Assembly (NCBI RefSeq): GCF_032164335.1
Contig: NZ_CP134152.1
Location: 1,240,001 to 1,304,000 of the forward strand
Source of the DNA: Winslowiella toletana
Lineage (GTDB): Bacteria > Pseudomonadota > Gammaproteobacteria > Enterobacterales > Enterobacteriaceae
DNA length: 64,000 nt
Direction: 5' to 3'
How positions within the stretch are numbered: the first letter of the stretch is position 1; each line of letters begins with the position of its first letter. The position numbers were made by a program, and so were the translations under genes. Of the stretch, positions 1 through 64,000 are shown piece after piece. The notes beneath the pieces were generated by a model. That model saw nothing but the letters and a program-made list of their open reading frames with translations. It did no database searches and was not told the origin of the DNA.

Positions 1-1
1 G

Positions 2-832
2 CGCCGGGCGTTAGTGGCCTGTATTGCGTTATCGATTAGCGCCACTCCGCTAGGGGTATTTTTACTGCTGCGGCGTATGAGCCTGGTTGGCGACGCGTTA
101 TCACATGCGGTGTTGCCGGGTGCGGCGATTGGCTACCTGATTTCCGGCCTATCGCTGGTAGCGATGGGCGTGGGCGGTTTTATCGCCGGGTTGTCGGTGG
201 CACTGCTTTCCGGCGCAGTCAGCCGCTTAACCCCGTTGCGTGAAGACGCCAGCTTTGCCGGTTTTTATCTGGGTTCGCTGGCTTTAGGCGTCACGCTGGT
301 GTCGCTGCGCGGATCGAGTGTCGATCTGCTGCACGTGCTCTTTGGATCGCTTTTGGCGGTTGATAATCAATCGATCCTGCTGGTAGGTAGCATTGCCGCG
401 ATTACCCTGATGGCACTGGCCTTGATCTATCGTCCACTGGTTATCGATGCCTTCGATGCCAGTTTTCTGCGTGCGCAAAGCCGCTGGAGCTCACCGCTGG
501 TCAACGGCATTTTTCTGATACTGGTGGTGATGAATCTGGTGGCCGGATTTCAGGTGCTCGGTACTTTGATGTCGGTTGGACTGATGATGTTGCCCGCTAC
601 CAGCGCCCGCTTCTGGAGTATTCGCCTGCCGGGAATGCTGACCGCCGCAATAATTCTGGCGGTGATCGCCAGCTTCAGTGGCCTGTTTGCTTCATTTTAT
701 CTCTCACTGCCTGCCGGTCCGGCGGTGGTGCTGAGTGCCGCAATACTGTTTTTTATCTCAATTTTATTGGGGCCATGCGGTGGTCTGCTCAGCAGCCGCC
801 GCTTTTTAACGACAGGCAAGGAGAAAGTATGA
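2..832 (+). CDS. Metal (zinc/manganese) ABC transporter permease, 5' end cut by window
   Basis: Inner-membrane permease of the ABC-3 (ZnuB/TroC) family, which moves a divalent metal from a periplasmic binding protein into the cytoplasm. The protein is almost entirely hydrophobic, with about seven to eight membrane segments, and carries the family hallmark GDALSHAVLPG near its visible start. The frame stays open to base 2 with no stop. A GTG at 14 is available but sits inside the conserved region, so the true start lies outside the window. The stop codon overlaps the ATG of the binding-protein gene by four bases, indicating an operon. The ATPase gene is presumably upstream, unseen. Zinc is the favoured substrate because the neighbouring genes are of the Zur-controlled type; manganese or iron cannot be excluded. 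Confidence 0.9.
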   Translation, partial: RRALVACIALSISATPLGVFLLLRRMSLVGDALSHAVLPGAAIGYLISGLSLVAMGVGGFIAGLSVALLSGAVSRLTPLREDASFAGFYLGSLALGVTLVSLRGSSVDLLHVLFGSLLAVDNQSILLVGSIAAITLMALALIYRPLVIDAFDASFLRAQSRWSSPLVNGIFLILVVMNLVAGFQVLGTLMSVGLMMLPATSARFWSIRLPGMLTAAIILAVIASFSGLFASFYLSLPAGPAVVLSAAILFFISILLGPCGGLLSSRRFLTTGKEKV

Positions 833-1707
833 AGAAGTTATCATTGGCGCTGGCGGTTGCGGCACTGCTCAGCAGCCCGCTGGCGCTGGCGAAAACGGTA
901 GAAACCGTTGCCAGTTTTACCGTGTTAGCCGACATCGTGCAGCAGGTTGGCGGCGAACACGTCCGGGTAAGAAGTCTGGTTGGACCGAACGGCGATCCGC
1001 ACAGCTTTGAGCCAACGCCACAGGACAGCCAGGCTTTATCAAAAGCGCAGGTAGTCTTTGTCAGCGGCCTCGGGCTGGAAGGCTGGATGGATCGACTGGT
1101 CAGCGCCTCAGGTTATCAGGGCAAAGTCGTGGTTGCATCTCAGGGTATTGATACGCGCAAAATGACAGAAGATGGGCACACTATTACCGATCCACATGCG
1201 TGGAACAGCATGCACAACGGCACGGTGTATGCTACTAACGTGATGAATGCGCTGATCGCTGCCGATCCAGATAATGCGGACTACTTCCGTCAGCACGGTG
1301 CGGCCTATATCAGCCAGCTCAACCAGCTGGATAGCTGGGCGGAACAGACCTTTGACGCGATTCCTGAGGCGAAACGTCAGGTGCTGACCAGTCACGATGC
1401 GTTCGGCTATTTTGGTCAGCGTTATGGCGTACGTTTTCTTGCGCCGGTTGGTTTTTCTACCGAGTCGGAAGCCAGTGCTGGCGATGTGGCGGCGTTAATT
1501 AAGCAGCTTAAAACCGGGGATATTCATCGCTACTTTATTGAGAACCAGACCGATCCGCGGCTGGTTAAGCAGATTGCCTCTGCCACCGGCGCACAGCCGG
1601 GCGGGGAACTGTATCCTGAAGCGTTATCAGAAAAAGATGGGCCAGCAGCCAGCTATATTGCGGCATTTAAGCACAACGTTGAGGCGATGGCAGGCAGTAT
1701 GAAGTAA
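829..1707 (+). CDS. Periplasmic zinc/manganese-binding protein of ABC transporter
   Basis: Substrate-binding protein of the cluster A-I (ZnuA/TroA) family, 292 aa. A Sec signal peptide covers about residues 1-21 (cleavage after LALA). Candidate metal ligands are His58 (GDPHSFEP), His123 (DPHAW) and His189 (TSHDAFGYFG), followed by the ENQTDP motif near 238-243. The long His-rich loop typical of ZnuA is absent. The start at 829 is chosen because AAGGAG lies at 818-823 and the ATG overlaps the permease stop; a longer in-frame reading from 775 would run inside the permease gene and lose the signal peptide. It delivers metal to the permease encoded just upstream. Confidence 0.92.
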   Translation: MKKLSLALAVAALLSSPLALAKTVETVASFTVLADIVQQVGGEHVRVRSLVGPNGDPHSFEPTPQDSQALSKAQVVFVSGLGLEGWMDRLVSASGYQGKVVVASQGIDTRKMTEDGHTITDPHAWNSMHNGTVYATNVMNALIAADPDNADYFRQHGAAYISQLNQLDSWAEQTFDAIPEAKRQVLTSHDAFGYFGQRYGVRFLAPVGFSTESEASAGDVAALIKQLKTGDIHRYFIENQTDPRLVKQIASATGAQPGGELYPEALSEKDGPAASYIAAFKHNVEAMAGSMK

Positions 1708-1740
1708 TAAAAAAGGGCCGGATGGGAAGTCCGGCCCAAA
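1706..1740. terminator. Bidirectional intrinsic terminator
   Basis: An 8-bp stem (GGGCCGGA at 1715-1722 with TCCGGCCC at 1730-1737) has a 7-base loop. The A-rich run at 1706-1714 becomes a T-run on the minus strand, so it best ends the minus-strand L31/L36 transcript. It probably also serves the plus-strand transporter operon. Confidence 0.75.
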
Positions 1741-1762
1741 AGGACAACATGACACAACAACA

Positions 1763-1903
1763 CTATCGTTTTTTCTTTCTGCCCTGAACCGCTTTAAAGC
1801 GTGGGTTAGTTTTGCAAATCACATAGATGCGACCGTGGCGACGCACTACCTTGCAGTCTTTATGGCGCTTTTTGGCTGAACGTAATGAACTCAGTACCTG
1901 CAT
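1763..1903 (-). CDS. ykgO: 50S ribosomal protein L36 type B (zinc-free paralogue)
   Basis: A 46-aa protein that matches the E. coli YkgO pattern almost throughout, ending in [16 protein letters not shown]. The zinc-binding form of L36 holds Zn with three Cys and one His; here only two Cys remain (DCKVV and VICK), so this is the C-minus form used when zinc is scarce. It replaces RpmJ in the large ribosomal subunit. It lies 11 bases after the L31 paralogue and shares its Zur-type operator, so both are probably made together under zinc starvation. Confidence 0.93.
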
Positions 1904-1914
1904 GAGACAGTTCC

Positions 1915-2175
1915 TTATTTATTGCTGTTACCAAGAAAACTGCCAAAACGCTTATTAAAGCGAGCTGCGCTGCCTTCCTTGTTGAACTCTTTCTGCTTGC
2001 CGGTGTAATACGCATGGGAAGCGGAGGAGACATCAAGCGTTACGTAAGGATAAGTTGCCCCTTCGAACTCGACGGTGCGGTCGGTTTTGATGGTCGATCC
2101 TACTTTGAAGTAATGATCGGCACTGGTGTCATGAAAAATCACCGGGCGATAGTGGGGATGGATATCAGCTTTCAT
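1915..2175 (-). CDS. ykgM: 50S ribosomal protein L31 type B (zinc-free paralogue)
   Basis: An 86-aa protein beginning [16 protein letters not shown], the signature start of L31 type B. The CxxC zinc pair of ordinary L31 is missing, so the protein needs no zinc and frees the metal when it replaces RpmE. A longer frame reaches 2292, but the conserved start and the position of the Zur-type operator (2192-2208) just upstream favour the ATG at 2173-2175. It is first in a two-gene operon with the L36 paralogue. Confidence 0.93.
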
Positions 2176-2191
2176 GGTTGCTCCAAAATGG

Positions 2192-2208
2192 TATGTTATA
2201 ACATAACA
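2192..2208. promoter_or_regulatory. Zur operator upstream of L31/L36 paralogues
   Basis: TGTTATAACATAACA (2194-2208) matches the core of known enterobacterial Zur boxes (TGTTATAATATAACA) except for one central base. It overlaps a perfect 14-bp palindrome TATGTTATAACATA (2192-2205). It lies 17 bases before the L31 start, a position suited to repression by zinc-loaded Zur. Confidence 0.85.
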
Positions 2209-2253
2209 ATTATTATGCGCGTCGCTTAGCTGAAATGCAACCCGATCCGCAGG

Positions 2254-2282
2254 CAAAAAAAAGAGGCCGCATTTGCGGCCTC
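2254..2282 (-). terminator. Intrinsic terminator of acrAB
   Basis: The stem is GAGGCCGC (2263-2270) paired with GCGGCCTC (2275-2282), with an ATTT loop. On the minus strand it is followed by a run of T from the A-tract at 2254-2262. It lies 19 bases beyond the acrB stop. Confidence 0.85.
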
Positions 2283-2301
2283 TTTCAGTCACTGAGAAAA
2301 C

Positions 2302-5300
2302 TTAGTGATCTTGTGATTTATGCTCGACAGGATGTCCGTGCTCAACTTCTTCTTTGTGTTTACTGAAGCGGCGACGAACCACGACAAAGAACACCGGTAC
2401 GAAGAAGATTGCCAGCACCGTCGCGGTGACCATGCCGCCCATTACGCCAGTACCTACGGCGTTCTGAGAGCCGGAACCCGCACCGGTACTGATGGTCAGA
2501 GGCAGTACCCCGAGGATAAACGCCAGTGAGGTCATCAGAATTGGACGTAAACGCATACGAACTGCATCCAGCGTCGCTTCTACCAGACCTTTGCCTTCTT
2601 TCTCCATCAGATCTTTGGCGAATTCTACGATCAATATCGCATTCTTCGCCGACAAGCCAATGGTTGTCAGCAGGCCTACCACAAAGTAAACGTCATTACT
2701 GAGACCACGCAGGGTGGTAAACAGCAGCGCACCGATAACCCCGAGTGGCACTACCAGCATGACTGAGAACGGAATTGACCAGCTTTCATACAATGCCGCC
2801 AGACAGAGGAATACCACAATCAGCGAGATGGCATACAGGGCAGGGGCCTGGTTACCGGACAGACGTTCCTGATAGGACATACCCGTCCAGTCATAGCCGA
2901 TACCGGTTGGCAGCTTAGACGCCAGCTCTTCCATCAGATTCATCGCGTCACCAGAGCTTTTGCCCGGTGCAGCCTGGCCAAGAATCTCCATGGATGGCAG
3001 ACCGTTATAGCGTTCCAGACGCGGCGAGCCATATTCCCACTTCGCCGAAGAGAAGGCGCTGAATGAAACCATGCCACCGCTGCTGTTACGCACATACCAG
3101 TCACCAATGTCGCTTGGCAGCATACGGTAAGGCGCTTCACCCATTACGTAAACTTTCTTCACGCGACCGCGGTCGATAAAGTCGTTAACGTAACTTCCGC
3201 CCCAGGATGCACCCAGCGTGGTGTTGATATCAGAGATAGAAACACCTAATGCCTGTGCTTTCTCCTGGTCGATATTCAGCTTGAACTGTGGCGTATCTTC
3301 CAGACCGTTTGGACGCACACCCACCAGCTCATCGCTGTGTTGCGCGACCATACCCAGTAACTGATTACGCGCCTGAGTAAGTTTTTCGTGACCCAGGTTA
3401 GCCTGATCGATCAGCTGGAAGTCAAAACCGGTTGCCGTACCCAGCTCGACAATTGCCGGCAGGTTAAACGGAATGACCATCGCATCTTTAATTGACGAGA
3501 GGGCACCCATTGCACGTCCGATAATCGCCGGGACTTTGTTTTCTGAACCAGAACGTTCATCCCACGGTTTCAGACTGACGAAGGCAATACCGGTGTTCTG
3601 ACCACGACCTGCAAAGCCAAAGCCGTTAACGGTAAACACGGATTGTACGGTGGCTTTTTCTTTTTCCAGGTAGTAATCAGTGATCTGATCCAGCACCTTC
3701 TGAGTACGTTCCTGAGTCGCACCCGCTGGCAGCTGAGCCATGGTCAGAAATACCCCCTGGTCCTCTTCCGGCAGGAACGAGCTTGGCAGGCGCAAGAACA
3801 GAAACGCCATGCCGACTACGATCAGCAGGTAGATAACCAGATAACGACCGGTACTGCGAATGATATGGCCCACACTATCGGTGTAGTGATTGGTGCTCTT
3901 ATCAAACATGCGGTTAAACCAGCCGAAGAAGCCAGTGGTCTTACCGTGGTCGCCTTTTTTAACCGGCTTCAGCATGGTGGCACAAAGTGCCGGAGTCAGG
4001 ATCAGTGCAACAACGACCGACAGAACCATCGCCGAGACGATAGTGATCGAGAACTGACGATAGATAACACCGGTCGAGCCGCCAAAGAACGCCATCGGAA
4101 TAAATACCGCTGACAGCACCAGCGCAATACCCACCAACGCGCCCTGAATCTGGCCCATTGATTTACGCGTGGCTTCTTTCGGTGGCAGTCCTTCTTCCAC
4201 CATCACGCGTTCGACGTTCTCCACCACCACGATGGCGTCATCCACCAATAGCCCGATTGCCAGCACCAGACCAAACATCGTCAGGGTGTTTATCGAATAG
4301 CCAAAGGCGTTAATGATGGCAAATGTACCCAGCAGAACTACCGGCACCGCAATCGTTGGGATCAGGGTTGCGCGGAAGTTTTGCAGGAACAGGTACATGA
4401 CCAGGAACACCAGCACGATAGCTTCAACGAGGGTTTTCACCACTTCATTGATAGAGATCTTAACAAACGGCGTGGTGTCGTACGGGTAAACCACCTGTAG
4501 ACCAGACGGGAAGAACGGTTCCAGTTCAGCCAGCTGCGCTTTTACCGCGGCAGCGGTATCCAGTGCGTTAGCACCGGTCGCCAGTTTAATCCCCAGACCG
4601 GAGGCCGGCTGGCCATTAAAACGGGCAATGATCTCGTAGTTTTCACCGCCGAGTTCGATTTTCGCAACGTCACTCAGGCGAACCTGAGAACCATCCTCGT
4701 TGACTTTCAGCAAGATTTTGCCGAACTCATCGGTTGAGGTCAGACGGGTCTGCGCGATAATCGAGGCGTTAAGCTGCTGGCCTTTCACCGGTGGCGTACC
4801 ACCAAGCTGGCCGGCTGCAACCTGTGAGTTCTGGTTGTTAATAGCGCTAATCACATCAACCGGAGTTAATGCATAGTTGTTCAGCTTGTGCGGATCCATC
4901 CAGATACGCATCGCATACTGCGCACCAAACAGCTGAGTATCACCAACGCCGTTAACACGACTGATAGGATCTTTAATGTTGGAGCCAACGTAGTCCGAAA
5001 TATCGTTCTGCGTCATGCTGCCGTTAGTGTTGATGAAACCTGCCACCATCAAGAAGCTGCTGGACGATTTCTGAACCCTGATCCCCTGTTGCTGAACTTC
5101 CTGCGGCAGCAACGGCGTTGCCAACTGCAGTTTGTTCTGCACCTGAACCTGAGCGATATCCGGATCGGTTCCCGATTCAAAGGTAATCGTCAGCGTAACC
5201 GTACCTGAGGAGTCACTACTGGAACTCATATACATCTGGCCATCAAGGCCATTCATATTCTGTTCGATTACCTGTGTGACCGAGTCCTGCAAGGTTTTCG

Positions 5301-5460
5301 CATCCGCACCTGGGTAGGTTGCTGTGATCTCAATCGCAGGTGGAGCAACATTAGGATATTGCTCAATCGGCAGTTTGAGAATCGACAGCGCACCCGCCAG
5401 CATAATGATGATGGCGATGACCCATGCAAATATGGGGCGATCGATAAAGAACTTAGCCAT
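2302..5460 (-). CDS. acrB: Multidrug efflux RND permease AcrB
   Basis: 1052 aa, close to E. coli AcrB (1049). It is the proton-driven inner-membrane pump that takes drugs, bile salts and dyes from the periplasm and outer leaflet and passes them to TolC with AcrA. The start [17 protein letters not shown] is the canonical AcrB N-terminus (first membrane helix). Two large periplasmic loops and two six-helix bundles follow. The proton-relay motif [17 protein letters not shown] sits near residue 407, and the second relay region carries [17 protein letters not shown]. The C-terminus ends in a His-rich tail ([14 protein letters not shown]). It lies 17 bases after acrA in the same operon. Confidence 0.98.
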
Positions 5461-5477
5461 GTATCAGCGGCTCCTGT

Positions 5478-6674
5478 TTAAGACTTGCCTGGTTCAGACT
5501 GCTGCTGCGAATCTTGTTTCTTCGCCTCGTCTGAACTCATTTCTTGCGGAGTCACCTTAGCGCCGGGTTTCGCACGCTGAATGCCGGTAACAATCACGCG
5601 ATCGCCATCCTTCAGGCCTGCAGTCACTAACCACATATTGCCAATCGCCTTCTCAGCGGTCAGCTTGCGCTCTTCCACTTTATTGTCTGCACCAACGATC
5701 ATCGCGGTAGCTTCACCGGTTGGCGTCCGCGTTACACCTTGCTGTGGAACCAGCAGGGCATTTGGATTGGTACCTTCATCCAGACGTGCACGAACGAACA
5801 TACCCGGCAGCAAACTTTTGTCAGGGTTAGGGAACATAGCGCGCAGCATAATCGAGCCGGTGGTCTCATCCACGGTAACATCAGAGAATTCTAATGTTCC
5901 CGCCTGCGGGTGAGTATTACCATCCTGCGTTAACAGTTTGACGCTGGCTTTGCCGTCAGTCTGTTTCAGTTTGCCGGATTGCAGCTCTTCACGCAGGCGC
6001 AGGAAATCACCGCTGGATTGCGTCACATCGACATAGATCGGGTCGAGTTGTTGCACGGTTGCCAGTGCGGTAGTCTGACCGCTCTGCACCAGTGCACCTT
6101 CCGTCACTGTCGATTTACCAATGCGTCCGCTAATTGGCGAAGTCACTTTGGTATAGGCGAGATTGATACGCGCGCTTTCGACATTGGCTTTAGCAGCCTG
6201 AACTGCGGCAGCAGTCTGGCTCTGGGTCGCAATCGCCTGGTCGTAATCCTGCTGACTGATGTATTTGGTGCCGAGCAGTGGCTTATAGCGTTTCACCGTT
6301 ACAGCGGCGATTTGCGCGTTTGCCTGAGCCTGCGCGAGGTCGCCCTTAGCGCTGTCATAGGCAGCCTGATAGGTAGCCGGATCGATCTGATACAGCGATT
6401 CCCCGGCTTTAATCTCACTTCCCTCAACGAAATTCCGTTTCAAAATAATGCCCGAAACCTGCGGGCGCACTTCTGCAATACGGTAAGATGAGGTTCTTCC
6501 CGGTAGGTCAGTAGTAATGGTCAACGGTTCACTTTTCAGGGTGACGATGCCAACTTCTGGTGCTTGTTGCTGGCCGGCTTCCTGGGATTTATTTTCATCA
6601 CATCCTGTTAGCACTAAGCTGCCTGATAGCATCAGGACGGCCGCCAGAGGCGTTAACCCTCTGTTTTTGTTCAT
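5478..6674 (-). CDS. acrA: Periplasmic adaptor lipoprotein AcrA
   Basis: 398-aa membrane-fusion protein linking AcrB to TolC. A lipoprotein signal ends in the lipobox LVLTGC, with Cys25 as the lipidation site. Next come a barrel-sandwich (lipoyl-like) domain, a Gln/Ala-rich alpha-hairpin (about 95-165), a beta-barrel domain, and a Ser/Gln/Lys-rich C-terminal tail. It is the first gene of acrAB, divergent from acrR, with the shared operator at 6764-6787 between them. In E. coli, MarA, SoxS and Rob also activate this promoter; I did not identify a marbox here. Confidence 0.97.
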   Translation of the reverse strand: MNKNRGLTPLAAVLMLSGSLVLTGCDENKSQEAGQQQAPEVGIVTLKSEPLTITTDLPGRTSSYRIAEVRPQVSGIILKRNFVEGSEIKAGESLYQIDPATYQAAYDSAKGDLAQAQANAQIAAVTVKRYKPLLGTKYISQQDYDQAIATQSQTAAAVQAAKANVESARINLAYTKVTSPISGRIGKSTVTEGALVQSGQTTALATVQQLDPIYVDVTQSSGDFLRLREELQSGKLKQTDGKASVKLLTQDGNTHPQAGTLEFSDVTVDETTGSIMLRAMFPNPDKSLLPGMFVRARLDEGTNPNALLVPQQGVTRTPTGEATAMIVGADNKVEERKLTAEKAIGNMWLVTAGLKDGDRVIVTGIQRAKPGAKVTPQEMSSDEAKKQDSQQQSEPGKS

Positions 6675-6763
6675 AAATAAACCTCGAGTGTCCGATATCG
6701 ATTGTTCAATGGATCACAAACCGTTAAACCCATTGCTGCGTTTAAATTATGGTCGTGCTATGT

Positions 6764-6787
6764 TACATACATTCGCAAATGTATGTA
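6764..6787. promoter_or_regulatory. AcrR operator between acrA and acrR
   Basis: A 24-bp palindrome with perfect 10-bp arms, TACATACATT and AATGTATGTA, around a 4-base CGCA centre. It matches the known AcrR box of E. coli in arm sequence and in its place between the divergent genes. Binding here would repress both acrAB and acrR. Ligand binding to AcrR releases it. Confidence 0.92.
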
Positions 6788-6815
6788 AATCTAACCTTTT
6801 GTAAATACCCCACTT

Positions 6816-7463
6816 ATGGCACGAAAAACCAAAGAACAAGCCCTTGAAACGCGGGGCCAAATCATTGATGCGGCAATTGCCCGGTTCTCTGAACATGGTG
6901 TCTCTGCAACGTCACTGGCAGATATTGCTCATGCTGCCGGCGTGACACGTGGTGCGATTTACTGGCATTTCAAAAACAAAGCCGACTTACTGAATGAGAT
7001 TTGGGCGCAGTCTGAGTCCGGAATGGAGGACTTAGAACATGAGTATCAAATAAAATACCCAGGTGATCCACTATCAGTTATGCGCGCAATGCTTAACTAT
7101 GTCTTTGAGGCAACAGCACGCGACCAGCGCAGAAGGTCACTTATGGAAATCATTTTCCACAAGTGTGAGTTTGTCGGTGAAATGACAACTCTGCAAATGG
7201 TGCAGCAAAATTTATATCTGGAATGCTACGAAAAAATTGAAGAAGTCCTGCGCGACTGCATCGGACACCAGCAGTTACCGGCTGACCTTGATACCCGACG
7301 CGCGGCGGTAATCATTCGCGGCTACGTCAGCGGTATTATGGAAAACTGGCTGTTTATGCCGGAGAGTTTCGATCTGGCGGCGGATGCGCCACTTTTAGTG
7401 GAAACCCTAATCGAAATGCTGACCAGCAGCCCGTCGCTCCGTCAGCCTGCCAATGGCAAATAA
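6816..7463 (+). CDS. acrR: TetR-family repressor AcrR
   Basis: 215 aa, the usual AcrR length. The N-terminal helix-turn-helix covers about residues 30-55 ([25 protein letters not shown]). The remainder is the helical ligand-binding and dimer domain. It represses acrAB and itself from the palindrome directly upstream. In E. coli mscK follows on the opposite strand; here rsmS follows directly. The C-terminal tail ([12 protein letters not shown]) is loosely conserved, as expected. Confidence 0.96.
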
Positions 7464-7464
7464 T

Positions 7465-7611
7465 CTATGCCTGCGCCAGCTTATTTTCGAAATCGCGTCT
7501 GATGATCTCCAGTGCCGCCAGCACCGTTTGCGGTGCCACCTGGTTCTCTTCCAGCAGCATAATCAGATCGACTGCCAGTTTGACCTCATCGGGGGCATTT
7601 TCTAAAGACAT
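7465..7611 (-). CDS. rsmS: Small pleiotropic/ribosome-associated protein RsmS (YbaM)
   Basis: A 48-aa protein found by reading the minus strand. It starts [20 protein letters not shown] and ends FENKLAQA, matching YbaM of E. coli over its whole length. It is acidic and helical, with no membrane segment. It was named RsmS in Pectobacterium as a secondary-metabolism regulator and is reported to assist ribosome biogenesis; function here is by family only. Its stop lies two bases from the acrR stop (convergent). In E. coli it precedes priC; here a glsB-like gene lies between. Confidence 0.88.
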
Positions 7612-7622
7612 CCTTCACTCCG

Positions 7623-7868
7623 TTAAATTCGTAATTTTTTAACCACCAGTAGCATCAGCAGTGAGCCGAGCAGGGCGAACAACAGCGCCCGTGGGTGCAG
7701 TTGAGTCAGTGAGCCCCAGCTGAAGTAGCTGCTGATATAGCCGCCAATCAATCCACCGATCATCGCCAGCACCAGCGTCGGAATTAATCCCCCCGGTCGG
7801 CCAGGGAAAAATTTACGCACCACAAAACCGGCGAGCAGGCCGATAATAATCCAGCTGACAATTCCCAT
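7623..7868 (-). CDS. GlsB/YeaQ/YmgE family small membrane protein
   Basis: An 81-aa, very hydrophobic protein with three membrane segments (about 3-19, 28-48, 60-77) and a Gly-rich pattern (GGLIPTLVLAMIGGLIGGY). This is the transglycosylase-associated (YeaQ/YmgE/GlsB) family, often induced by general stress. The molecular function is unknown; the name transglycosylase-associated does not imply an enzyme. It lies between priC and rsmS on the same strand, where E. coli has no such gene, so local insertion or duplication is inferred. Confidence 0.85.
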   Translation of the reverse strand: MGIVSWIIIGLLAGFVVRKFFPGRPGGLIPTLVLAMIGGLIGGYISSYFSWGSLTQLHPRALLFALLGSLLMLLVVKKLRI

Positions 7869-7904
7869 TGTGCTTCCCCCGATGTCACCAGGCTGTGATT
7901 ATAG

Positions 7905-8441
7905 TTAAAAACCCTGTTCACGTTGAGCAATCTCCTGCTCAATCTGCTTCAGCGCCGCACGGCAGCGCTGTAAACGCGCTTCCAGCGCCACCATCTCCTG
8001 CTGAATTTTTTGCTGTTGCAGCAGCGTTTCCTGTTGCCCAAGTTGGCGCTCGCGTTCCATCAGCATTGCCAGCAGACGCCGCTCAAATTCATGATGGTCG
8101 GCCAGTTTCTGATGCAATTTTTCCGCCGGGCTTTGCTTCACGCCCTCCTGGCTGCGCAGCGTCTGCGTGGCAACCTCACGCTGTAGCGCGCCAGTTTGCA
8201 GCACCACCCGTTCTGCCAGCCAGCTGAGACGCTCAGGCTGGGTTCCGGCCACGCACTGTTTTAATTGTGCCAGCGTTTGCTGCACTTCCTGTAGATAATC
8301 CCCAAGGCGCGTGCTCTTGCAATAAAACAGCTGATTGTCGAAGCGAGCCCGGCGAGTGCGACGCTCCGCCAGTGGCGAGATGCTACGCGCCAACTGATTG
8401 AGCCGCGCATCCAGCTGTTGCAGTAAAAGGGTGGTTTTCAT
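7905..8441 (-). CDS. priC: Primosomal replication protein N'' (PriC)
   Basis: A 178-aa, helical, basic and Gln/Leu-rich protein. It binds ssDNA and SSB and loads DnaB at stalled forks in the PriA-independent restart pathway. Recognition rests on the N-terminal pattern (ARLNQLARSISPLAERR, FDNQLFYCKSTRLGDYL) and on its position divergent from ybaN, as in E. coli. The C-terminal half is a long Arg/Gln-rich helix. The protein family is poorly conserved, so context carries much of the weight. Confidence 0.9.
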   Translation of the reverse strand: MKTTLLLQQLDARLNQLARSISPLAERRTRRARFDNQLFYCKSTRLGDYLQEVQQTLAQLKQCVAGTQPERLSWLAERVVLQTGALQREVATQTLRSQEGVKQSPAEKLHQKLADHHEFERRLLAMLMERERQLGQQETLLQQQKIQQEMVALEARLQRCRAALKQIEQEIAQREQGF

Positions 8442-8498
8442 TAAGGTTTCCGGTCACTGTGGTAAAATAATCGCAGTTCGACGTATTCAGGTCACTCT

Positions 8499-8876
8499 AT
8501 GCAGCGCATCTTACTCTTGATCATCGGCTGGCTGGCAATTGCGCTCGGCACGCTTGGCGTTATTTTGCCGCTATTACCGACTACGCCGTTTATTCTACTG
8601 GCGGCATGGTGTTTTGCACGTTCTTCTCCGCGCTTTCACCACTGGTTACTATATCGCTCATGGTTTGGCGGCTATATTCGTCACTGGCAACAACATCGCG
8701 CCCTACCGCCCAAGGCAAAAGGCCGGGCGATACTGTTTATTGTGATTACCTTTGCCGTTTCACTGTGGCTGGTAAAACTGCTGTGGTTACGTGTTCTGCT
8801 GGCACTCATGCTCTGCGGATTAATCTGGTTTATGCTGCGCCTGCCGGTGGTTGCGTCAGAGCAAGAAAATCGCTGA
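8499..8876 (+). CDS. ybaN: DUF454 inner-membrane protein YbaN
   Basis: A 125-aa membrane protein with an N-terminal double hydrophobic segment (about 4-37, including LGTLGVILPLLPTTPFILLA, the DUF454 signature) and two more near 78-115. A cytoplasmic loop with FARSSPRFHHWLL and GGYIRHWQ lies between. The function of the family is unknown. It sits between priC (divergent) and apt, as in E. coli, and may be read with apt. Confidence 0.92.
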   Translation: MQRILLLIIGWLAIALGTLGVILPLLPTTPFILLAAWCFARSSPRFHHWLLYRSWFGGYIRHWQQHRALPPKAKGRAILFIVITFAVSLWLVKLLWLRVLLALMLCGLIWFMLRLPVVASEQENR

Positions 8877-9034
8877 TGTGGCGGATGATGGTTGCAATTA
8901 TCCGGCACTTTGCTTAGATTTGAACGTTTTCGTGCGCGGCTCCCCTGTTTGACCCGATCTCTCTCTGCGGCTGTAGACTGCCAGAGAGGTCCGGAGCTGC
9001 GCGAGTCAGATTCGTTTTTACCAGGCATAACATT

Positions 9035-9586
9035 ATGACCGCGACTGCGCAGCAGCTTGAATTCCTTAAAGACAGTATCAAAAGCATCCCGGACTATCCT
9101 AAGCCGGGCATCCTCTTTCGTGATGTAACCAGCCTGCTGGAAGACCCGAAAGCGTATGCCATCTGCATTGAACTGTTAGTTGATCGCTATCGCAATACTG
9201 GCATCACCAAGGTGGTGGGCACCGAAGCGCGTGGTTTCCTGTTTGGTGCACCCGTCGCGCTGGGGCTGGGCGTTGGTTTTGTACCGGTGCGTAAACCGGG
9301 CAAATTGCCACGCAAAACCTTCAGTGAAAGCTACGAGCTGGAATACGGCACCGACAGCCTTGAACTGCATTGCGACGCGATTGGCGCCGGCGATGTCGTG
9401 CTGGTGGTTGATGACCTGCTGGCAACTGGCGGCACGCTGGAAGCCACGGTGAAACTGATCCGCCGCGCCGGTGGTGAAGTGAAAAACGCCGCTTTTGTGA
9501 TCAACCTGTTTGATCTGACCGGTGAAGCGCGCCTGAAAGCGATGGGCGTTGACTGCTATAGCTTAGTCAATTTCCCCGGCCACTAA
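9035..9586 (+). CDS. apt: Adenine phosphoribosyltransferase
   Basis: 183 aa, the E. coli length. It converts adenine and PRPP to AMP and PPi in purine salvage. The PRPP-binding loop is [17 protein letters not shown] (about 125-141). Upstream motifs [15 protein letters not shown] and [10 protein letters not shown] are typical of apt. Cytoplasmic homodimer by family. It stands after ybaN and before dnaX, as in E. coli. Confidence 0.97.
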
Positions 9587-9729
9587 GATCCCAGATACTT
9601 CAGGCGGCAGTGGCGTTGGCTGCCGCTCGAATGATATTGGGCATTCTGTACCTACCATCTTCAGCCTCGCTGTAAAACTGCGGCTGTGTTAGCATTAACC
9701 TCTGTTTCACTGACAAATTCTGCGAATTA

Positions 9730-11664
9730 ATGAGCTATCAGGTACTTGCCCGCAAGTGGCGTCCACAAGCGTTTACTGATGTTGTCGGTCAGGAGCATGT
9801 CCTGACAGCGCTGGCAAATGGCCTGTCGCTCGGCCGCATCCATCACGCTTATCTTTTTTCCGGCACCCGCGGTGTGGGAAAGACCACCATTGCGCGCCTG
9901 CTGGCGAAAGGACTGAACTGTGAAACCGGCATTACTGCCACCCCCTGCGGCCAGTGCGATAACTGCCGTGAAATTGAGCAGGGGCGCTTTGTCGATCTGA
10001 TCGAGATCGATGCGGCTTCACGCACCAAAGTTGAAGACACCCGCGATCTGCTGGACAACGTCCAGTACGCTCCGGCACGCGGGCGTTTTAAAGTTTACCT
10101 GATTGACGAAGTGCACATGCTGTCGCGGCACAGTTTCAACGCCCTGTTGAAAACGCTGGAAGAGCCGCCGTCACACGTCAAATTCCTGCTTGCCACGACC
10201 GATCCGCAAAAGCTGCCGGTGACTATTCTGTCACGCTGTCTGCAGTTCCATCTGAAAGCATTGGATGTCGAGCAAATTCGCGGCCAGCTGGAGCATGTAT
10301 TAAAACAGGAAGCGATACCGGCGGAAAACCGTGCTCTGCAGCTGCTGGCGCGTGCCGCCGATGGCAGTATGCGTGATGCGCTCAGCCTGGCCGATCAGGC
10401 GATCGCCATGGGACTGGGGCAGGTCAGTACCGAGACGGTTAACGCCATGCTTGGCACGCTCGATGACGAACAGCCACTGGCACTGATTGAAGCGTTAGTG
10501 GATGCTGAAGGTCAGCAGATGATGGCGCTGCTGAACCAGGCTGCGTCACGCGGCGTAGAATGGGAAGCGTTGCTGGTTGAAATGTTGCGTCTGCTGCACC
10601 GTATTGCGATGTTGCAGCTGTTGCCTTCGGCGATCGGCGACGATCAAGCCGCTATAGAACAGCGGTTGCGCGAGCTGGCCCGAGTGTTGCCACCTGCGGA
10701 TGTGCAGCTTTACTATCAGACGCTGTTAGTCGGACGTAAAGAGCTGGCGCTGGCACCGGATCGGCGTATGGGCGTTGAAATGACGTTACTGCGCGCGCTG
10801 GCGTTTCATCCGCGCCAGGTGATTGCCGAACCGGTATCCCGGCCGGTGATGACGCCGCAAGCTCAGCCACAGCTGAGTGCATCGACCAGCGCGCCGTCAC
10901 AGCCGCCAGCACCTCATACCGTGCCGGACAGCGCACCGCCGGATAATTTGCCCGATGCTACCAGTCAGCTACTGCAGGCGCGCACCCAACTGATGCGTCA
11001 GCAGGGAGCGACCAAAGCAAAAAAGAGTGAGCCGGCGGCGCCAGGTGCGCGGCCGGCAAGTTCGGCACTGGAGCGACTGGCTTCAGTTACCGAGCGCGGT
11101 CAGAAGCGACAGCAAGCCGCTGCCGCTGAGGCTGGCGCGGCGGTAAAAAAAGAGGCGTACCGCTGGAAAGCGCTGAACCCGGTCGAGGCGAAGCCGGAGC
11201 CGGTCGCCACGCCGAAAGCATTGCGCTCGGCGTTAGAGCACGAGAAAACGCCGGAGCTGGCCAACCGACTGACAGAAGAGTCGCAGCAGCGCGATGCCTG
11301 GGCGGCAGAAATTGCCGCAATGACGCTGCCTAAACTCGTCCAGCAGCTGGCATTAAACGCCTGGAAAGAACAGACTGAGCAGGGCGTTTGTCTACACTTA
11401 CGTGCCGGACAGCGCCACCTTAATTCGCCATCGGCACAGAAAGTGCTGGCGGAAGCATTAAGCCTGGCGGCAGGCCAGACAGTTGAACTGACGATTATCG
11501 AAGATGATAATCCTTCGGTGCTAACCCCACTGGAGTGGCGACAGGCAATTTATGAAGAAAAGCTGGCGCAGGCGCGCCAGTCGATAATCGCGGATACTCA
11601 CATCCAGACCCTGCGTCGGTTTTTTGATGCCGATCTGGATGAAGAGAGTATTCGCCCCGTTTGA
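9730..11664 (+). CDS. dnaX: DNA polymerase III subunits tau and gamma
   Basis: 644-aa tau subunit, similar in length to E. coli tau (643). It is the AAA+ clamp-loader ATPase that also bridges the two core polymerases and DnaB. Visible features are Walker A GTRGVGKTTIARLLAKGL (about 45-62), a zinc module with Cys residues (CETG..CGQCDNC), Walker B LIDEVHML, the sensor SRCLQF, then a Pro/Ala-rich linker and the tau-specific C-terminal domains. A programmed -1 frameshift (separate entry) yields gamma of 433 residues. It is the first gene of dnaX-ybaB-recR. Confidence 0.98.
   Translation: MSYQVLARKWRPQAFTDVVGQEHVLTALANGLSLGRIHHAYLFSGTRGVGKTTIARLLAKGLNCETGITATPCGQCDNCREIEQGRFVDLIEIDAASRTKVEDTRDLLDNVQYAPARGRFKVYLIDEVHMLSRHSFNALLKTLEEPPSHVKFLLATTDPQKLPVTILSRCLQFHLKALDVEQIRGQLEHVLKQEAIPAENRALQLLARAADGSMRDALSLADQAIAMGLGQVSTETVNAMLGTLDDEQPLALIEALVDAEGQQMMALLNQAASRGVEWEALLVEMLRLLHRIAMLQLLPSAIGDDQAAIEQRLRELARVLPPADVQLYYQTLLVGRKELALAPDRRMGVEMTLLRALAFHPRQVIAEPVSRPVMTPQAQPQLSASTSAPSQPPAPHTVPDSAPPDNLPDATSQLLQARTQLMRQQGATKAKKSEPAAPGARPASSALERLASVTERGQKRQQAAAAEAGAAVKKEAYRWKALNPVEAKPEPVATPKALRSALEHEKTPELANRLTEESQQRDAWAAEIAAMTLPKLVQQLALNAWKEQTEQGVCLHLRAGQRHLNSPSAQKVLAEALSLAAGQTVELTIIEDDNPSVLTPLEWRQAIYEEKLAQARQSIIADTHIQTLRRFFDADLDEESIRPV
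11003..11057 (+). promoter_or_regulatory. Programmed -1 ribosomal frameshift signal in dnaX
   Basis: All three E. coli elements are visible. A Shine-Dalgarno-like AGGGAG at 11003-11008 lies ten bases before the slippery heptamer A AAA AAG (11019-11025). After it, a GC-rich hairpin can form (GCCGGC at 11031-11036 with GCCGGC at 11052-11057). Slipping back one base reads GAG then TGA (11028-11030), giving the shorter gamma protein. Confidence 0.93.
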
Positions 11665-11718
11665 ACCGCCGCCTAAGCGTATCCGACGATTACGCGGCCT
11701 GAGCTGAGAGAGAAGACT

Positions 11719-12048
11719 ATGTTTGGTAAAGCCGGTTTGGGCAACCTGATGAAGCAGGCCCAGCAAATGCAGGACAAAATGGCCCAGGTGCAGGAAGAGA
11801 TTGCTGCAATGGAAGTTACCGGTGAATCCGGTGCCGGTCTGGTAAAAGTGACCATTAACGGCGCACATAACTGCCGTCGTGTTGAAGTCGATCCAAGCTT
11901 GCTGGAAGATGACAAAGACATGCTGGAAGATCTGGTCGCTGCGGCATTCAACGACGCGGCGCGCCGTGTTGGTGAAGCGCAGAAAGAGAAAATGGCAGCA
12001 GTTTCCAGCGGAATGCAGTTGCCGCCGGGCTTTAAGATGCCATTCTGA
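11719..12048 (+). CDS. ybaB: Nucleoid-associated protein YbaB/EbfC
   Basis: 109 aa, starting [20 protein letters not shown], the full YbaB/EbfC pattern. Forms a DNA-binding dimer that bridges DNA; in other bacteria it recognises GTnAC-type sites. Residues 8-30 form the Gln/Met-rich helix. It lies 54 bases after dnaX, and its stop overlaps the recR start by one base (TGATG), so the two are translationally coupled. Confidence 0.96.
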
Positions 12049-12653
12049 TGCAAACCAGCCCGCTCCTCGAAACACTGATGGAGTCGCTGCGCTGTTTACC
12101 CGGTGTCGGGCCTAAATCAGCGCAGCGCATGGCATTCCAGCTGTTGCAGCGCGATCGCAGCGGCGGAATGCGGCTGGCGCAGGCGCTGACCCGCGCGATG
12201 TCTGAAATCGGTCACTGTAAGGATTGCCATACTTTTACCGAGCAGGACATTTGCACCATCTGCGCCAATCCGCGACGTCAGCAGAATGGTCAGATCTGCG
12301 TGGTGGAAAGCCCGGCTGATATTCACGCCATTGAGCAAACCGGCCAGTTTGGCGGTCGCTACTTTGTGCTGATGGGCCATCTTTCACCGCTGGACGGTAT
12401 CGGCCCTAATGATATCGGACTGGATCGCCTTGAACAGCGACTGGAACGTGAAACTCTTCAGGAAGTGATTCTTGCTACCAATCCGACGGTAGAAGGTGAG
12501 GCGACTGCTAACTATATTGCGGAGCTTTGCGGGCAGTATGGTGTCGATGCCAGCCGCATCGCTCACGGTGTACCGATGGGTGGCGAACTGGAAATGGTCG
12601 ATGGCACCACCCTGTCACACTCGCTGGCGGGACGTCAAAAGATTAAATTCTGA
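12048..12653 (+). CDS. recR: Recombination mediator RecR
   Basis: 201 aa, the family length. With RecF and RecO it loads RecA onto SSB-coated gaps. Visible domains are an N-terminal helix-hairpin-helix ([17 protein letters not shown]), a four-Cys zinc finger (CKDCHTF...CTICANPRR), a Toprim domain ([15 protein letters not shown]) and a C-terminal Walker-B-like region with [16 protein letters not shown]. It starts on the ybaB stop, as in E. coli. Confidence 0.97.
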
Positions 12654-12683
12654 ACATTTGCAGGTACGGCGTAATCGTGCCTG

Positions 12684-12711
12684 CTTGAAAAGTTTTATTT
12701 CATCCCCATCT
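12684..12711 (+). promoter_or_regulatory. Sigma-32 heat-shock promoter of htpG
   Basis: CTTGAAA (12684-12690), a 13-base spacer, then CCCCATCT (12704-12711) match the RpoH consensus (CTTGAAA, 13-15, CCCCATnT). It lies 40 bases before the htpG start, so heat shock should induce htpG independently of recR. Confidence 0.9.
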
Positions 12712-12751
12712 CCTCCTCAACATTCAATAAACCTGATTTGTTGAGGTATCA

Positions 12752-14626
12752 ATGACCATGAAAGGACAAGAGACACGTGGCTTCCAGTCAGAAGTAAAAC
12801 AGCTTCTGCATTTGATGATCCACTCCCTCTATTCAAATAAAGAAATCTTCCTGCGCGAGCTGATCTCCAACGCTTCAGATGCTGCGGACAAGCTGCGTTT
12901 CCGCGCGCTCTCTTCCCCTGAACTGTATGAAGGTGATGGCGAGCTGCGGGTCCGGGTTTCGGTGAACAAGGAGCAACGTACCATTACGCTGAGCGATAAC
13001 GGTATTGGTATGCGTCGTGATGAAGTCATTGAAAACCTGGGGACGATTGCCAAATCTGGCACCAAATCTTTCCTCGAGTCGCTCGGTTCCGACCAGGCGA
13101 AAGACAGCCAACTGATTGGTCAGTTTGGTGTCGGTTTCTACTCGGCGTTTATCGTGGCGGATAAAGTCTCGGTGCGCACCCGTGCGGCCGGTGCTGCTGC
13201 CGATGAAGGGGTATTCTGGGAGTCGGAAGGTGAGGGTGACTACACCATTGCTGATATCGAAAAAGCCGATCGTGGCACCGAAATCACTCTGCATCTGCGT
13301 GAAGGCGAAGATGAGTTCCTTGATGCGTGGCGCGTGCGTGGCATTATCAGCAAATACTCTGACCACATTGCTCTGCCGGTAGAGATTGAGACGCACAACG
13401 AAGAAGACGACACCACCCACTGGGAAAAAATCAACAAAGCGCAGGCGTTATGGACGCGTAATAAGTCCGACGTCAGCGACGACGAATACAAAGAGTTCTA
13501 CAAGCATATTGCCCACGACTTTACCGATCCGGCGGCCTGGAGCCACAACCGCGTCGAGGGCAAGCAAGAGTACACCAGCCTGCTGTATATTCCGGCACAG
13601 GCACCGTGGGATATGTGGAACCGCGATCATAAGCATGGCCTGAAACTGTATGTTCAGCGCGTGTTTATCATGGATGACGCTGAGCAGTTTATGCCGAACT
13701 ACCTGCGCTTTGTGCGTGGACTGATCGACTCCAACGACCTGCCGCTGAACGTGTCTCGTGAAATCCTGCAGGACAGCCGTATCACCCAGAACCTGCGCAG
13801 TGCGCTGAGTAAGCGTGTGTTGCAGATGCTGGAGAAAATGGCGAAGGATGATGCGGAAAAATATCAGCAGTTCTGGCAGCAATTTGGCCTGGTCCTGAAA
13901 GAAGGCCCGGCAGAAGATGCCAGCAACGGTGAAACTATCGCTAAACTGCTGCGCTTTGCTTCAACCAGCAGTGAAGGTTCAGCGCAGACCGTGTCGCTGG
14001 AAGACTACGTCAGCCGGATGGTTGAAGGTCAGGATAAAATTTACTACATCACTGCCGACAGCTATGCAGCGGCGAAAAGCAGCCCGCACCTTGAGGTGTT
14101 CCGCAAGAAGGGCATCGAAGTCCTGTTGCTTTCAGACCGCATTGACGAATGGATGATGAGCTACCTGACTGAGTTTGACGGTAAGTCCTTCCAGTCGGTC
14201 AGCAAGGCGGACGATTCTTTAAGCAAGCTGGCTGATGAAGAGAGCGACGAGCAGAAAGAAGCGGAAAAAGCGCTGGAGCCGTTTATCGAGCGGGTGAAAA
14301 CCTTGCTTGGCGAACGAGTGAAAGAAGTGCGCCTGACCCATCGTCTGACTGATACGCCGGCAATCGTGACTACCGAAGCCAACGACATGAGTACCCAAAT
14401 GGCGAAACTGTTTGCCGCGGCGGGGCAGGCGGTGCCGGAAGTGAAGTATCTGTTTGAGATCAATCCGGATCACGCGCTGGTGAAACGCGCTGCCGACACG
14501 CAGGACGAAGCGCGCTTTGCCGAGTGGATCGAGCTGTTGCTGGATCAGGCGCTGTTTGCTGAGCGCGGTACGCTGGACGATCCAAACCAGTTTATCCGCC
14601 GGATGAATCAGCTGCTGATTGCCTGA
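12752..14626 (+). CDS. htpG: Hsp90-family chaperone HtpG
   Basis: 624 aa (622 from the second ATG). ATP-dependent cytosolic Hsp90 homologue that remodels client proteins with DnaK. The N-terminal GHKL ATPase shows the [22 protein letters not shown] and [12 protein letters not shown] motifs, followed by the middle and dimerisation domains. E. coli HtpG begins [12 protein letters not shown], which corresponds to the ATG at 12758. GAGG at 12743-12746 is spaced better for 12752. Either start is possible; the difference is two residues. Confidence 0.97.
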
Positions 14627-14703
14627 GGCCGGTTGTAAAGCGGCGGCGTTTTCGCCGCCCATGCCCGGAGGTGGCATCCTGCATGTCATCATAACCGGAT
14701 CTG

Positions 14704-14727
14704 AAGGCGGCTAAGGCCGCCTTTTTT
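14704..14727 (+). terminator. Intrinsic terminator of htpG
   Basis: An 8-bp stem AAGGCGGC (14704-14711) with GCCGCCTT (14716-14723), TAAG loop, then a T-run. It runs into the stop codon of the convergent LysR gene. A second GC-rich hairpin lies at 14642-14659 without a T-run. Confidence 0.85.
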
Positions 14728-15601
14728 ACTCTGCGCCAGCCGCTTCAGCCAGTAACCAGCGGCGAAAAATCACAATGTCCGGCTCATCTTCCCTTGCCTG
14801 CTTCACCATCATCCAGGTGGCACGAGCCATCGCAGTGAATCCCACCGGCGCAATCAGCGTGCCATCTTCCAGCTCTTTTTTTACCAGAATCCGTGGCGTA
14901 ATCATCAGGCCTAATCCGTTGCGCGCCGCCTGAATACCGAGCGTCAGGTTATCGAAATATCTGCCAGCCCAGAAGTCTCCGCGTGCGCCGCTTTTTTCCG
15001 CCCATTCAGCCCAGGCATGACGCTTGGTATCGGCATGCAGCAGTGGCAGGGTGGTGAAATCGGTGTCGAAGTCGACCTGCCGATCAAAATCGGCTGAGCA
15101 AACCGGGCCAATATAATCAACGGTAATCAGCGTAGTGGCAATATCCTGATGAGTGGTCTGCTCGTGGCTTAGAATCAGCACGTCAGTCTGATCGCTGCGC
15201 ACTTTATCAATATCCATATGCGTCTGAAAATTAAGAGCAATATTGGGGTGCTGCCGGCTGAAATCACTGATGCGTGGGATCAGCCACTGGGAAAGAAAAC
15301 TGGGGGCACTGGATACCGTCAGGCTGCTGCTGGTGCGTTGCGATATTTTCTCACAGGTGATTTCAATTTCGTTAAATGCCTGCGTACAGGTTTTCTTCAG
15401 GCGCTCGCCGTCTGCTGTCAGCTGAACCCGACCATTCGCCCTGATAAACAACGGTTTACCCAGCCACTCCTCCAGCTGTTTGATCTGATGGCTGACGGCG
15501 CTGTGGGTAACATTCAGTGACTGAGCCGCAAGGCTGAAGCTGTTGTGCAGTGCCGCCTGCTGAAAATAACGCAGTGCGCGTAATGAGGGAAGTCCCGCCA
15601 T
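14726..15601 (-). CDS. LysR-family transcriptional regulator (GcvA-like)
   Basis: 291 aa. The N-terminal winged helix (about 1-65) has LRALRYFQQAALHNSFSLAA and LNVTHSAVSHQIKQLEEWL, the pattern of the GcvA/AmpR subgroup. A LysR substrate-binding domain follows (about 90-285). The target and ligand cannot be told from sequence. It lies between htpG and adk, which are adjacent in E. coli, together with the unknown gene at 15870, so this is a lineage-specific insertion. It is divergent from that gene across about 270 bases, a layout typical for a LysR regulator and its target. Confidence 0.88.
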   Translation of the reverse strand: MAGLPSLRALRYFQQAALHNSFSLAAQSLNVTHSAVSHQIKQLEEWLGKPLFIRANGRVQLTADGERLKKTCTQAFNEIEITCEKISQRTSSSLTVSSAPSFLSQWLIPRISDFSRQHPNIALNFQTHMDIDKVRSDQTDVLILSHEQTTHQDIATTLITVDYIGPVCSADFDRQVDFDTDFTTLPLLHADTKRHAWAEWAEKSGARGDFWAGRYFDNLTLGIQAARNGLGLMITPRILVKKELEDGTLIAPVGFTAMARATWMMVKQAREDEPDIVIFRRWLLAEAAGAE

Positions 15602-15869
15602 TGATGACTACCTGTTAGAAAAACTAACAAGAAGTGTCTGTTTATATCATTTCAAAGTCCAGCTGCAATTTCATACTCTTGGCGACGGAAGTTAACGAAA
15701 CACGGCGAGAATAAGCCGTGGCCGCTAATTACTTCGCCAGCACCGGGGAATCAGTAACGTGCTTTCTGGCACTGCTGGCCGCAAAAAAATAACAACCATG
15801 CACTCTCTCCGCGGCTGCACACAGCAATCAGCCGCAAAGCAGTTTTTTACCGGCAAGAGTTAATCAATA

Positions 15870-16487
15870 ATGGATAAATCCTCGCTCTCTCCTTTGCGGC
15901 AAAAAATTGCAGATGCATCGTCCGAAAAGGACGCAAAGACGCTGCACAATCAGCTGCGCCAGGCCCTTTCCCGCCTGTATAAGCTGGAAAATCACGATCT
16001 CTTTTTTGTGAAATCAGTCACAGCCGGACGGGTGATCTTATCGCATCTGTTTCATAAGCAGGAGGTGGCGCGCTGTGTGGCGCGACAAACCAGCCAGCTG
16101 CCAGCCAGTGAACTGTTGAACCACCGCACCGCACGTCTTGGCGAACCGGGAAAAGTGCCGATGATCACCCATGTAAATCCCCGCACCGGTAAGGTCAACA
16201 GCCTGCGCGGCTGTGAGGGAAAGGGAGTGGTCGATGCCTCCGACAGTTTTGCCACCTCGCTGCATGAGGAGCTGGTGCGCGACAGCGCTATTTTTATTAC
16301 GCCACTTCACCGGCATGCTTCGTTGTCGTCTGGCCTGGCGATGATTGCGCTGCGCACCACCGCCTTCAGTACCCTGATGCGCAGTGAACTGCGGCTGTTT
16401 GAAGCCTCAACGGTTCCGGCGAGGCCGCTGGCCGATGCGCTAGGGATAATACGCAGCAGTCACTGGCAGCCGTATAATCTGGCGTAG
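15870..16487 (+). CDS. Hypothetical protein, unrecognised family (205 aa)
   Basis: 205 aa, basic, with no signal peptide and no clear membrane segment. I do not recognise the family. The N-terminal ~45 residues look helical and charged (IADASSEKDAKTLHNQLRQA). The middle holds a Cys/Gly patch (VNSLRGCEGKGVVDASDSF). The C-terminal part is mildly hydrophobic (SLSSGLAMIALRTTAFSTLM). Codon use resembles the neighbouring chromosome. It lies divergent from a LysR regulator between htpG and adk, so LysR control is a guess from layout. The ribosome-binding site is weak (AAGAG about ten bases upstream). Confidence 0.65.
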   Translation: MDKSSLSPLRQKIADASSEKDAKTLHNQLRQALSRLYKLENHDLFFVKSVTAGRVILSHLFHKQEVARCVARQTSQLPASELLNHRTARLGEPGKVPMITHVNPRTGKVNSLRGCEGKGVVDASDSFATSLHEELVRDSAIFITPLHRHASLSSGLAMIALRTTAFSTLMRSELRLFEASTVPARPLADALGIIRSSHWQPYNLA

Positions 16488-16703
16488 CTGAAAGCGCACG
16501 CTGAATAAAACGGATAAATGCAGTGACGATAAACACGCCAACCCCCGAAGGTGTTACCGAGAACAAGCTTGTTAAGTTGCTGTAATAATGATGGATTTAT
16601 CTATTAATTCACAATATGGCAGCATAAATGTTACTGCCGCTTAACTGCCCGCTTTCTTGTGGATACCTGGGCTTAATGGTATGTTCTTGGCCTTATTAGT
16701 TAG

Positions 16704-17378
<675 letters not shown>

Positions 17379-17500
17379 TCGTTTCTGGGCCGGGTTTCAC
17401 CTGGCCCTTTTGCAGCAATCGGTTCATCCCCCGCAATTTTTAGCTACAATCATTCTCGTTTTCATTTATACCCACCTTTATGCCAATAAAAGGAATAAAA

Positions 17501-18460
17501 ATGAGGCAAGATAAACCCGGCGTATTGCTGGTAAATCTCGGCACGCCTGATGCGCCAACCGCCGCTGCGGTAAAGCGCTACCTGAAACAATTTCTTAGCG
17601 ATCCGCGCGTTGTTGATACGCCGCGCTGGTTGTGGTGGCCGCTCCTTAACGGCGCGATCCTGCCGATTCGCTCTCCGCGCGTGGCAAAGCTGTACGCTTC
17701 GGTATGGATGGATGACGGTTCTCCGCTGCTGGTTTACAGCAAACGTCAGCGTGACGCGCTGGCAGCCCGTCTGGATATGCCGGTTGCGCTCGGCATGAGC
17801 TACGGTAATCCCAGCCTGAAAAGCGCGGTGGACAGCCTGATGCAGCAGGGCGTCACGCGCCTGATCGTGCTGCCGCTCTATCCGCAATTCTCCTGCTCGA
17901 CCGTAGCGGCGGTGTGGGATGGCTTAACCAAAGTGTTTGCCGGCTACCGTTCGCTACCGGACGTGCAGTTTATCCGCGATTATGCCACTCATCCTGGCTA
18001 CATTGCCGCGCTGAAGGCGTCGGTGGAACGCTCTTTTGCTGCCCACGGTAAACCCGATCTGCTGGTGATGTCTTTTCACGGCATTCCACAGCGTTTTGCC
18101 GACGAAGGTGATGATTATCCGCAGCGCTGCCACGATACGGCCGATGCACTGGCGGCGGCGCTGGGACTGGGTCCGAACGAAGTGATGTTGACCTTCCAGT
18201 CGCGCTTCGGTCGCGAACCCTGGTTAACGCCGTATACCGATGAAACGCTGAAAGGTTTACCGGCTAAGGGCATTAAGCATATTCAGATTATGAGCCCTGG
18301 CTTCTCAGCAGACTGCCTGGAAACGCTGGAAGAGATTAGCGAACAGAACCGTGAATTCTTTATGCATGCTGGTGGTACGCAGTTTGAATATATTCCGGCG
18401 CTAAATGATGACGCCGAACATATCGATATGATGGTGGATTTAGTCAACCGCCAGCGTTAA
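17501..18460 (+). CDS. hemH: Ferrochelatase
   Basis: 319 aa from the ATG at 17501 (E. coli 320). Inserts Fe2+ into protoporphyrin IX, the last step of haem synthesis. The start [19 protein letters not shown] matches the family; an ATG at 17480 would add seven residues, but the AAGGA at 17488-17492 serves the later start. The catalytic His lies in [15 protein letters not shown], and the acidic partner lies in [16 protein letters not shown]. It follows adk, as in E. coli; aes is absent downstream. Confidence 0.97.
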
Positions 18461-18529
18461 TCACTCTGGCTAAGTGGGGCCGTGAATATGTTATGATTCA
18501 CGGCCTGAATTCTTCCAAAGTTATTAATC

Positions 18530-19837
18530 ATGAAATTTCCCGGCAAACGTAAATCCAAACACTACTTCCCCGTTAGCGCACGCGATCCGTTACTGCAACC
18601 TCAACTCCAGCCAGAAAATGAAAACGGCAGCAGCTGGGTAGTGGGTATCGATCAGACGCTGGTGGATATCGAAGCCAAAGTGGATGATGCTTTTGTCGCG
18701 CGTTATGGTCTCAGCGCCGGTCACTCGCTGGTGATTGACGATGACGTTGCTGAAGCGCTGTACAGCGAGCTGATGCGCGAGCAGTTAATCAGCCATCAGT
18801 TTGCCGGTGGCACCATCGGTAACACCCTGCATAACTACTCGGTGCTGGCGGATGACCGCTCGGTGCTGCTGGGTGTGATGTGCAGCAACGTGCAGATTGG
18901 TGGCTATGCCTATCGCTACCTGTGTAACACCTCCAGCCGTACCGATCTCAACTACCTGCAAGGCGTCGATGGTGCGATTGGCCGCTGCTTTACCCTGATT
19001 GGCGATAACGGTGAGCGGACCTTTGCCATCAGCCCGGGGATGATGAATCAGCTGCGCGAGGAGAATATTCCGGAACAGGTGATCGCCGGTGCTTCTGCGC
19101 TGGTGCTGACTTCTTACCTGGTGCGCTGCAAGCCGGGTGAGCCGATGCCGGCTGCCACCATGAAAGCGATTGAATATGCGAAAAAGCATAATGTGCCGGT
19201 GGTTCTGACGCTCGGCACCAAATATGTGATTGCCGATAACCCACAGTTCTGGCGCGACTTCCTGCGCGACCACGTATCTATTGTGGCGATGAATGAAGAT
19301 GAAGCGCAGGAGCTGACCGGCCTCAGCGATCCGCTACTGGCGTCAGATAAGGCACTGGACTGGGTTGACCTGGTATTATGTACCGCCGGGCCAAACGGGC
19401 TGTATATGGCAGGTTTTACCGAGGATGAAGGCAAACGCAAGACCAATCATCCGCTGCTGCCGGGGGCAATTGCCGAGTTTAACCAGTATGAATTCAGCCG
19501 TGCGATGCGCCATCAGGATTGTCAGCAGCCGCTGCGCATTTTCTCGCATATCGCTCCCTATATGGGCGGCCCTGAGAAGATAATGAATACCAACGGGGCA
19601 GGGGATGGAGCGCTGGCGGCGTTACTGCACGATATTACCGCCAACAACTATCACCGGACCAATGTGCCGAATTCCAGCAAGCATGCACGCAGTTATCTGA
19701 CCTACTCCTCGCTGGCACAAGTATGTAAGTACGCTAATCGCGTCAGCTATCAGGTGTTAAATCAGCACTCACCACGCCTGACGCGGGGATTGCCGGAACG
19801 TGAAGACAGCCTGGAAGAGTCTTACTGGGAAAGGTAA
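18530..19837 (+). CDS. gsk: Inosine-guanosine kinase
   Basis: 435 aa (E. coli 434). PfkB/ribokinase-fold enzyme phosphorylating guanosine and inosine for purine salvage. It opens MKFPGKRKSKHYFPVSARDPL, the Gsk-specific N-terminus. The PfkB C-terminal signature with the catalytic Asp is NTNGAGDGALAALLHDI (about 353-369). It sits 69 bases after hemH and is convergent with ybaL across a shared hairpin. Confidence 0.97.
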   Translation: MKFPGKRKSKHYFPVSARDPLLQPQLQPENENGSSWVVGIDQTLVDIEAKVDDAFVARYGLSAGHSLVIDDDVAEALYSELMREQLISHQFAGGTIGNTLHNYSVLADDRSVLLGVMCSNVQIGGYAYRYLCNTSSRTDLNYLQGVDGAIGRCFTLIGDNGERTFAISPGMMNQLREENIPEQVIAGASALVLTSYLVRCKPGEPMPAATMKAIEYAKKHNVPVVLTLGTKYVIADNPQFWRDFLRDHVSIVAMNEDEAQELTGLSDPLLASDKALDWVDLVLCTAGPNGLYMAGFTEDEGKRKTNHPLLPGAIAEFNQYEFSRAMRHQDCQQPLRIFSHIAPYMGGPEKIMNTNGAGDGALAALLHDITANNYHRTNVPNSSKHARSYLTYSSLAQVCKYANRVSYQVLNQHSPRLTRGLPEREDSLEESYWER

Positions 19838-19856
19838 CTACCGGTTAATTCAGTGA

Positions 19857-19879
19857 ATGGGCGGCTAAATGCCGCCCAT
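19857..19879. terminator. Shared hairpin between gsk and ybaL
   Basis: A 9-bp stem ATGGGCGGC (19857-19865) with GCCGCCCAT (19871-19879) and a TAAAT loop. It lies between convergent genes. T-runs are weak on both sides, so its strength as an intrinsic terminator is uncertain. Confidence 0.6.
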
Positions 19880-19894
19880 ATTGCTTTATAGCGA

Positions 19895-21583
19895 TTAAAT
19901 TGGGCACTGCTGGGGTTGCGGCTCGGTTTCCAGGTCCAGCTTAAGCATATTCAACATGCTGTTAGCGATTTCACGCTCGCCCATCACCACGCGATCGGCT
20001 CCGCGCTCCATGATGTATTCCACTTCATCGTCGTAATGCGCACGGGCAATAATCTCGATATTAGGGCGCTTTTCGCGAGCGGCGGTGACGATCTCTCCGG
20101 CTTCATAACCATTTGGAATTGTCAGTAACAACCAGCGGGCACAATCCAGCCGCGCCAGTTCCATGGTGTCGGCGCGCGCCGCATTGCCCAGCACCGCTTT
20201 GATTCCCTGTTCACGCAACGCCTCGACGCGTGGCCGGGAGTTTTCAACCACCACAATCGGTACGCCAGCTTCAATCAGGCGCGAGCCAAGCAGGCTGCCG
20301 ACGCGCCCGTAGCCGACCACCAGCGCGTGATTACACAGGTCGACCGGAATCTGTTTCTCATCTTCGATGGCTTCTTCCATTGTCTGTTCATCGATGGTTT
20401 CTGTTTTTTCCAGAAAACGCTCCAGCAGGGTAAACAGAATCGGGTTGAGCATAATCGACAGAATCGCCGCTGCCAGCACCAGATTACGCCCCTCTGCTGA
20501 GAGAAGATTGAGAGAAATACCCAGTCCAGCCAGAATAAAGGCGAACTCGCCGATTTGTGCCAGACTTGCCGAAATGGTCAGCGCGGTACGACGCGAGTGT
20601 CCAAACAGTGTCACCAGGAAATAGGCAACGATGGATTTGCCGAGCACGATAATGGCCAGCGCACCAAGAACCGCCAGCGGCTCCTGTACCAGAATCATCG
20701 GGTCAAACAGCATACCAACCGAGACGAAGAACAGCACCGCAAACGCATCGCGCAGCGGCAGCGTATCGTGGGCAGCACGGTGGCTCAGCTCTGACTCATT
20801 CAGCACCATACCGGCAAAGAAGGCGCCCAACGCGAAGGAGACATCAAAGAATTCAACGGCGCCAAAGGCAATACCCAGCGCCAATGCTAATACTGCGAGA
20901 GTGAACAGCTCACGTGAACCGGTAGCGGCGCTTTTTGCCAGAATCCATGGTACTACGCGGCGGCCAACCACCATCATCAGCACCATAAATGCCACCACTT
21001 TACCGATGGTCAGCACCAGATCCCACGCCAGCATTGAGATACTGGCATTGCCTTGCTCCAGCATACCGGCAATAGCAGGCAGCAGAACCAGGGTTAATAC
21101 CATGACCAGGTCTTCAACAATCAGCCAGCCAATGGCAATTTGACCGCGCTGGCTGTCAATTAACTGACGTTCTTCCAGCGCGCGCAGTAACACCACGGTA
21201 CTGGCGGTGGAGAGACAGAGGCCAAACACCAGGCCGGTCATCAGCGACCAGCCCATACTCCACGACAGCGCCATACCCAACAGAGTGGCGACCGCAATCT
21301 GCGCAATAGCGCCGGGAATGGCGATGGATTTGACGGACATTAAATCTTTAAGCGAGAAGTGCAGACCAACACCAAACATCAGCAGAATAACGCCGAGTTC
21401 AGCCAGCTCCGGGGCGAGGTTGGTGTCAGCGACGAAGCCTGGCGTAAAAGGGCCAGCCAGTACCCCTGCTAACAAATACCCGACTAACGGCGAGATGCGC
21501 AGGCGGTTGGCCAGCATGCCAAGGAGGAAGGCAAGAACCAGGCCTCCGACAATTGTCGTGATAAGCGGTGTGGTGTGATGCAT
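19895..21583 (-). CDS. ybaL: Putative cation:proton antiporter YbaL (Kef/CPA2 type)
   Basis: 562 aa (E. coli 558). About 12-13 membrane segments form a CPA2 antiporter domain (1-385), followed by a cytosolic RCK/TrkA-N Rossmann domain (about 415-530) with the NAD-binding start HALVVGYGRVGSLLGSRLIEAG. Probably exports K+ or Na+ in exchange for protons, but the substrate is not proven for the family. The C-terminus ends in a short acidic tail. It lies as in E. coli between gsk and fsr. Confidence 0.93.
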   Translation of the reverse strand: MHHTTPLITTIVGGLVLAFLLGMLANRLRISPLVGYLLAGVLAGPFTPGFVADTNLAPELAELGVILLMFGVGLHFSLKDLMSVKSIAIPGAIAQIAVATLLGMALSWSMGWSLMTGLVFGLCLSTASTVVLLRALEERQLIDSQRGQIAIGWLIVEDLVMVLTLVLLPAIAGMLEQGNASISMLAWDLVLTIGKVVAFMVLMMVVGRRVVPWILAKSAATGSRELFTLAVLALALGIAFGAVEFFDVSFALGAFFAGMVLNESELSHRAAHDTLPLRDAFAVLFFVSVGMLFDPMILVQEPLAVLGALAIIVLGKSIVAYFLVTLFGHSRRTALTISASLAQIGEFAFILAGLGISLNLLSAEGRNLVLAAAILSIMLNPILFTLLERFLEKTETIDEQTMEEAIEDEKQIPVDLCNHALVVGYGRVGSLLGSRLIEAGVPIVVVENSRPRVEALREQGIKAVLGNAARADTMELARLDCARWLLLTIPNGYEAGEIVTAAREKRPNIEIIARAHYDDEVEYIMERGADRVVMGEREIANSMLNMLKLDLETEPQPQQCPI

Positions 21584-21917
21584 GCCTGTCTCCTTGTGTC
21601 TCCCGGAATAACTGAAGCTGTAACGGCATCAGGCGCGGATGGGCGGCGAATACCAACCCTGCATCGCGGTGGGTAATCTGACCGCCTTGCTGCATATTCA
21701 GTCACTACGGGTGTATGCAAATGTGTCCGGTTGTAAGCATTAAGTTTATTGCATATTTCAGACGCGCGCTTGTCAATAATGGTGATAATTGCAAAAAATA
21801 TGAAAAATCAGTGAAAACCCGTCAATGAGTGAGATTTCTGCCACTCATCATAATTCAGACTATATATTATCACGCTGAGGTGCGACGCAATTCACAGATA
21901 TCCATAGCACTGGCAGG
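21584..21917. other. Intergenic region upstream of ybaL, no gene seen
   Basis: This 334-base stretch separates ybaL from the 3' end of fsr. Bases 21720-21900 are AT-rich, with TATATTATCA at 21861-21870 as a possible -10 region. Small frames reading into ybaL have no convincing start or family. I see no RNA gene. It probably holds the ybaL promoter and leader. Confidence 0.5.
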
Positions 21918-23120
21918 CTATTTTCGCCGATTATCCGGCAGGAAAGCCGTCAGAATGCCAATAAGTGGCAGATAAGCACAGATTTGGTAGACCAACTCAA
22001 TGCTGGTGCGATCGGCAACCAGACCTAACACTGCGGCACCCAGCCCGCCCATCCCAAAAGCAAAGCCAAAGAACAGGCCGGAAACCATGCCGATGCGTCC
22101 CGGCATCAGCTCCTGCGCGTACACCAGAATGGCGGAAAAGGCCGAGGCGAGAATCAGACCAATAATCACGCTCAGGATGCCGGTCCACGCCAGCGAAGCG
22201 TGGGGCAACAGCAGGGTAAAGGGTGCAACGCCGAGGATTGAACCCCAGATAACGTATTTACGGCCAATCTTATCGCCCAGCGGCCCGCCAATTACCGTAC
22301 CGGCGGCTACCGCAAACAGAAAGGCGAACAGGTGGAACTGTGCATCCTGTACTGACAGGCCAAATTTATGGATCAGATAAAAGGTGTAATAACTGCTGAT
22401 ACTGGACAGATAAAAATATTTAGAGAAGATCAGCAGCAGCAGAATGCTGACCGCCAGCACCACTTTCTTACGCGGCAGCGGATTGATAATTACGCTGACC
22501 GGACGGCTTTTCGCCACCCGATTCTGATGCTGATACCAGCGGCTAATCTGCAACAGCACCACAATCGCCAGCAGCGCCGCCAGCGTAAACCAGGCAACGT
22601 TACCTTTACCGTAAGGGGCGATAATCAATGCAGCCAGCAGCGGCCCGAGTGAACTGCCGAGATTACCACCGACCTGAAACAGCGACTGTGCCAGACCGTG
22701 ACGTCCGCCGGATGCCATACGCGCCACCCGGGAAGATTCCGGGTGAAACACCGACGAACCGGTGCCAACCAATGCGGCGGCCAGCAAGATTAATGGGAAG
22801 TTATGCGCCATTGCCAGCAATATCAGGCCGGAAAGGGTAAAACCCATACCAATCGGCAATGACCAGGGCTGAGGATGCTTATCGGTAAAATGACCAATCA
22901 GCGGCTGAAGCAGCGAGGCTGTGACCTGAAAAGTCAGAGTTATCAGCCCGATTTGCACAAAACTGAGTGAAAACTCACTGCGCAGCAGCGGATAAATCGC
23001 CAGAATCAGCGACTGAATCATATCATTTAATAAATGCGCCAGGCTGATGGCACCCAGCACGCCAAAAGCGGTGCGTGGGGATGCCGCCGGAGTTGCAGAA
23101 ACCGTTTGATCGCTTGCCAT
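21918..23120 (-). CDS. fsr: MFS transporter Fsr (fosmidomycin resistance)
   Basis: 400 aa with about 12 membrane helices (Major Facilitator Superfamily). It has the family pattern HLLNDMIQSLILAIYPLL in helix 1, the loop motif GPLGDKIGRKYVIWGS and the Fsr-type motif GSSVFHPESSRVARMASGGRHG. In E. coli, overexpression gives fosmidomycin and trimethoprim resistance. The natural substrate is unknown. Located between ybaL and ushA, as in E. coli. Confidence 0.94.
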   Translation of the reverse strand: MASDQTVSATPAASPRTAFGVLGAISLAHLLNDMIQSLILAIYPLLRSEFSLSFVQIGLITLTFQVTASLLQPLIGHFTDKHPQPWSLPIGMGFTLSGLILLAMAHNFPLILLAAALVGTGSSVFHPESSRVARMASGGRHGLAQSLFQVGGNLGSSLGPLLAALIIAPYGKGNVAWFTLAALLAIVVLLQISRWYQHQNRVAKSRPVSVIINPLPRKKVVLAVSILLLLIFSKYFYLSSISSYYTFYLIHKFGLSVQDAQFHLFAFLFAVAAGTVIGGPLGDKIGRKYVIWGSILGVAPFTLLLPHASLAWTGILSVIIGLILASAFSAILVYAQELMPGRIGMVSGLFFGFAFGMGGLGAAVLGLVADRTSIELVYQICAYLPLIGILTAFLPDNRRK

Positions 23121-23365
23121 AAATTAACCTGATTTCGTTAGAATTTTTTTGTGTCTCGCGGGATATTCAACCGGGTTACCCGACAGATTGCAATCACTGA
23201 AACCGTGATCGCTAACATATCTATAACAATCCTGACTGGGTGCGGTAATCAAATTGCGGGATAATAAGTCACCAGGAGTAAAAAATTGAAAGCATTGATG
23301 TTATCGCACGCGGCGACTTACACTGGCGCGATGACCAGATGGCGTTGCAGACAAGGAGATTGATT

Positions 23366-25027
23366 TTGCGTTTCACTACCAAAGCCTTACCGGGCATTTT
23401 ATTGTTGTCATTAATGGCGACGCCATTGCTGGCGCAGGCGTGGGAAAAAGACCGCAGCTATAAGTTCACCGTACTGCACACCAACGATCACCACGGGCGT
23501 TTCTGGAATAACGATCGCGATGAGTATGGCCTCGCGGCACAGAAAACCCTGGTCGACAGTATTCGTTACGATGTGCAGGCGCACGGGGGGTCGGTACTGA
23601 TCCTCTCCGGCGGAGATATTAATACCGGCGTGCCGGAGTCCGATTTACAGGACGCTGAACCTGATTTTCGCGGCATGAACCTGATTGGTTATGATGCGAT
23701 GGCGATCGGTAATCATGAGTTTGATAATCCGCTGTCGGTATTGCGTCAGCAGCAAAAGTGGGCCAAGTTTCCGCTGCTGTCTGCCAATATTTATCAGAAA
23801 AGCAGCGGCGAGCGCCTGTTTCAGCCTTACGCGTTATTTAACCGTTCTGGACTGAAAATCGCGGTTATCGGCTTAACCACCGACGACACCGCCAAAATCG
23901 GCAATCCGGAATACTTCACCGATATGGAGTTCCGTAAGCCTGCTGCGGAAGCAAAAGCCGTGGTAGAGGCGCTGCGCGCCAGTGAAAAGCCGGATGTGAT
24001 TATTGCGGCGACCCATATGGGCCATTACGACAATGGTCATCATGGTTCAAATGCCCCGGGTGATGTTGAAATGGCACGCGAGCTGCCGACAGGCTATCTC
24101 GATATGATCGTCGGCGGTCATTCGCAGGATCCGGTCTGTATGGCAAAAGACAATGTTAAACAGGCTGACTATGTGCCCGGCACGCCGTGCGTACCGGATC
24201 AGCAAAACGGCACCTGGATCGTGCAGGCTCATGAGTGGGGCAAATATGTTGGTCGGGCAGATTTCACTTTCCTCAACGGCAAGCTGACGATGGATCACTA
24301 TCAGCTGATCCCGGTTAACCTGAAGCATAAAGTCAAAAACAGTGATGGCACTGAGACTTGGGTGAACTATACCCAGCCAATCGAAAAACATCCGGGGATG
24401 ATGAAATTACTGACGCCTTTCCAGAAAAAAGGCGAGGCACAGCTTGGCGTGAAGATCGGTAGCGTGAATCAGCATCTGGAAGGCGATCGCAGCAAAGTAC
24501 GCTTTGTTCAGACTAACCTGTCGCGGGTGATCCTTGCCGGACAGATCGATCGCACCAACGCGGATTTTGCCGTGATGAGCGGAGGTGGCGTGCGTGATTC
24601 CATCGAAAAGGGCGATATCACCTATAAAGATGTGCTGAAGGTGCAGCCGTTTGGCAATACCCTGACTTATGTCGATATGAAAGGTAGCGATGTCGAAAAG
24701 TATCTGGCGGTGGTCGCCAATATGCAGGTCGATTCCGGAGCCTATGCGCAATTTGCTAATGTCAGTCTGGTTGCCGACGGTAAAGGCGTCAGCGAGGTCA
24801 AAATCAAAGGTGAGCCGTTGCAGCAGGACAAAACTTACCGCATGGCGTTACTCAGCTTTAACGCGACCGGCGGTGACGGTTATCCGGTGGTCAGCAATCT
24901 GGCAAGTTACGTTAATACCGGTTTTGTTGATGCGGAAGTATTGAAACAGTATATCGAGCAACATTCACCGCTGGATGCGGAGAAATATGCACCGAAGGGC
25001 GAAATTGTTTATAAAACAGTAAACTGA
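23366..25027 (+). CDS. ushA: Periplasmic UDP-sugar hydrolase / 5'-nucleotidase UshA
   Basis: 553 aa from a TTG start at 23366 (E. coli 550). Degrades UDP-glucose and nucleotides outside the cytoplasm so the products can be taken up. TTG is chosen because AAGGAG (23353-23358) lies seven bases before it and a normal Sec signal follows (RFTTKALPG ... LLAQA). An ATG at 23339 would add nine residues and has no ribosome-binding site. The metallophosphatase motifs are HTNDHHGRF, GGDINTG, GNHEFDNP, THMGHYDNG and GGHSQDP. The C-terminal nucleotide-binding domain has FNATGGDGYP. Confidence 0.96.
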   Translation: MRFTTKALPGILLLSLMATPLLAQAWEKDRSYKFTVLHTNDHHGRFWNNDRDEYGLAAQKTLVDSIRYDVQAHGGSVLILSGGDINTGVPESDLQDAEPDFRGMNLIGYDAMAIGNHEFDNPLSVLRQQQKWAKFPLLSANIYQKSSGERLFQPYALFNRSGLKIAVIGLTTDDTAKIGNPEYFTDMEFRKPAAEAKAVVEALRASEKPDVIIAATHMGHYDNGHHGSNAPGDVEMARELPTGYLDMIVGGHSQDPVCMAKDNVKQADYVPGTPCVPDQQNGTWIVQAHEWGKYVGRADFTFLNGKLTMDHYQLIPVNLKHKVKNSDGTETWVNYTQPIEKHPGMMKLLTPFQKKGEAQLGVKIGSVNQHLEGDRSKVRFVQTNLSRVILAGQIDRTNADFAVMSGGGVRDSIEKGDITYKDVLKVQPFGNTLTYVDMKGSDVEKYLAVVANMQVDSGAYAQFANVSLVADGKGVSEVKIKGEPLQQDKTYRMALLSFNATGGDGYPVVSNLASYVNTGFVDAEVLKQYIEQHSPLDAEKYAPKGEIVYKTVN

Positions 25028-25082
25028 CGCGTTTTATTGCACGGGCGGCGATTTCGTCGCCCGTGACATGGCGTTGCGGTTC

Positions 25083-25517
25083 TCAGGCCTGACACTCGCG
25101 CTTCGCCATCACCTTCTGACGTAAGGTGTCATACGCCCAGTTATAGACCACGGTGTACGGCAGGAAGAACAGGAAAAAGCCCACTTCAACCAGAAACGCT
25201 TCCCACAAGGTGGCATTCAGCATCCATGCGGCGATCGGCAAGCCAATAGCGATAAAACCGCCTTCAAATCCCAGCGCATGCATAATACGAATACCCAGGC
25301 CGCGTTTCACCACGCCCGGTGGACACAAGCGATCAAAACCGGCGTTGTAAATCATATTCCACAGCATGGCCACGGTCGATAACATGATCGCCAAAGCACC
25401 CATCTGAAACAGCGGTTTATCCATAATCCAGGCAGCCAGTGGCGCAACGATTGCGATCGCCAGCACCTCAAAGCCTGCAGCATGTAAAAAACGTTCTTTC
25501 AGTGTTCTGGTACGCAT
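25083..25517 (-). CDS. PACE-family multidrug efflux transporter
   Basis: 144 aa with four membrane helices arranged as two repeats of the bacterial transmembrane pair domain (FEVLAIAIVAPLAAWIM and FEGGFIAIGLPIAAWML mark the two halves). This is the proteobacterial antimicrobial compound efflux (AceI) family, which exports biguanides such as chlorhexidine. ATG at 25517 is preferred over the GTG two codons earlier because AAGGAG overlaps that GTG. It is divergent from a LysR regulator 90 bases away, a common PACE layout. It has no counterpart at this place in E. coli. Confidence 0.87.
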   Translation of the reverse strand: MRTRTLKERFLHAAGFEVLAIAIVAPLAAWIMDKPLFQMGALAIMLSTVAMLWNMIYNAGFDRLCPPGVVKRGLGIRIMHALGFEGGFIAIGLPIAAWMLNATLWEAFLVEVGFFLFFLPYTVVYNWAYDTLRQKVMAKRECQA

Positions 25518-25607
25518 ATCCACTCCTTAATAAGTTCTGATGGCGATTATCATCGTTTTTATTGGTAATATAAAATGAGTATCCATCGATAAAAGCGATA
25601 GTTTGCC

Positions 25608-26477
25608 ATGCGTTACTCTCCTGAATCACTCGAAGCATTTGTACAAACCGTTGAAAGCGGCTCTTTTTCGGCGGCGGCGCGCGCGTTACGTAAAAGTCAG
25701 TCAACCGTCAGCACCGCCGTGGCTAATTTAGAAACCGATCTCGGCTTTGCGCTATTTAACCGCGAGGCGCGCCAGCCGGTGCTGACTGAGGAAGGGCGAC
25801 GGGCGCTGGCACAGGTGCAGGAAATTCTGGCGGCCAGTTCGCGTCTGGATGAGCTGGCGGTGCGGCTGGCTGGCAACGTTGAGCCGCGGCTCAGCCTGGC
25901 GATCTCCGACTTCTGGCAGGCGGATCACCATGAATCACTGCTGAAGCGTTTTGCGGCACGTTATCCGGCAATTGAGTTTGAATGCATGATTGCTGAAGAT
26001 GTCGATGTTATCGATCAGCTACAGGTTGGCCGCGTTCATGTCGGCGTGGTGCGAGTGCAGCCTAAACTGCCGCTGGAAATTGCTTCCTCGCGCCTACAGG
26101 TTAAGGCACAGATGGCGATCTATATTCATCAGCAGCATCCACTGGCACAACAGCGCCTGGTGACGCAAAGTCAGCTCGACGGCGAACGTCAGTTGCGGCT
26201 GAATACCTGGGCACCGAGTTTGCACCCGCGCACTTCGGCAACGGCGGCGGTGTGGTATGCGCATTCCTATCTGTTTTTGCTGGAGATGGCGGAGCAGGGC
26301 TTTGGCTGGAGCATTCTGCCGCGCTGGCTGGTGGAGCAGTTTGGTCACCAGGTCTTGACCGAGCTGCCGGTAAACGGCTGGCCGCAGAGTATTGAGGTGG
26401 ATGCGGTGTGGTCAAAACGCTCGCCGCCTGGTCCGGCCGGACGCTGGATGATCGACCAGCTTTGCGCCCAGCGGTAA
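25608..26477 (+). CDS. LysR-family regulator divergent from the PACE transporter
   Basis: 289 aa. The N-terminal winged helix reads RYSPESLEAFVQTVESGSFS followed by ALRKSQSTVSTAVANLETDLG; a substrate-binding domain follows (about 90-285). It very likely controls the divergent efflux gene at 25083, by analogy with AceR-AceI pairs; this is inferred from layout. The C-terminus overlaps no gene and ends two bases before the convergent ybaK stop. Confidence 0.9.
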   Translation: MRYSPESLEAFVQTVESGSFSAAARALRKSQSTVSTAVANLETDLGFALFNREARQPVLTEEGRRALAQVQEILAASSRLDELAVRLAGNVEPRLSLAISDFWQADHHESLLKRFAARYPAIEFECMIAEDVDVIDQLQVGRVHVGVVRVQPKLPLEIASSRLQVKAQMAIYIHQQHPLAQQRLVTQSQLDGERQLRLNTWAPSLHPRTSATAAVWYAHSYLFLLEMAEQGFGWSILPRWLVEQFGHQVLTELPVNGWPQSIEVDAVWSKRSPPGPAGRWMIDQLCAQR

Positions 26478-26479
26478 AA

Positions 26480-26959
26480 TTAATCTCGGCGCGCGATATC
26501 AGCCAGTCGGGCATTAAGCAGCGACACCAAATCGCTGGCGGCCAGCTCGATATCCAGCCCGCGCTTACCGCCGGAAATATAGATAGCTGGCCAGCCGGTC
26601 GCCAGGTGATCAACTACTGTTGGCAGTCGCTTCTTCTGGCCCAGCGGGCTAATGCCGCCAACCAGATAACCCGTTACGCGTTGCGCAATCTGTGGATCGG
26701 CCATTTCCACTTTTTTTGCGCCCAGCGCTTTAGCGACCTTTTTCAGATCCAGCTGGCTCGAAACCGGCGTTACCGCCACCGCGAGGTTTTTTGCATCGCC
26801 GTCCATCGCCACCAACAGGGTTTTATACACCTGTTCGGCATTCAGATTTAGCTTACGTACAGCCTCATCACCAAAGTGAGTGTCATCACTGTCATGTTGG
26901 TAGGGATGCAGAGTGAAGGCGACTTTCTGTTTTTCCAGTAGTTTAACCGCCGGGGTCAT
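26480..26959 (-). CDS. ybaK: Cys-tRNA(Pro)/Cys-tRNA(Cys) deacylase YbaK
   Basis: 159 aa, the E. coli length. Trans-editing enzyme of the YbaK/ProX family that hydrolyses Cys-tRNA(Pro) formed by ProRS. It starts [23 protein letters not shown]. The catalytic Lys is in the conserved stretch [12 protein letters not shown], and the Gly-rich [21 protein letters not shown] is characteristic. Located between ushA and ybaP, as in E. coli. Confidence 0.95.
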
Positions 26960-27104
26960 TTTTCGATCCTTTTTAGAAAAGTCTCATAGTCACTGATGAA
27001 GAAAAGTGCTGGCGAAATTCCAGGCTTTGAGCGACAATCGCCGTCCCATCAGCAAGTCAATTGTTGGTGGATAACCAAAATCATAAAAAAATTCCTCTTT
27101 GACG

Positions 27105-27132
27105 GGCCGATAGCAATATTGGCCTTTTTTTT
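27105..27132 (+). terminator. Plus-strand intrinsic terminator at the 3' edge of ybaP
   Basis: The stem is GGCCGATA (27105-27112) with TATTGGCC (27117-27124), GCAA loop, followed by eight T (27125-27132). It points along the plus strand, although both neighbouring genes lie on the minus strand. No plus-strand gene is seen between 26960 and 27104, so it may stop read-through from the LysR gene or antisense transcription into ybaP. Confidence 0.65.
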
Positions 27133-27934
27133 ATCTGCCTTTCAGCAAATCCGGCAAATTTCCCTCGCCATACAGATGCAGTGCCCCGACCGCCACCACG
27201 TATCGGCCCGCCGGTAAGCGGTGCAGCGCTTCGCACCAGCGCAGATTGCGCTGATTCATTAACACATCATTCAGTTCGCTACAGAAGGTGGTCGGCAGCG
27301 CCACCTGGTTCTGCGCCGGAGGCGTCTCCAGCCACCAGCTCACCATGGTCTGCAACAGGCGGGCATTGGTATGCCAGTGTTGCAGGGTATCGGTCAGCAG
27401 CGGCAGACCGTTGTCCGGCAGGGTTTTCAGCAGTTCCAGCTGCTCGTCCGGGCCTTCCAGCTCTGTCACTGTCAGCTGCTGCTGTTTTGCTGCCTGCAAC
27501 AGTTGGTAATCAATACCATAATCCGGGCGCAGGCCCAGTTGCTGCGCCTGCTGTGCCTGCAACATCAGCGCCACCTGCCAGCCGGGCAGTGAGGCGATCA
27601 TTTCGACATCAATTGACAGCTCTTCGCACAGCCGCTTCAGCGTTTGCATGTTTTCGGCTGAAAGGCGCTGCTCCAGCGGCGGATGCGATTCGCTGTGGGC
27701 GAAGGGCGAGACGCCGCCGGTAATATCCGCTTCGACAATCAGCGCATCCGCTTTACTCAGACGCTGCAACAGCGTGGCGGGCAGCGGCATCATATCGCGG
27801 GTGCCCATATGGATGCTGCCGACCAGATGCAGTTGCCGCTCACCAGGCAGCAAAATATCCAGCGCCGGGTACGCGTATTCCACCGGAGAAAGCTCTCTGA
27901 ACAGTGAGGCCACTTTACGCAGCAATTTGCCCAT
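27131..27934 (-). CDS. ybaP: TraB/GumN family protein YbaP
   Basis: 267 aa (E. coli 264). TraB/PrgY/GumN family, proposed metalloprotease-like (Tiki fold). The two GxxH motifs are visible as LVGSIHMGTRDMM near residue 37 and VVAVGALHLYGEGNLPDLL near the C-terminus. Unlike many GumN proteins, I see no clear signal peptide. Cellular role unknown. Lies between ybaK and copA as in E. coli (where ybaQ intervenes). Confidence 0.9.
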   Translation of the reverse strand: MGKLLRKVASLFRELSPVEYAYPALDILLPGERQLHLVGSIHMGTRDMMPLPATLLQRLSKADALIVEADITGGVSPFAHSESHPPLEQRLSAENMQTLKRLCEELSIDVEMIASLPGWQVALMLQAQQAQQLGLRPDYGIDYQLLQAAKQQQLTVTELEGPDEQLELLKTLPDNGLPLLTDTLQHWHTNARLLQTMVSWWLETPPAQNQVALPTTFCSELNDVLMNQRNLRWCEALHRLPAGRYVVAVGALHLYGEGNLPDLLKGR

Positions 27935-28007
27935 TTTTCCGCCTTATGCAATCAAACAATTTATGCTAGCGGTTTAACTGTATGATGAACAGAGGAGATC
28001 TGTAAGC

Positions 28008-30521
28008 TCATGCTTTTGGTGGCTGATAACGCAGCAGGCGATTGGCGTTGCTGACCACGGTAATAGAGGATAGCGCCATCGCCGCACCAGCAACCACCGG
28101 ACTCAGTAATGTACCGGTCAGCGGATACAGCACGCCCGCCGCAATCGGGATACCCAATGAGTTATAAATAAAGGCACCCAGCAGATTTTGCTTCATATTG
28201 CGTAATGTGGCTTTGGCAATCGCCAGCGCATCAGCCACGCTGTTTAGATCATGCCGCATCAGGGTAATGGAGGCGGTTTCAATCGCCACATCGCTGCCGC
28301 CGCCCATCGCTATACCGACATCCGCCTGCGCCAGCGCCGGGGCGTCATTAATACCATCGCCGATCATTGCCACCTGACGACCTTGCTGCTGCAAACGGAT
28401 AATCGCCTGCGCTTTGCCATCCGGTAACACACCGGCAATCACCTCATCAATGCCCGCCTGGCGCGCAATGGCATGCGCCGTCGCCGGATTATCACCGGTC
28501 AGCATAATCAGTCGATAGCCAAGCTGATGCAGGCGTTTCAGCGCATCGGCGCTGGTGGCACGCAGCGGATCGCGAATGGCCATTACCGCGACCAGTTTGC
28601 CATCGGCTGCCAGCATCACCGGTGTAGCACCGCTTTCAGCCAGTGAAGCAATCGACTCATCCGCCTGATCGGTGGCGATTTGATGCTGTTGCATCATGGC
28701 ATGATTGCCCACCAGCACTTTGATGCCGTCAATTATGCCGCTCACGCCCTGGCCAGGGATTGTACGAAATTGCTCAGTTGCAGGCAGCGACGTTGCACCG
28801 GCGCGTTCTGTGATGGCGCGCGCCAGTGGATGATTTGATCCCTGTTCCAGCGCCGCCGCCCAGCGCAGCGCCTGTGACTGTTCAGCCTGATTATAGGTGA
28901 GAATATCCGTGACTCGCGGCGCGCCTTCGGTCAGCGTACCGGTTTTATCAAATACCAGCGTATCGAGACTGCTGGCGCGTTGCAGCGCATCGGCATCGCG
29001 CACCAGCACGCCGAATTCGGCGGCGCGGCCAACGCCGGAAATAATCGACATCGGTGTTGCCAGCCCCAGCGCACAAGGACAGGCAATAATCAGTACGGTG
29101 GTGGCAATCACCAGGGTATAAACCAGCTGCGGCTGTGGGCCGACGAAATACCAGATTGCCGCGCTGATAATGGCGATGGCCACCACGGTTGGCACAAACA
29201 CCGCAGAGATCCGATCGGCCAGTTTGCCAATTTCCGGCTTGCTGCTTTGCGCCTGACGCACCATCTGAATAATTCGTGCCAGGGTAGTATTTTTCCCGGT
29301 AGCCTGGGCAGTAAACAGTACGCTGCCATCCTGTAATAGCGTACCGGCATGTAACGTATCACCGACAGATTTTTGCTGTGGTACCGGCTCGCCGGTCAGC
29401 ATGGCTTCATCCAGCCAGGCTTCACCTGAGTTGATCTCGCCATCAACCGGAACGCGATCGCCGGTGGTGAGCCGTAATGTCATGCCCGGCGTCACTTCAC
29501 TCAGCGGCAGCACTTTTTCGCCATCGTCGGTCATCACTCGTGCCGAAGCGGGGGTAAGGTCGAGCAACCGTTCCAGTGCTTTTGAAGAGCGCTGACGTGC
29601 GCGTTGCTCCAGCGCATGGCCAAGATTAATCAGGCCAATAATCATTGCGCTGGCTTCGTAATAGAGGTGACGTGCGGCCATCGGGAAGAAATCAGGCCAG
29701 ATATTCACGCTTATTGAGTAGAGCCAGGCGGCGGCGGTTCCCAGTGCCACCAGCGTATCCATGGTGGCGGTGCCTTTCAACAGGCTACGCCATGCGCTGC
29801 GGTAGAAATGGCCACCGGCAATCACCATGACCAGCAACGTCATTACGCCAGCCACCAGCCAGCCGCTGCGGTTGCTTTCGGTGAGCATCATATTGTCGCC
29901 GATCATCCCCCAAATCATTAGTGGGATGCCGAGCGTCAGCGCCAACGCCGATTGCCAGCTAAAGCGGCGCATCGCCTGACGCGCGTTATTTTGTTGTTTC
30001 TCGCGCCGCTCGGTTTCATCTTCAATCACTTCAGCAGCATAACCGGCTTTTTCAACCGCCTGCACCAGCGCCTGTGGCGAGGCCGAACCCAGCACCAGCG
30101 CGCTGCGTTCGGCAAGATTGACACGCGCCTGCGTGACGCCGGGAACCTGTTGTAAAGCACTCTGTACCCGATTGACACAGCTGGCACAGGTCATTCCGTC
30201 AATCAGCAATTGATAGCTGTCGACGGCAGTGGGTGCCGGAAGCTGTGGAGTGTCCGCTGTCAGCGCTTCCGGCTGGTGTTCTGAATCTGTCAGCGGATCA
30301 GGCTTTGGGTGGGCGGTATCCGCTTGCAGGGTAGCCTGATAACCCGCCTGTTCGATTGCCTCAATCAACTTGTAGCCGCAAGCGGTGCCGGTTACCCGCG
30401 CCTCATGAAGGGACACGTCAGCCTGTTCAACGTCATCACGTTGTTCCAGAACCTCTTTTACCCGTTTGACGCAGTGCTGGCAGGATAGCCCTTCCAGCGC
30501 CAGTGAAATAATCTGTGACAT
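28008..30521 (-). CDS. copA: Cu(I)-exporting P1B-type ATPase CopA
   Basis: 837 aa (E. coli 834). Pumps Cu+ out of the cytoplasm. Two N-terminal HMA domains carry CxxC motifs (SCQHC at 13-17 and TCASC near 113). Eight membrane helices include the CPC motif ([12 protein letters not shown]). The phosphorylation site is DKTGTLTEG, with the HP motif SNHPLA and hinge [20 protein letters not shown]. Expression is driven by the CueR-type promoter at 30577-30607. E. coli makes a short chaperone from copA by frameshifting after the first HMA domain; I did not identify that slippery site here. Confidence 0.98.
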
Positions 30522-30576
30522 AGTTATCGCTCCTGATTTTCCCGATTGACGCCAGTGCCAGTCCGGATTGAATATA

Positions 30577-30607
30577 AGCTTAAACCTTCCATCAGGGGGA
30601 GGGTCAA
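30577..30607 (-). promoter_or_regulatory. CueR-regulated copA promoter
   Basis: On the minus strand a -35 TTGACC (30602-30607) and -10 TAAGCT (30577-30582) are separated by 19 bases, the over-long spacer of MerR-family promoters. Within it lies the 7-7-7 dyad with arms ACCTTCC and GGAGGGT (30584-30604, plus-strand reading), close to the E. coli CueR box. Confidence 0.9.
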
Positions 30608-30834
30608 GCCTCTATCCTGTCTCTGTTTAAGCAGGGTAGAACTTTAGTGCAAATGTTCCGCGTCTGTAACGCTAATCAGAATCATTTTGTTTAACTTTTA
30701 GTCAGGTTGGCTATGCCATTATAACGTGGTATTTAGCCGGTAAAAAAATTAACGCTATTTCCAGCAATGCGGAGTGTAACCGTAGTGACAAACTCCGGTA
30801 CTGATTAATCGCCTTTGGGTAGGGGCAAACAAAT

Positions 30835-31239
30835 ATGAAATTCAAAAAAAGCATCTCCGCGGTGATGTTGCTGGCCGCGCTGACGATGAGCGGCTGCTCG
30901 TCATATAACGCTGTACAGCTTAACCGGGATAAAATAGGCAGTGACTACAGTTATTATAAAATGGATCCTCCGTTGTATGTCGGTGATAAAATTAAATATA
31001 AATTAAAAGATGGCAAAGAGGATGAATTAACCGTAGGGAAAGTTGAACCTAATACTATTGTTAGTGATACAGGTAAGGTTATTGCGATATCTGATATCGC
31101 CTCGCTGGAAAGAAAAGATTTTTCTAAAGGCAAGACGGCATCGCTGGTGGGCGGAGGCGTCGCCGCGACCACGGTGATTCTGATTGTTATGGTTTCAGCT
31201 GCAACTATTGCTGTGATTGGGGCAATTGCCGCAGCCTGA
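30835..31239 (+). CDS. Small lipoprotein with C-terminal hydrophobic glycine-rich segment
   Basis: 134 aa. A lipoprotein signal ends TMSGCSS (lipidated Cys21). The middle is polar and Lys/Asp-rich (DKIKYKLKDGKEDELTVGKVE). The C-terminus is a membrane segment with small residues (SLVGGGVAATTVILIVMVSAATIAVIGAIAAA, about 102-134; written here as two joined stretches). Family not recognised by name; such proteins are common in enterobacteria. The gene is AT-richer than its neighbours, which hints at transfer. It stands alone between copA (divergent) and aphA (convergent), with a strong shared terminator after it. Confidence 0.8.
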   Translation: MKFKKSISAVMLLAALTMSGCSSYNAVQLNRDKIGSDYSYYKMDPPLYVGDKIKYKLKDGKEDELTVGKVEPNTIVSDTGKVIAISDIASLERKDFSKGKTASLVGGGVAATTVILIVMVSAATIAVIGAIAAA

Positions 31240-31287
31240 TAATTAAATAAACAGACATTTCCTCTATTTGCCATCGGCATAAAATAA

Positions 31288-31318
31288 AAAGGCGTGCCGG
31301 ATTATTCGGCACGCCTTT
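31288..31318. terminator. Bidirectional terminator between lipoprotein gene and aphA
   Basis: A 12-bp stem AAAGGCGTGCCG (31288-31299) with CGGCACGCCTTT (31307-31318) and a 7-base loop, with A/T runs on both flanks. It can end transcripts from either side. Confidence 0.9.
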
Positions 31319-31326
31319 CAGTCGTT

Positions 31327-32040
31327 TTAATATTCAGAATTTACGATAACTTCTTCGCCGTATGAGCCAGCCTGTGGCAATGGCTGATAGCTGGAGTTTG
31401 ATGCACGCAGCACGCGAATGCCGCGCGCACCCGCTTCCTGTGCGGCGGTGATATCATTATCAGAGTCACCATAAAATATTTTAATCTCTTTATCTTTCAG
31501 CCACTGCGTTTTGGTATTCTGACCTGCTTTATCACCGGCAAAAATAACCGGGTTAACACTGGCGTCAGGAATGCTGAAATCTTGCTGTAAGGTTTTGGTC
31601 ACCGTTTCGCTTTGCGTCTGGCTACGGCCGGTTACAAAGTAAATGCTGTCACCACGCTTGAGATGCATGGCAATCAGGCTGCTGCCGACTTCTTTCGGCA
31701 TGCTGAATTCATCCCAGCCATTATTCATTTTTTCCCAGAACTGTGGATTTTTTAAATAGCTCTGCCCGCCAGGAGAAAATTCTTTCTGACCGCGATAAAA
31801 ACCGGGGCTGGAAAACAATACGGTATCATCAATATCAAAACCCACCGCCATCGGTGGACGCCCCTGCAGGCTATTTTCAATTTGCGCGACGGAAACCCAA
31901 TGTATTGGTGCCTGCTGTGCAAGCTGCGCGACATTTACGCCTGAATAGAGCGGTTCCGGTACCGATTCTTTCGCCATCAGGTTCTGGCTGAGGCCAATAA
32001 GCAGGCAGGCGGCACTGAGGGCATAAGTGATTTTACGCAT
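31327..32040 (-). CDS. aphA: Class B acid phosphatase AphA
   Basis: 237 aa (E. coli 237). Periplasmic Mg-dependent HAD-type phosphatase/phosphotransferase acting on nucleotides and other monoesters. The signal peptide covers about 1-23 (ends LMA-KES). The class B motif [15 protein letters not shown] holds the nucleophile Asp. Later motifs are FVTGRSQT and [15 protein letters not shown]. In E. coli aphA lies elsewhere, so its position here next to copA/cueR is lineage-specific. Confidence 0.95.
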
Positions 32041-32263
32041 GTTCTTCCCTTTCCTCTGGTTATTTTATGCATCTGATTTTTTCCACCATAACCATCAGAG
32101 GCTGATTATTAAAGGGATTTATCATCGGAGTCATTGAAAATTGTGATGTCGAAAGTGCTGGAGGCTAACATTTTACCGCCATTAAAATTCGGGAGCGGGC
32201 GCAGTACCGCTGAAGTCAGCATCTGCTAAAATATGACCACCAGAGGTGAGGTGAGGGGGAACG

Positions 32264-32674
32264 ATGAATATCAGTGACGTGGCGAAAAAGACCGGGCTGA
32301 CCAGCAAAGCGATTCGCTTTTATGAAGAGAAAGGGCTGGTGACGCCGCCACTGCGCAGCGAGAATGGTTATCGCAGTTATACCAGTAAACATCTGGATGA
32401 ACTGATGCTGCTGCGTCAGGCGCGGCAGGTGGGGTTTAATCTCGATGAGTGTCGGGAAATGGTGGCGCTATTCAACGATCCTGCACGCCACAGCGCGGAT
32501 GTTAAAGCGCGCACCCTCGATAAAGTTGCCGAGATCGAGGCACATATCGATCAGCTCAGCCAGATGCGCCAGCGCCTGCTGGAACTGGCAGCGGCTTGCC
32601 CTGGCGATGACAGTGCTGACTGCCCGATTATCAACAACCTTGCGGGATGCTGTCACTCGGTAAAGTCGGTTTAA
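32264..32674 (+). CDS. cueR: Cu(I)-responsive MerR-family activator CueR
   Basis: 136 aa. The N-terminal MerR helix-turn-helix ([20 protein letters not shown]) is followed by a dimerisation helix. The metal-binding loop near residues 112-120 has CPGDDSADC, and the C-terminus ends CCHSVKSV, as in CueR. Activates copA by distorting the 19-bp-spacer promoter. Its stop overlaps the stop of the convergent NfeD gene by four bases. Confidence 0.96.
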
Positions 32675-33120
32675 ACCCGTGGGCTGATGCGTAAGGTAAT
32701 GCCTTCAATTGCTACCACCACCACCTCGCAACCGGCAGGCAGGTCACTGTCCGCCTGTACCCGCCAGCTACTGTCGCCAGTCTGAATATGACCGATGCCG
32801 TTGACCAATGCCGTATGCAGCGTCAAATGCCGACCAATCATCTGATTACCCCGTTGATTCAGAGTATTGGGTTGTCGCTGTGTTTCACGCCGCTGCATCC
32901 AGCGATACCAAAGCCAGGCGGAAATCATGGTGATCACCGCAAACAGCACCCCCTGCCACGCCCACGGCAGCGGAACCAGCCAGCTCGCTAAACCAACCAG
33001 CACCGCAGAAATCCCGCTCCACAGCAGATATCCACTGGTACCGAGCATTTCCGCGACCAGCAGCAGCCCGCCGAGCGTCAGCCAGAACCAGTGGGGATGG
33101 GCAACCATTTCGGCCAGCAT
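32671..33120 (-). CDS. ybbJ: NfeD-like membrane protein YbbJ
   Basis: 149 aa. Two to three N-terminal membrane helices (about 10-75) are followed by an OB-fold NfeD domain (about 90-149, [25 protein letters not shown] written in part). It partners with the SPFH protein QmcA. Its ATG overlaps the qmcA stop (TGATG), so the two are coupled, as in E. coli and in the general stomatin-NfeD pairing. Confidence 0.93.
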
Positions 33121-34043
33121 CAGCTGTTACTCCGATCCTGTTTAGTTTCCTTTAGCAGCTCGCTGATACCGGCAATCGAACCCATCAGGCTGGTGGCGTC
33201 GAGCGGCATCAGCACCACTTTGCTGTTATTGGCAGAACCGATTTTTTGCAGCGCATCGGTATATTTTTGTGCCACAAAGTAGTTAATCGCCTGCAAATCA
33301 CCAGCAGCGATCGCCTCAGACACCATTTTGGTCGCACGCGCTTCCGCTTCGGCGGCACGTTCACGCGCTTCAGCTTGTAAAAATGCTGATTGACGTTCAC
33401 CTTCGGCTTTTAGGATCTGTGACTGTTTATCGCCCTCTGCGCGCAGAATCGCCGCCTGCCTTACCCCTTCTGCTTCGAGGATATCAGCGCGTTTGGTACG
33501 CTCCGCTTTCATCTGCGCATTCATTGAGGCGATCAATTCCACCGGCGGGCGTACATCACGGATCTCAATACGCGTCACTTTAATGCCCCACGGATTGGTG
33601 GCTTCATCAACGATATGCAGCAGGCGGGTATTAATATTGTCACGCTGTGACAGCATCTCATCCAGCTCCATAGAACCCAGTACGGTACGAATATTGGTCA
33701 TGGTGAGATTAAGAATCGACAGCTCAAGATTACTGACTTCATAGGCAGCGCGTGAGGCATCAACGACCTGAATAAAGCAGACGGCATCGATGGTCACATT
33801 GGCGTTGTCTTTGGAGATGATCTCCTGCGACGGGATATCCAGCACCTGTTCCATCATATTGATCTTACGACCAACACGATCCATAAACGGCACGATCAGG
33901 TTCAGCCCAGGCGAGAGGGTATTGGTATAACGACCGAAGCGCTCAACCGTCCACTGATAACCTTGTGGAACAATTTTTACGCCAGACCAGACGACGATCA
34001 GTGCCAGAATAATCAGCACCGGGATAACAGCCAGCATAGACAA
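33120..34043 (-). CDS. qmcA: SPFH/stomatin-like membrane protein QmcA
   Basis: 307 aa (E. coli 305). One N-terminal membrane helix (about 3-20) is followed by the SPFH (band 7) domain with [19 protein letters not shown] and a long Ala/Glu-rich coiled coil ([20 protein letters not shown]). It scaffolds membrane microdomains and interacts functionally with FtsH and HtpX. First gene of the qmcA-ybbJ operon. Confidence 0.96.
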
Positions 34044-34096
34044 CCTCCAGATTGTTGATGAACGGGCCGACTCATTCCGACCCGTTTAATTCGCGC

Positions 34097-34954
34097 TTAG
34101 TAGAGCAGCGAATAGAGCTGGCGGCGATATTTCGCTGCCAGTGCATCACCGGTACCGAGCGCCGCCAGAATCTCCTGCAGCATTTTGCGCACCTGGCCGT
34201 CTGCGGCATTCATGTCTTTTTTCAGATGCACGAACAGCAGCTCCAGCGCCTCTTCATTACGGCCAACCTGGTGCAGTTGCAGCGCGAGTTTCGCCGCCAG
34301 TTCAGCATTTTCCGGCTCGGCTTCCAGCTGCTGTTGTAACTGCTGAATTTCCGGGGTGTCCGCGGCCTGTTTCAGCAGATCGATTTGCGCCATCAGCCCC
34401 TGATAACGGGTGTCCTGATCCTGTAATGGCACCACTTTCAGTACCGCTTCGGCTTCATCGCTGCGGCTCAGGGCGATCAGAACTTCGGCCAGCAGAAAGC
34501 CAATCTCACTCGACTGATTGCTCAGCTGCCAGGCATCTTTCAGCAGCGGCAGCGCGTCGATCATTTTGCCTTCCTGCATCAGCAGCAGCGCTTCCTGTGC
34601 TTTCAGCTCTTCTTCACGCGGCAACACTTTTTCCAACAGCGCACGCACCGCTTCTTCCGGCTGTGGCCCCTGGAAACCGTCGACGGGCTGACCATTCTGG
34701 AACAGGTAGACGGTCGGAATCGAGCGCAGACCGAACTGGGCAGCAACCGCCTGCTCCGCATCGCAATCCAGCTTCGCCAGAATAAACTGACCAGCATACT
34801 GCTGCGCGAGGCGTTCCAGCAGTGGAGTCAGCTCCAGACAGTGCTGGCTGCGTTCAGACCAGAAGTAAAACAGCACCGGAATGGAAGCTGACTGCTCCAG
34901 CGTCTGATGCAGGTTAGATTCATTGATGTTAATAATCGAAGCTTGTGGTGACAT
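34097..34954 (-). CDS. cnoX: Thioredoxin-like co-chaperone/holdase CnoX (YbbN)
   Basis: 285 aa (E. coli 284). An N-terminal thioredoxin domain has the active-site position [10 protein letters not shown], a degenerate SQHC in place of CGPC, so it is not a normal redox thioredoxin. TPR repeats follow (about 115-285). It protects clients from HOCl damage and hands them to GroEL and DnaK. The start at 34954 ([14 protein letters not shown]) matches the family; the frame is open 20 codons further upstream without a good start. Confidence 0.95.
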
Positions 34955-35034
34955 GAATTCGTCTCTTTTGCTGATGACTTTGTAACAATATTGGGGCGTT
35001 ACGCCTCGCTTCAAGCGAAATTGTTGTTGCAGTG

Positions 35035-35808
35035 CTAGTTACTGCGCAAAATGCGATCCAGCATCCAGCCCGGCAGCAAACGACGGATAACGGTCATTGC
35101 CCAGGCCACCAGGGTGACCGGATAGCGCAATTTAGGATGCTTACTCTCTAAAGCATGGTGCAATTTCGGCAGAATTGCTGCTGGCGGCAGCGTAAAACGG
35201 GCCGCAATCGACGGATTTTTTACCGGACTATCCTGCTGAGTTTGATTAACGTTATCAGTAAAGCGGGTGTGAATAGGCCCTGGCTCAATCAGGCTGACGC
35301 GTACCCCGGTGCCGTGCAGCTCCATGCGAAGCGCATCAGACCAGGCTTCAAGCGCATATTTACTGGCAGCATAGGCACCGCGGCGCGGCGTCGACAGCAA
35401 TCCCAGCACTGAGCTGGTATTAATAATTCGTCCACCGCCATTCGCCAGCAGCGCTGGCAGCAGTAGCATCGTCAGCTGATGCAGGCCAAAGAAGTTGGTC
35501 GAAAACTGCTGTTCCAGCTGCTGGCGCGACAACGTATGCAGCGCGCCATAAACGCCGTAACCCCCATTATTAAACAGCGCATACAGCTGATTGCCGCTAA
35601 GCTCAATCACCTGCTGCGCGGCCTGCCCGACGCTATAGGCATCATCAAGGTCCAGTTCAATGCCGGTAAATCCCAACTGATTCATGCGCGCCACATCGTC
35701 CGCTTTGCGACAGGCGGCAAACACCTGATAGCCTCGACGCTGTAAATCTTCGGCGGCGACCAGGCCAATACCACTGGAACAACCGGTAATTAAAATGCTT
35801 TTTTTCAT
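35035..35808 (-). CDS. ybbO: Short-chain dehydrogenase YbbO
   Basis: 257 aa. Rossmann fold with the NAD(P) motif [15 protein letters not shown] (about 8-22), the NNGGYG motif and the catalytic tetrad region [22 protein letters not shown] (Ser about 135, YxxxK about 148). E. coli YbbO is an NADP+-dependent aldehyde/ketone reductase active on retinal and long-chain substrates. Located next to tesA as in E. coli. Confidence 0.94.
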
Positions 35809-35839
35809 AACTTTACCTGTCAGCGATCACAGTTTTCTT

Positions 35840-36460
35840 TCACTCGTGCTTAACTAGAGGTGACAGTTGTCTGGCCATCAGATCAGCAATAAAGGGCTGC
35901 GCATCGGGAGCGGGATGAATACCATCCTGCTGCATCCACTCAGGTTTCAGATAAACCTGCTCCATAAAAAAGGGGATTAATGGAATGTTGAACTCCTGCG
36001 CCAGCTTCGGGTAAATCCCGCTGAATGCCTCGTTGTAGCGGCGACCATAGTTCGCGGGCAAACGGATTTGCATTAACAGCGGCTGGGCATCTGCCGCCTT
36101 GATTTCGGTAATGATTTTACGCAGATCCTGTTCGATATTTTGCGGCGGGAAACCGCGTAAACCATCGTTACCGCCCAGTTCGATCAGCACCCACTGCGGT
36201 TGATGTTGTTTCAGCAGGGCGGGCAAACGGCTCAGACCCTGAGTGGCGGTATCACCACTGATACTACCGTTAATCACGGTGGGCTTTTCTTGCCATTTAT
36301 CGTTAAGCAGCGCAGGCCATGCCGCGCTGGCCGACATGCGATATCCGGCGCTTAAACTGTCGCCGAGAATCAGCAGGGTATCTGCCGACGCCACGCGCGA
36401 AATGAGTAGCAATAATAACAGGAACGGGTAATGCCAGCGGAAAACATTCTTGAAGTTCAT
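35840..36460 (-). CDS. tesA: Acyl-CoA thioesterase I / protease I / lysophospholipase L1
   Basis: 206 aa (E. coli 208). Periplasmic SGNH hydrolase. The signal peptide covers about 1-26 (ends RVASA-DTLL). The catalytic Ser lies in ILGDSLSAGYRM, followed by GNDG and the Asp/His pair in DGIHPAPDAQP. The start at 36460 (MNFKNVFRW) fits the signal peptide; a longer frame to 36493 has none. Its 5' end overlaps the start of divergent ybbA by 30 bases, also seen in E. coli. Confidence 0.95.
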   Translation of the reverse strand: MNFKNVFRWHYPFLLLLLLISRVASADTLLILGDSLSAGYRMSASAAWPALLNDKWQEKPTVINGSISGDTATQGLSRLPALLKQHQPQWVLIELGGNDGLRGFPPQNIEQDLRKIITEIKAADAQPLLMQIRLPANYGRRYNEAFSGIYPKLAQEFNIPLIPFFMEQVYLKPEWMQQDGIHPAPDAQPFIADLMARQLSPLVKHE

Positions 36461-37117
36461 CGTCTTAGTAAGTCCGTCGGTCAGGGTGATCATCAGTTAA
36501 CCATCCTTACCGGAGTTGAGCTGGTTGTCAAACCGGCTGAGACTATCGCCCTGATTGGCGAGTCGGGATCGGGTAAATCTACGCTGTTGGGTATTCTTGC
36601 CGGGCTTGATGACGGCAGTGAAGGGGAAGTGTTTCTTTGCGGCGAGCCGTTACATCAGCATAACGAAGAGCAGCGTGCGGCTTTGCGGGCAAAACATGTT
36701 GGCTTTGTTTTTCAGTCGTTTATGTTGGTGCCAACGCTAAATGCGTTGGAAAACGTGCAGCTTCCGGCCCTGCTGCGCGGCGACAGTGAGAGTCAGAGTC
36801 GCGAGCAGGCCAGCGCTTTGCTGGCTCAACTGGGGCTGGCAGAACGTCTGAGTCATCTTCCCGCCCAGCTGTCCGGCGGTGAGCAGCAGCGCGTGGCGCT
36901 GGCGCGCGCCTTCAATGGTCGCCCTGATTTGCTGTTCGCCGATGAACCGACCGGCAATCTTGATCGTAAAACCGGTGACCGCATCGCCGATCTGTTGTTT
37001 TCTCTTAATCGTGATTTTGCCACCACCCTGATTCTGGTAACCCATGATGAGCAACTGGCGGCGCGCTGTGACCGCCGACTGCGGCTGCGCGACGGTAAAT
37101 TGTGGGAGGAAGCATGA
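36431..37117 (+). CDS. ybbA: ABC transporter ATPase YbbA
   Basis: 228 aa. LolD/MacB-like ATP-binding subunit with Walker A GESGSGKSTLLG (about 42-53), signature LSGGEQQRVALARA and Walker B LLFADEPTGNLD. It works with the membrane subunit YbbP; the substrate is unproven, though the complex is thought to serve tesA-related lipid or export functions. The ATG overlaps the tesA reading region on the other strand. Its stop overlaps the ybbP start. Confidence 0.95.
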   Translation: MPAENILEVHRLSKSVGQGDHQLTILTGVELVVKPAETIALIGESGSGKSTLLGILAGLDDGSEGEVFLCGEPLHQHNEEQRAALRAKHVGFVFQSFMLVPTLNALENVQLPALLRGDSESQSREQASALLAQLGLAERLSHLPAQLSGGEQQRVALARAFNGRPDLLFADEPTGNLDRKTGDRIADLLFSLNRDFATTLILVTHDEQLAARCDRRLRLRDGKLWEEA

Positions 37118-39531
37118 TTTGGCGCTGGTTCTGGCGTGAATGGCGTTCGCCATCGCTGCTGATTGTCTGGCTGGCGCTGACGCTGGCTGTCGCCTGCGTG
37201 CTGGCGCTGGGTTCACTCAGCGACCGAATGGAGAAAGGGCTGAATCAACAAAGCCGCGATTTTATGGCGGGCGACCGCACCTTAAGCAGCTCGAATCCGG
37301 TATCGCCAGAATGGTTGCAGCAGGCGCGCAGTGACGGCTTGCAGATCAGCAGCCAACTGAGTTTTATGACCATGACCTTCGCCGAAAATACGCCGCAGCT
37401 GGCCTCGGTGAAAGCGGTCGATGATGTTTATCCGATGTTTGGTCAGCTGACCACGGAACCGGCAAACCTTAAACCGCAGCCGGGTACGGTGCTGGCCGCG
37501 CCACGTTTGCTGGCGCTGCTTAATCTGAAAACCGGCGATATGCTGGACGTTGGTGATACCTCACTGCGTATCGCGGGCGAGGTGATTCAGGAGCCGGATT
37601 CCGGTTTTAATCCTTTTCAGACTGCCCCACGGCTGATGATGAACCTGGCGGATGTGGAAAAAACCGGCGCGGTTCAGCCGGGTAGCCGGCTAACCTGGCG
37701 TTATAAGTTTGCCGGTACGCCGGAGCAGCTCAGCCGCTACGATCGCTGGATTGAGCCGCAGCTGAAAGCCGATCAGCGCTGGATGAGCGTGGACAATTCC
37801 GATGATGCGCTTGGCCGCTCGCTGCAACGCGCTCAGCAATTTCTGCTGCTTTCCGCATTACTGACTCTGATACTGGCGATTTCAGCGGTGGCGGTGGCAA
37901 TGAGCCATTATTGCCGCAGTCGCTATGATTTAGTCGCCGTATTAAAGACCCTGGGGGCCAATCGTGCGGCGCTGCGCAAGCTGATTATCGGCCAGTGGCT
38001 GGCGGTATTACTGCTGGCGGCGGTGGTGGGTAGCGCGCTGGGGCTGGGATTTGAAGCATTGCTGTTACAAATGCTGAAGCCGGTGCTGCCGGCGGCACTA
38101 CCACCTTCCGGCATCTGGCCATGGCTGTGGGCAATTGGCTCGCTGTTTGTTATCTCGTTGCTGGTTGGGCTGCGGCCCTATCGCCTGCTGCTGGCAACTC
38201 AGCCGCTGCGGGTGCTGCGTCGTGATGCGATTGCCGACGTCTGGCCGCTGAAGTTTTATCTGCCGGTTATGGCTCTGGTAGTGATTGGCTTACTGGCGTT
38301 GCTGGTAGGCGGCAGCATCCTGTTATGGGCGCTGATCGCCGGTATTGCATTGCTGGCGCTATTGCTGGGTGCGGTGGGCTGGGGCGGTTTATTGCTGTTA
38401 CGTAAACTGTCGGTGCGTAATCTGGCATTCCGCCTCGCAATCAATCGCCTGTTGCGCCAGCCGCTGACCACTCTGAGCCAGCTGGCGGCGTTTTCGCTGT
38501 CGTTTATGCTGCTGGCGCTGCTACTGGTGATGCGTGGTGATTTGCTTGATCGCTGGCAGCAGCAACTGCCGCCGGACAGTCCAAATTACTATCTGCTGAA
38601 TATCGCCACTGAACAGGTACCGCAGGTGAAAACCTTCCTGCAACAGCAGCAGATTAAAACGGAAAACTTTTATCCGATCGCGCGCGTGCGGCTGACTGAG
38701 ACTAATAATACGCCGGTCGATCCGGCTGAAGACAATACCTATAACCGTGAAATTAACCTGACGTGGCTTGAACAGTTGCCGGATAACAGCCCGCTGGTAG
38801 CGGGAAGCTGGCCGCCGAAACAAGGTGAGGTGTCAATGGCGGAAGAGTTGACGGAGCGGCTGGGCCTGAAGCTGGGCGATACGCTGACCTTTACCGGAGA
38901 TACGCAGTCGTTTAGCGCAAAAATTACCAGCCTGCGTTCAATTGACCGTGAAAGCCTGCGCCCCTTCTTCTTCTTTATTTTCCCGCCGGGAGCGCTTGAC
39001 CAGCAGCCACAAACCTGGCTGACCAGCTTCCATATGGACAGCGATCCGACCATGCTGGCGCAGCTCAATCGCCAGTTCCCGACGCTCAGCCTGCTGGATA
39101 TTGGCAGCATTTTGCGTCAGGTCGGGCAGGTGCTGACGCAGGTCAGCCGTGCGCTGGAAATTATGGTAGTGCTGGTTACCGCTTGTGGTGTGCTGCTGTT
39201 ACTGGCACAAATTCAGGTCGGTATGCGCCAGCGGCGACAGGAGCTGGTAGTGTATCGCACACTGGGAGCCAGTAAAAAACTGCTGCGCGGCACCTTGTGG
39301 AGTGAGTTTGCCGTGCTGGGCGCGGTGTCCGGGATTGCCGCCGCAATCGGCGCTGAAGCCGCGCTGTGGGGTTTGCAACGTAAGGTATTTGATTTCCCGT
39401 GGCAGCCTGACTATATGCTTTGGGGTGTGTTGCCGCTGGCCGGCGCGCTGCTGCTGTCGGTGTGTGGTGGCTGGCTGGGTATTCGCTTACTGAAAGGGAA
39501 GGCGTTATTCAGAAGTTATGAGTCTGCGTAA
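37114..39531 (+). CDS. ybbP: ABC transporter permease YbbP (FtsX/MacB type)
   Basis: 805 aa (E. coli 804). One N-terminal helix, a large periplasmic domain, two FtsX domains with about ten membrane helices in all, and a second periplasmic domain between them. The start at 37114 (MIWRWFWREWRSPSLLIVWL) follows GGAGGA at 37106-37110 and overlaps the ybbA stop (ATGA). Partner of YbbA; a hairpin terminator follows. Confidence 0.95.
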   Translation: MIWRWFWREWRSPSLLIVWLALTLAVACVLALGSLSDRMEKGLNQQSRDFMAGDRTLSSSNPVSPEWLQQARSDGLQISSQLSFMTMTFAENTPQLASVKAVDDVYPMFGQLTTEPANLKPQPGTVLAAPRLLALLNLKTGDMLDVGDTSLRIAGEVIQEPDSGFNPFQTAPRLMMNLADVEKTGAVQPGSRLTWRYKFAGTPEQLSRYDRWIEPQLKADQRWMSVDNSDDALGRSLQRAQQFLLLSALLTLILAISAVAVAMSHYCRSRYDLVAVLKTLGANRAALRKLIIGQWLAVLLLAAVVGSALGLGFEALLLQMLKPVLPAALPPSGIWPWLWAIGSLFVISLLVGLRPYRLLLATQPLRVLRRDAIADVWPLKFYLPVMALVVIGLLALLVGGSILLWALIAGIALLALLLGAVGWGGLLLLRKLSVRNLAFRLAINRLLRQPLTTLSQLAAFSLSFMLLALLLVMRGDLLDRWQQQLPPDSPNYYLLNIATEQVPQVKTFLQQQQIKTENFYPIARVRLTETNNTPVDPAEDNTYNREINLTWLEQLPDNSPLVAGSWPPKQGEVSMAEELTERLGLKLGDTLTFTGDTQSFSAKITSLRSIDRESLRPFFFFIFPPGALDQQPQTWLTSFHMDSDPTMLAQLNRQFPTLSLLDIGSILRQVGQVLTQVSRALEIMVVLVTACGVLLLLAQIQVGMRQRRQELVVYRTLGASKKLLRGTLWSEFAVLGAVSGIAAAIGAEAALWGLQRKVFDFPWQPDYMLWGVLPLAGALLLSVCGGWLGIRLLKGKALFRSYESA

Positions 39532-39546
39532 AGCTCATTTAGTCGA

Positions 39547-39570
39547 AAGGGAGCCGTTTTCGGCTCCCTT
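39547..39570. terminator. Bidirectional terminator between ybbP and purK
   Basis: A 10-bp stem AAGGGAGCCG (39547-39556) with CGGCTCCCTT (39561-39570) and a TTTT loop, between convergent genes. Confidence 0.85.
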
Positions 39571-39574
39571 ACCG

Positions 39575-40639
39575 TTACAGTTTTGCGATAGCCCACTCAA
39601 TACCGCTGGCATATTCCGGCGGTAACATCGGCACCAGCGCGTTTAATGCGTTGATTAACGTACTACCCTCAACGTCATTCAGATTGAGATGACCGACTTT
39701 ACGTCCGGCACGCACTTCTTTCTCATACCAGTGCAGATTAACTAACGGCTGCTGTAACCACTGCAAATTAATCTCGGTGCCAATCAGATTAACCATCACC
39801 GACGGTGAGCTGACTACCGGTTTCGGCATTGGCAAATCAAGAATTGCTCGCAGATGCAGTTCAAACTGGCTGATCGATGCGCCGTTTTGCGTCCAGTGAC
39901 CACTGTTGTGCACGCGCGGGGCCAGTTCATTGATTAACAGACCTTCCGGCACCACAAAACACTCCATCGCCATCACGCCGACATAGTGCAGCTTATGCAT
40001 AATGGCAGACAGCATCTGCTCCGCCTGCTGTTGCAGTGCGGCATCCGGCTCAGGCAACGCCACGCTGGTGCGCAGAATGCCATCCTGATGCAGGTTATGG
40101 GTCAACGGATAAAATACCGTCTCGCCATTAGGGTTGCGCGCCCCCACCAGAGAGACTTCGCCACTGAAGTTAATGCCCTGTTCGACGATGCACTCACCGT
40201 AACACTCTGGCGGCAACTGCTGGATTTGATCGGCACGCAAACGCCACTGTCCGCGCCCGTCATAGCCGCCGGTGCGACGTTTAACGATCGCCAGTTCACC
40301 CAGCGTTGAAAACACCTGCGGCCATTGATCGTCTGACGCCAACAGCTGCCACGGGGCGGTCGCGAGGCCAAGCTGATCGAGAAGCTGTTTTTGCGTCAGG
40401 CGATCGGCCAGTATAGGAAAAATATCGCGGTTTACAAACGCCGGGTGTTTCGCCAGTTCACGGGTCAGCGCAGTTTCCGGCCAGCGTTCAATCTCGGCAG
40501 TAATCACGCTTTGCTGAATGGGCAGCGCTTCCGGCTCGGCGTCCAGCCCCACCGGATACACCGCGATGCCCAATGGCTCGCCAGCCTGACGCAGCATGCG
40601 CCCAAGCTGACCATTACCTAATACGCAAACCGGCTTCAT
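39575..40639 (-). CDS. purK: N5-carboxyaminoimidazole ribonucleotide synthase
   Basis: 354 aa (E. coli 355). ATP-grasp enzyme that makes N5-CAIR from AIR, ATP and bicarbonate in purine synthesis. It starts [20 protein letters not shown] and has the ATP-grasp motif [14 protein letters not shown] and the late loop [28 protein letters not shown] (given as its two halves: [23 protein letters not shown]). Overlaps the purE stop by four bases, in one operon. Confidence 0.97.
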
Positions 40640-41145
40640 GCATTACCCCGTGGATCAGGATTGTTAAGCACTTCATCGGTCTGACTCTGACGCCAGTCGG
40701 CCAGACGCGCCGCCAGTTCGCTATCGTGGATTGCCAGAATCTGCGCCGCCAGCAGCGCGGCATTGGCGGCACCGGCTTTACCAATCGCCAGCGTACCGAC
40801 CGGAATACCACGCGGCATCTGCACGATGGAGTAGAGGCTATCAACACCGCTGAGGGCCGCGCTCTGTACCGGTACACCCAGCACCGGAACCAGCGTTTTC
40901 GCTGCCAGCATGCCTGGCAAATGGGCCGCGCCACCGGCACCGGCAATAATGACCTGATAGCCATTTCCCGCTGCGTTTTCAGCGAAGCTAAACAGTTTAT
41001 CCGGGGTGCGATGGGCTGAGACCACTTCAACGTCGAAAGGAACCGCAAGGGTGGTAAGAATCTCTGCGGTAAACTCCATGGTTGCCCAGTCACTTTTTGA
41101 ACCCATAACAATGGCAATGCGGGCTGGGGCGGCGTTGGATGACAT
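40636..41145 (-). CDS. purE: N5-CAIR mutase (class I PurE)
   Basis: 169 aa, the E. coli length. Converts N5-CAIR to CAIR. The PurE signature is [11 protein letters not shown] near residue 14, followed by [13 protein letters not shown] and [16 protein letters not shown]. The start at 41145 ([15 protein letters not shown]) is chosen from family length; nine extra codons upstream are open. A PurR operator lies about 95 bases upstream. Confidence 0.97.
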
Positions 41146-41238
41146 GCGAGTCTGACTCCTGTGATTGTACAAACTTCACCCGTGTAATTTTTAACAGCCG
41201 GGTGGGAAGGGCAGAGAGAATACCATGACTCGACAGCG

Positions 41239-41254
41239 AGGAAAACGGTTGCGT
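41239..41254. promoter_or_regulatory. PurR operator of purEK
   Basis: Read on the minus strand, ACGCAACCGTTTTCCT fits the PurR consensus ANGCAANCGNTTNCNT at every fixed position. It lies upstream of purE in the promoter region, so hypoxanthine- or guanine-bound PurR should repress purEK. Confidence 0.9.
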
Positions 41255-41294
41255 AGCCGCCTGGCGCGGCAAAATTCGGCTTATTAAGGCGAGA

Positions 41295-42020
41295 TCAGAA
41301 GGGGAAAGCGCTCAGCGTCACGGCGTCAGCATCGACCTGAATCATCGAGCCTTGCTGGTGCCAGGCACCCAGCACCACGCGTTCTGCTGGCTGACCATTA
41401 ATTTGTAAGGCGTGTACCGCAGGCCGGTGGGTATGCCCGTGAATCATCCACTGCGCCTGGTGGCGCTGGAAAGCATCCGTTACCGCGTGTTGATTAACAT
41501 CCATAATGGCTGCGGATTTGCCGCGATTGGCATTTTTACTGTTGGCGCGCATATTGGCGGCGATGCGCTGGCGGATAAACAGCGGCAGCGCGAGGAACAG
41601 CTTTTGTAGCCAGCGCTGATGCACCTTGCGGCGAAAACGCTGATAGCCTTGATCGTCGGTGCAGAGGGTGTCGCCATGCAGAATCAGTACGCGTTTACCA
41701 TACAGTTCCAGCAGCTGCTCTTCCGGCAGCAGAATCATGCCGCTGGCGTGGGCAAAGCGATGGCCCAGCAGAAAATCACGATTACCGTGAATAAAGTAGC
41801 AGGGCACGCCCTGTTGCTTCAGCGCCATCAGCGCCGCCGCGACCTCGGCATGCAGTGGATTAGGGTCGTCATCGCCAATCCAGGCTTCGAACAGATCGCC
41901 AAGAATATACAGCGCATCGGCATGCGGTGCCTCGCGCTGTAAAAAACGCAGAAAACCGGCAGTAATTGCCGGTTCTTCTTCACACAGATGCAAATCTGCG
42001 ATAAATAGCGTGCGTGACAT
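41295..42020 (-). CDS. lpxH: UDP-2,3-diacylglucosamine hydrolase
   Basis: 241 aa (E. coli 240). Calcineurin-like Mn-dependent phosphoesterase that makes lipid X in lipid A synthesis. Metal-binding motifs are FIADLHLCE (start), [25 protein letters not shown] and HGHTHRP. It starts exactly at the last base of the ppiB stop, so it is coupled to ppiB. Confidence 0.97.
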
Positions 42021-42514
42021 TACTCGCTAACGGTCACTTTCTGGATCACGACGTCTTCTTTTGGCACGTCCTGATGCATACCGCTACGGCCGGTAGCAAC
42101 GCCTTTGATTTTCTCAACCACGTCCATACCTTCAACTACTTCAGCAAATACGCAATAACCCCAACCCTGCAGGTTCTCACCGCTGAAGTTCAGGAAGTCG
42201 TTGTCTGCAACGTTGATAAAGAACTGGGCAGTGGCGGAGTGTGGGGCAGAAGTACGCGCCATTGCCAGCGTGCCTTTGGTGTTTTTCAGGCCGTTATTAG
42301 CTTCGTTGCGGATTTCTTCTTTCGTTGCTTTCTGCTTCATGCCTGGCTCAAAGCCGCCGCCCTGAACCATAAAGCCGTTGATTACACGGTGGAAAATGGT
42401 GTTGTCGTAGAAACCTTCACGACAGTAATCCAGGAAGTTCTTCACGGTGGCTGGGGCTTTATCGTCGAAAGTTTTGATAACGATGTCGCCATGATTGGTC
42501 TGGAAAGTAACCAT
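42020..42514 (-). CDS. ppiB: Peptidyl-prolyl cis-trans isomerase B
   Basis: 164 aa, the E. coli length. Cytosolic cyclophilin without a signal peptide. It starts [20 protein letters not shown] and has [13 protein letters not shown] and the active-site Arg, with [20 protein letters not shown]. First gene before lpxH; cysS diverges 289 bases away. That intergenic stretch shows no other gene. Confidence 0.97.
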
Positions 42515-42803
42515 AATCTCGTCCTGTTAAAGGTGGGAGTTTTAAACGACTGCGCTCACGGCAGGGTAGTAAAAATGCCGGGCCAGTTTTGACAGACGCT
42601 TCTTATATCACAAATTGTGATGACGCGTCAGCATGGCGACATCAGCCGAGTTGCTGCCATGTTCTTGCATTGCAGCGCGCTTACGTTAACAATACGTCAA
42701 AATAAGCCTTTATATACCCGGGTGATTGCCGTTGTTGCTGCCGCGCCAGCTACCCGGGAAATAATCAGTTTGTTAACCCGCACACGTCATACGGAATGTC
42801 TCA

Positions 42804-44192
42804 ATGCTAAAGATTTACAACACCCTGAGTCGTCAAAAAGAGGAATTTAAACCTATTCATGCTGGCAAGATCGGCATGTACGTGTGCGGAATTACCGTTT
42901 ATGACCTCTGTCATATTGGCCACGGTCGTACTTTTGTGGCGTTTGACGTCGTTTCGCGTTATCTGCGTTATTGCGGCTATCAGCTGAATTACGTGCGCAA
43001 TATCACTGATATTGATGACAAAATTATCAAGCGTGCCAATGAAAATGGCGAAAGCGTTGAAACGCTGACCAATCGCATGATCGCCGAAATGCATGCCGAT
43101 TTCGCCGCGCTGAATATTCTGCCGCCGGATCTCGAGCCGCGTGCCACCCGTCATATCGGCGAAATTATCGAGCTGGTGGCGAAGCTGATTGAGCGTGAAC
43201 ATGCTTATGTTGCCAGCAATGGTGACGTGATGTTCTCGGTGGAAAGTGATGCCGATTACGGCAAACTTTCGCGACAGGATCTGGAGCAATTACAGGCGGG
43301 CGCACGTGTTGAAGTGGCTGCTGACGTGAAGCGCAACCCGATGGATTTCGTGCTGTGGAAAATGTCGAAAGCCGGTGAACCGAGCTGGTCGTCACCGTGG
43401 GGTGAAGGGCGTCCGGGCTGGCATATCGAATGTTCAGCGATGAACTGCAAACAGCTTGGTGAGCATTTTGATATTCATGGCGGCGGTTCCGACCTGATGT
43501 TCCCGCACCATGAAAATGAAATTGCCCAGTCAACCTGCGCACATGACGGCCCTTATGTTAATTACTGGATGCACTCCGGCATGGTCATGGTTGACCGCGA
43601 GAAGATGTCAAAATCGCTGGATAATTTCTTTACCGTGCGTGACGTGCTGGCGCATTACGATGCGGAAACCGTGCGTTACTTCCTGATGTCCGGCCACTAT
43701 CGCAGCCAGCTCAACTACGGTGAAGATAACCTTAAGCAGGCGCGTGCCGCGCTGGAGCGTCTGTACACCGCGTTGCGCAATACCGACACGAGTGCAGTAG
43801 CTGCCGGTGGTGAAGCCTTTGAAGCGCGTTTCCGCGAGGCGATGGACGATGATTTCAACACGCCAGAAGCCTACTCGGTACTGTTCGATATGGCGCGAGA
43901 GGTTAACCGCCTGAAAAGCGAAGATATCGGCGCAGCCAACGGTCTGGCGGCGAAACTGCGTCAGTTAGCGGGTGTGCTGGGCCTGCTGGCGCAGGATCCG
44001 GAGCAGTTCCTGCAAAGCGGTGCACAGAGTAACGACGCGGAAGTGGCGGAGATTGAAGCGCTGATCAAAATGCGTTTTGATGCGCGCCAGGCAAAAGACT
44101 GGGCGCAAGCGGATATTGCCCGCGATAAGCTGAACGAGCTGGGCATTATTCTGGAGGATGGCCCGCAGGGAACCAGCTGGCGTCGTAAGTAA
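42804..44192 (+). CDS. cysS: Cysteinyl-tRNA synthetase
   Basis: 462 aa (E. coli 461). Class I synthetase charging tRNA-Cys. It starts [15 protein letters not shown] and has the zinc/active-site Cys ([19 protein letters not shown] with the HIGH motif), the second zinc Cys in GWHIECSAM, the KMSKS loop ([10 protein letters not shown]) and a C-terminal DALR/anticodon domain. In E. coli ybcI follows; here ybcJ follows on the other strand. Confidence 0.98.
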
Positions 44193-44380
44193 ATAAGCTT
44201 TAGCTTAACGGGAAGATGAAGATATTGTCAGTAAAAGGATGTTTAACCAACATGGAGTTTGGATACGACCAGGCCTCTTTTTTTTAAAAGCTTGAGCAGC
44301 TTCCAGAATGATTTACAATCCTGCGAATCCTTATCCTGATGACAGCCAGGCTAAACGTACTTTTCAGGATAAGTCATCAA

Positions 44381-44400
44381 ACGGCAGCCAGGGCTGCCGT
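44381..44400. terminator. Hairpin after ybcJ/folD operon
   Basis: An 8-bp stem ACGGCAGC with GCTGCCGT and a CAGG loop, between convergent cysS and ybcJ. On the minus strand it is followed by a short T-containing stretch (TTTGATG), so terminator strength is uncertain. Confidence 0.55.
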
Positions 44401-44412
44401 TAATCACTGGCT

Positions 44413-44625
44413 TCAGGCCGTTACCGTCACCTGATTACCATCAAACTCAACAACTTGTCCGGCGACAATCTTGCAGCGTTTGCGGGTTTCAACCGCGCCA
44501 TTTACGGTGACATAACCATCCGCAATCAGCGTCTTGGCCATCGCGCCGCTTTCTACCCAGCCTTCCAGCTTCAGTAAATCGCATAAATCTACATGTGGGT
44601 GCTTACCCAGAGAAAAGGTTGCCAT
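44413..44625 (-). CDS. ybcJ: S4-like RNA-binding protein YbcJ
   Basis: 70 aa, matching E. coli YbcJ in length and start ([20 protein letters not shown]). Single S4 (alpha-L) RNA-binding domain with the core VNGAVETRKRCKIVAGQ. It is probably ribosome-related, but the exact role is unknown. Its ATG overlaps the folD stop by one base, so it is translationally coupled to folD. Reading further upstream would run into folD. Confidence 0.93.
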   Translation of the reverse strand: MATFSLGKHPHVDLCDLLKLEGWVESGAMAKTLIADGYVTVNGAVETRKRCKIVAGQVVEFDGNQVTVTA

Positions 44626-45491
44626 TATTTTGCTGCTCCGTCGTGATACTCTTCGCATGCCTGCAGGGTATTCTGAATCAGGGTTGCCACCGTCATCGGG
44701 CCGACACCGCCAGGTACCGGCGTAATATAGGCTGCGCGTTCTGATGCGCTGTCAAAATCCACATCGCCGACCACTTTGCCGCTTTCCAGACGGTTAATTC
44801 CGACATCGATAACAATCGCGCCTGGCTTAATCCATTCACCTGGGATAAAGCCCGGTTTACCGACCGCGACCACCAGCAGATCGGCATGCTCAACATGGTG
44901 ACGCAGATCGCGGGTAAAGCGGTGGGTGACGGTGGTGGTGCAACCGGACAGCAACAGCTCCATGCTCATCGGGCGGCCGACGATATTGGATGCGCCAACC
45001 ACTACCGCGTTCAGGCCATAGGTATCGATATTATAACGCTCCAGCAGCGTTACAATGCCGCGCGGCGTGCAGGGGCGCAGCTTGGGCGCTCGCTGGCACA
45101 GACGACCAACATTATACGGATGGAACCCATCCACATCTTTATCCGGCGAAATGTGTTCCAGCACTTTGACATTATCGATGCCGGCAGGCAGCGGCAGTTG
45201 CACCAGAATACCGTCGATTTCCCTGTCGTTATTCAGCTTATCAATCAGCGCCAGTAACTCGGCTTCGCTGGTGGTGGCGGGCAGGTCGTATGAACGCGAA
45301 AGAAAACCGACTTCTTCACAAGCACGACGTTTGCTGCCGACATAAATCTGCGATGCCGGATTTTCACCGACTAACACCACTGCCAGGCCAGGTGCACGTT
45401 TTCCGTCAGCCAGACGTTGCTTAACTTTTTCAGCAACCTCAAGGCGCACCTGCTGCGCAATCGTTTTACCGTCAATAATTTTTGCTACCAT
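44625..45491 (-). CDS. folD: Bifunctional methylene-THF dehydrogenase / methenyl-THF cyclohydrolase
   Basis: 288 aa, the E. coli length. Interconverts one-carbon folates with NADP. It has the catalytic Lys/Tyr region ([17 protein letters not shown]), [12 protein letters not shown], the [10 protein letters not shown] motif, the Rossmann motif [18 protein letters not shown] and the C-terminal [18 protein letters not shown]. First gene of folD-ybcJ. Confidence 0.97.
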
Positions 45492-45728
45492 CAGAGAGGA
45501 AATCCATCTGTGTTAAGTTGAAACGGGGGAATATGCCTATTCTGTCAGAAGCCAGCGCCGCTGTCAGGCACAGAATGTTCTCTGTTTGTTGATAATCCGG
45601 GCATGAGTTTTTTTTACTGAGGCGATATCATCCCGCGCCAGCCCCTTCAGCAGGTTGCCTGCCCCCGGGCTGACTGCTACTCTGACGACCCTTATTTCCC
45701 GATTCAACGCCTTTTGGCAGGATAACGC

Positions 45729-46223
45729 ATGATCTGGCTGATGCTCGTGACTCTGGTATTGGTGTTTATTATTGGTTTCCGCGTGCTCAACTCGCAATCA
45801 CGCCGGGCAACCAAAGCGCTGAGCAAACGGCTGAATCTCGACCCGGTTTACGTGGAATCGCTGGTTAGCCTGATGGGAAAACCGGCAGGGGATGAATTTG
45901 TCGATTATCTCTCTCGTGATAATGAATCCCACTTTGCCAATGCCGCCAGCGTGTTATTTATCTATCAGGTCTTTATTGTTGATGAGTCCGATGAAAGCCT
46001 GATGTTCTGGCGCGGCGTGCTGCGCAAAGCCTATCTGCCGACCACATTGAGCAGTGAGCATGTTCGCCTGGCGCTTGGCTTCCTGCGCGAGACTGAGCCC
46101 GATGCTCAGGAGATGCATGCTTTCCGCTTGCGCTACAACGCGCGTTTTGCACCCGCAGAGACGTTCACTGAAGCGGAACACGGCAATGTCTATTCTATTG
46201 ATTCACGGCTGAACCGACACTGA
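45729..46223 (+). CDS. DUF1198 family membrane protein (YicN-like)
   Basis: 164 aa. One N-terminal membrane helix (about 1-19, MIWLMLVTLVLVFIIGFRVL) is followed by a soluble helical domain with SLMGKPAGDEFVDYLSRDNE and LALGFLRETEPDAQEMHAF, which match YicN of E. coli. Function unknown. In E. coli yicN is elsewhere; here it is the last backbone gene before the tRNA-Arg gene. The DNA between folD and this gene (45492-45728) shows no other feature. Confidence 0.85.
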   Translation: MIWLMLVTLVLVFIIGFRVLNSQSRRATKALSKRLNLDPVYVESLVSLMGKPAGDEFVDYLSRDNESHFANAASVLFIYQVFIVDESDESLMFWRGVLRKAYLPTTLSSEHVRLALGFLRETEPDAQEMHAFRLRYNARFAPAETFTEAEHGNVYSIDSRLNRH

Positions 46224-46323
46224 GTAAAACTTAAATAATCTGTGATTAATAGCGCTTTCAGGCACAAATAAGGCTGTTACTGTTCATAAGTGCAGCAACA
46301 GGGCGTAGTAATAAGTAAAAACG

Positions 46324-46351
46324 TTGACTCATCACACGCGCACCGTATAAT
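46324..46351 (+). promoter_or_regulatory. Promoter of tRNA-Arg gene
   Basis: TTGACT (46324-46329), a 16-base spacer and a perfect TATAAT (46346-46351), with a short GC-containing discriminator before the tRNA. It is a strong sigma-70 promoter of the type expected for a stable RNA. Confidence 0.8.
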
Positions 46352-46367
46352 TCGTCGCAGTCACCAT

Positions 46368-46444
46368 GCGCCCTTAGCTCAGTTGGATAGAGCACCGGCC
46401 TTCTAAGCCGTAGGTCACAGGTTCGAATCCTGTAGGGCGTACCA
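46368..46444 (+). tRNA. argU: tRNA-Arg (anticodon TCT)
   Basis: 77 nt including an encoded CCA. The acceptor stem GCGCCCT/AGGGCGT, D stem GCTC/GAGC, T stem ACAGG/CCTGT and T loop TTCGAAT all fold normally. The anticodon loop CTTCTAA gives TCT, which decodes the rare AGA (and AGG) codons. The outermost anticodon-stem pair is C27 opposite U43 (stem CCGGC against GCCGT), a mismatch where E. coli has A-U. The 3' part serves as the attachment site for the following element. Position after folD corresponds to argU of E. coli. Confidence 0.96.
46426..46444 (+). repeat. Left attachment site (attL) in the tRNA 3' end
   Basis: AATCCTGTAGGGCGTACCA (19 bp) recurs with a single base change at 62440-62458. 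It spans the T-arm and acceptor 3' strand through CCA, so integration leaves the tRNA intact. Confidence 0.9.
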
Positions 46445-46555
46445 TTCTTACTTCTCCCGTCGTCTACTCAAGTCCACAAAACCCCAGTCTGTAAGCCTCT
46501 TCCCGCGAATATCATTATCTCAACGTCTACTCACATCTATTGAAATCTACAGCCA

Positions 46556-46610
46556 TGTGGGGGTACATTTGGGGGTAGATTCCTGTTCAATGAAATGAGA
46601 TACCCCCAAA
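46556..46610. repeat. Integrase arm-type sites, left end
   Basis: TGTGGGGGTA at 46556-46565 and TTTGGGGGTA at 46568-46577 are spaced 12 bases apart, plus an inverted copy TACCCCCAAA at 46601-46610 directly before the integrase start. The same pair with the same 12-base spacing occurs at the right end (62359-62380). They are most likely arm sites bound by the integrase, and the inverted copy may allow autoregulation. Confidence 0.7.
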
Positions 46611-47825
46611 TTGAAACTCAATGCCCGCACAGTGGACACTTCCAAGGCCAGAGATAAAGCCTACAAGCTCTCTGACGGCGGCGGTCTTTACCTTCTCGTT
46701 AACACCAATGGATCACGCTACTGGCGCTTAAAGTATCGCGTTGCGGGAAAAGAAAAGCTGCTGGCGTTGGGGGTATATCCTGATGTATCTCTGGCTGATG
46801 CCAGAACAAAGCGTGACGAAGCAAAGCGTACTTTGGCTGCTGGTGGTGATCCGGGCGAAGTTAAACAGGCAGAAAAGCAGGCTAAGATTCTGGCCGTCAG
46901 CAACAGCTTTGAGGCGCTGGCGATTGAATGGCACGAGCATAAGCGCCCTAACTGGTCACAGGGCTATGCCAGCGATATTCTGGAATACCTGCAGAAAGAT
47001 GTTTTCCCGTTTATCGGTAAGCGTGCCATTGCAGAAATCAAAGCGGCAGAAATGCTGCTGGTGCTCAGAAAGATGGAGCAGCGCGGCGTTCTGGATAAGC
47101 TGAAGAAAACTCGTCAGGCTTGCCGCCAGATTTTTACCTATGCCGTTATCACTGGCAGGGCAGAGCATAACCCTGTGACCGATCTCGCCAGCGCACTCAA
47201 AGCGCCAAAGCAAAAGCATTTTCCTCATCTTCTTACCGAGCAGATTGGGGGCTTCCTTCGTGCACTTAGTGAATATACGGGCAGTAGGGTTACACAAAAT
47301 GCCACCCGGCTACTGATGCTTACTGGCACGCGCACGATTGAATTGCGTGCCGCGGAATGGGCTGAATTCGATTTAGAGAAAGGAATCTGGCAAATACCTG
47401 CAGAGCGGATGAAGATGCGCCGCCCTCATGTAGTGCCGCTTTCCATCCAGGTTAAATCTCTCCTTGAAGAAATCCACCAGCTGACGGGAAGAGGGCGCTT
47501 TGTATTCCCGGGGCGCAACGATGCCGGTAAGACAATGAGCGAAGCCAGTATCAATCAGGTGATAAAACGTATCGGCTATGACGGTAAAGCTACCGGTCAT
47601 GGTTTCCGGCACACCATGAGCACCATTCTGCATGAGCAGGGTTACAACACTGCCTGGATTGAAACGCAGCTGGCTCACGCCGATAAGAACAGCATTCGCG
47701 GTACCTATAACCACGCCCAATATCTGGACGGCCGCAGAGAAATGCTTCAGTGGTATGCCGACTATATGGATGCGCTGGAAAAGGGCGATAACGTGGTTCA
47801 CGGTTCGTTTGGGAAACGCGCTTAA
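46611..47825 (+). CDS. P4-type tyrosine integrase
   Basis: 404 aa starting at TTG 46611 (MKLNARTVDTSKARDKAYKL is the usual N-terminus of P4-type integrases). An ATG at 46595 is out of frame. The N-terminal DUF4102 domain (about 1-85) binds arm sites, followed by a core-binding domain. Catalytic residues lie in LTGTRTIELRAAEW (Arg about 240), HGFRHTMSTIL (His-x-x-Arg about 330), QLAHADKN (His) and GTYNHAQY (Tyr about 365). Inserts and excises the element at the adjacent tRNA. An inverted arm-type site sits at its start. Confidence 0.96.
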   Translation: MKLNARTVDTSKARDKAYKLSDGGGLYLLVNTNGSRYWRLKYRVAGKEKLLALGVYPDVSLADARTKRDEAKRTLAAGGDPGEVKQAEKQAKILAVSNSFEALAIEWHEHKRPNWSQGYASDILEYLQKDVFPFIGKRAIAEIKAAEMLLVLRKMEQRGVLDKLKKTRQACRQIFTYAVITGRAEHNPVTDLASALKAPKQKHFPHLLTEQIGGFLRALSEYTGSRVTQNATRLLMLTGTRTIELRAAEWAEFDLEKGIWQIPAERMKMRRPHVVPLSIQVKSLLEEIHQLTGRGRFVFPGRNDAGKTMSEASINQVIKRIGYDGKATGHGFRHTMSTILHEQGYNTAWIETQLAHADKNSIRGTYNHAQYLDGRREMLQWYADYMDALEKGDNVVHGSFGKRA

Positions 47826-47895
47826 CTGGATGGATAGACAGCCTCAGTAGACCACAGTAGACTGTTCTGGACATTATGTGACTTGGGGGTTGTAC

Positions 47896-48618
47896 ATGCC
47901 TGTATATGATGATCTGCCTGATCTGACCCACTGGCGAACGGTTCAAGAATTCAGCATTGAGCAAGCCGCACTCTTATGTTCTGGTATAGATCCTTATGAA
48001 CGCAATTTGATAGAAGTCAGAACTGAGAACCATCCAAGATGGAAACTTGCTTGGGGTCTTTCAGATGGCATGCTTAGCGCTATACGGAGGGGGGTATTAA
48101 CTCCCGTAGAATGTATTGCGATTCGGCATTATGAGGAATGGAATAGCCCAGATGAATATTATCAGGTGAAACCAACTGAAAGAGGGCACGAATTAAGTAA
48201 AGGTAAGACTATAATCACGCGCGACTCATTATTTGCATGGGTTAGGGCGGAAAAGGTTGATATAGCCAGAAAGCCATTACCAAAAACGCTTAGTCTTCCA
48301 TCACGGTCACAAAATGGTTGGCGAAGTCATTCGGCAGAAGTAGTTATTGATGTGAATCCCGAAGAAGAAAAGCAAAGTGTCTTGATGCTTTCACAATATA
48401 ATCATCACAGCGAAGGTTTAGAATTTGTTCAAGACGCAATAAAAGAACTTTGGTCTACTTATGACGAAGATAATCCTCAGACAGCCCCCACAAAAAACGA
48501 AGTAATTGATTATCTCACCGAAAGAGGGGCGGGTAAAAACATGGCAGATGCTGTTAACCTTGTGCTGCGCCCTTCTCACCTACAAGGGATCGGAAGAAGG
48601 TCAAAGAAATCAAAATGA
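47896..48618 (+). CDS. Hypothetical protein of integrative elements
   Basis: 240 aa from ATG 47896, with GGGG eight bases upstream; a GTG at 47878 is also in frame. Acidic and soluble. The N-terminal stretch HWRTVQEFSIEQAALLCSGI, followed by DPYE, is a pattern I associate with proteins next to P4-type integrases. The C-terminal part (about 175-240) looks like a small helical domain (PTKNEVIDYLTERGAG, then ADAVNLVLRPSHLQG), possibly DNA-binding. Function unknown. Codon use is AT-richer than the backbone, in line with transfer. Confidence 0.75.
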   Translation: MPVYDDLPDLTHWRTVQEFSIEQAALLCSGIDPYERNLIEVRTENHPRWKLAWGLSDGMLSAIRRGVLTPVECIAIRHYEEWNSPDEYYQVKPTERGHELSKGKTIITRDSLFAWVRAEKVDIARKPLPKTLSLPSRSQNGWRSHSAEVVIDVNPEEEKQSVLMLSQYNHHSEGLEFVQDAIKELWSTYDEDNPQTAPTKNEVIDYLTERGAGKNMADAVNLVLRPSHLQGIGRRSKKSK

Positions 48619-48833
48619 TAAACGGTGCCACTATTGCTAAGGAAAGGGGGTACCAATCTGATTAGCGCAAAATTTCAAGCCATTTTGGCCGCCGTTAAAC
48701 TCAGAAACGGTAGGCCCCTTTATCTTTTTGCCTCGAAATAATGGTGGGCACACGAAAAAATAACACCCATCTATATTGCCTGTTTTTTTAGTGTAATTAT
48801 CTCGTAAACCGCAATAGACGTTACGAGGTAAAT

Positions 48834-49031
48834 ATGTCTCAATCATTAATTCGCTTATCAGAAGTTCAGCGCCGTACTGGCTACAGCAAGGCGTGGATTT
48901 ATCGCTTACTCAAAGAAGAACGTTTCCCTTCTTCCATCAAAATTGGCAGCCGTGCCATAGCTTTTATCGAAAGTGAAATTGAAGAGTGGATTAACCAGCG
49001 CATCGCTGAATCCCGTGGCGAGGTAGTCTGA
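48834..49031 (+). CDS. AlpA-family transcriptional activator/excisionase
   Basis: 65 aa. MerR-like winged helix of the AlpA family: LIRLSEVQRRTGYSKAWIYR, then FPSSIKIGSRAIAFIESEIEEW. In P4-like and CP4-57 elements AlpA/Vis proteins activate integrase or act as excisionase and master switch. It lies 215 bases after the previous gene, in a non-coding stretch that presumably holds its promoter. Overlaps the next gene by one base. Confidence 0.93.
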   Translation: MSQSLIRLSEVQRRTGYSKAWIYRLLKEERFPSSIKIGSRAIAFIESEIEEWINQRIAESRGEVV

Positions 49032-49450
49032 TGGAAAAGAAAAACCGCCCATCACAGGCGGCTAATCAGGGAGCTGACGTCTCTGATATTACGCCTGCCG
49101 CAGTCATTAAGCCAACCCCAAAGAAACACCGCGCTCGCGTTTACATGATGCGTACTGGCGTTAATGGCTTCACTGAGAACGAGATTCTCCGCTACTGCTG
49201 CTTGTCCAGCGCCCGTAATTACGCGACTGAGCTGGAAAGAAGGCTTGATATTCGCCTGGAGCGCATTGACGAGCCTAATGGTGATGGCATCGGTAGCCAC
49301 TTCCGTTACCGGATCACCTGCCGCGCTGACGTGATGCGAGTGATTCAACTGGTTAATAGTAATGCCGCTGCTGGTGGATATACCGGCCTGTCTCGGCGTG
49401 AGATTAACGACATTCTTTCTCTCTACCCGGATGCGTTCAACGCCGCTTAA
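49031..49450 (+). CDS. Hypothetical phage-type protein (winged-helix-like)
   Basis: 139 aa. The N-terminal 40 residues are polar and Pro-rich. The rest (about 42-139) looks like a winged helix: ARVYMMRTGVNGFTENEILR, CLSSARNYATELERRLDIRL and a beta-wing with HFRYRITCRADVMRVIQLV. I do not know a family name. It begins on the last base of alpA and lies 13 bases before the antirepressor gene, so it belongs to the regulatory operon. Confidence 0.7.
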   Translation: MEKKNRPSQAANQGADVSDITPAAVIKPTPKKHRARVYMMRTGVNGFTENEILRYCCLSSARNYATELERRLDIRLERIDEPNGDGIGSHFRYRITCRADVMRVIQLVNSNAAAGGYTGLSRREINDILSLYPDAFNAA

Positions 49451-49463
49451 CGGAGCCTGATAA

Positions 49464-50273
49464 ATGAAAACTAAAAAAAGCAGATTAATTTCTGAGGCCA
49501 CCCCTCAGCCTGCCCCCAGCATTAGCGATATTTCAGGCAACGAGTTTGCCGCTATTGTTCCGGTTATTTCCGGTCAGATTGGTGGGCGTGAAACCAATAT
49601 TGTGAGCGGAACATCGTTACACAAAGCGTTGGGGGTAGAAACCAGACTGACTGACTGGATCAAGCGCCGCATTAGTGAGTATGGGTTTAAGGAGGGGACG
49701 GACTACATCATTGTTGAAAATTTGCGCTCCTCAAATTTGAGTAGCTCAAAGTCTCGCCAGCAAATCAGTCATGAATACCTTACGACGCTGAACATGGCCA
49801 AAGAACTGGCGATGGTGGAGCGCAGTGAGCAGGGCCGGGCCGTGCGCCGTTACTTCATCCAATGCGAAGAGGCGTTACAGCTTAGTGCGCCAGCGATAGC
49901 CGCCAAGTACCGACGCCAACTCAAAGCCCGTATCGGTGCCGCCAACATGTTCACGCCAATGTGTGCCGCGCTGGAGGCTGCCCGTGCTGAACAGGGTAAG
50001 CAGACTTTACCCCGTCACTATTCCAACGAGAGCAACATGATCGCCCGCATTGTATTGGGTGGCCTGACAGCTAAACAGTGGGCGCAGGTGAATGGCATTA
50101 CCGGGGAACCACGCGATGCTATGAACGCCGTTCAACTGGAACACCTAACCTATCTGGAAGGCACAAACACCACCCTGATAGATATGGGCATGATCTATGA
50201 CCAGCGTAAAGCTGAGTTAATGCGTCTGTCACAGCGATGGTTGGCTAAACGCCTGGAGGCAGACCATGCTTGA
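49464..50273 (+). CDS. AntA/AntB-type antirepressor
   Basis: 269 aa. An N-terminal AntA/AntB domain spans about residues 35-130: TNIVSGTSLHKALGVETRLT, WIKRRISEYGFKEGTDYIIV, EYLTTLNMAKELAMVERSEQ, GRAVRRYFIQCEEAL. The C-terminal half (about 135-269) is helical and unrelated to known enzymes. In phages such as P1, Ant proteins counteract repressors and trigger lytic growth, and are themselves controlled by C4 antisense RNA. A C4-type region lies directly downstream here, rather than upstream as in P1. Confidence 0.85.
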   Translation: MKTKKSRLISEATPQPAPSISDISGNEFAAIVPVISGQIGGRETNIVSGTSLHKALGVETRLTDWIKRRISEYGFKEGTDYIIVENLRSSNLSSSKSRQQISHEYLTTLNMAKELAMVERSEQGRAVRRYFIQCEEALQLSAPAIAAKYRRQLKARIGAANMFTPMCAALEAARAEQGKQTLPRHYSNESNMIARIVLGGLTAKQWAQVNGITGEPRDAMNAVQLEHLTYLEGTNTTLIDMGMIYDQRKAELMRLSQRWLAKRLEADHA

Positions 50274-50500
50274 TACAACCGTCCAGATGAAAGGCTTCCC
50301 GCTGGCTCGCCTGTTAGCAAAAGTTAGCCTAGGGAACCTCACAAAACCTGACATCCACTCAGCCGAAAATTTGGCTTTGTGCCTGACAGCGGCTAGCTCC
50401 ATGCTGTGTAAGGTAGTGTCTTACACTAGTGGTGCGGGTTATCACAAACACTTAAAAAACCGCTTGCCCTCTCCGCAAACTTCGGACTATCCTCATCTTG

Positions 50501-50578
50501 CACTGGCAAAATCCAGTGCCGGGATTGGTCTCCCGGTAATCACAAAGGCGACACACGACGCGCCTGGCGTCTTTTTTT
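50501..50578 (+). promoter_or_regulatory. Leader hairpins and terminator of the immunity region (seqA-like target)
   Basis: Three hairpins in a row. CACTGG/CCAGTG is at 50501-50518. CCGGGA/TCCCGG at 50519-50536 shows TTGGTC in its loop. GACGC/GCGTC at 50557-50571 is followed by seven T (50572-50578), an intrinsic terminator. The loop TTGGTCT (50525-50531) and CACAAAGG (50541-50548) are complementary to segments of the C4-like RNA encoded just downstream. This is the P4 layout in which CI RNA pairs with the leader to force early termination. Confidence 0.75.
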
Positions 50579-50630
50579 GTGTCCTCGATCTGTCTCACCC
50601 TTTTTTCAGCAATGCGGGTATAATCCGCGT

Positions 50631-50730
50631 CGCTTACAGAGTAATGGTGGGCTGGGTGGTGGCTTCTTCGGAAGCGCCGGTTTCCTTTGTGTCCGGTAAG
50701 ACCAACTCCGCTCAGTCCACCACCAGCAAG
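50631..50730 (+). ncRNA. C4/CI-type antisense RNA (phage immunity)
   Basis: Preceded by a perfect TATAAT at 50619-50624. The RNA can fold as a closed multi-branch structure: GGTGG (50646-50650) with CCACC (50717-50721), a UUCG-capped stem GCTTC/GAAGC (50662-50675), and CCGG/CCGG around a loop. The loop TCCTTTGTGT (50683-50692) is perfectly complementary over 10 bases to 50762-50771, the ribosome-binding site of the icd-like gene. AGACCAA (50699-50705) is complementary to TTGGTCT at 50525-50531 and at 50732-50738. The exact ends are inferred. Confidence 0.75.
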
Positions 50731-50781
50731 ATTGGTCTCTTCGGTGGTGGTTGCAAAAATCACACAAAGGAGGCTGCCACC

Positions 50782-50979
50782 ATGGCTACTACCCTCATCC
50801 AAGCCACACCCAAATTTCAGTTTCGCTTTCTGGCTCTGTCACGCGCTGACATGCTGGCTAAACCGTGCCGCGTCTCCGTTGAGGCCGCCAGCGAGAAAGA
50901 AGCCCGCCGCGTTCTGGCACCCAATTTCATTCTTTCATTAGCTGCCCGCCTGCCGGTTCAGGAGGTGGCTCATGCGTGA
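50782..50979 (+). CDS. Icd-like host cell division inhibitor
   Basis: 65 aa: MATTLIQATPKFQFRFLALS, then a basic middle (CRVSVEAASEKEARRVLAP) and NFILSLAARLPVQ. This matches the Icd-like proteins that accompany C4 RNA in P1- and P4-like elements; P1 Icd blocks cell division. ATG 50782 follows the strong site AAAGGAGG (50766-50773). The frame is open back to 50266, but that part lies across hairpins, a terminator and the C4 RNA, so I do not take it as protein. Translation should be blocked when the C4 RNA pairs with its ribosome-binding site. Confidence 0.82.
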   Translation: MATTLIQATPKFQFRFLALSRADMLAKPCRVSVEAASEKEARRVLAPNFILSLAARLPVQEVAHA

Positions 50980-51304
50980 TAACAACCTTTCTTCGTACAA
51001 AGACAGCGTGCGCCGCGTTTTGGCTGTAGTTGGCCGTGAATCTGCGCCTCTTCCCGCCACGGCAGAGAACATTTCACGCGACCGACTGCTGCGTGCGCAG
51101 GCTGGTTTATGTCACCTGCTGACGGAAGTGATCCCCAACACATCCTCCGAGCTTCTGCGCGAAGAGGTTTATCGCTGGGTGGAAGAAATCCATAACCTGA
51201 CCCGCTTTGAAGAGTGCGATGCGCAAAGAGAATCCAGGACGCACAAAGTCTCAGTCGATGCTGGCCGCAATTTTAAAGACAAGGAAGGGCAGGCCAAACA
51301 ATGA
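50972..51304 (+). CDS. Hypothetical protein in primase operon (110 aa)
   Basis: 110 aa, soluble and helical, with no signal. Contains RDRLLRAQAGLCHLLTEVIP followed by TSSELLREEVYRWVEEIHNL. No family recognised, although similar small genes precede the primase in P4-like elements. It overlaps both the icd-like gene (8 bases) and the next gene (4 bases), so it is made from the same mRNA. Confidence 0.7.
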   Translation: MRDNNLSSYKDSVRRVLAVVGRESAPLPATAENISRDRLLRAQAGLCHLLTEVIPNTSSELLREEVYRWVEEIHNLTRFEECDAQRESRTHKVSVDAGRNFKDKEGQAKQ

Positions 51305-51657
51305 CGCTAATTACTAAAAACTTCCGACTTAATGCGCTGGCGAACCAGTATTCAACAGCAATTTATGACCATCTCAAACGGCAGAGCGGTGGCGACTGGT
51401 TCCCGATGGAAATTAAAGGCCAGCGGGTTGAGGTTGCCATTGTGGACGGTTCAGCCGGTATCAGGCTGCTGGTGGATAGCTATCTGCTTGAGCCGATAAA
51501 GCAGGAATATCCGCACTGGGAGGCACTGGCGGGCAATCTGCTGACCCTCTGCACAGACGGCGGCAGCCTCACTGAGCGCGGTGAAAGCATCTGGCAGAGC
51601 ATGATTAATGACATGAGCACCTCTCTTTCTAAAGGGGAGGTGAGTTTCCATGCGTAA
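51301..51657 (+). CDS. Hypothetical protein in primase operon (118 aa)
   Basis: 118 aa, soluble. Recognisable as a P4-satellite-type small protein (N-terminus TLITKNFRLNALANQYSTAI, core FPMEIKGQRVEVAIVDGSAG), but I cannot name a function. The ATGA overlap with the gene before and the 8-base overlap with the primase gene show tight coupling. A role in replication control is possible only by position. Confidence 0.7.
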   Translation: MTLITKNFRLNALANQYSTAIYDHLKRQSGGDWFPMEIKGQRVEVAIVDGSAGIRLLVDSYLLEPIKQEYPHWEALAGNLLTLCTDGGSLTERGESIWQSMINDMSTSLSKGEVSFHA

Positions 51658-54433
51658 CTATGACCTTATTCGGGAGACGACGACCGCCGCGGCTGACCGC
51701 TGGCCGATGGTACTGAGCCAGCTGGGCATTGACGTACACCATTCACCCCGCCAGCACACATCATGCCCCGCCTGTGGCGGTAAAGATCGCTTCCGTTTCG
51801 ATGATAAAGGGCGCGGTAGTTTTTTCTGCAACCAGTGCGGCGCGGGTGATGGCTTAGACCTGATCCAGAAGGTTAATCAGTGCGGCACCACTGAGGCCGC
51901 CCGCATGGCGGCTGATGTGCTGGGTATTGATTACCGGGCGACAGAAACAGACCAGAAAGCCGCCAACCAGAGAAGGCAGCAGCTGGATGAGCAGCGCCAC
52001 CAGCATGAGCAGGAGCGCCAGCAGAAGGAAGTCGAAGAAGCAAAACAGCGCCGCGAAAGCTTTGTGGGCCACTATCAGAGGCTCGCAGCGCAAACCAGGG
52101 CAGGCGAAAGCGAATATCTGATTGCCAGAGGGCTGAACGGCTTCACGCTGCCTGGCTTGCCCGATGGTTCAATTCTGCTGCCGCTGGTGGACGAATCCGG
52201 CGATGTGGCCGCAGCACAGACCATCACGCCGCAGGGTGAAAAGAAAGTGCTCTATGGCTCAGCCAAGCGCGGAGCGTGGCACCTCGTTAACCAGCCGCAG
52301 GAAGTGAAGGAAATCATCATTGGTGAAGGGCTGGCAACAACCCTCACCGCTCACCTAATGCGGCCTGATGCGCTGGCAGTGGTGGCGCTTGATGCCGGTA
52401 ATCTGCCACCCGTCGCGGAGGCTATGCGCAGCCTGTATCCGAATGCCACGTTCATCATTGCCGGTGATAACGACTGGCATGAGCCAGGGGAACTTGATGC
52501 CAACGGTAAGCCGAAGGTGAACAGCGGCAAGGTGTTTGCTGAAAGAGCCGCCGAAGCCGTCAATGGCTCAGTGTCATTACCCCCGACCCGCTACAAAGCG
52601 GACTGGGACGATTACCGTCAGCAAAACGGACTGGAAGCAGCAGCAAAATATTTTGCATCTGGAATGTATCAACCGCAGGAGGAAAACATGGGCGCTCAAC
52701 TGGAAGTGATTAAAGGCGGTAAAACAGCAGCGCCGGATCGTGATGCGCTCAAACCACGCATTGAAAGCCGTCAGGATGGTGTGTACTGGGTTGAGCCAAA
52801 CACCGATAAGCAGACCGGTGAAATCATCAACCGCGAAAGCTGGCTGTGTTCCCCTCTACAGGTTATCGGCACCGGGCGCGATGATAAAGAGCAGTTTCTG
52901 ATTCTGCGCTGGCAGGCATGGGGGCCAGACAGTGAAACCATACAGGCAATCCCGCTGGCTGACATCGGCGAACGTGAGGGATGGAGAACGCTCAAAGCTG
53001 GTGGCGTGAACGTCACAACCAAAAGCGGCCTGAGAGCGATTCTGGCGGACTGGCTACAGCGTAATGGATCACGAGAAGTCTGGAGAGTGGCGCATGCTAC
53101 AGGGTGGCAGTGCGGTGCTTATATCATGCCGGATGGGGAGGTTATCGGCACACCCGATAAGCCAGTACTCTTCAATGGCCGCAGTTCTGCCGCAGCTGGT
53201 TACACCTGCCGGGGAAGCGCAGAGAGCTGGGGTCAAAATGTTGGGGCGCTGGCTGCCGGTAATTATTCGATGATGACAGGCGTTGCTGCCGCGCTAGCTG
53301 CGCCCCTGATTGGCCTGGCGGGTGCGGATGGCTTCGGCATTCACTTCTATGAGCAATCAAGCGCCGGTAAAACCACAACCGCGAACGTTGCCAGCAGCCT
53401 GTACGGTAATCCTGACCAGCTGCGCCTGACGTGGTATGGCACCGCATTAGGGCTGGCTAACGAAGCTGCCGCCCACAACGATGCGTTGATGCCGCTAGAT
53501 GAGGTGGGGCAGGGCGCTGATCCAGTCAGCGTCTCACAGTCTGCCTATGCGCTGTTCAACGGTGTGGGGAAACTGCAGGGGGCCAAAGAAGGCGGCAACC
53601 GTGACCTGAAGCGCTGGCGCACCGTGGCTATCAGTACAGGTGAGATGGATTTAGAAACATTCATCGCTATGGCCGGGCGAAAAGCCAAAGCGGGCCAGCT
53701 GGTCAGGCTCCTGAATATACCGCTGAGTAAGGCTGTGAGATTCCACCAGCATGAGAACGGCAAACAGCACGCCGACGCGCTGAAGGATGCCTGGCAGAAT
53801 CACCACGGCGCAGCAGGCCGGGAATGGATTAAGTGGTTAGCTGGCAATCAGCAACAGGCCACCGAGGCTGTCAGGGAGGCAGAGACGCGCTGGCGCGGCT
53901 TAATACCGGCAGAATACGGCGAGCAGGTTCATCGCGTGGGCGCTCGCTTTGCCATTCTTGAGGCTGCGCTGCTGATGGGGCGGGTTATCACGGGATGGGA
54001 TGAGCAAACCTGCCGTGACGCCGTTCAGCACAGCTATAACGCATGGGTGAGAGAGTTTGGTACCGGCAACAAAGAGCATCAGCAAATCATTGCTCAGTGC
54101 GAAGCATTTCTGAACGCCAATGGCTTCAGCCGGTTCGCCCCATTCCCGTATGACCCTCAATCGCTACCAATCCGTGAGATGGCGGGCTATCGCGCCAGCG
54201 GCAGCCATGAAGATGATCCCATCGTGTTTTACACCTTCCCGGCAACGTTTGAGCAGGAGATCGCCAGCGGTTTCAACCCGAAGCAGTTCGCGCGCGTGCT
54301 GGTGGAAAGCGGAATGATGACACCACCAGCCAGCGGCAGAGGCTTTCAGCGTAAGTCACCGAGGATTAACAAGCGGCAGTACAACGTTTATGTCATCCAG
54401 TACCGGCCAGAGGATGAGGCAGGCGAGGATTAA
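51650..54433 (+). CDS. P4-alpha-like primase/helicase
   Basis: 927 aa. Replication protein of the satellite. An N-terminal zinc ribbon has Cys39/Cys42 and Cys60/Cys63 (CPACGGKDRFRF, FFCNQCGAGDG). A Gln/Glu-rich coiled coil follows (about 100-140). A Toprim primase domain has IIIGEGLATTLTAHL (Glu about 226) and IIAGDND (about 273-279). A DUF927-type helicase domain carries Walker A SSAGKTTTAN (about 570) and a Walker-B-like LPLDEVGQG (about 615). A basic C-terminal part may bind origin DNA. By analogy with P4 alpha it should recognise the iterons that lie directly after the gene and at 61.6 kb. Confidence 0.94.
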   Translation: MRNYDLIRETTTAAADRWPMVLSQLGIDVHHSPRQHTSCPACGGKDRFRFDDKGRGSFFCNQCGAGDGLDLIQKVNQCGTTEAARMAADVLGIDYRATETDQKAANQRRQQLDEQRHQHEQERQQKEVEEAKQRRESFVGHYQRLAAQTRAGESEYLIARGLNGFTLPGLPDGSILLPLVDESGDVAAAQTITPQGEKKVLYGSAKRGAWHLVNQPQEVKEIIIGEGLATTLTAHLMRPDALAVVALDAGNLPPVAEAMRSLYPNATFIIAGDNDWHEPGELDANGKPKVNSGKVFAERAAEAVNGSVSLPPTRYKADWDDYRQQNGLEAAAKYFASGMYQPQEENMGAQLEVIKGGKTAAPDRDALKPRIESRQDGVYWVEPNTDKQTGEIINRESWLCSPLQVIGTGRDDKEQFLILRWQAWGPDSETIQAIPLADIGEREGWRTLKAGGVNVTTKSGLRAILADWLQRNGSREVWRVAHATGWQCGAYIMPDGEVIGTPDKPVLFNGRSSAAAGYTCRGSAESWGQNVGALAAGNYSMMTGVAAALAAPLIGLAGADGFGIHFYEQSSAGKTTTANVASSLYGNPDQLRLTWYGTALGLANEAAAHNDALMPLDEVGQGADPVSVSQSAYALFNGVGKLQGAKEGGNRDLKRWRTVAISTGEMDLETFIAMAGRKAKAGQLVRLLNIPLSKAVRFHQHENGKQHADALKDAWQNHHGAAGREWIKWLAGNQQQATEAVREAETRWRGLIPAEYGEQVHRVGARFAILEAALLMGRVITGWDEQTCRDAVQHSYNAWVREFGTGNKEHQQIIAQCEAFLNANGFSRFAPFPYDPQSLPIREMAGYRASGSHEDDPIVFYTFPATFEQEIASGFNPKQFARVLVESGMMTPPASGRGFQRKSPRINKRQYNVYVIQYRPEDEAGED

Positions 54434-54456
54434 TCCTCACATGTGAGACAAATGTT

Positions 54457-54567
54457 GTTGGTTCAGTTGGTTCAGTTGGTTCATTTGTTTCCATGCTCTG
54501 ATTTATAAAGAGTTTTATCTAAAAACTGAACCAACACTGAACCAACAAATGGCTGTTTTGAACCAAC
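54457..54567. repeat. Iteron cluster 1, candidate replication origin (ori/crr)
   Basis: Three head-to-tail copies of GTTGGTTCA (54457-54465, 54466-54474, 54475-54483) face three inverted copies TGAACCAAC (54527-54535, 54538-54546, 54559-54567) across an AT-rich centre (54484-54526). It lies just after the primase gene. P4 replicates from ori and needs a second site, crr, both bound by alpha; a matching second cluster is at 61636-61755. Confidence 0.75.
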
Positions 54568-54605
54568 AAACTCAGCGTAATACATGTTTATTCAGGACGT
54601 CGCGC

Positions 54606-54875
54606 ATGGTAAATGACAAAAAAGCAGAAGAACTTGAGGCGAAAGGCCTGTACAGAAGAGCGGCCTCTCGCTGGCTGGAAGTGTTTGACCAATGTGGCAC
54701 TGAATCCGGTCGTGAATGGCTCAGAAACCGGCGTAATGAATGTCTGGCGAAGCGCGTCAGGCACGCTGTGGTTATCGAGTCATTTGGTGATGTGACCAGA
54801 GCGGCAGCAGACACACAGCGCAGGATGGGCTTAGCCAAGACGGGTGGTGAAGCATTCAGATTAAAAATGAAGTGA
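54606..54875 (+). CDS. PerC-family transcriptional regulator
   Basis: 89 aa from ATG 54606. The PerC pattern is clear: EELEAKGLYRRAASRWLEVF, then GREWLRNRRNECLAKRV. PerC proteins are small regulators encoded on phages and plasmids; the founding member activates LEE1 in enteropathogenic E. coli, and phage homologues can act on host genes. A longer frame from 54549 would begin inside the iterons. Targets here are unknown. Confidence 0.85.
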   Translation: MVNDKKAEELEAKGLYRRAASRWLEVFDQCGTESGREWLRNRRNECLAKRVRHAVVIESFGDVTRAAADTQRRMGLAKTGGEAFRLKMK

Positions 54876-54978
54876 GTTATCCATCGAGGAAGACCGGAAA
54901 ACAAAGGTGTAACAACAATTGCAATGTTAATAATTATTGATAGGATGTTTCCGATTGCAATTAATGGAAATATAAATA

Positions 54979-55335
54979 ATGAAAAAGGTTTTGGCAGTGG
55001 CGCTTGGGGCGCTATTACTTTCGGGATGTACTGTGCGTGTTGCTGATATGACTGTCGCAAGTACCAAAAACTACAATCTGAACGCAGCTAAGTTTGAGAA
55101 AGGTGCTCGCGTTACCGGCGAAGATAAAGCGCCAATCGTAATTTTCCCTTTAGGTATTCCGAACGTTAAAACGGCGATGGATCATGCTATTGAGAAAGAT
55201 AAGTGTGCGGTAGGACTGAGTGACGTGGTTATCTACCAGTTAAACCACGCCTTCCTCTTCGGCACCTACGGTTTCCGTGTTGAGGGAACGCAAATCATCG
55301 ATAAATCACAGATGGGATGTGAAAACCACATCTGA
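54979..55335 (+). CDS. Phage-type lipoprotein (118 aa)
   Basis: 118 aa. The signal ends LLLSGCTV (lipidated Cys17). The sequence VRVADMTVASTKNYNLN, followed by KGARVTGEDKAPIVIFPLGI, is a pattern common in enterobacterial prophage and chromosomal lipoproteins without known function. Two further Cys (AIEKDKCAVGL and QMGCENHI) may form a disulphide. It has its own AT-rich promoter region upstream and a terminator directly after, so it is an independent cargo-like gene, likely expressed in the integrated state. Confidence 0.82.
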   Translation: MKKVLAVALGALLLSGCTVRVADMTVASTKNYNLNAAKFEKGARVTGEDKAPIVIFPLGIPNVKTAMDHAIEKDKCAVGLSDVVIYQLNHAFLFGTYGFRVEGTQIIDKSQMGCENHI

Positions 55336-55339
55336 TCCT

Positions 55340-55363
55340 AAGCCACCTTCGGGTGGCTTTTTC
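55340..55363 (+). terminator. Intrinsic terminator after first lipoprotein gene
   Basis: The stem is AAGCCACC (55340-55347) with GGTGGCTT (55352-55359), a TTCG tetraloop and a T-run. It is a strong classical terminator. Confidence 0.9.
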
Positions 55364-55377
55364 TATGGGGCAAGGAA

Positions 55378-56517
55378 ATGAAAAAGTCTATTCTGGCATG
55401 TCTTATATTTGTGTTCATTTTGACAGGATGTGGCCCAAAGGAGCTTTCTCCTGAAGAGAAACAAAAGGTCGAGCAACTCAAGGTGGAATTATCACAAACA
55501 GAAAGTGATATTTCGTCTGCGAATGCCGCAAATCAGAACTACTCTGGCGGGCTGATCAAGACATTAATCAGCGCCAGAGTGGAAATTCTCAAAACAAACC
55601 AGGCGCTAATTAAGCAGCGAATTGATGCTATTGAATCAGGCGCAAAAATAACAATGGATGTGCCAGGAGCAAAACCTGATGAGGCGACGGCTGAGTCAGT
55701 TAAGAGCGAAATAGATGCGTTAAATGCTCAGATTTCTCAGGCTAAAGCAGAAGCCAACCAGTATAGCGGTGGCCTGGTTCTTGCGATGAAACTGGCAGCA
55801 ATCGCAACTCAGGAGCAAACCATGGCGATGCTTCAACAACGCTATTTGTCAGCCAAGTATGGACTTGCTAACGCTATGCCATCTGATTTGAAGCAGGGCA
55901 ATGTTGCTGAAGCAAAGAAAATCGATAAACCAGCTCAGGCTAGCAATAATCAGCCATTACTCCCGCCGGGAGATGGGCCATTTGGCTTGGAGTCAGGTTT
56001 AAGCAAAAAGAATATCGAAGATATGACCGGTGAAGAGCTCAAGCCCTATGAGGGCGTGCCAAATCTCTATACGGTAAAATCTCCACCGAAAAAGAACGCT
56101 GAATTTGAGGGTTTTGGTCTATTAATTTCGCCAAAGTCTGGCCTATGCCAAATCAGAGCGTTAGGTAAAAATATTGATACAGACAGCTATGGACTTGCGC
56201 TCCAGTCAAAATACAAAGAGCTTATGGATTCTCTATCTTCAATCTATGGCAAACCTAAAAGTACCGATTTTTTACTTTCAGGTTCAATCTGGAAAGAACC
56301 TCAAGACTGGATGATGGCGCTAAACAAAAAGGAACGTTTCCTCTCAGCCCAATGGGAAGGATCGCCCGCAATACCTCTCAAAAACAAACTTGCATTGGTA
56401 TCCATGGAAGCTAGAGCCAATAGCTCTGGCAAAGGGTATGTTTTCCTTCAGTATGATTTTGACAACATAGATGCTTGCAACGCGGAGATTGAGGACGTCA
56501 AGAAAAGCTCGTTATAA
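55378..56517 (+). CDS. Lipoprotein with internal repeat and coiled coil (379 aa)
   Basis: 379 aa. The signal ends FILTGCGP (lipidated Cys18). Residues 20-160 form a helical region with an internal duplication: ANQNYSGGLIKTLISARVEI recurs as ANQYSGGLVLAMKLAAIATQ. A Pro-rich linker (about 185-200) leads to a globular C-terminal domain with one Cys pair (GLCQIRAL, IDACNAEIE). No family recognised. It begins 15 bases after the terminator of the preceding lipoprotein gene and ends before another terminator, so it is a stand-alone cargo gene for the cell envelope. Confidence 0.78.
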   Translation: MKKSILACLIFVFILTGCGPKELSPEEKQKVEQLKVELSQTESDISSANAANQNYSGGLIKTLISARVEILKTNQALIKQRIDAIESGAKITMDVPGAKPDEATAESVKSEIDALNAQISQAKAEANQYSGGLVLAMKLAAIATQEQTMAMLQQRYLSAKYGLANAMPSDLKQGNVAEAKKIDKPAQASNNQPLLPPGDGPFGLESGLSKKNIEDMTGEELKPYEGVPNLYTVKSPPKKNAEFEGFGLLISPKSGLCQIRALGKNIDTDSYGLALQSKYKELMDSLSSIYGKPKSTDFLLSGSIWKEPQDWMMALNKKERFLSAQWEGSPAIPLKNKLALVSMEARANSSGKGYVFLQYDFDNIDACNAEIEDVKKSSL

Positions 56518-56567
56518 ACCTTCTTCTCTATGTTGCTATATAAGCGCTTATAAAATTTTTCAGCCAC

Positions 56568-56591
56568 ACCTCGCTTCGGCGAGGTTTTTTA
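56568..56591 (+). terminator. Intrinsic terminator after second lipoprotein gene
   Basis: The stem is ACCTCGC (56568-56574) with GCGAGGT (56579-56585), a TTCG loop and a T-run. Confidence 0.88.
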
Positions 56592-56705
56592 TAAGTAAAA
56601 AATTCGATCGAAACGATCAAATCACCGTTTCATAAATCGGCATATAAAAAATAAGCATTTCACTTACTGCAATTATAATCACTGTATATTTATCAGGAGG
56701 TGATT

Positions 56706-56879
56706 ATGATTCCGACTCGCGTTAAGCCCGTACTTCTCAGCATTGAACAACTCGAAGCACTTCGCAAAATTCAGGAGCAGGAGCGCGCCAAATCCGTGCT
56801 GGGCGTGGCTCCAACCATCCATGTTATTGCTCGCGGACTAATGGATAAAGCGCTCGCACAATTGGCGCAGGAGGCTTAA
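56706..56879 (+). CDS. Small hypothetical protein (57 aa)
   Basis: 57 aa beginning MIPTRVKPVLLSIEQLEALR and ending MDKALAQLAQEA; probably one helical DNA-binding-like or regulatory unit. It has an excellent ribosome-binding site, AGGAGG at 56695-56700, five bases before the ATG. The AT-rich stretch upstream contains TATAAT-like elements. Its stop overlaps the next start (TAATG). Family not recognised. Confidence 0.65.
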   Translation: MIPTRVKPVLLSIEQLEALRKIQEQERAKSVLGVAPTIHVIARGLMDKALAQLAQEA

Positions 56880-56947
56880 TGGAACAACTTCAACGCCTAG
56901 CTGAAGCCATTGCAGAAACTTACATTCGCGATCTTCAGCGCGTTTGA
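56879..56947 (+). CDS. Very small ORF coupled to previous gene (22 aa)
   Basis: MEQLQRLAEAIAETYIRDLQ plus two residues. The start overlaps the stop of the preceding 57-aa gene (TAATG), which suggests translational coupling. A single amphipathic helix. It may be a real micro-protein or a coupling relay; no homologue is recognised. Confidence 0.35.
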   Translation: MEQLQRLAEAIAETYIRDLQRV

Positions 56948-56978
56948 GCAGATCCCATTTTAAATCAGGAGATATCAC

Positions 56979-57137
56979 ATGAATTTAGAACAGAAATTTG
57001 CAGTGTTAGAGGCCGAGTTAGCTGAGATTAAATCGCAGCTGAAAGCACCTGAAGAGCTGGCAAAGATTGTGCGTGAAACCACAATCGAAACGATTAAGAA
57101 CGCCCAGCGCCCCGGTGGTTTGCTCCACAAAAAGTAA
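56979..57137 (+). CDS. Small coiled-coil protein (52 aa)
   Basis: 52 aa: MNLEQKFAVLEAELAEIKSQ, then KIVRETTIETIKNAQR. The N-terminal heptads predict a coiled coil. AGGAG at 56967-56971 lies seven bases before the ATG. Similar short coiled-coil proteins precede terminase-type genes in phages, but no function is known. Confidence 0.6.
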   Translation: MNLEQKFAVLEAELAEIKSQLKAPEELAKIVRETTIETIKNAQRPGGLLHKK

Positions 57138-57247
57138 TCTGAACGGTCGCAGGGACGCGACTCCTAGACAGCCGGCAAATTATTTTGCTGATTGGTTCGT
57201 TGAGAATGGTTAAGTGGTAACGAGTAATAGCGAGAGGTGGCATACAC

Positions 57248-57682
57248 ATGCCTGACAGCACGAAAGAACAGGCCAGTCGTGACAAGGGCGGCAAATGGAA
57301 GAAAGGAGCATCGGGTAATCCCGGTGGGCGCAGCAGCAAGGCGGCTGAGTTGAGACGCGTGCTGGAAGGTGGTGCTGATGATGCCGTTAAAACCATCATG
57401 GATGCGGCTAAAGATGGTGATATGGCAGCCTGCCGTCTCATCCTGGACAGAGTAGTCCCGCCGAGCAAGCCAGTATATCAGCCGGTTTCGTTTGAGCTGG
57501 ACGATAGCGATTTACCTGCAGCGGCACGTTCTGTGGTGAAGGCGATCGCCGCAGGAGAACTGCCCGCCGACCAGGGGAAAATGATTCTGGATGGTCTGGC
57601 GAACATGGCGAAGATTATCGAAATTTCAGAGCTGGCTGAGCGTCTCGCTGAGCTGGAAAAAGCACAGGAGAGAAATCAATGA
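57248..57682 (+). CDS. DUF5681-domain phage protein (possible small-terminase-like)
   Basis: 144 aa. The N-terminus has the DUF5681 signature KGGKWKKGASGNPGGRSSKA. Helical middle and C-terminus (ELRRVLEGGADDAVKTIMDA, ISELAERLAELEKAQERNQ). DUF5681 proteins often sit next to terminase genes and are suspected to act in DNA recognition for packaging; that is a family association, not proof. Its stop overlaps the next start (ATGA). Confidence 0.75.
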   Translation: MPDSTKEQASRDKGGKWKKGASGNPGGRSSKAAELRRVLEGGADDAVKTIMDAAKDGDMAACRLILDRVVPPSKPVYQPVSFELDDSDLPAAARSVVKAIAAGELPADQGKMILDGLANMAKIIEISELAERLAELEKAQERNQ

Positions 57683-57897
57683 GCCTGCTAAGACGAATAG
57701 AAGCATTAGAGGCCACTATCGGCGCTCAGACCACCAGCAGCGGCCCCAATGAAATCTGGCTCATCGGTGTCAGCCCGGACGGCTCCCGCGAGTGTGGCGG
57801 CGGCTGGGTGAAGGATAAAGGGCAATTCCGTATTGCCACCACTGATGAGGCTCATCGACATAACTTAAACATCCTGCAGGCTGGTCATCATGAGTAA
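57679..57897 (+). CDS. Small phage-type protein (72 aa)
   Basis: 72 aa starting MSLLRRIEALEATIGAQTTS. Its opening (LLRRIEALEA) resembles that of the next gene (LLARLNRLEK), hinting at a shared origin of the two N-termini. The C-terminal part is beta-like (EIWLIGVSPDGSRECGGGWV). It overlaps both neighbours, so it is part of a tight operon. Function unknown. Confidence 0.65.
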   Translation: MSLLRRIEALEATIGAQTTSSGPNEIWLIGVSPDGSRECGGGWVKDKGQFRIATTDEAHRHNLNILQAGHHE

Positions 57898-58111
57898 TTT
57901 ACTGGCGAGATTGAACCGGCTGGAAAAGGCCATGGTGACCAAAGATGGCGATGTGCAGGTGATTTCTGCACTGATGGATGAGTTAGCTGGTAATGCCCCT
58001 GCAGGGACTTATGAGTGCGCTGTTGAGAGGCTTTCTCGCCGCGGCAATTCATTCCCACAATCGGCAGAGCTGAAGGCGTTGCTGGTGGGTGACGGCAGCG
58101 AACAGATATAG
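57890..58111 (+). CDS. Small phage-type protein (73 aa)
   Basis: 73 aa starting MSNLLARLNRLEKAMVTKDG. Acidic middle (VQVISALMDELAGNAPAGTY), no membrane segment. It overlaps the previous gene by eight bases. Function unknown; the operon context suggests a link with the DUF5681 protein. Confidence 0.62.
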   Translation: MSNLLARLNRLEKAMVTKDGDVQVISALMDELAGNAPAGTYECAVERLSRRGNSFPQSAELKALLVGDGSEQI

Positions 58112-58189
58112 CGCGATTAGCATTAAGGTTCGCACTAACTGCCCTACCCCATGAATACCTGACAAAAGTTAACTTTGAGGTGAAACGAG

Positions 58190-58507
58190 ATGGACAGCAG
58201 AGCGGAACTACTCAAGCAGCTGAAAGCCTACCACCAGCGCCAAAAAGAGCGCTTCGACAGATGGCAGGCGTCAGGGTATCGACAAGAATTAAAGCCGATA
58301 CATGAACCGATGCCGGATGAATTACTCCACATCCCATGCGCGGCGAAGACCAGAGCCGGAACGCCGTGCAAGCGAACTGACATCAGCACCAACGGGCGCT
58401 GCAAGTATCATGGTGGTCACAGTACGGGCGCATTAACAGCAGAAGGTAAAGCCCGTCAGCTGGAAGGCTATCGGCGTTGGCAGCAAGAAAGGGCAGGGAG
58501 CCTGTAG
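58190..58507 (+). CDS. HGGxSTG-domain protein
   Basis: 105 aa. The conserved core CAAKTRAGTPCKRTDISTNG is followed by RCKYHGGHSTG: three Cys and two His arranged as a probable zinc-binding knuckle. A C-terminal GKARQLEGYRRWQQERAG follows. HGGxSTG proteins occur in phages and islands near terminase-like genes; the role is unknown. The first 45 residues are helical and charged. Confidence 0.8.
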   Translation: MDSRAELLKQLKAYHQRQKERFDRWQASGYRQELKPIHEPMPDELLHIPCAAKTRAGTPCKRTDISTNGRCKYHGGHSTGALTAEGKARQLEGYRRWQQERAGSL

Positions 58508-58632
58508 ATGTTGGCATTCAAGCGGCCTGACCAGAAAGGGTTCACACGCAGCGAGAACGATAAATTGCTGATGACTATTTCAAGCGAAAAGTTAAAAGGC
58601 TTGCGAAAGCTCTATACCCACAACAAATTAAA

Positions 58633-59013
58633 TCATTTATCAGCTTCGTTTTCTTTGGTAGTTAGGATGAGCTTAGTGGCACCTTCTAAAGATTTTGAAA
58701 GCTCAGCTTGGCTCATCCCGGTAGCTTTGAATTTGAAGCCATCCTTTTCTACTATGATTGACTTGTGTTTATGTCGCCGAGTAAAGGCCAAAATAGCACC
58801 AGCAACCGTAGTCCAGAAATACTCTGATTTGAGCACTAGGATTAGTATCTGCTTCACTTCTTCAGCACTATTGACGACAAAATCATAGCCGCTTCTTTTC
58901 TCTATAGAGCCTTTTAAATCAGGAACATATTTAATGTCGTTTTCTTTAAGAGTCGCGCAAAAAGCTACTGCTATTTCAGATGGTAAAGAAACTTTCAAAG
59001 GAGCTTTGTTCAT
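58633..59013 (-). CDS. Hypothetical membrane-anchored protein (126 aa)
   Basis: 126 aa from ATG 59013, with AGGTGA just upstream; a GTG three codons earlier is also open. A hydrophobic segment near residues 60-78 (EYFWTTVAGAILAF) could be one membrane helix. The soluble C-terminus is Lys-rich. It is AT-rich and on the opposite strand from its neighbours, like a moron gene inserted in the element. The opposing frame at 58508-58888 is taken as its shadow. Function unknown. Confidence 0.6.
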   Translation of the reverse strand: MNKAPLKVSLPSEIAVAFCATLKENDIKYVPDLKGSIEKRSGYDFVVNSAEEVKQILILVLKSEYFWTTVAGAILAFTRRHKHKSIIVEKDGFKFKATGMSQAELSKSLEGATKLILTTKENEADK

Positions 59014-59616
59014 AAAAATCACCTATGAGAAATGGGGGGCGAGACTTAGAGCCTTTAGTATTTTTTCCAAAGCCGCATTCTCAGCAATCATACTAAATTG
59101 TGTTTTTATGACATTGATGTAAATGATTGGACACGCGATATGGACAAGCGAGAGAGTAATCCTAATCGTGAGGCTCGAAAATCCTGACAGATGATCAGTG
59201 GTTCGTCGGATACCCATTGACGCCACAAGCCGTATTTAGCATAAAGAACACCTGAACGTTCACTGTAAAAAAGCCAGATGCGCAACGATTGACTGACAAA
59301 AAATAGAGATGACACTGCTACAATTGCCCGCCAGAGCAGTAAGCCCCTGGACAAGCACATGCTCTACACTATCCATATTAGAGTGACTTAGGTTCCACAG
59401 GCGAAAGAGCAGCATCGGCAGAGGATGAACGCGACGGGGTTCTGCTGGAAGAACCTCAGAGATTCAAACGGCAGCTTAAAATGTACGCGTATTGACGCCG
59501 TCATTGTTATAATATAAATAATTATACTGATCACACATACAGTAGCTATGACCGAACTGGTTACTGTAAAGTGAAAGAAGTTACTTTTAAGCCACTCATT
59601 GGATAGCCAGAAAACT
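59014..59616. other. 600-base region without a convincing gene, upstream of the DprA-like gene
   Basis: Minus-strand frames of 84 and 85 codons exist (59106-59360, 59388-59645), but neither has a good ribosome-binding site or known family. The second would overlap the DprA-like start. Around 59494-59530 the DNA is AT-rich with TTGACG and TATAAT-like sequences (too closely spaced to be a pair), probably the promoter zone of the cargo operon. The rest may be decayed coding DNA. Confidence 0.45.
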
Positions 59617-60510
59617 ATGTCACTACTTGATTTCGCATCACACAACTCATTCGAGCGAGCCGTGTCTCCTTTCCGGGAGATGGCTGCTTACGAGGCATTG
59701 TGGACGGAACAAGGCGCAACCTTCAAAACGATTGCCGATAAGTTTCGTCATGCTCACGGTGACCTCTTACCGTCTGAACTGGTTCCTGATAGCACGATCG
59801 ATACCTTTAAATCGAAGCTGAAGAGCATTCTCGATAAATACAACGTTGAGGATTTTGGTGTGCGTGTGCATGGAGCTGGAGAATATCCAGAAAAGCTACG
59901 TGACGCTCGTCATCCCATAGAAGTTCTCTACTATCAGGGTTGGTGGGACTTAGTGAATACTCCTTCAGTGGCGGTAGTTGGTTCGCGCAAAGTATCTGAG
60001 GAAGGGGTGAGAAGGACACGTAAGTTGGTTAAGTGCCTAGTTAATGACGGGTTTACAATCGTGTCAGGTTTAGCTGAAGGCGTAGATACTTGTGCGCATC
60101 AAACCGCGCTGGAAATGGGTGGTAAAACCATTGCTGTTATAGGTACCCCACTTTCTCATAACTATCCAAAACAGAATGTTGGTCTGCAAAAGACGATTAG
60201 AGAAAACTATCTGCTTATCAGTCAGGTTCCATTCCAACGCTATCTGGATCAAGACTTTCGCAGTAATCGTATTTTCTTCCCAGAGCGTAACATAACGATG
60301 TCTGCCTTAACTAAAGCAACAATCATTATTGAGGCATCAGACACGTCCGGTACTCTGACACAAGCAAGAGCTGCGCTGGCGCAAGGCAGGAAGCTGTTTA
60401 TTTTGGAATCATGTTTCCAAAACCCCTCTATCTCATGGCCTGCAAAGTATGAAGCTCAAGGTGCTATCAGAGTTAAGAGCTATGAAGATGTTCGGGAGCA
60501 TCTGAAATGA
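59617..60510 (+). CDS. DprA-like (SLOG/Rossmann) protein
   Basis: 297 aa from ATG 59617 (a TTG at 59599 is also in frame). Residues 1-115 form an N-terminal extension unlike chromosomal DprA. Residues 116-265 form the DprA Rossmann core: VAVVGSRKVSEEG (GSR 122-124), VSGLAEGVDTCAHQTAL, TIAVIGTPLSHNYP, FPERNITMSALTKATIIIEA and SGTLTQARAALAQG. The C-terminal winged helix of typical DprA is absent. DprA binds ssDNA and loads RecA; related SLOG proteins bind nucleotides. Its stop overlaps the next start (ATGA), so the two proteins are made together. Probable cargo. Confidence 0.85.
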   Translation: MSLLDFASHNSFERAVSPFREMAAYEALWTEQGATFKTIADKFRHAHGDLLPSELVPDSTIDTFKSKLKSILDKYNVEDFGVRVHGAGEYPEKLRDARHPIEVLYYQGWWDLVNTPSVAVVGSRKVSEEGVRRTRKLVKCLVNDGFTIVSGLAEGVDTCAHQTALEMGGKTIAVIGTPLSHNYPKQNVGLQKTIRENYLLISQVPFQRYLDQDFRSNRIFFPERNITMSALTKATIIIEASDTSGTLTQARAALAQGRKLFILESCFQNPSISWPAKYEAQGAIRVKSYEDVREHLK

Positions 60511-61154
60511 CATTCCGTTTAACCAAAATTGATGAGTTAAAACGTCCTGATCATCATCATCTTGACGATGAAGATAACTGCTATTTTTTTGGTGAGTACA
60601 CCGCGCGTAAAGGTTTTAGGCATAGCGAAACTAACCAGCTAATTTGGAACTTAAAAAAAGGGAATGATAAGCGTGGTAGCTACGAATACCGGTTCAAGGG
60701 CCAAGCAATTCAGCAGGTGGCCACCTTAATTACTCAAACTATTGGCAACCTTCATGATTACACATTCGTACCAGTACCGCCGTCTAAATGCCGCACTGAC
60801 CCAGCTTATGACGATCGGATCTCTGATATTTTAAGAGCCTGCCATCAACGTAACGGAAACCTACAGTTTCGCGAACTTGTTACACAGCGGTTATCAATGG
60901 GCGCGTCACACAATTCAGTGGCTCGTCCGTCGCCTGCTCAAATAGCTGCTAATTATCAATTCGATCAAACAATCACAGTTGGCATTAGAAATACAATTGT
61001 CATTTTTGATGATGTCCTCACCGCAGGTAGCCACTTCAAAGCTATGAAAGATACCATACGGTACCATCTACCAAACGTGGGAATTATGGGCCTGTTTATC
61101 GCTAGGACTGAAAGACATTCAGACTTGATAGCTGATTCCGATTTAGAGGATTAG
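60507..61154 (+). CDS. ComF-like phosphoribosyltransferase-fold protein
   Basis: 215 aa. The type I PRTase PRPP loop is IVIFDDVLTAGSHFKAMKDT (about 164-183), with the ComF-like motif FVPVPPSK (87-94) followed by DDRI. The N-terminal 85 residues lack the Cys-rich zinc finger of competence ComF, but contain an acidic/His cluster (RPDHHHLDDEDN). Start overlaps the stop of the DprA-like gene by four bases. ComF-DprA pairing is known from natural transformation, but here both genes are inside a mobile island, so a defence or nucleotide-linked role is inferred. Confidence 0.8.
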   Translation: MTFRLTKIDELKRPDHHHLDDEDNCYFFGEYTARKGFRHSETNQLIWNLKKGNDKRGSYEYRFKGQAIQQVATLITQTIGNLHDYTFVPVPPSKCRTDPAYDDRISDILRACHQRNGNLQFRELVTQRLSMGASHNSVARPSPAQIAANYQFDQTITVGIRNTIVIFDDVLTAGSHFKAMKDTIRYHLPNVGIMGLFIARTERHSDLIADSDLED

Positions 61155-61160
61155 TAGCCA

Positions 61161-61568
61161 TCATGCACGCTTTGAATCTCTTCTCTTCCACGCACTAAAT
61201 ATGTCCTTATCCCATGCCTTGCCTGCCTTAGTCTGATAGCCAGCGTCGTTAAGCCGTTCTGCGATGATGCGACCATTATTAAACCCCTGCGCGATTGCCT
61301 CTTCCACAACATGGATCACGGCCTGTTCATCGTATTGTAAAGGAGGGATACCTTGCTTTCCGCCAATCAGAGCAGCCGCCGCGATCTCCATTCGTTCCAC
61401 CAGCGCCATTATGCGCGCGTTAGGGTTGCTTTCTGGCCGGTTCAGCTTTTGGCGGGCAGCATCGACCAGCCAAGCAGTTTTATCGCCACCAGCGGCATTT
61501 ACAGCACTGGTAAAAGCTTCGCTTAAATCACTAGGTACGCGGAAGGTAACAGACAGAGATTTGCTCAT
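61161..61568 (-). CDS. Small protein with RHH-like N-terminus and recombinase-like C-terminus
   Basis: 135 aa. The N-terminus (SLSVTFRVPSDLSEAFTSAV, then DKTAWLVDAARQKL) looks like a ribbon-helix-helix DNA-binding fold. The C-terminus (GRIIAERLNDAGYQTKAGKA, WDKDIFSAWKRR) resembles the helical DNA-binding tail of large serine recombinases. No catalytic Ser region is present. It may be a regulator of the nearby iterons (61636-61755), since it is transcribed away from them; this is inference. It ends six bases from the PRTase gene (convergent). Confidence 0.68.
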   Translation of the reverse strand: MSKSLSVTFRVPSDLSEAFTSAVNAAGGDKTAWLVDAARQKLNRPESNPNARIMALVERMEIAAAALIGGKQGIPPLQYDEQAVIHVVEEAIAQGFNNGRIIAERLNDAGYQTKAGKAWDKDIFSAWKRRDSKRA

Positions 61569-61635
61569 AACACACCAAGTTGGAGGAACAGGCGGCTATT
61601 TTAGCACCGTAAGACAGTGTAAAACATTAAAATGT

Positions 61636-61755
61636 GTTGGTTTAGAATGCCCTGTTGTTGGTTCAATTGGAGATTGTGTTGGTTCACTTTTTTTAAATTA
61701 ATACTTTTAAAACAACCATCTTTACAAATTGAACGAACTGAACCAACTGAACGAC
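61636..61755. repeat. Iteron cluster 2, candidate second replication site (ori/crr)
   Basis: Copies of GTTGGTTCA at 61657-61665 and 61678-61686, with a variant GTTGGTTTA at 61636-61644, face inverted TGAACCAAC at 61739-61747 with a variant TGAACGAAC at 61730-61738 and a partial copy at 61748-61755. A very AT-rich centre lies at 61687-61729. The arrangement mirrors cluster 1 at 54457-54567. Confidence 0.75.
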
Positions 61756-61858
61756 ACGTTTTTGCTTAATTATATAGAGAGAAAAATCCGCATCTTTCTT
61801 ACAATAAGGAAGCGTCATTAGCAAAGCTAATAATCCGTACTCACTACTGCGTTATCTT

Positions 61859-62230
61859 CTAACTTACCCGAACCGCTTCCCCGTCAATCGCGTTTAACTT
61901 GCCGCTATCGTCCCGCATAACCAAACATAAACCGGGAAGACCGTAACGGGAACAGTTACACCATACGCCTTTGCCTGCTCCCGACTGTGTGCTGTCCTGT
62001 CGCTGCTCATAGCTGGTTACCTTTTCCAGCAGCCCATTATTAACCATCGCCTCCAGCGTTCGCCTGGCTGATTCCAAATGATGTCGTGATTTGAATGAGT
62101 CCATGCCACTGAGCAGATATGCGACCCCGGATACATCGAACGGCGGCGCACCAATCTCACACGTTACCCACTCGCGGTGCTCAAGTTCGAAGAAACTCAG
62201 TATCTCTTTTTTACGGCTGGTCATTCTCAT
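61859..62230 (-). CDS. Hypothetical winged-helix-like protein at right end
   Basis: 123 aa starting MRMTSRKKEILSFFELEHRE. The order of segments (KEILSFF..., then SARRTLEAMVNNGLLEKVTS) suggests a winged helix-turn-helix DNA-binding domain. A Cys/Gly-rich stretch (GKGVWCNCSRYGLPG) could bind metal. Similar proteins occur near the right end of P4-like islands, but I know no function. It lies between iteron cluster 2 and the right arm-type sites. Confidence 0.65.
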   Translation of the reverse strand: MRMTSRKKEILSFFELEHREWVTCEIGAPPFDVSGVAYLLSGMDSFKSRHHLESARRTLEAMVNNGLLEKVTSYEQRQDSTQSGAGKGVWCNCSRYGLPGLCLVMRDDSGKLNAIDGEAVRVS

Positions 62231-62358
62231 GGCTGGTGGCTTCCTTAATGTAGGAAAGATCTATCATACAATAAGGGTTTCAGCTTATTGCGTTATGCAG
62301 TGAGTTGAATACGCCTGTTGTGGATAAAAAATAGCCAAAATGAGTTGTCACAAAAACA

Positions 62359-62380
62359 TTTGGGGGTATCTTTGGGGGTA
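62359..62380. repeat. Integrase arm-type sites, right end
   Basis: Two copies of TTTGGGGGTA (62359-62368 and 62371-62380) with 12-base spacing, identical in sequence and spacing to the pair near attL. They lie about 60 bases before attR. Confidence 0.72.
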
Positions 62381-62439
62381 TGTGTGATTTTGAAACTGAT
62401 AAATACTTTTATTTAACATTGGTTTGTTGGTTATTATCC

Positions 62440-62458
62440 AATCCTGTAGGGGGTACCA
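62440..62458 (+). repeat. Right attachment site (attR)
   Basis: AATCCTGTAGGGGGTACCA repeats the last 19 bases of tRNA-Arg with one C-to-G change. It marks the right end of the element. Confidence 0.88.
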
Positions 62459-62473
62459 ATACAATTCAATGAG

Positions 62474-62608
62474 TTACCTTCCTTCTCCTGATTTCAAATT
62501 TACCCCGTGGGACAAATTTGGGACAGAGACATTAAAAATCGCATCAATATGTCGTGCATGCTCGGTTGAGTGGTTCGGTGCCAAATGAGCATAATGCTGT
62601 ACCTGCGT
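62474..62608 (-). pseudogene. C-terminal remnant of a lambda-type integrase
   Basis: The minus strand reads [20 protein letters not shown], then [15 protein letters not shown] and a stop at 62474. This is the end of a tyrosine recombinase, including the catalytic Tyr (QHYAHLAP). Everything upstream is lost: the frame is joined directly to IS-element sequence at about 62608. In E. coli the argU locus carries DLP12 with such an integrase, so this is most likely a relic of an older prophage in the same tRNA. Confidence 0.8.
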
Positions 62609-62880
62609 AATACAGTCCGTCTGCCGTCGGGTTTTTCAGGACGGTTTTCCAGTATTTGTAGCTGCTGCGATGAATCCAGAACACATGGTAGAGTGTGGCC
62701 ACAGGTTAACGCGCCCTAAGTTTCCCGATTATCGAGAACTGTTCGGGGAGGCTTTTGGCGTTTTTCCCTGACGCTCATCACGCAGTTGTTTTACCCATTT
62801 TGTCATCGTAGAAAGGCCAACGTCCATAGCCCTGGCGGCGTCAGAGACGGTGTAATTTAAGGCTGACGACAAGAAGCCGG
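62609..62880 (-). pseudogene. Fragments of an IS911-like (IS3 family) transposase
   Basis: The minus strand encodes [20 protein letters not shown], then [17 protein letters not shown], which is IS911 OrfA. It jumps directly to NSSR and a stop at 62729-62731, the usual OrfA end, so the middle has been deleted in frame. After it an OrfB piece (VATLYHVFWIHRSSYKYWK, then NPTADG) is readable in another frame with a stop inside, and breaks off at the integrase remnant. No terminal repeats are visible, so the element is dead. Confidence 0.8.
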
Positions 62881-62886
62881 AATGGG

Positions 62887-63111
62887 ATGAATAGAACCGC
62901 TTCCAAAAATAACATTTATGGGAGAAAAGGGGTCTGCTGGTGCAAGCGTAATGATAAATGTATTGCTTACATTATGCGCAACCAAAAACAAAAGAGCCTT
63001 GGGTATATCGAGAATATTCACGATGCAATTCGCTCGCGCGAGTCAGCGGAAATAACATCTGTTGAGTCTTTTAACCCGACAACGATGCTGCTATTACCAA
63101 TAGTCACTTAA
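62887..63111 (+). pseudogene. AP2-domain fragment of a phage HNH-type endonuclease
   Basis: 74 codons. Residues about 8-55 ([20 protein letters not shown], then QKQKSLGYIENIHDAIRSRE) show the AP2/ERF DNA-binding pattern found at the C-terminus of phage HNH homing endonucleases. The HNH domain itself is missing upstream, where IS sequence begins. The tail after residue 56 is unrelated. It is probably a truncated relic, although a short AP2-only protein could be made. Confidence 0.65.
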
Positions 63112-63198
63112 TCAATACAAAACAGCGTTTGAAAAACTGAGAGCCACTTTCACAACGGCTCTCTAAGTCTTATGGAATGCTTCACAGCTTAGGGATAT

Positions 63199-63519
63199 TT
63201 AAACACATTTGAAAGTCAGGCGAGCAACGCCATTAACGAGTAAGTGTGTATCAATATCAGTTTTCACTTCTTGCATGGATTTATTTTGTACCCGACAAAA
63301 GTCAGTAGCTTTTTTAGTTGCAGTGCCAATAGCACCTGGAATACGACCTGCAGCAGGCGCGGCTTCAACTTCGGTGAGATAGTCTCCATTATCCAGCTTT
63401 TTGATATCTGACTGATACGTTAAGCCCAGGCCTTGAAACTGTGTTTTATCGTTTTGCACAGAACATCCGCTTAAAAAAGCACCAATTAAAACGGTAGCAG
63501 CAATGATTGAAATTTTCAT
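63199..63519 (-). CDS. Small lipoprotein (106 aa)
   Basis: 106 aa. The signal ends FLSGCSV (lipidated Cys19). The mature part has two Cys (FCRVQNKS, TFKCV) that may pair, and the sequence NGDYLTEVEAAPAAGRIPGA. No family name recognised. It sits beyond the right att in decayed accessory DNA but is intact. A hairpin at 63139-63163 (GAGAGCC/GGCTCTC) lies downstream and may end its transcript. Confidence 0.72.
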   Translation of the reverse strand: MKISIIAATVLIGAFLSGCSVQNDKTQFQGLGLTYQSDIKKLDNGDYLTEVEAAPAAGRIPGAIGTATKKATDFCRVQNKSMQEVKTDIDTHLLVNGVARLTFKCV

Positions 63520-63763
63520 GTTAAGAATAGTCCTTATATATTTTGTTAGACGCTATATTACAAACCAGAATTAAACATTAAATAAACTGAATGCTGTATA
63601 TATATTGGCATAACGCTATCATATTGAATATATTGACTTTATGAAAAAAGAATTGATACGGGCCAGGTAGGCAGCCTTAACTGCTGAGACGACGCAATCA
63701 TCAAACAGTCCTCATCCCAGGGCGCATTTAAGCGTGCGCCCAATGATGAACCAGGAGAGTAAT

Positions 63764-63984
63764 ATGCCTGACCACTGCAAAATCACCGTAATACTCAATC
63801 AGGCGAGAGTGACGAAGGATTAATCAATCGTATCCAGCCTGAGATGGCCTGTGGCCTTTACTCTATTGCGCTGGCCGATAGCTCTTGGGCTTATAAAGAG
63901 ATCCGTTTTAGTTCCACGCACTGTTTGAGATCCCGGCCAGATGATATTGTAGCCAGTATTCCTCCGCCGCCAGGTTTTCAGTAA
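63764..63984 (+). pseudogene. Probable frameshifted small gene
   Basis: ATG 63764 follows a good AGGAG (63753-63757) but the frame (MPDHCKITVILNQARVTKD) stops after 19 codons. A second frame, shifted by one base, reads NTQSGESDEGLINRIQPEMA, then CGLYSIALADSSWAYKEIRF and ends at 63982-63984. The join suggests one gene broken by a one-base change, or a sequencing error. A hairpin with arms GGGCGCA/TGCGCCC lies at 63720-63741. No family recognised. Confidence 0.4.
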
Positions 63985-64000
63985 TTCATGCGGAGGTTCA

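Follow-up and report, generated by a model that had tools for sequence, protein, structure and literature searches.

A gene pair that encodes a DprA protein and a PRTase guards against the phages T7 and lambda, according to Rousset et al. 2022, who also pointed to shosTA, syrTA, and rqlHI (PMC9122126; this and the other papers given by PMC number are cited from partial texts). A 2025 paper describes ShosTA as a DprA-like antitoxin with a PRTase toxin and reports its presence on a Pf phage (PMC11878078). In a review that cites Pu et al. 2025, ShosT is both a PRTase and a pyrophosphatase and disturbs purine metabolism, ShosA binds DNA, and T7 Gp0.7 triggers ShosTA (PMC12593503). ShosTA has also been counted among the systems that are activated by phage SSB (PMC10732053), so the published accounts name different triggers. 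In RqlHI, RqlH needs its PRTase domain for toxicity, RqlI likely binds to that domain, and the domain in isolation is not toxic (PMC4670107). Several structures of ShosTA are available (PDB 8zva-8zvd, 9vzo, 9w2p, and 9w2q; 8zva is titled as from E. coli APEC O1), and the HAD-type ShosT was crystallised with PRPP-Mg (8zvc). In the solved ShosT (432 amino acids), a HAD-like N-terminus precedes the PRTase core.

We analysed a 64,000-nucleotide stretch of Winslowiella toletana DNA (the window) that carries a version of this pair in which ShosT is the PRTase core alone. We think it likely that this is a compact DprA-PRTase toxin-antitoxin system of the ShosTA kind on a satellite-like island, with an anti-phage role as its most likely function.

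The gene pair and its island

The upstream gene (59617..60510, + strand) encodes a DprA-like protein of 297 amino acids with a DprA-type N-terminal region and a SLOG Rossmann core. The downstream gene (60507..61154, +) encodes a protein of 215 amino acids with a type I PRTase fold, and the two reading frames share the bases ATGA. PADLOC identifies the first protein as ShosA (PDLC03961, E = 2.2e-100) and the second as ShosT (PDLC03962, E = 5.3e-49); these matches lie in neighbouring genes, which makes the locus a ShosTA system by the PADLOC models.

In Pfam, ShosA from the window matches DNA_processg_A and, weakly, SLOG. A Pfam scan of ShosT gave zero matches and a search of its own genome with PF00156 did not recover it, so Pfam alone would overlook the PRTase fold. 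A sequence search of the PDB with ShosT alone found no PRTase, and profile searches of the PDB gave weak PRTase matches (best E = 0.066 and 0.087), so a fold search was needed to recognise ShosT. The top fold matches of its structure model (pLDDT 93) are ComFC, which is the closest solved fold by rank, and ShosT (8zvc and 8zvd). The PRTase fold covers residues 1-204 and aligns to residues 164-365 of 8zvc. Nothing in the protein from the window corresponds to residues 1-163 of the solved ShosT (the HAD-like part) or to its tail past residue 365, and Pfam finds no HAD domain in it. The Cys4 zinc finger of ComFC is absent as well (there are three cysteines in total and no CxxC). PADLOC and Pfam gave no helicase or PsyrT match, and by these searches the protein is not a RecQ fusion.

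The PRPP loop of ShosT is DDVLTAGSH (residues 168-176; 61008..61034, +; alignments A1 and A3). The residues that are invariant in 36 of 36 ShosT proteins are Y31, N43, N48, K50, K64, P91, S93, D102, R104, H135, R140, D168, D169, G174, A179, G195, and F197; of these, D168, D169, and G174 lie within the PRPP loop. T172 is kept in 34 of the 36, and the final position of the loop is histidine in 21. At the equivalent place ComFC has DDIITTGTTL (PMC9005727), and the loop of a HAD-type ShosT (L013) is likewise odd (DDFCTEGNA).

ShosA matches pneumococcal DprA (phmmer, E = 5e-30) more strongly than it matches the solved ShosA (E = 2e-20). It is nearly equally similar to the host's own DprA (34.1% identity), a separate full-length protein that is encoded elsewhere in the genome, and to the HAD-type ShosA of L013 (34.7%). 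R124 of ShosA is invariant among 36 proteins and K185 is lysine or arginine in 31 of the 36. By alignment, their counterparts in pneumococcal DprA are R115 and K175, which we take to be ssDNA-binding residues. The C-terminal winged helix (PF17782) is found in a housekeeping DprA (L002) and is absent from ShosA of the window.

Part of the original prediction for this locus held up: the two overlapping genes, the DprA-type protein that lacks the winged helix, the PRTase with a PRPP loop and no ComF zinc finger, and the placement of the pair in a mobile element. It had also described the N-terminus of the DprA-like protein (about 115 residues) as new, which we rejected, as this region is DprA's own N-terminal domain. 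Nor is the pairing of DprA with a PRTase new, as had been supposed: the pair is ShosTA, both by PADLOC and by the available text of the published accounts (PMC9122126, PMC11878078, and PMC12593503).

An alignment of the upstream DNA, from which we picked by eye, contains a candidate promoter site that resembles an extended -10 element (TGTTATAAT, 59505..59513, +). The site is the same in L045, has one change in L042 and L043, and has two changes in L016. A sigma-70 scan of 58500-62500 did not predict this site or any promoter directly upstream of ShosA; it gave 3 sites in this region as compared to 7.4 in shuffled sequences, which is below the level of shuffled DNA. The reading frame that adjoins ShosA (58633-59022, -) matches phrog_12509 (E = 3.7e-20), whose function is not known.

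The pair lies in an island that spans 46423-62458 and is integrated at a tRNA-Arg gene (tct; 46368..46444, +; ARAGORN and Rfam). The left attachment repeat is the 3' end of this tRNA (46423-46444, +; from a repeat search), and the right repeat (62437..62458, +) is 22 nucleotides long and identical to the tRNA 3' end at 20 of them. The island encodes a tyrosine integrase (46611..47825, +; PHROG and Pfam) and a primase/helicase for its replication (51650..54433, +; phrog_1139 and DUF927), along with AlpA, an AntA antirepressor, and a PerC-like activator (PHROG and Pfam). Rfam places isrK and a C4 antisense RNA at 50500-50577 and 50640-50727 (+), within a reading frame (50266-50979) that may be partly RNA-coding; this region, next to the AntA antirepressor, is a phage-type immunity region. 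An integrase at a tRNA, AlpA, a P4-type primase, and C4 RNA are marks of P4-like elements. All of these are present, and the island looks P4-like in its replication and immunity genes. None of the P4 genes for packaging or capsid sizing (sid, psu, and delta) was named among the PHROG matches of the 19 proteins that were scanned (the island encodes 18 of these and has 3 more reading frames outside the scan).

Two genes at 54979-56517 look lipoprotein-like. The larger has weak lipoprotein matches below the cut-off and a relative (56%) in L040, which carries ShosTA too. For two genes that flank the pair, we retrieved viral relatives: 7 loci for 61161-61568 and 3 loci for 58190-58507.

Linkage, spread, and rates of evolution

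With the ShosT model at E ≤ 1e-20, we found matches in 8 of the 392 family genomes, including the window's own, and in 15 at 1e-10; the corresponding figures were 4 of 394 genomes for the order and 3 of 398 for the phylum (these samples overlap, and each contains the window's own genome). Six of the 8 family genomes have the compact type (the window's own, G012, G065, G258, G320, and G345, in which the locus is interrupted) and two have the HAD type (G234 and G236). At 1e-10 the model also picks up other PRTases, and some of these loci (L022, L024, and L025) have no clear DprA neighbour. The relatives are patchy among genomes, and many are on phage-like contigs or plasmids. Given this patchy distribution of ShosT, we rejected the idea that it is a housekeeping gene.

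The two genes are consistently found together. Among 47 viral contigs that were found with the ShosT alignment, several of which are near copies, 44 have ShosA immediately before ShosT, and the other 3 contigs begin at ShosT. (The 44 include a split ShosA in L048, a cut one in L065, and a HAD-type pair in L088.) ShosA is also directly upstream in all 6 of the other compact loci from genomes (L012, L014, L016, L017, L018, and L034). By the start calls that we made, the genes overlap or are at most 11 bases apart. One exception is L035, from the order sample, which has a partial match to the PADLOC ShosT model (E = 6e-31, profile positions 107-229 only); it has no ShosA within flanks of 1.5 kb and was not recovered by the compact ShosT profile. 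A satellite-like relative that is represented by L018, L040, and L042 (a genome and an IMG/VR contig) has an interrupted ShosT and an intact ShosA. Another record, L026, is titled Chryseobacterium and has the same length and the same pair as a contig of G258, which is from the window's own family, so it is probably mislabelled.

When we searched E. coli with the pair from L028, an E. coli plasmid pair whose ShosT is 58% identical to that of the window, 37 of 5,426 genomes had at least 80% coverage and 683 of 5,426 had any piece of it. In 40 rows that were spread over the 683 genomes, 3 were full and 37 had only the 3' part of ShosT. Of the three loci that we opened, two (L090 and L091) were partial; in both, a 3' stub of ShosT adjoins remnants of IS66/IS30 and a TOTE-primase gene that is convergent with it.

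ShosA was more conserved than ShosT in all 561 comparisons among the 34 loci with both proteins (mean identity of 57.9% versus 38.4%). The distances of the two proteins are correlated across these 34 pairs (Mantel r = 0.83, with 0 of 2,000 permutations as high), which could arise from shared ancestry alone. As compared to L014 and L016, which are the 2 of 7 relatives with computable dS, ShosA has a dN of 0.05 at a dS of 1.5-1.7. Antitoxins usually evolve faster than toxins, and the opposite order here counts against a toxin-antitoxin reading. That the DprA half is slow and the PRTase half fast suggests that, besides ShosT, a task facing the host or the DNA constrains ShosA.

Compact and HAD-type lineages

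All 36 ShosT proteins of alignment A3 have 211-234 amino acids; A3 was collected with a compact query and so does not gauge the relative frequency of the compact and HAD types. The HAD-type ShosT of L013 (426 amino acids) has the same architecture as the solved protein, with a HAD-like N-terminus and then the PRTase. It matches PDLC03012 (E = 3e-215) and ShosT in the PDB (E = 3e-194), while its HAD_2 and PF00156 matches are below the cut-offs. A HAD-type pair (64.9% to L013) is also present in the P2-like phage P24C9.

In an unrooted tree of the DprA partners, the compact group has support of 100/99, the HAD-type partners 100/100, and the housekeeping DprAs 90/88. This 90/88, from the tree without phage DprAs, is also the support for the split between compact plus HAD-type partners and housekeeping DprA; by it, the two types may, but need not, share an origin. 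In two phages that infect Gram-positive bacteria, phiOH2 (Geobacillus/Thermus) and Vasanti (Gordonia), a PRTase gene comes directly after a gene for DprA (L119 and L120), and their DprAs join the compact clade with support of 98/91 and 99/97 (on long branches). An AU test rejected a clade of compact and HAD-type partners with these two phage DprAs outside it (p = 0.0004), which is not proof of an independent origin, because the two phage DprAs are themselves PRTase partners that group with the compact type. The trees used 19 (first tree), 15 (AU test), and 12 (last tree) of the 36 compact ShosA. Besides the host's own gene, we fetched 15 housekeeping DprA loci, of which 10 were tried for the AU test (a motif filter dropped L112, L114, and L115) and 12 for the last tree (L114 was dropped). 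The last tree excludes L088 and the two phage sequences; L019 and L020 are in the first tree only.

The two types can also be found side by side. A plasmid of Sinorhizobium alkalisoli (L031) has a compact ShosA-ShosT pair (2097-3630) that meets, tail to tail, a DprA-PRTase pair of the HAD type encoded on the opposite strand (3664-5889). In other DprA-linked PRTases (L019, L020, L023, and L088) there are zinc ribbons, HAD-like domains, or an N-terminus of unknown kind.

The PADLOC models cover the compact lineage that lacks HAD, and the literature that we consulted, partly as excerpts, does not set it apart. Within that literature, which mostly excludes subscription papers, we recognised no paper on this lineage and found no experiment on it.

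Proposed function and comparison with known systems

Our preferred reading, an anti-phage toxin-antitoxin pair, starts from what we observed: the family and fold of the proteins, the conserved active site, the linkage of the genes, their mobile setting, and the lack of a HAD domain. By analogy with the systems that have been studied, the compact lineage would share toxicity, PRPP use, a trigger, antitoxin action, and defence. The PRPP-binding toxin would be ShosT, an enzyme of the ComF/PRTase fold; when free, it would drain or alter the nucleotide pool, leading to DNA damage and growth arrest. ShosA would be the antitoxin and probably also the sensor, with a DprA fold whose DNA-binding face is kept; it would hold ShosT back, or repair the damage that ShosT does, up to the point where an infection interferes with DNA or transcription. 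The original prediction of a defence module agrees with this in that the pair belongs to a named anti-phage family, is patchy, and sits in a mobile element. Its further suggestion, of a PRTase whose product is bound by the DprA fold, is not supported, and we saw evidence neither for nor against a link through a small molecule; the published reading, as given in the texts available, is of a toxin PRTase and a DNA-binding DprA antitoxin.

The same architecture would also suit a plain addiction module that keeps the island by post-segregational killing and has little or no anti-phage role. Relatives on plasmids and phage-like contigs fit this, as do the E. coli genomes, where pieces of the L028 pair are so much more common than nearly complete copies, as if it were easily lost after fixation. 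Yet a related pair of DprA and PRTase gives protection from T7 and lambda (PMC9122126). Addiction and defence are compatible, and we consider addiction by itself unlikely. Slightly more plausible, though still improbable, is that the PRTase phosphoribosylates DNA, RNA, or protein rather than free nucleotides, and that ShosA guides it to phage DNA that is single-stranded. ComFC, whose fold ranks nearest to that of ShosT, binds ssDNA and PRPP (PMC9005727), ShosA retains residues of the DNA face of DprA, and for RqlH a modification of bases was proposed by Russell and Mulvey (PMC4670107); against this, the published reading of ShosTA is a disturbance of the purine pool (PMC12593503). A capture by the island of competence-type genes for DNA handling would account for the likeness of the folds to DprA and ComFC, but we rejected a competence origin as very improbable, given that the winged helix and the zinc finger are missing, that the host keeps its own dprA, and that the relatives are on phage-like contigs and plasmids. 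The homologues are thus not mainly housekeeping or competence genes, which the original prediction had named as the finding that would count against it.

If the toxin-antitoxin reading is correct, then toxicity cannot require a HAD-like domain, because ShosT from the window is a PRTase core only, and we infer that toxicity can rest on this core; the lack of toxicity of the isolated RqlH PRTase domain (PMC4670107) counts against this. The pyrophosphatase activity that was reported for ShosT might be located in the part that is missing here. More tentatively, the compact pairs could have arisen as an anti-phage lineage of their own, one whose bare ComF-like PRTase, with no phosphatase partner, is a toxin that acts on another target than the HAD-type ShosT does. 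If so, a minimal DprA-PRTase pair would be the common core of ShosTA, PsyrTA/RqlHI, and the phage DprA-PRTase pairs. A natural ShosT without the HAD domain, which is found in dozens of viral contigs, lets the question of which part of ShosT is toxic be asked directly, and in the compact pair the sensing of infection by a DprA-like protein, and its control of a PRTase, could be studied in a smaller system.

In comparison to known systems, the pair has the same folds as DprA and ComFC of competence and differs in having neither the winged helix nor the Cys4 zinc finger. It would resemble PsyrTA/RqlHI in that a PRTase toxin part is restrained by a DprA-related partner (for RqlHI, PMC4670107), but RqlH has a RecQ-family helicase domain and ShosT from the window, at 215 amino acids, has no helicase. 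Like the E. coli pair from a P2 hotspot, which is carried by a phage and protects against T7 and lambda (PMC9122126), it is a cassette of DprA and PRTase. The pair that Rousset et al. tested was probably of the HAD type and so unlike ours, given that their Figure 5 legend names HAD, in the portion of the paper available, and that phage P24C9 has a HAD-type pair. From the HAD-PRTase type of ShosTA (PDLC03012/PDLC02997), the pair differs in that its ShosT has no HAD-like part and its ShosA falls in the separate compact group. The ShosTA kind is thus already known and named, and it is the architecture that differs, as a HAD-less version. The DprA-linked PRTases would be modular toxins built around one PRTase core, and the comparison suggests that the conserved unit is DprA plus PRTase, to which helicase, HAD, or zinc-ribbon parts were added in some lineages.
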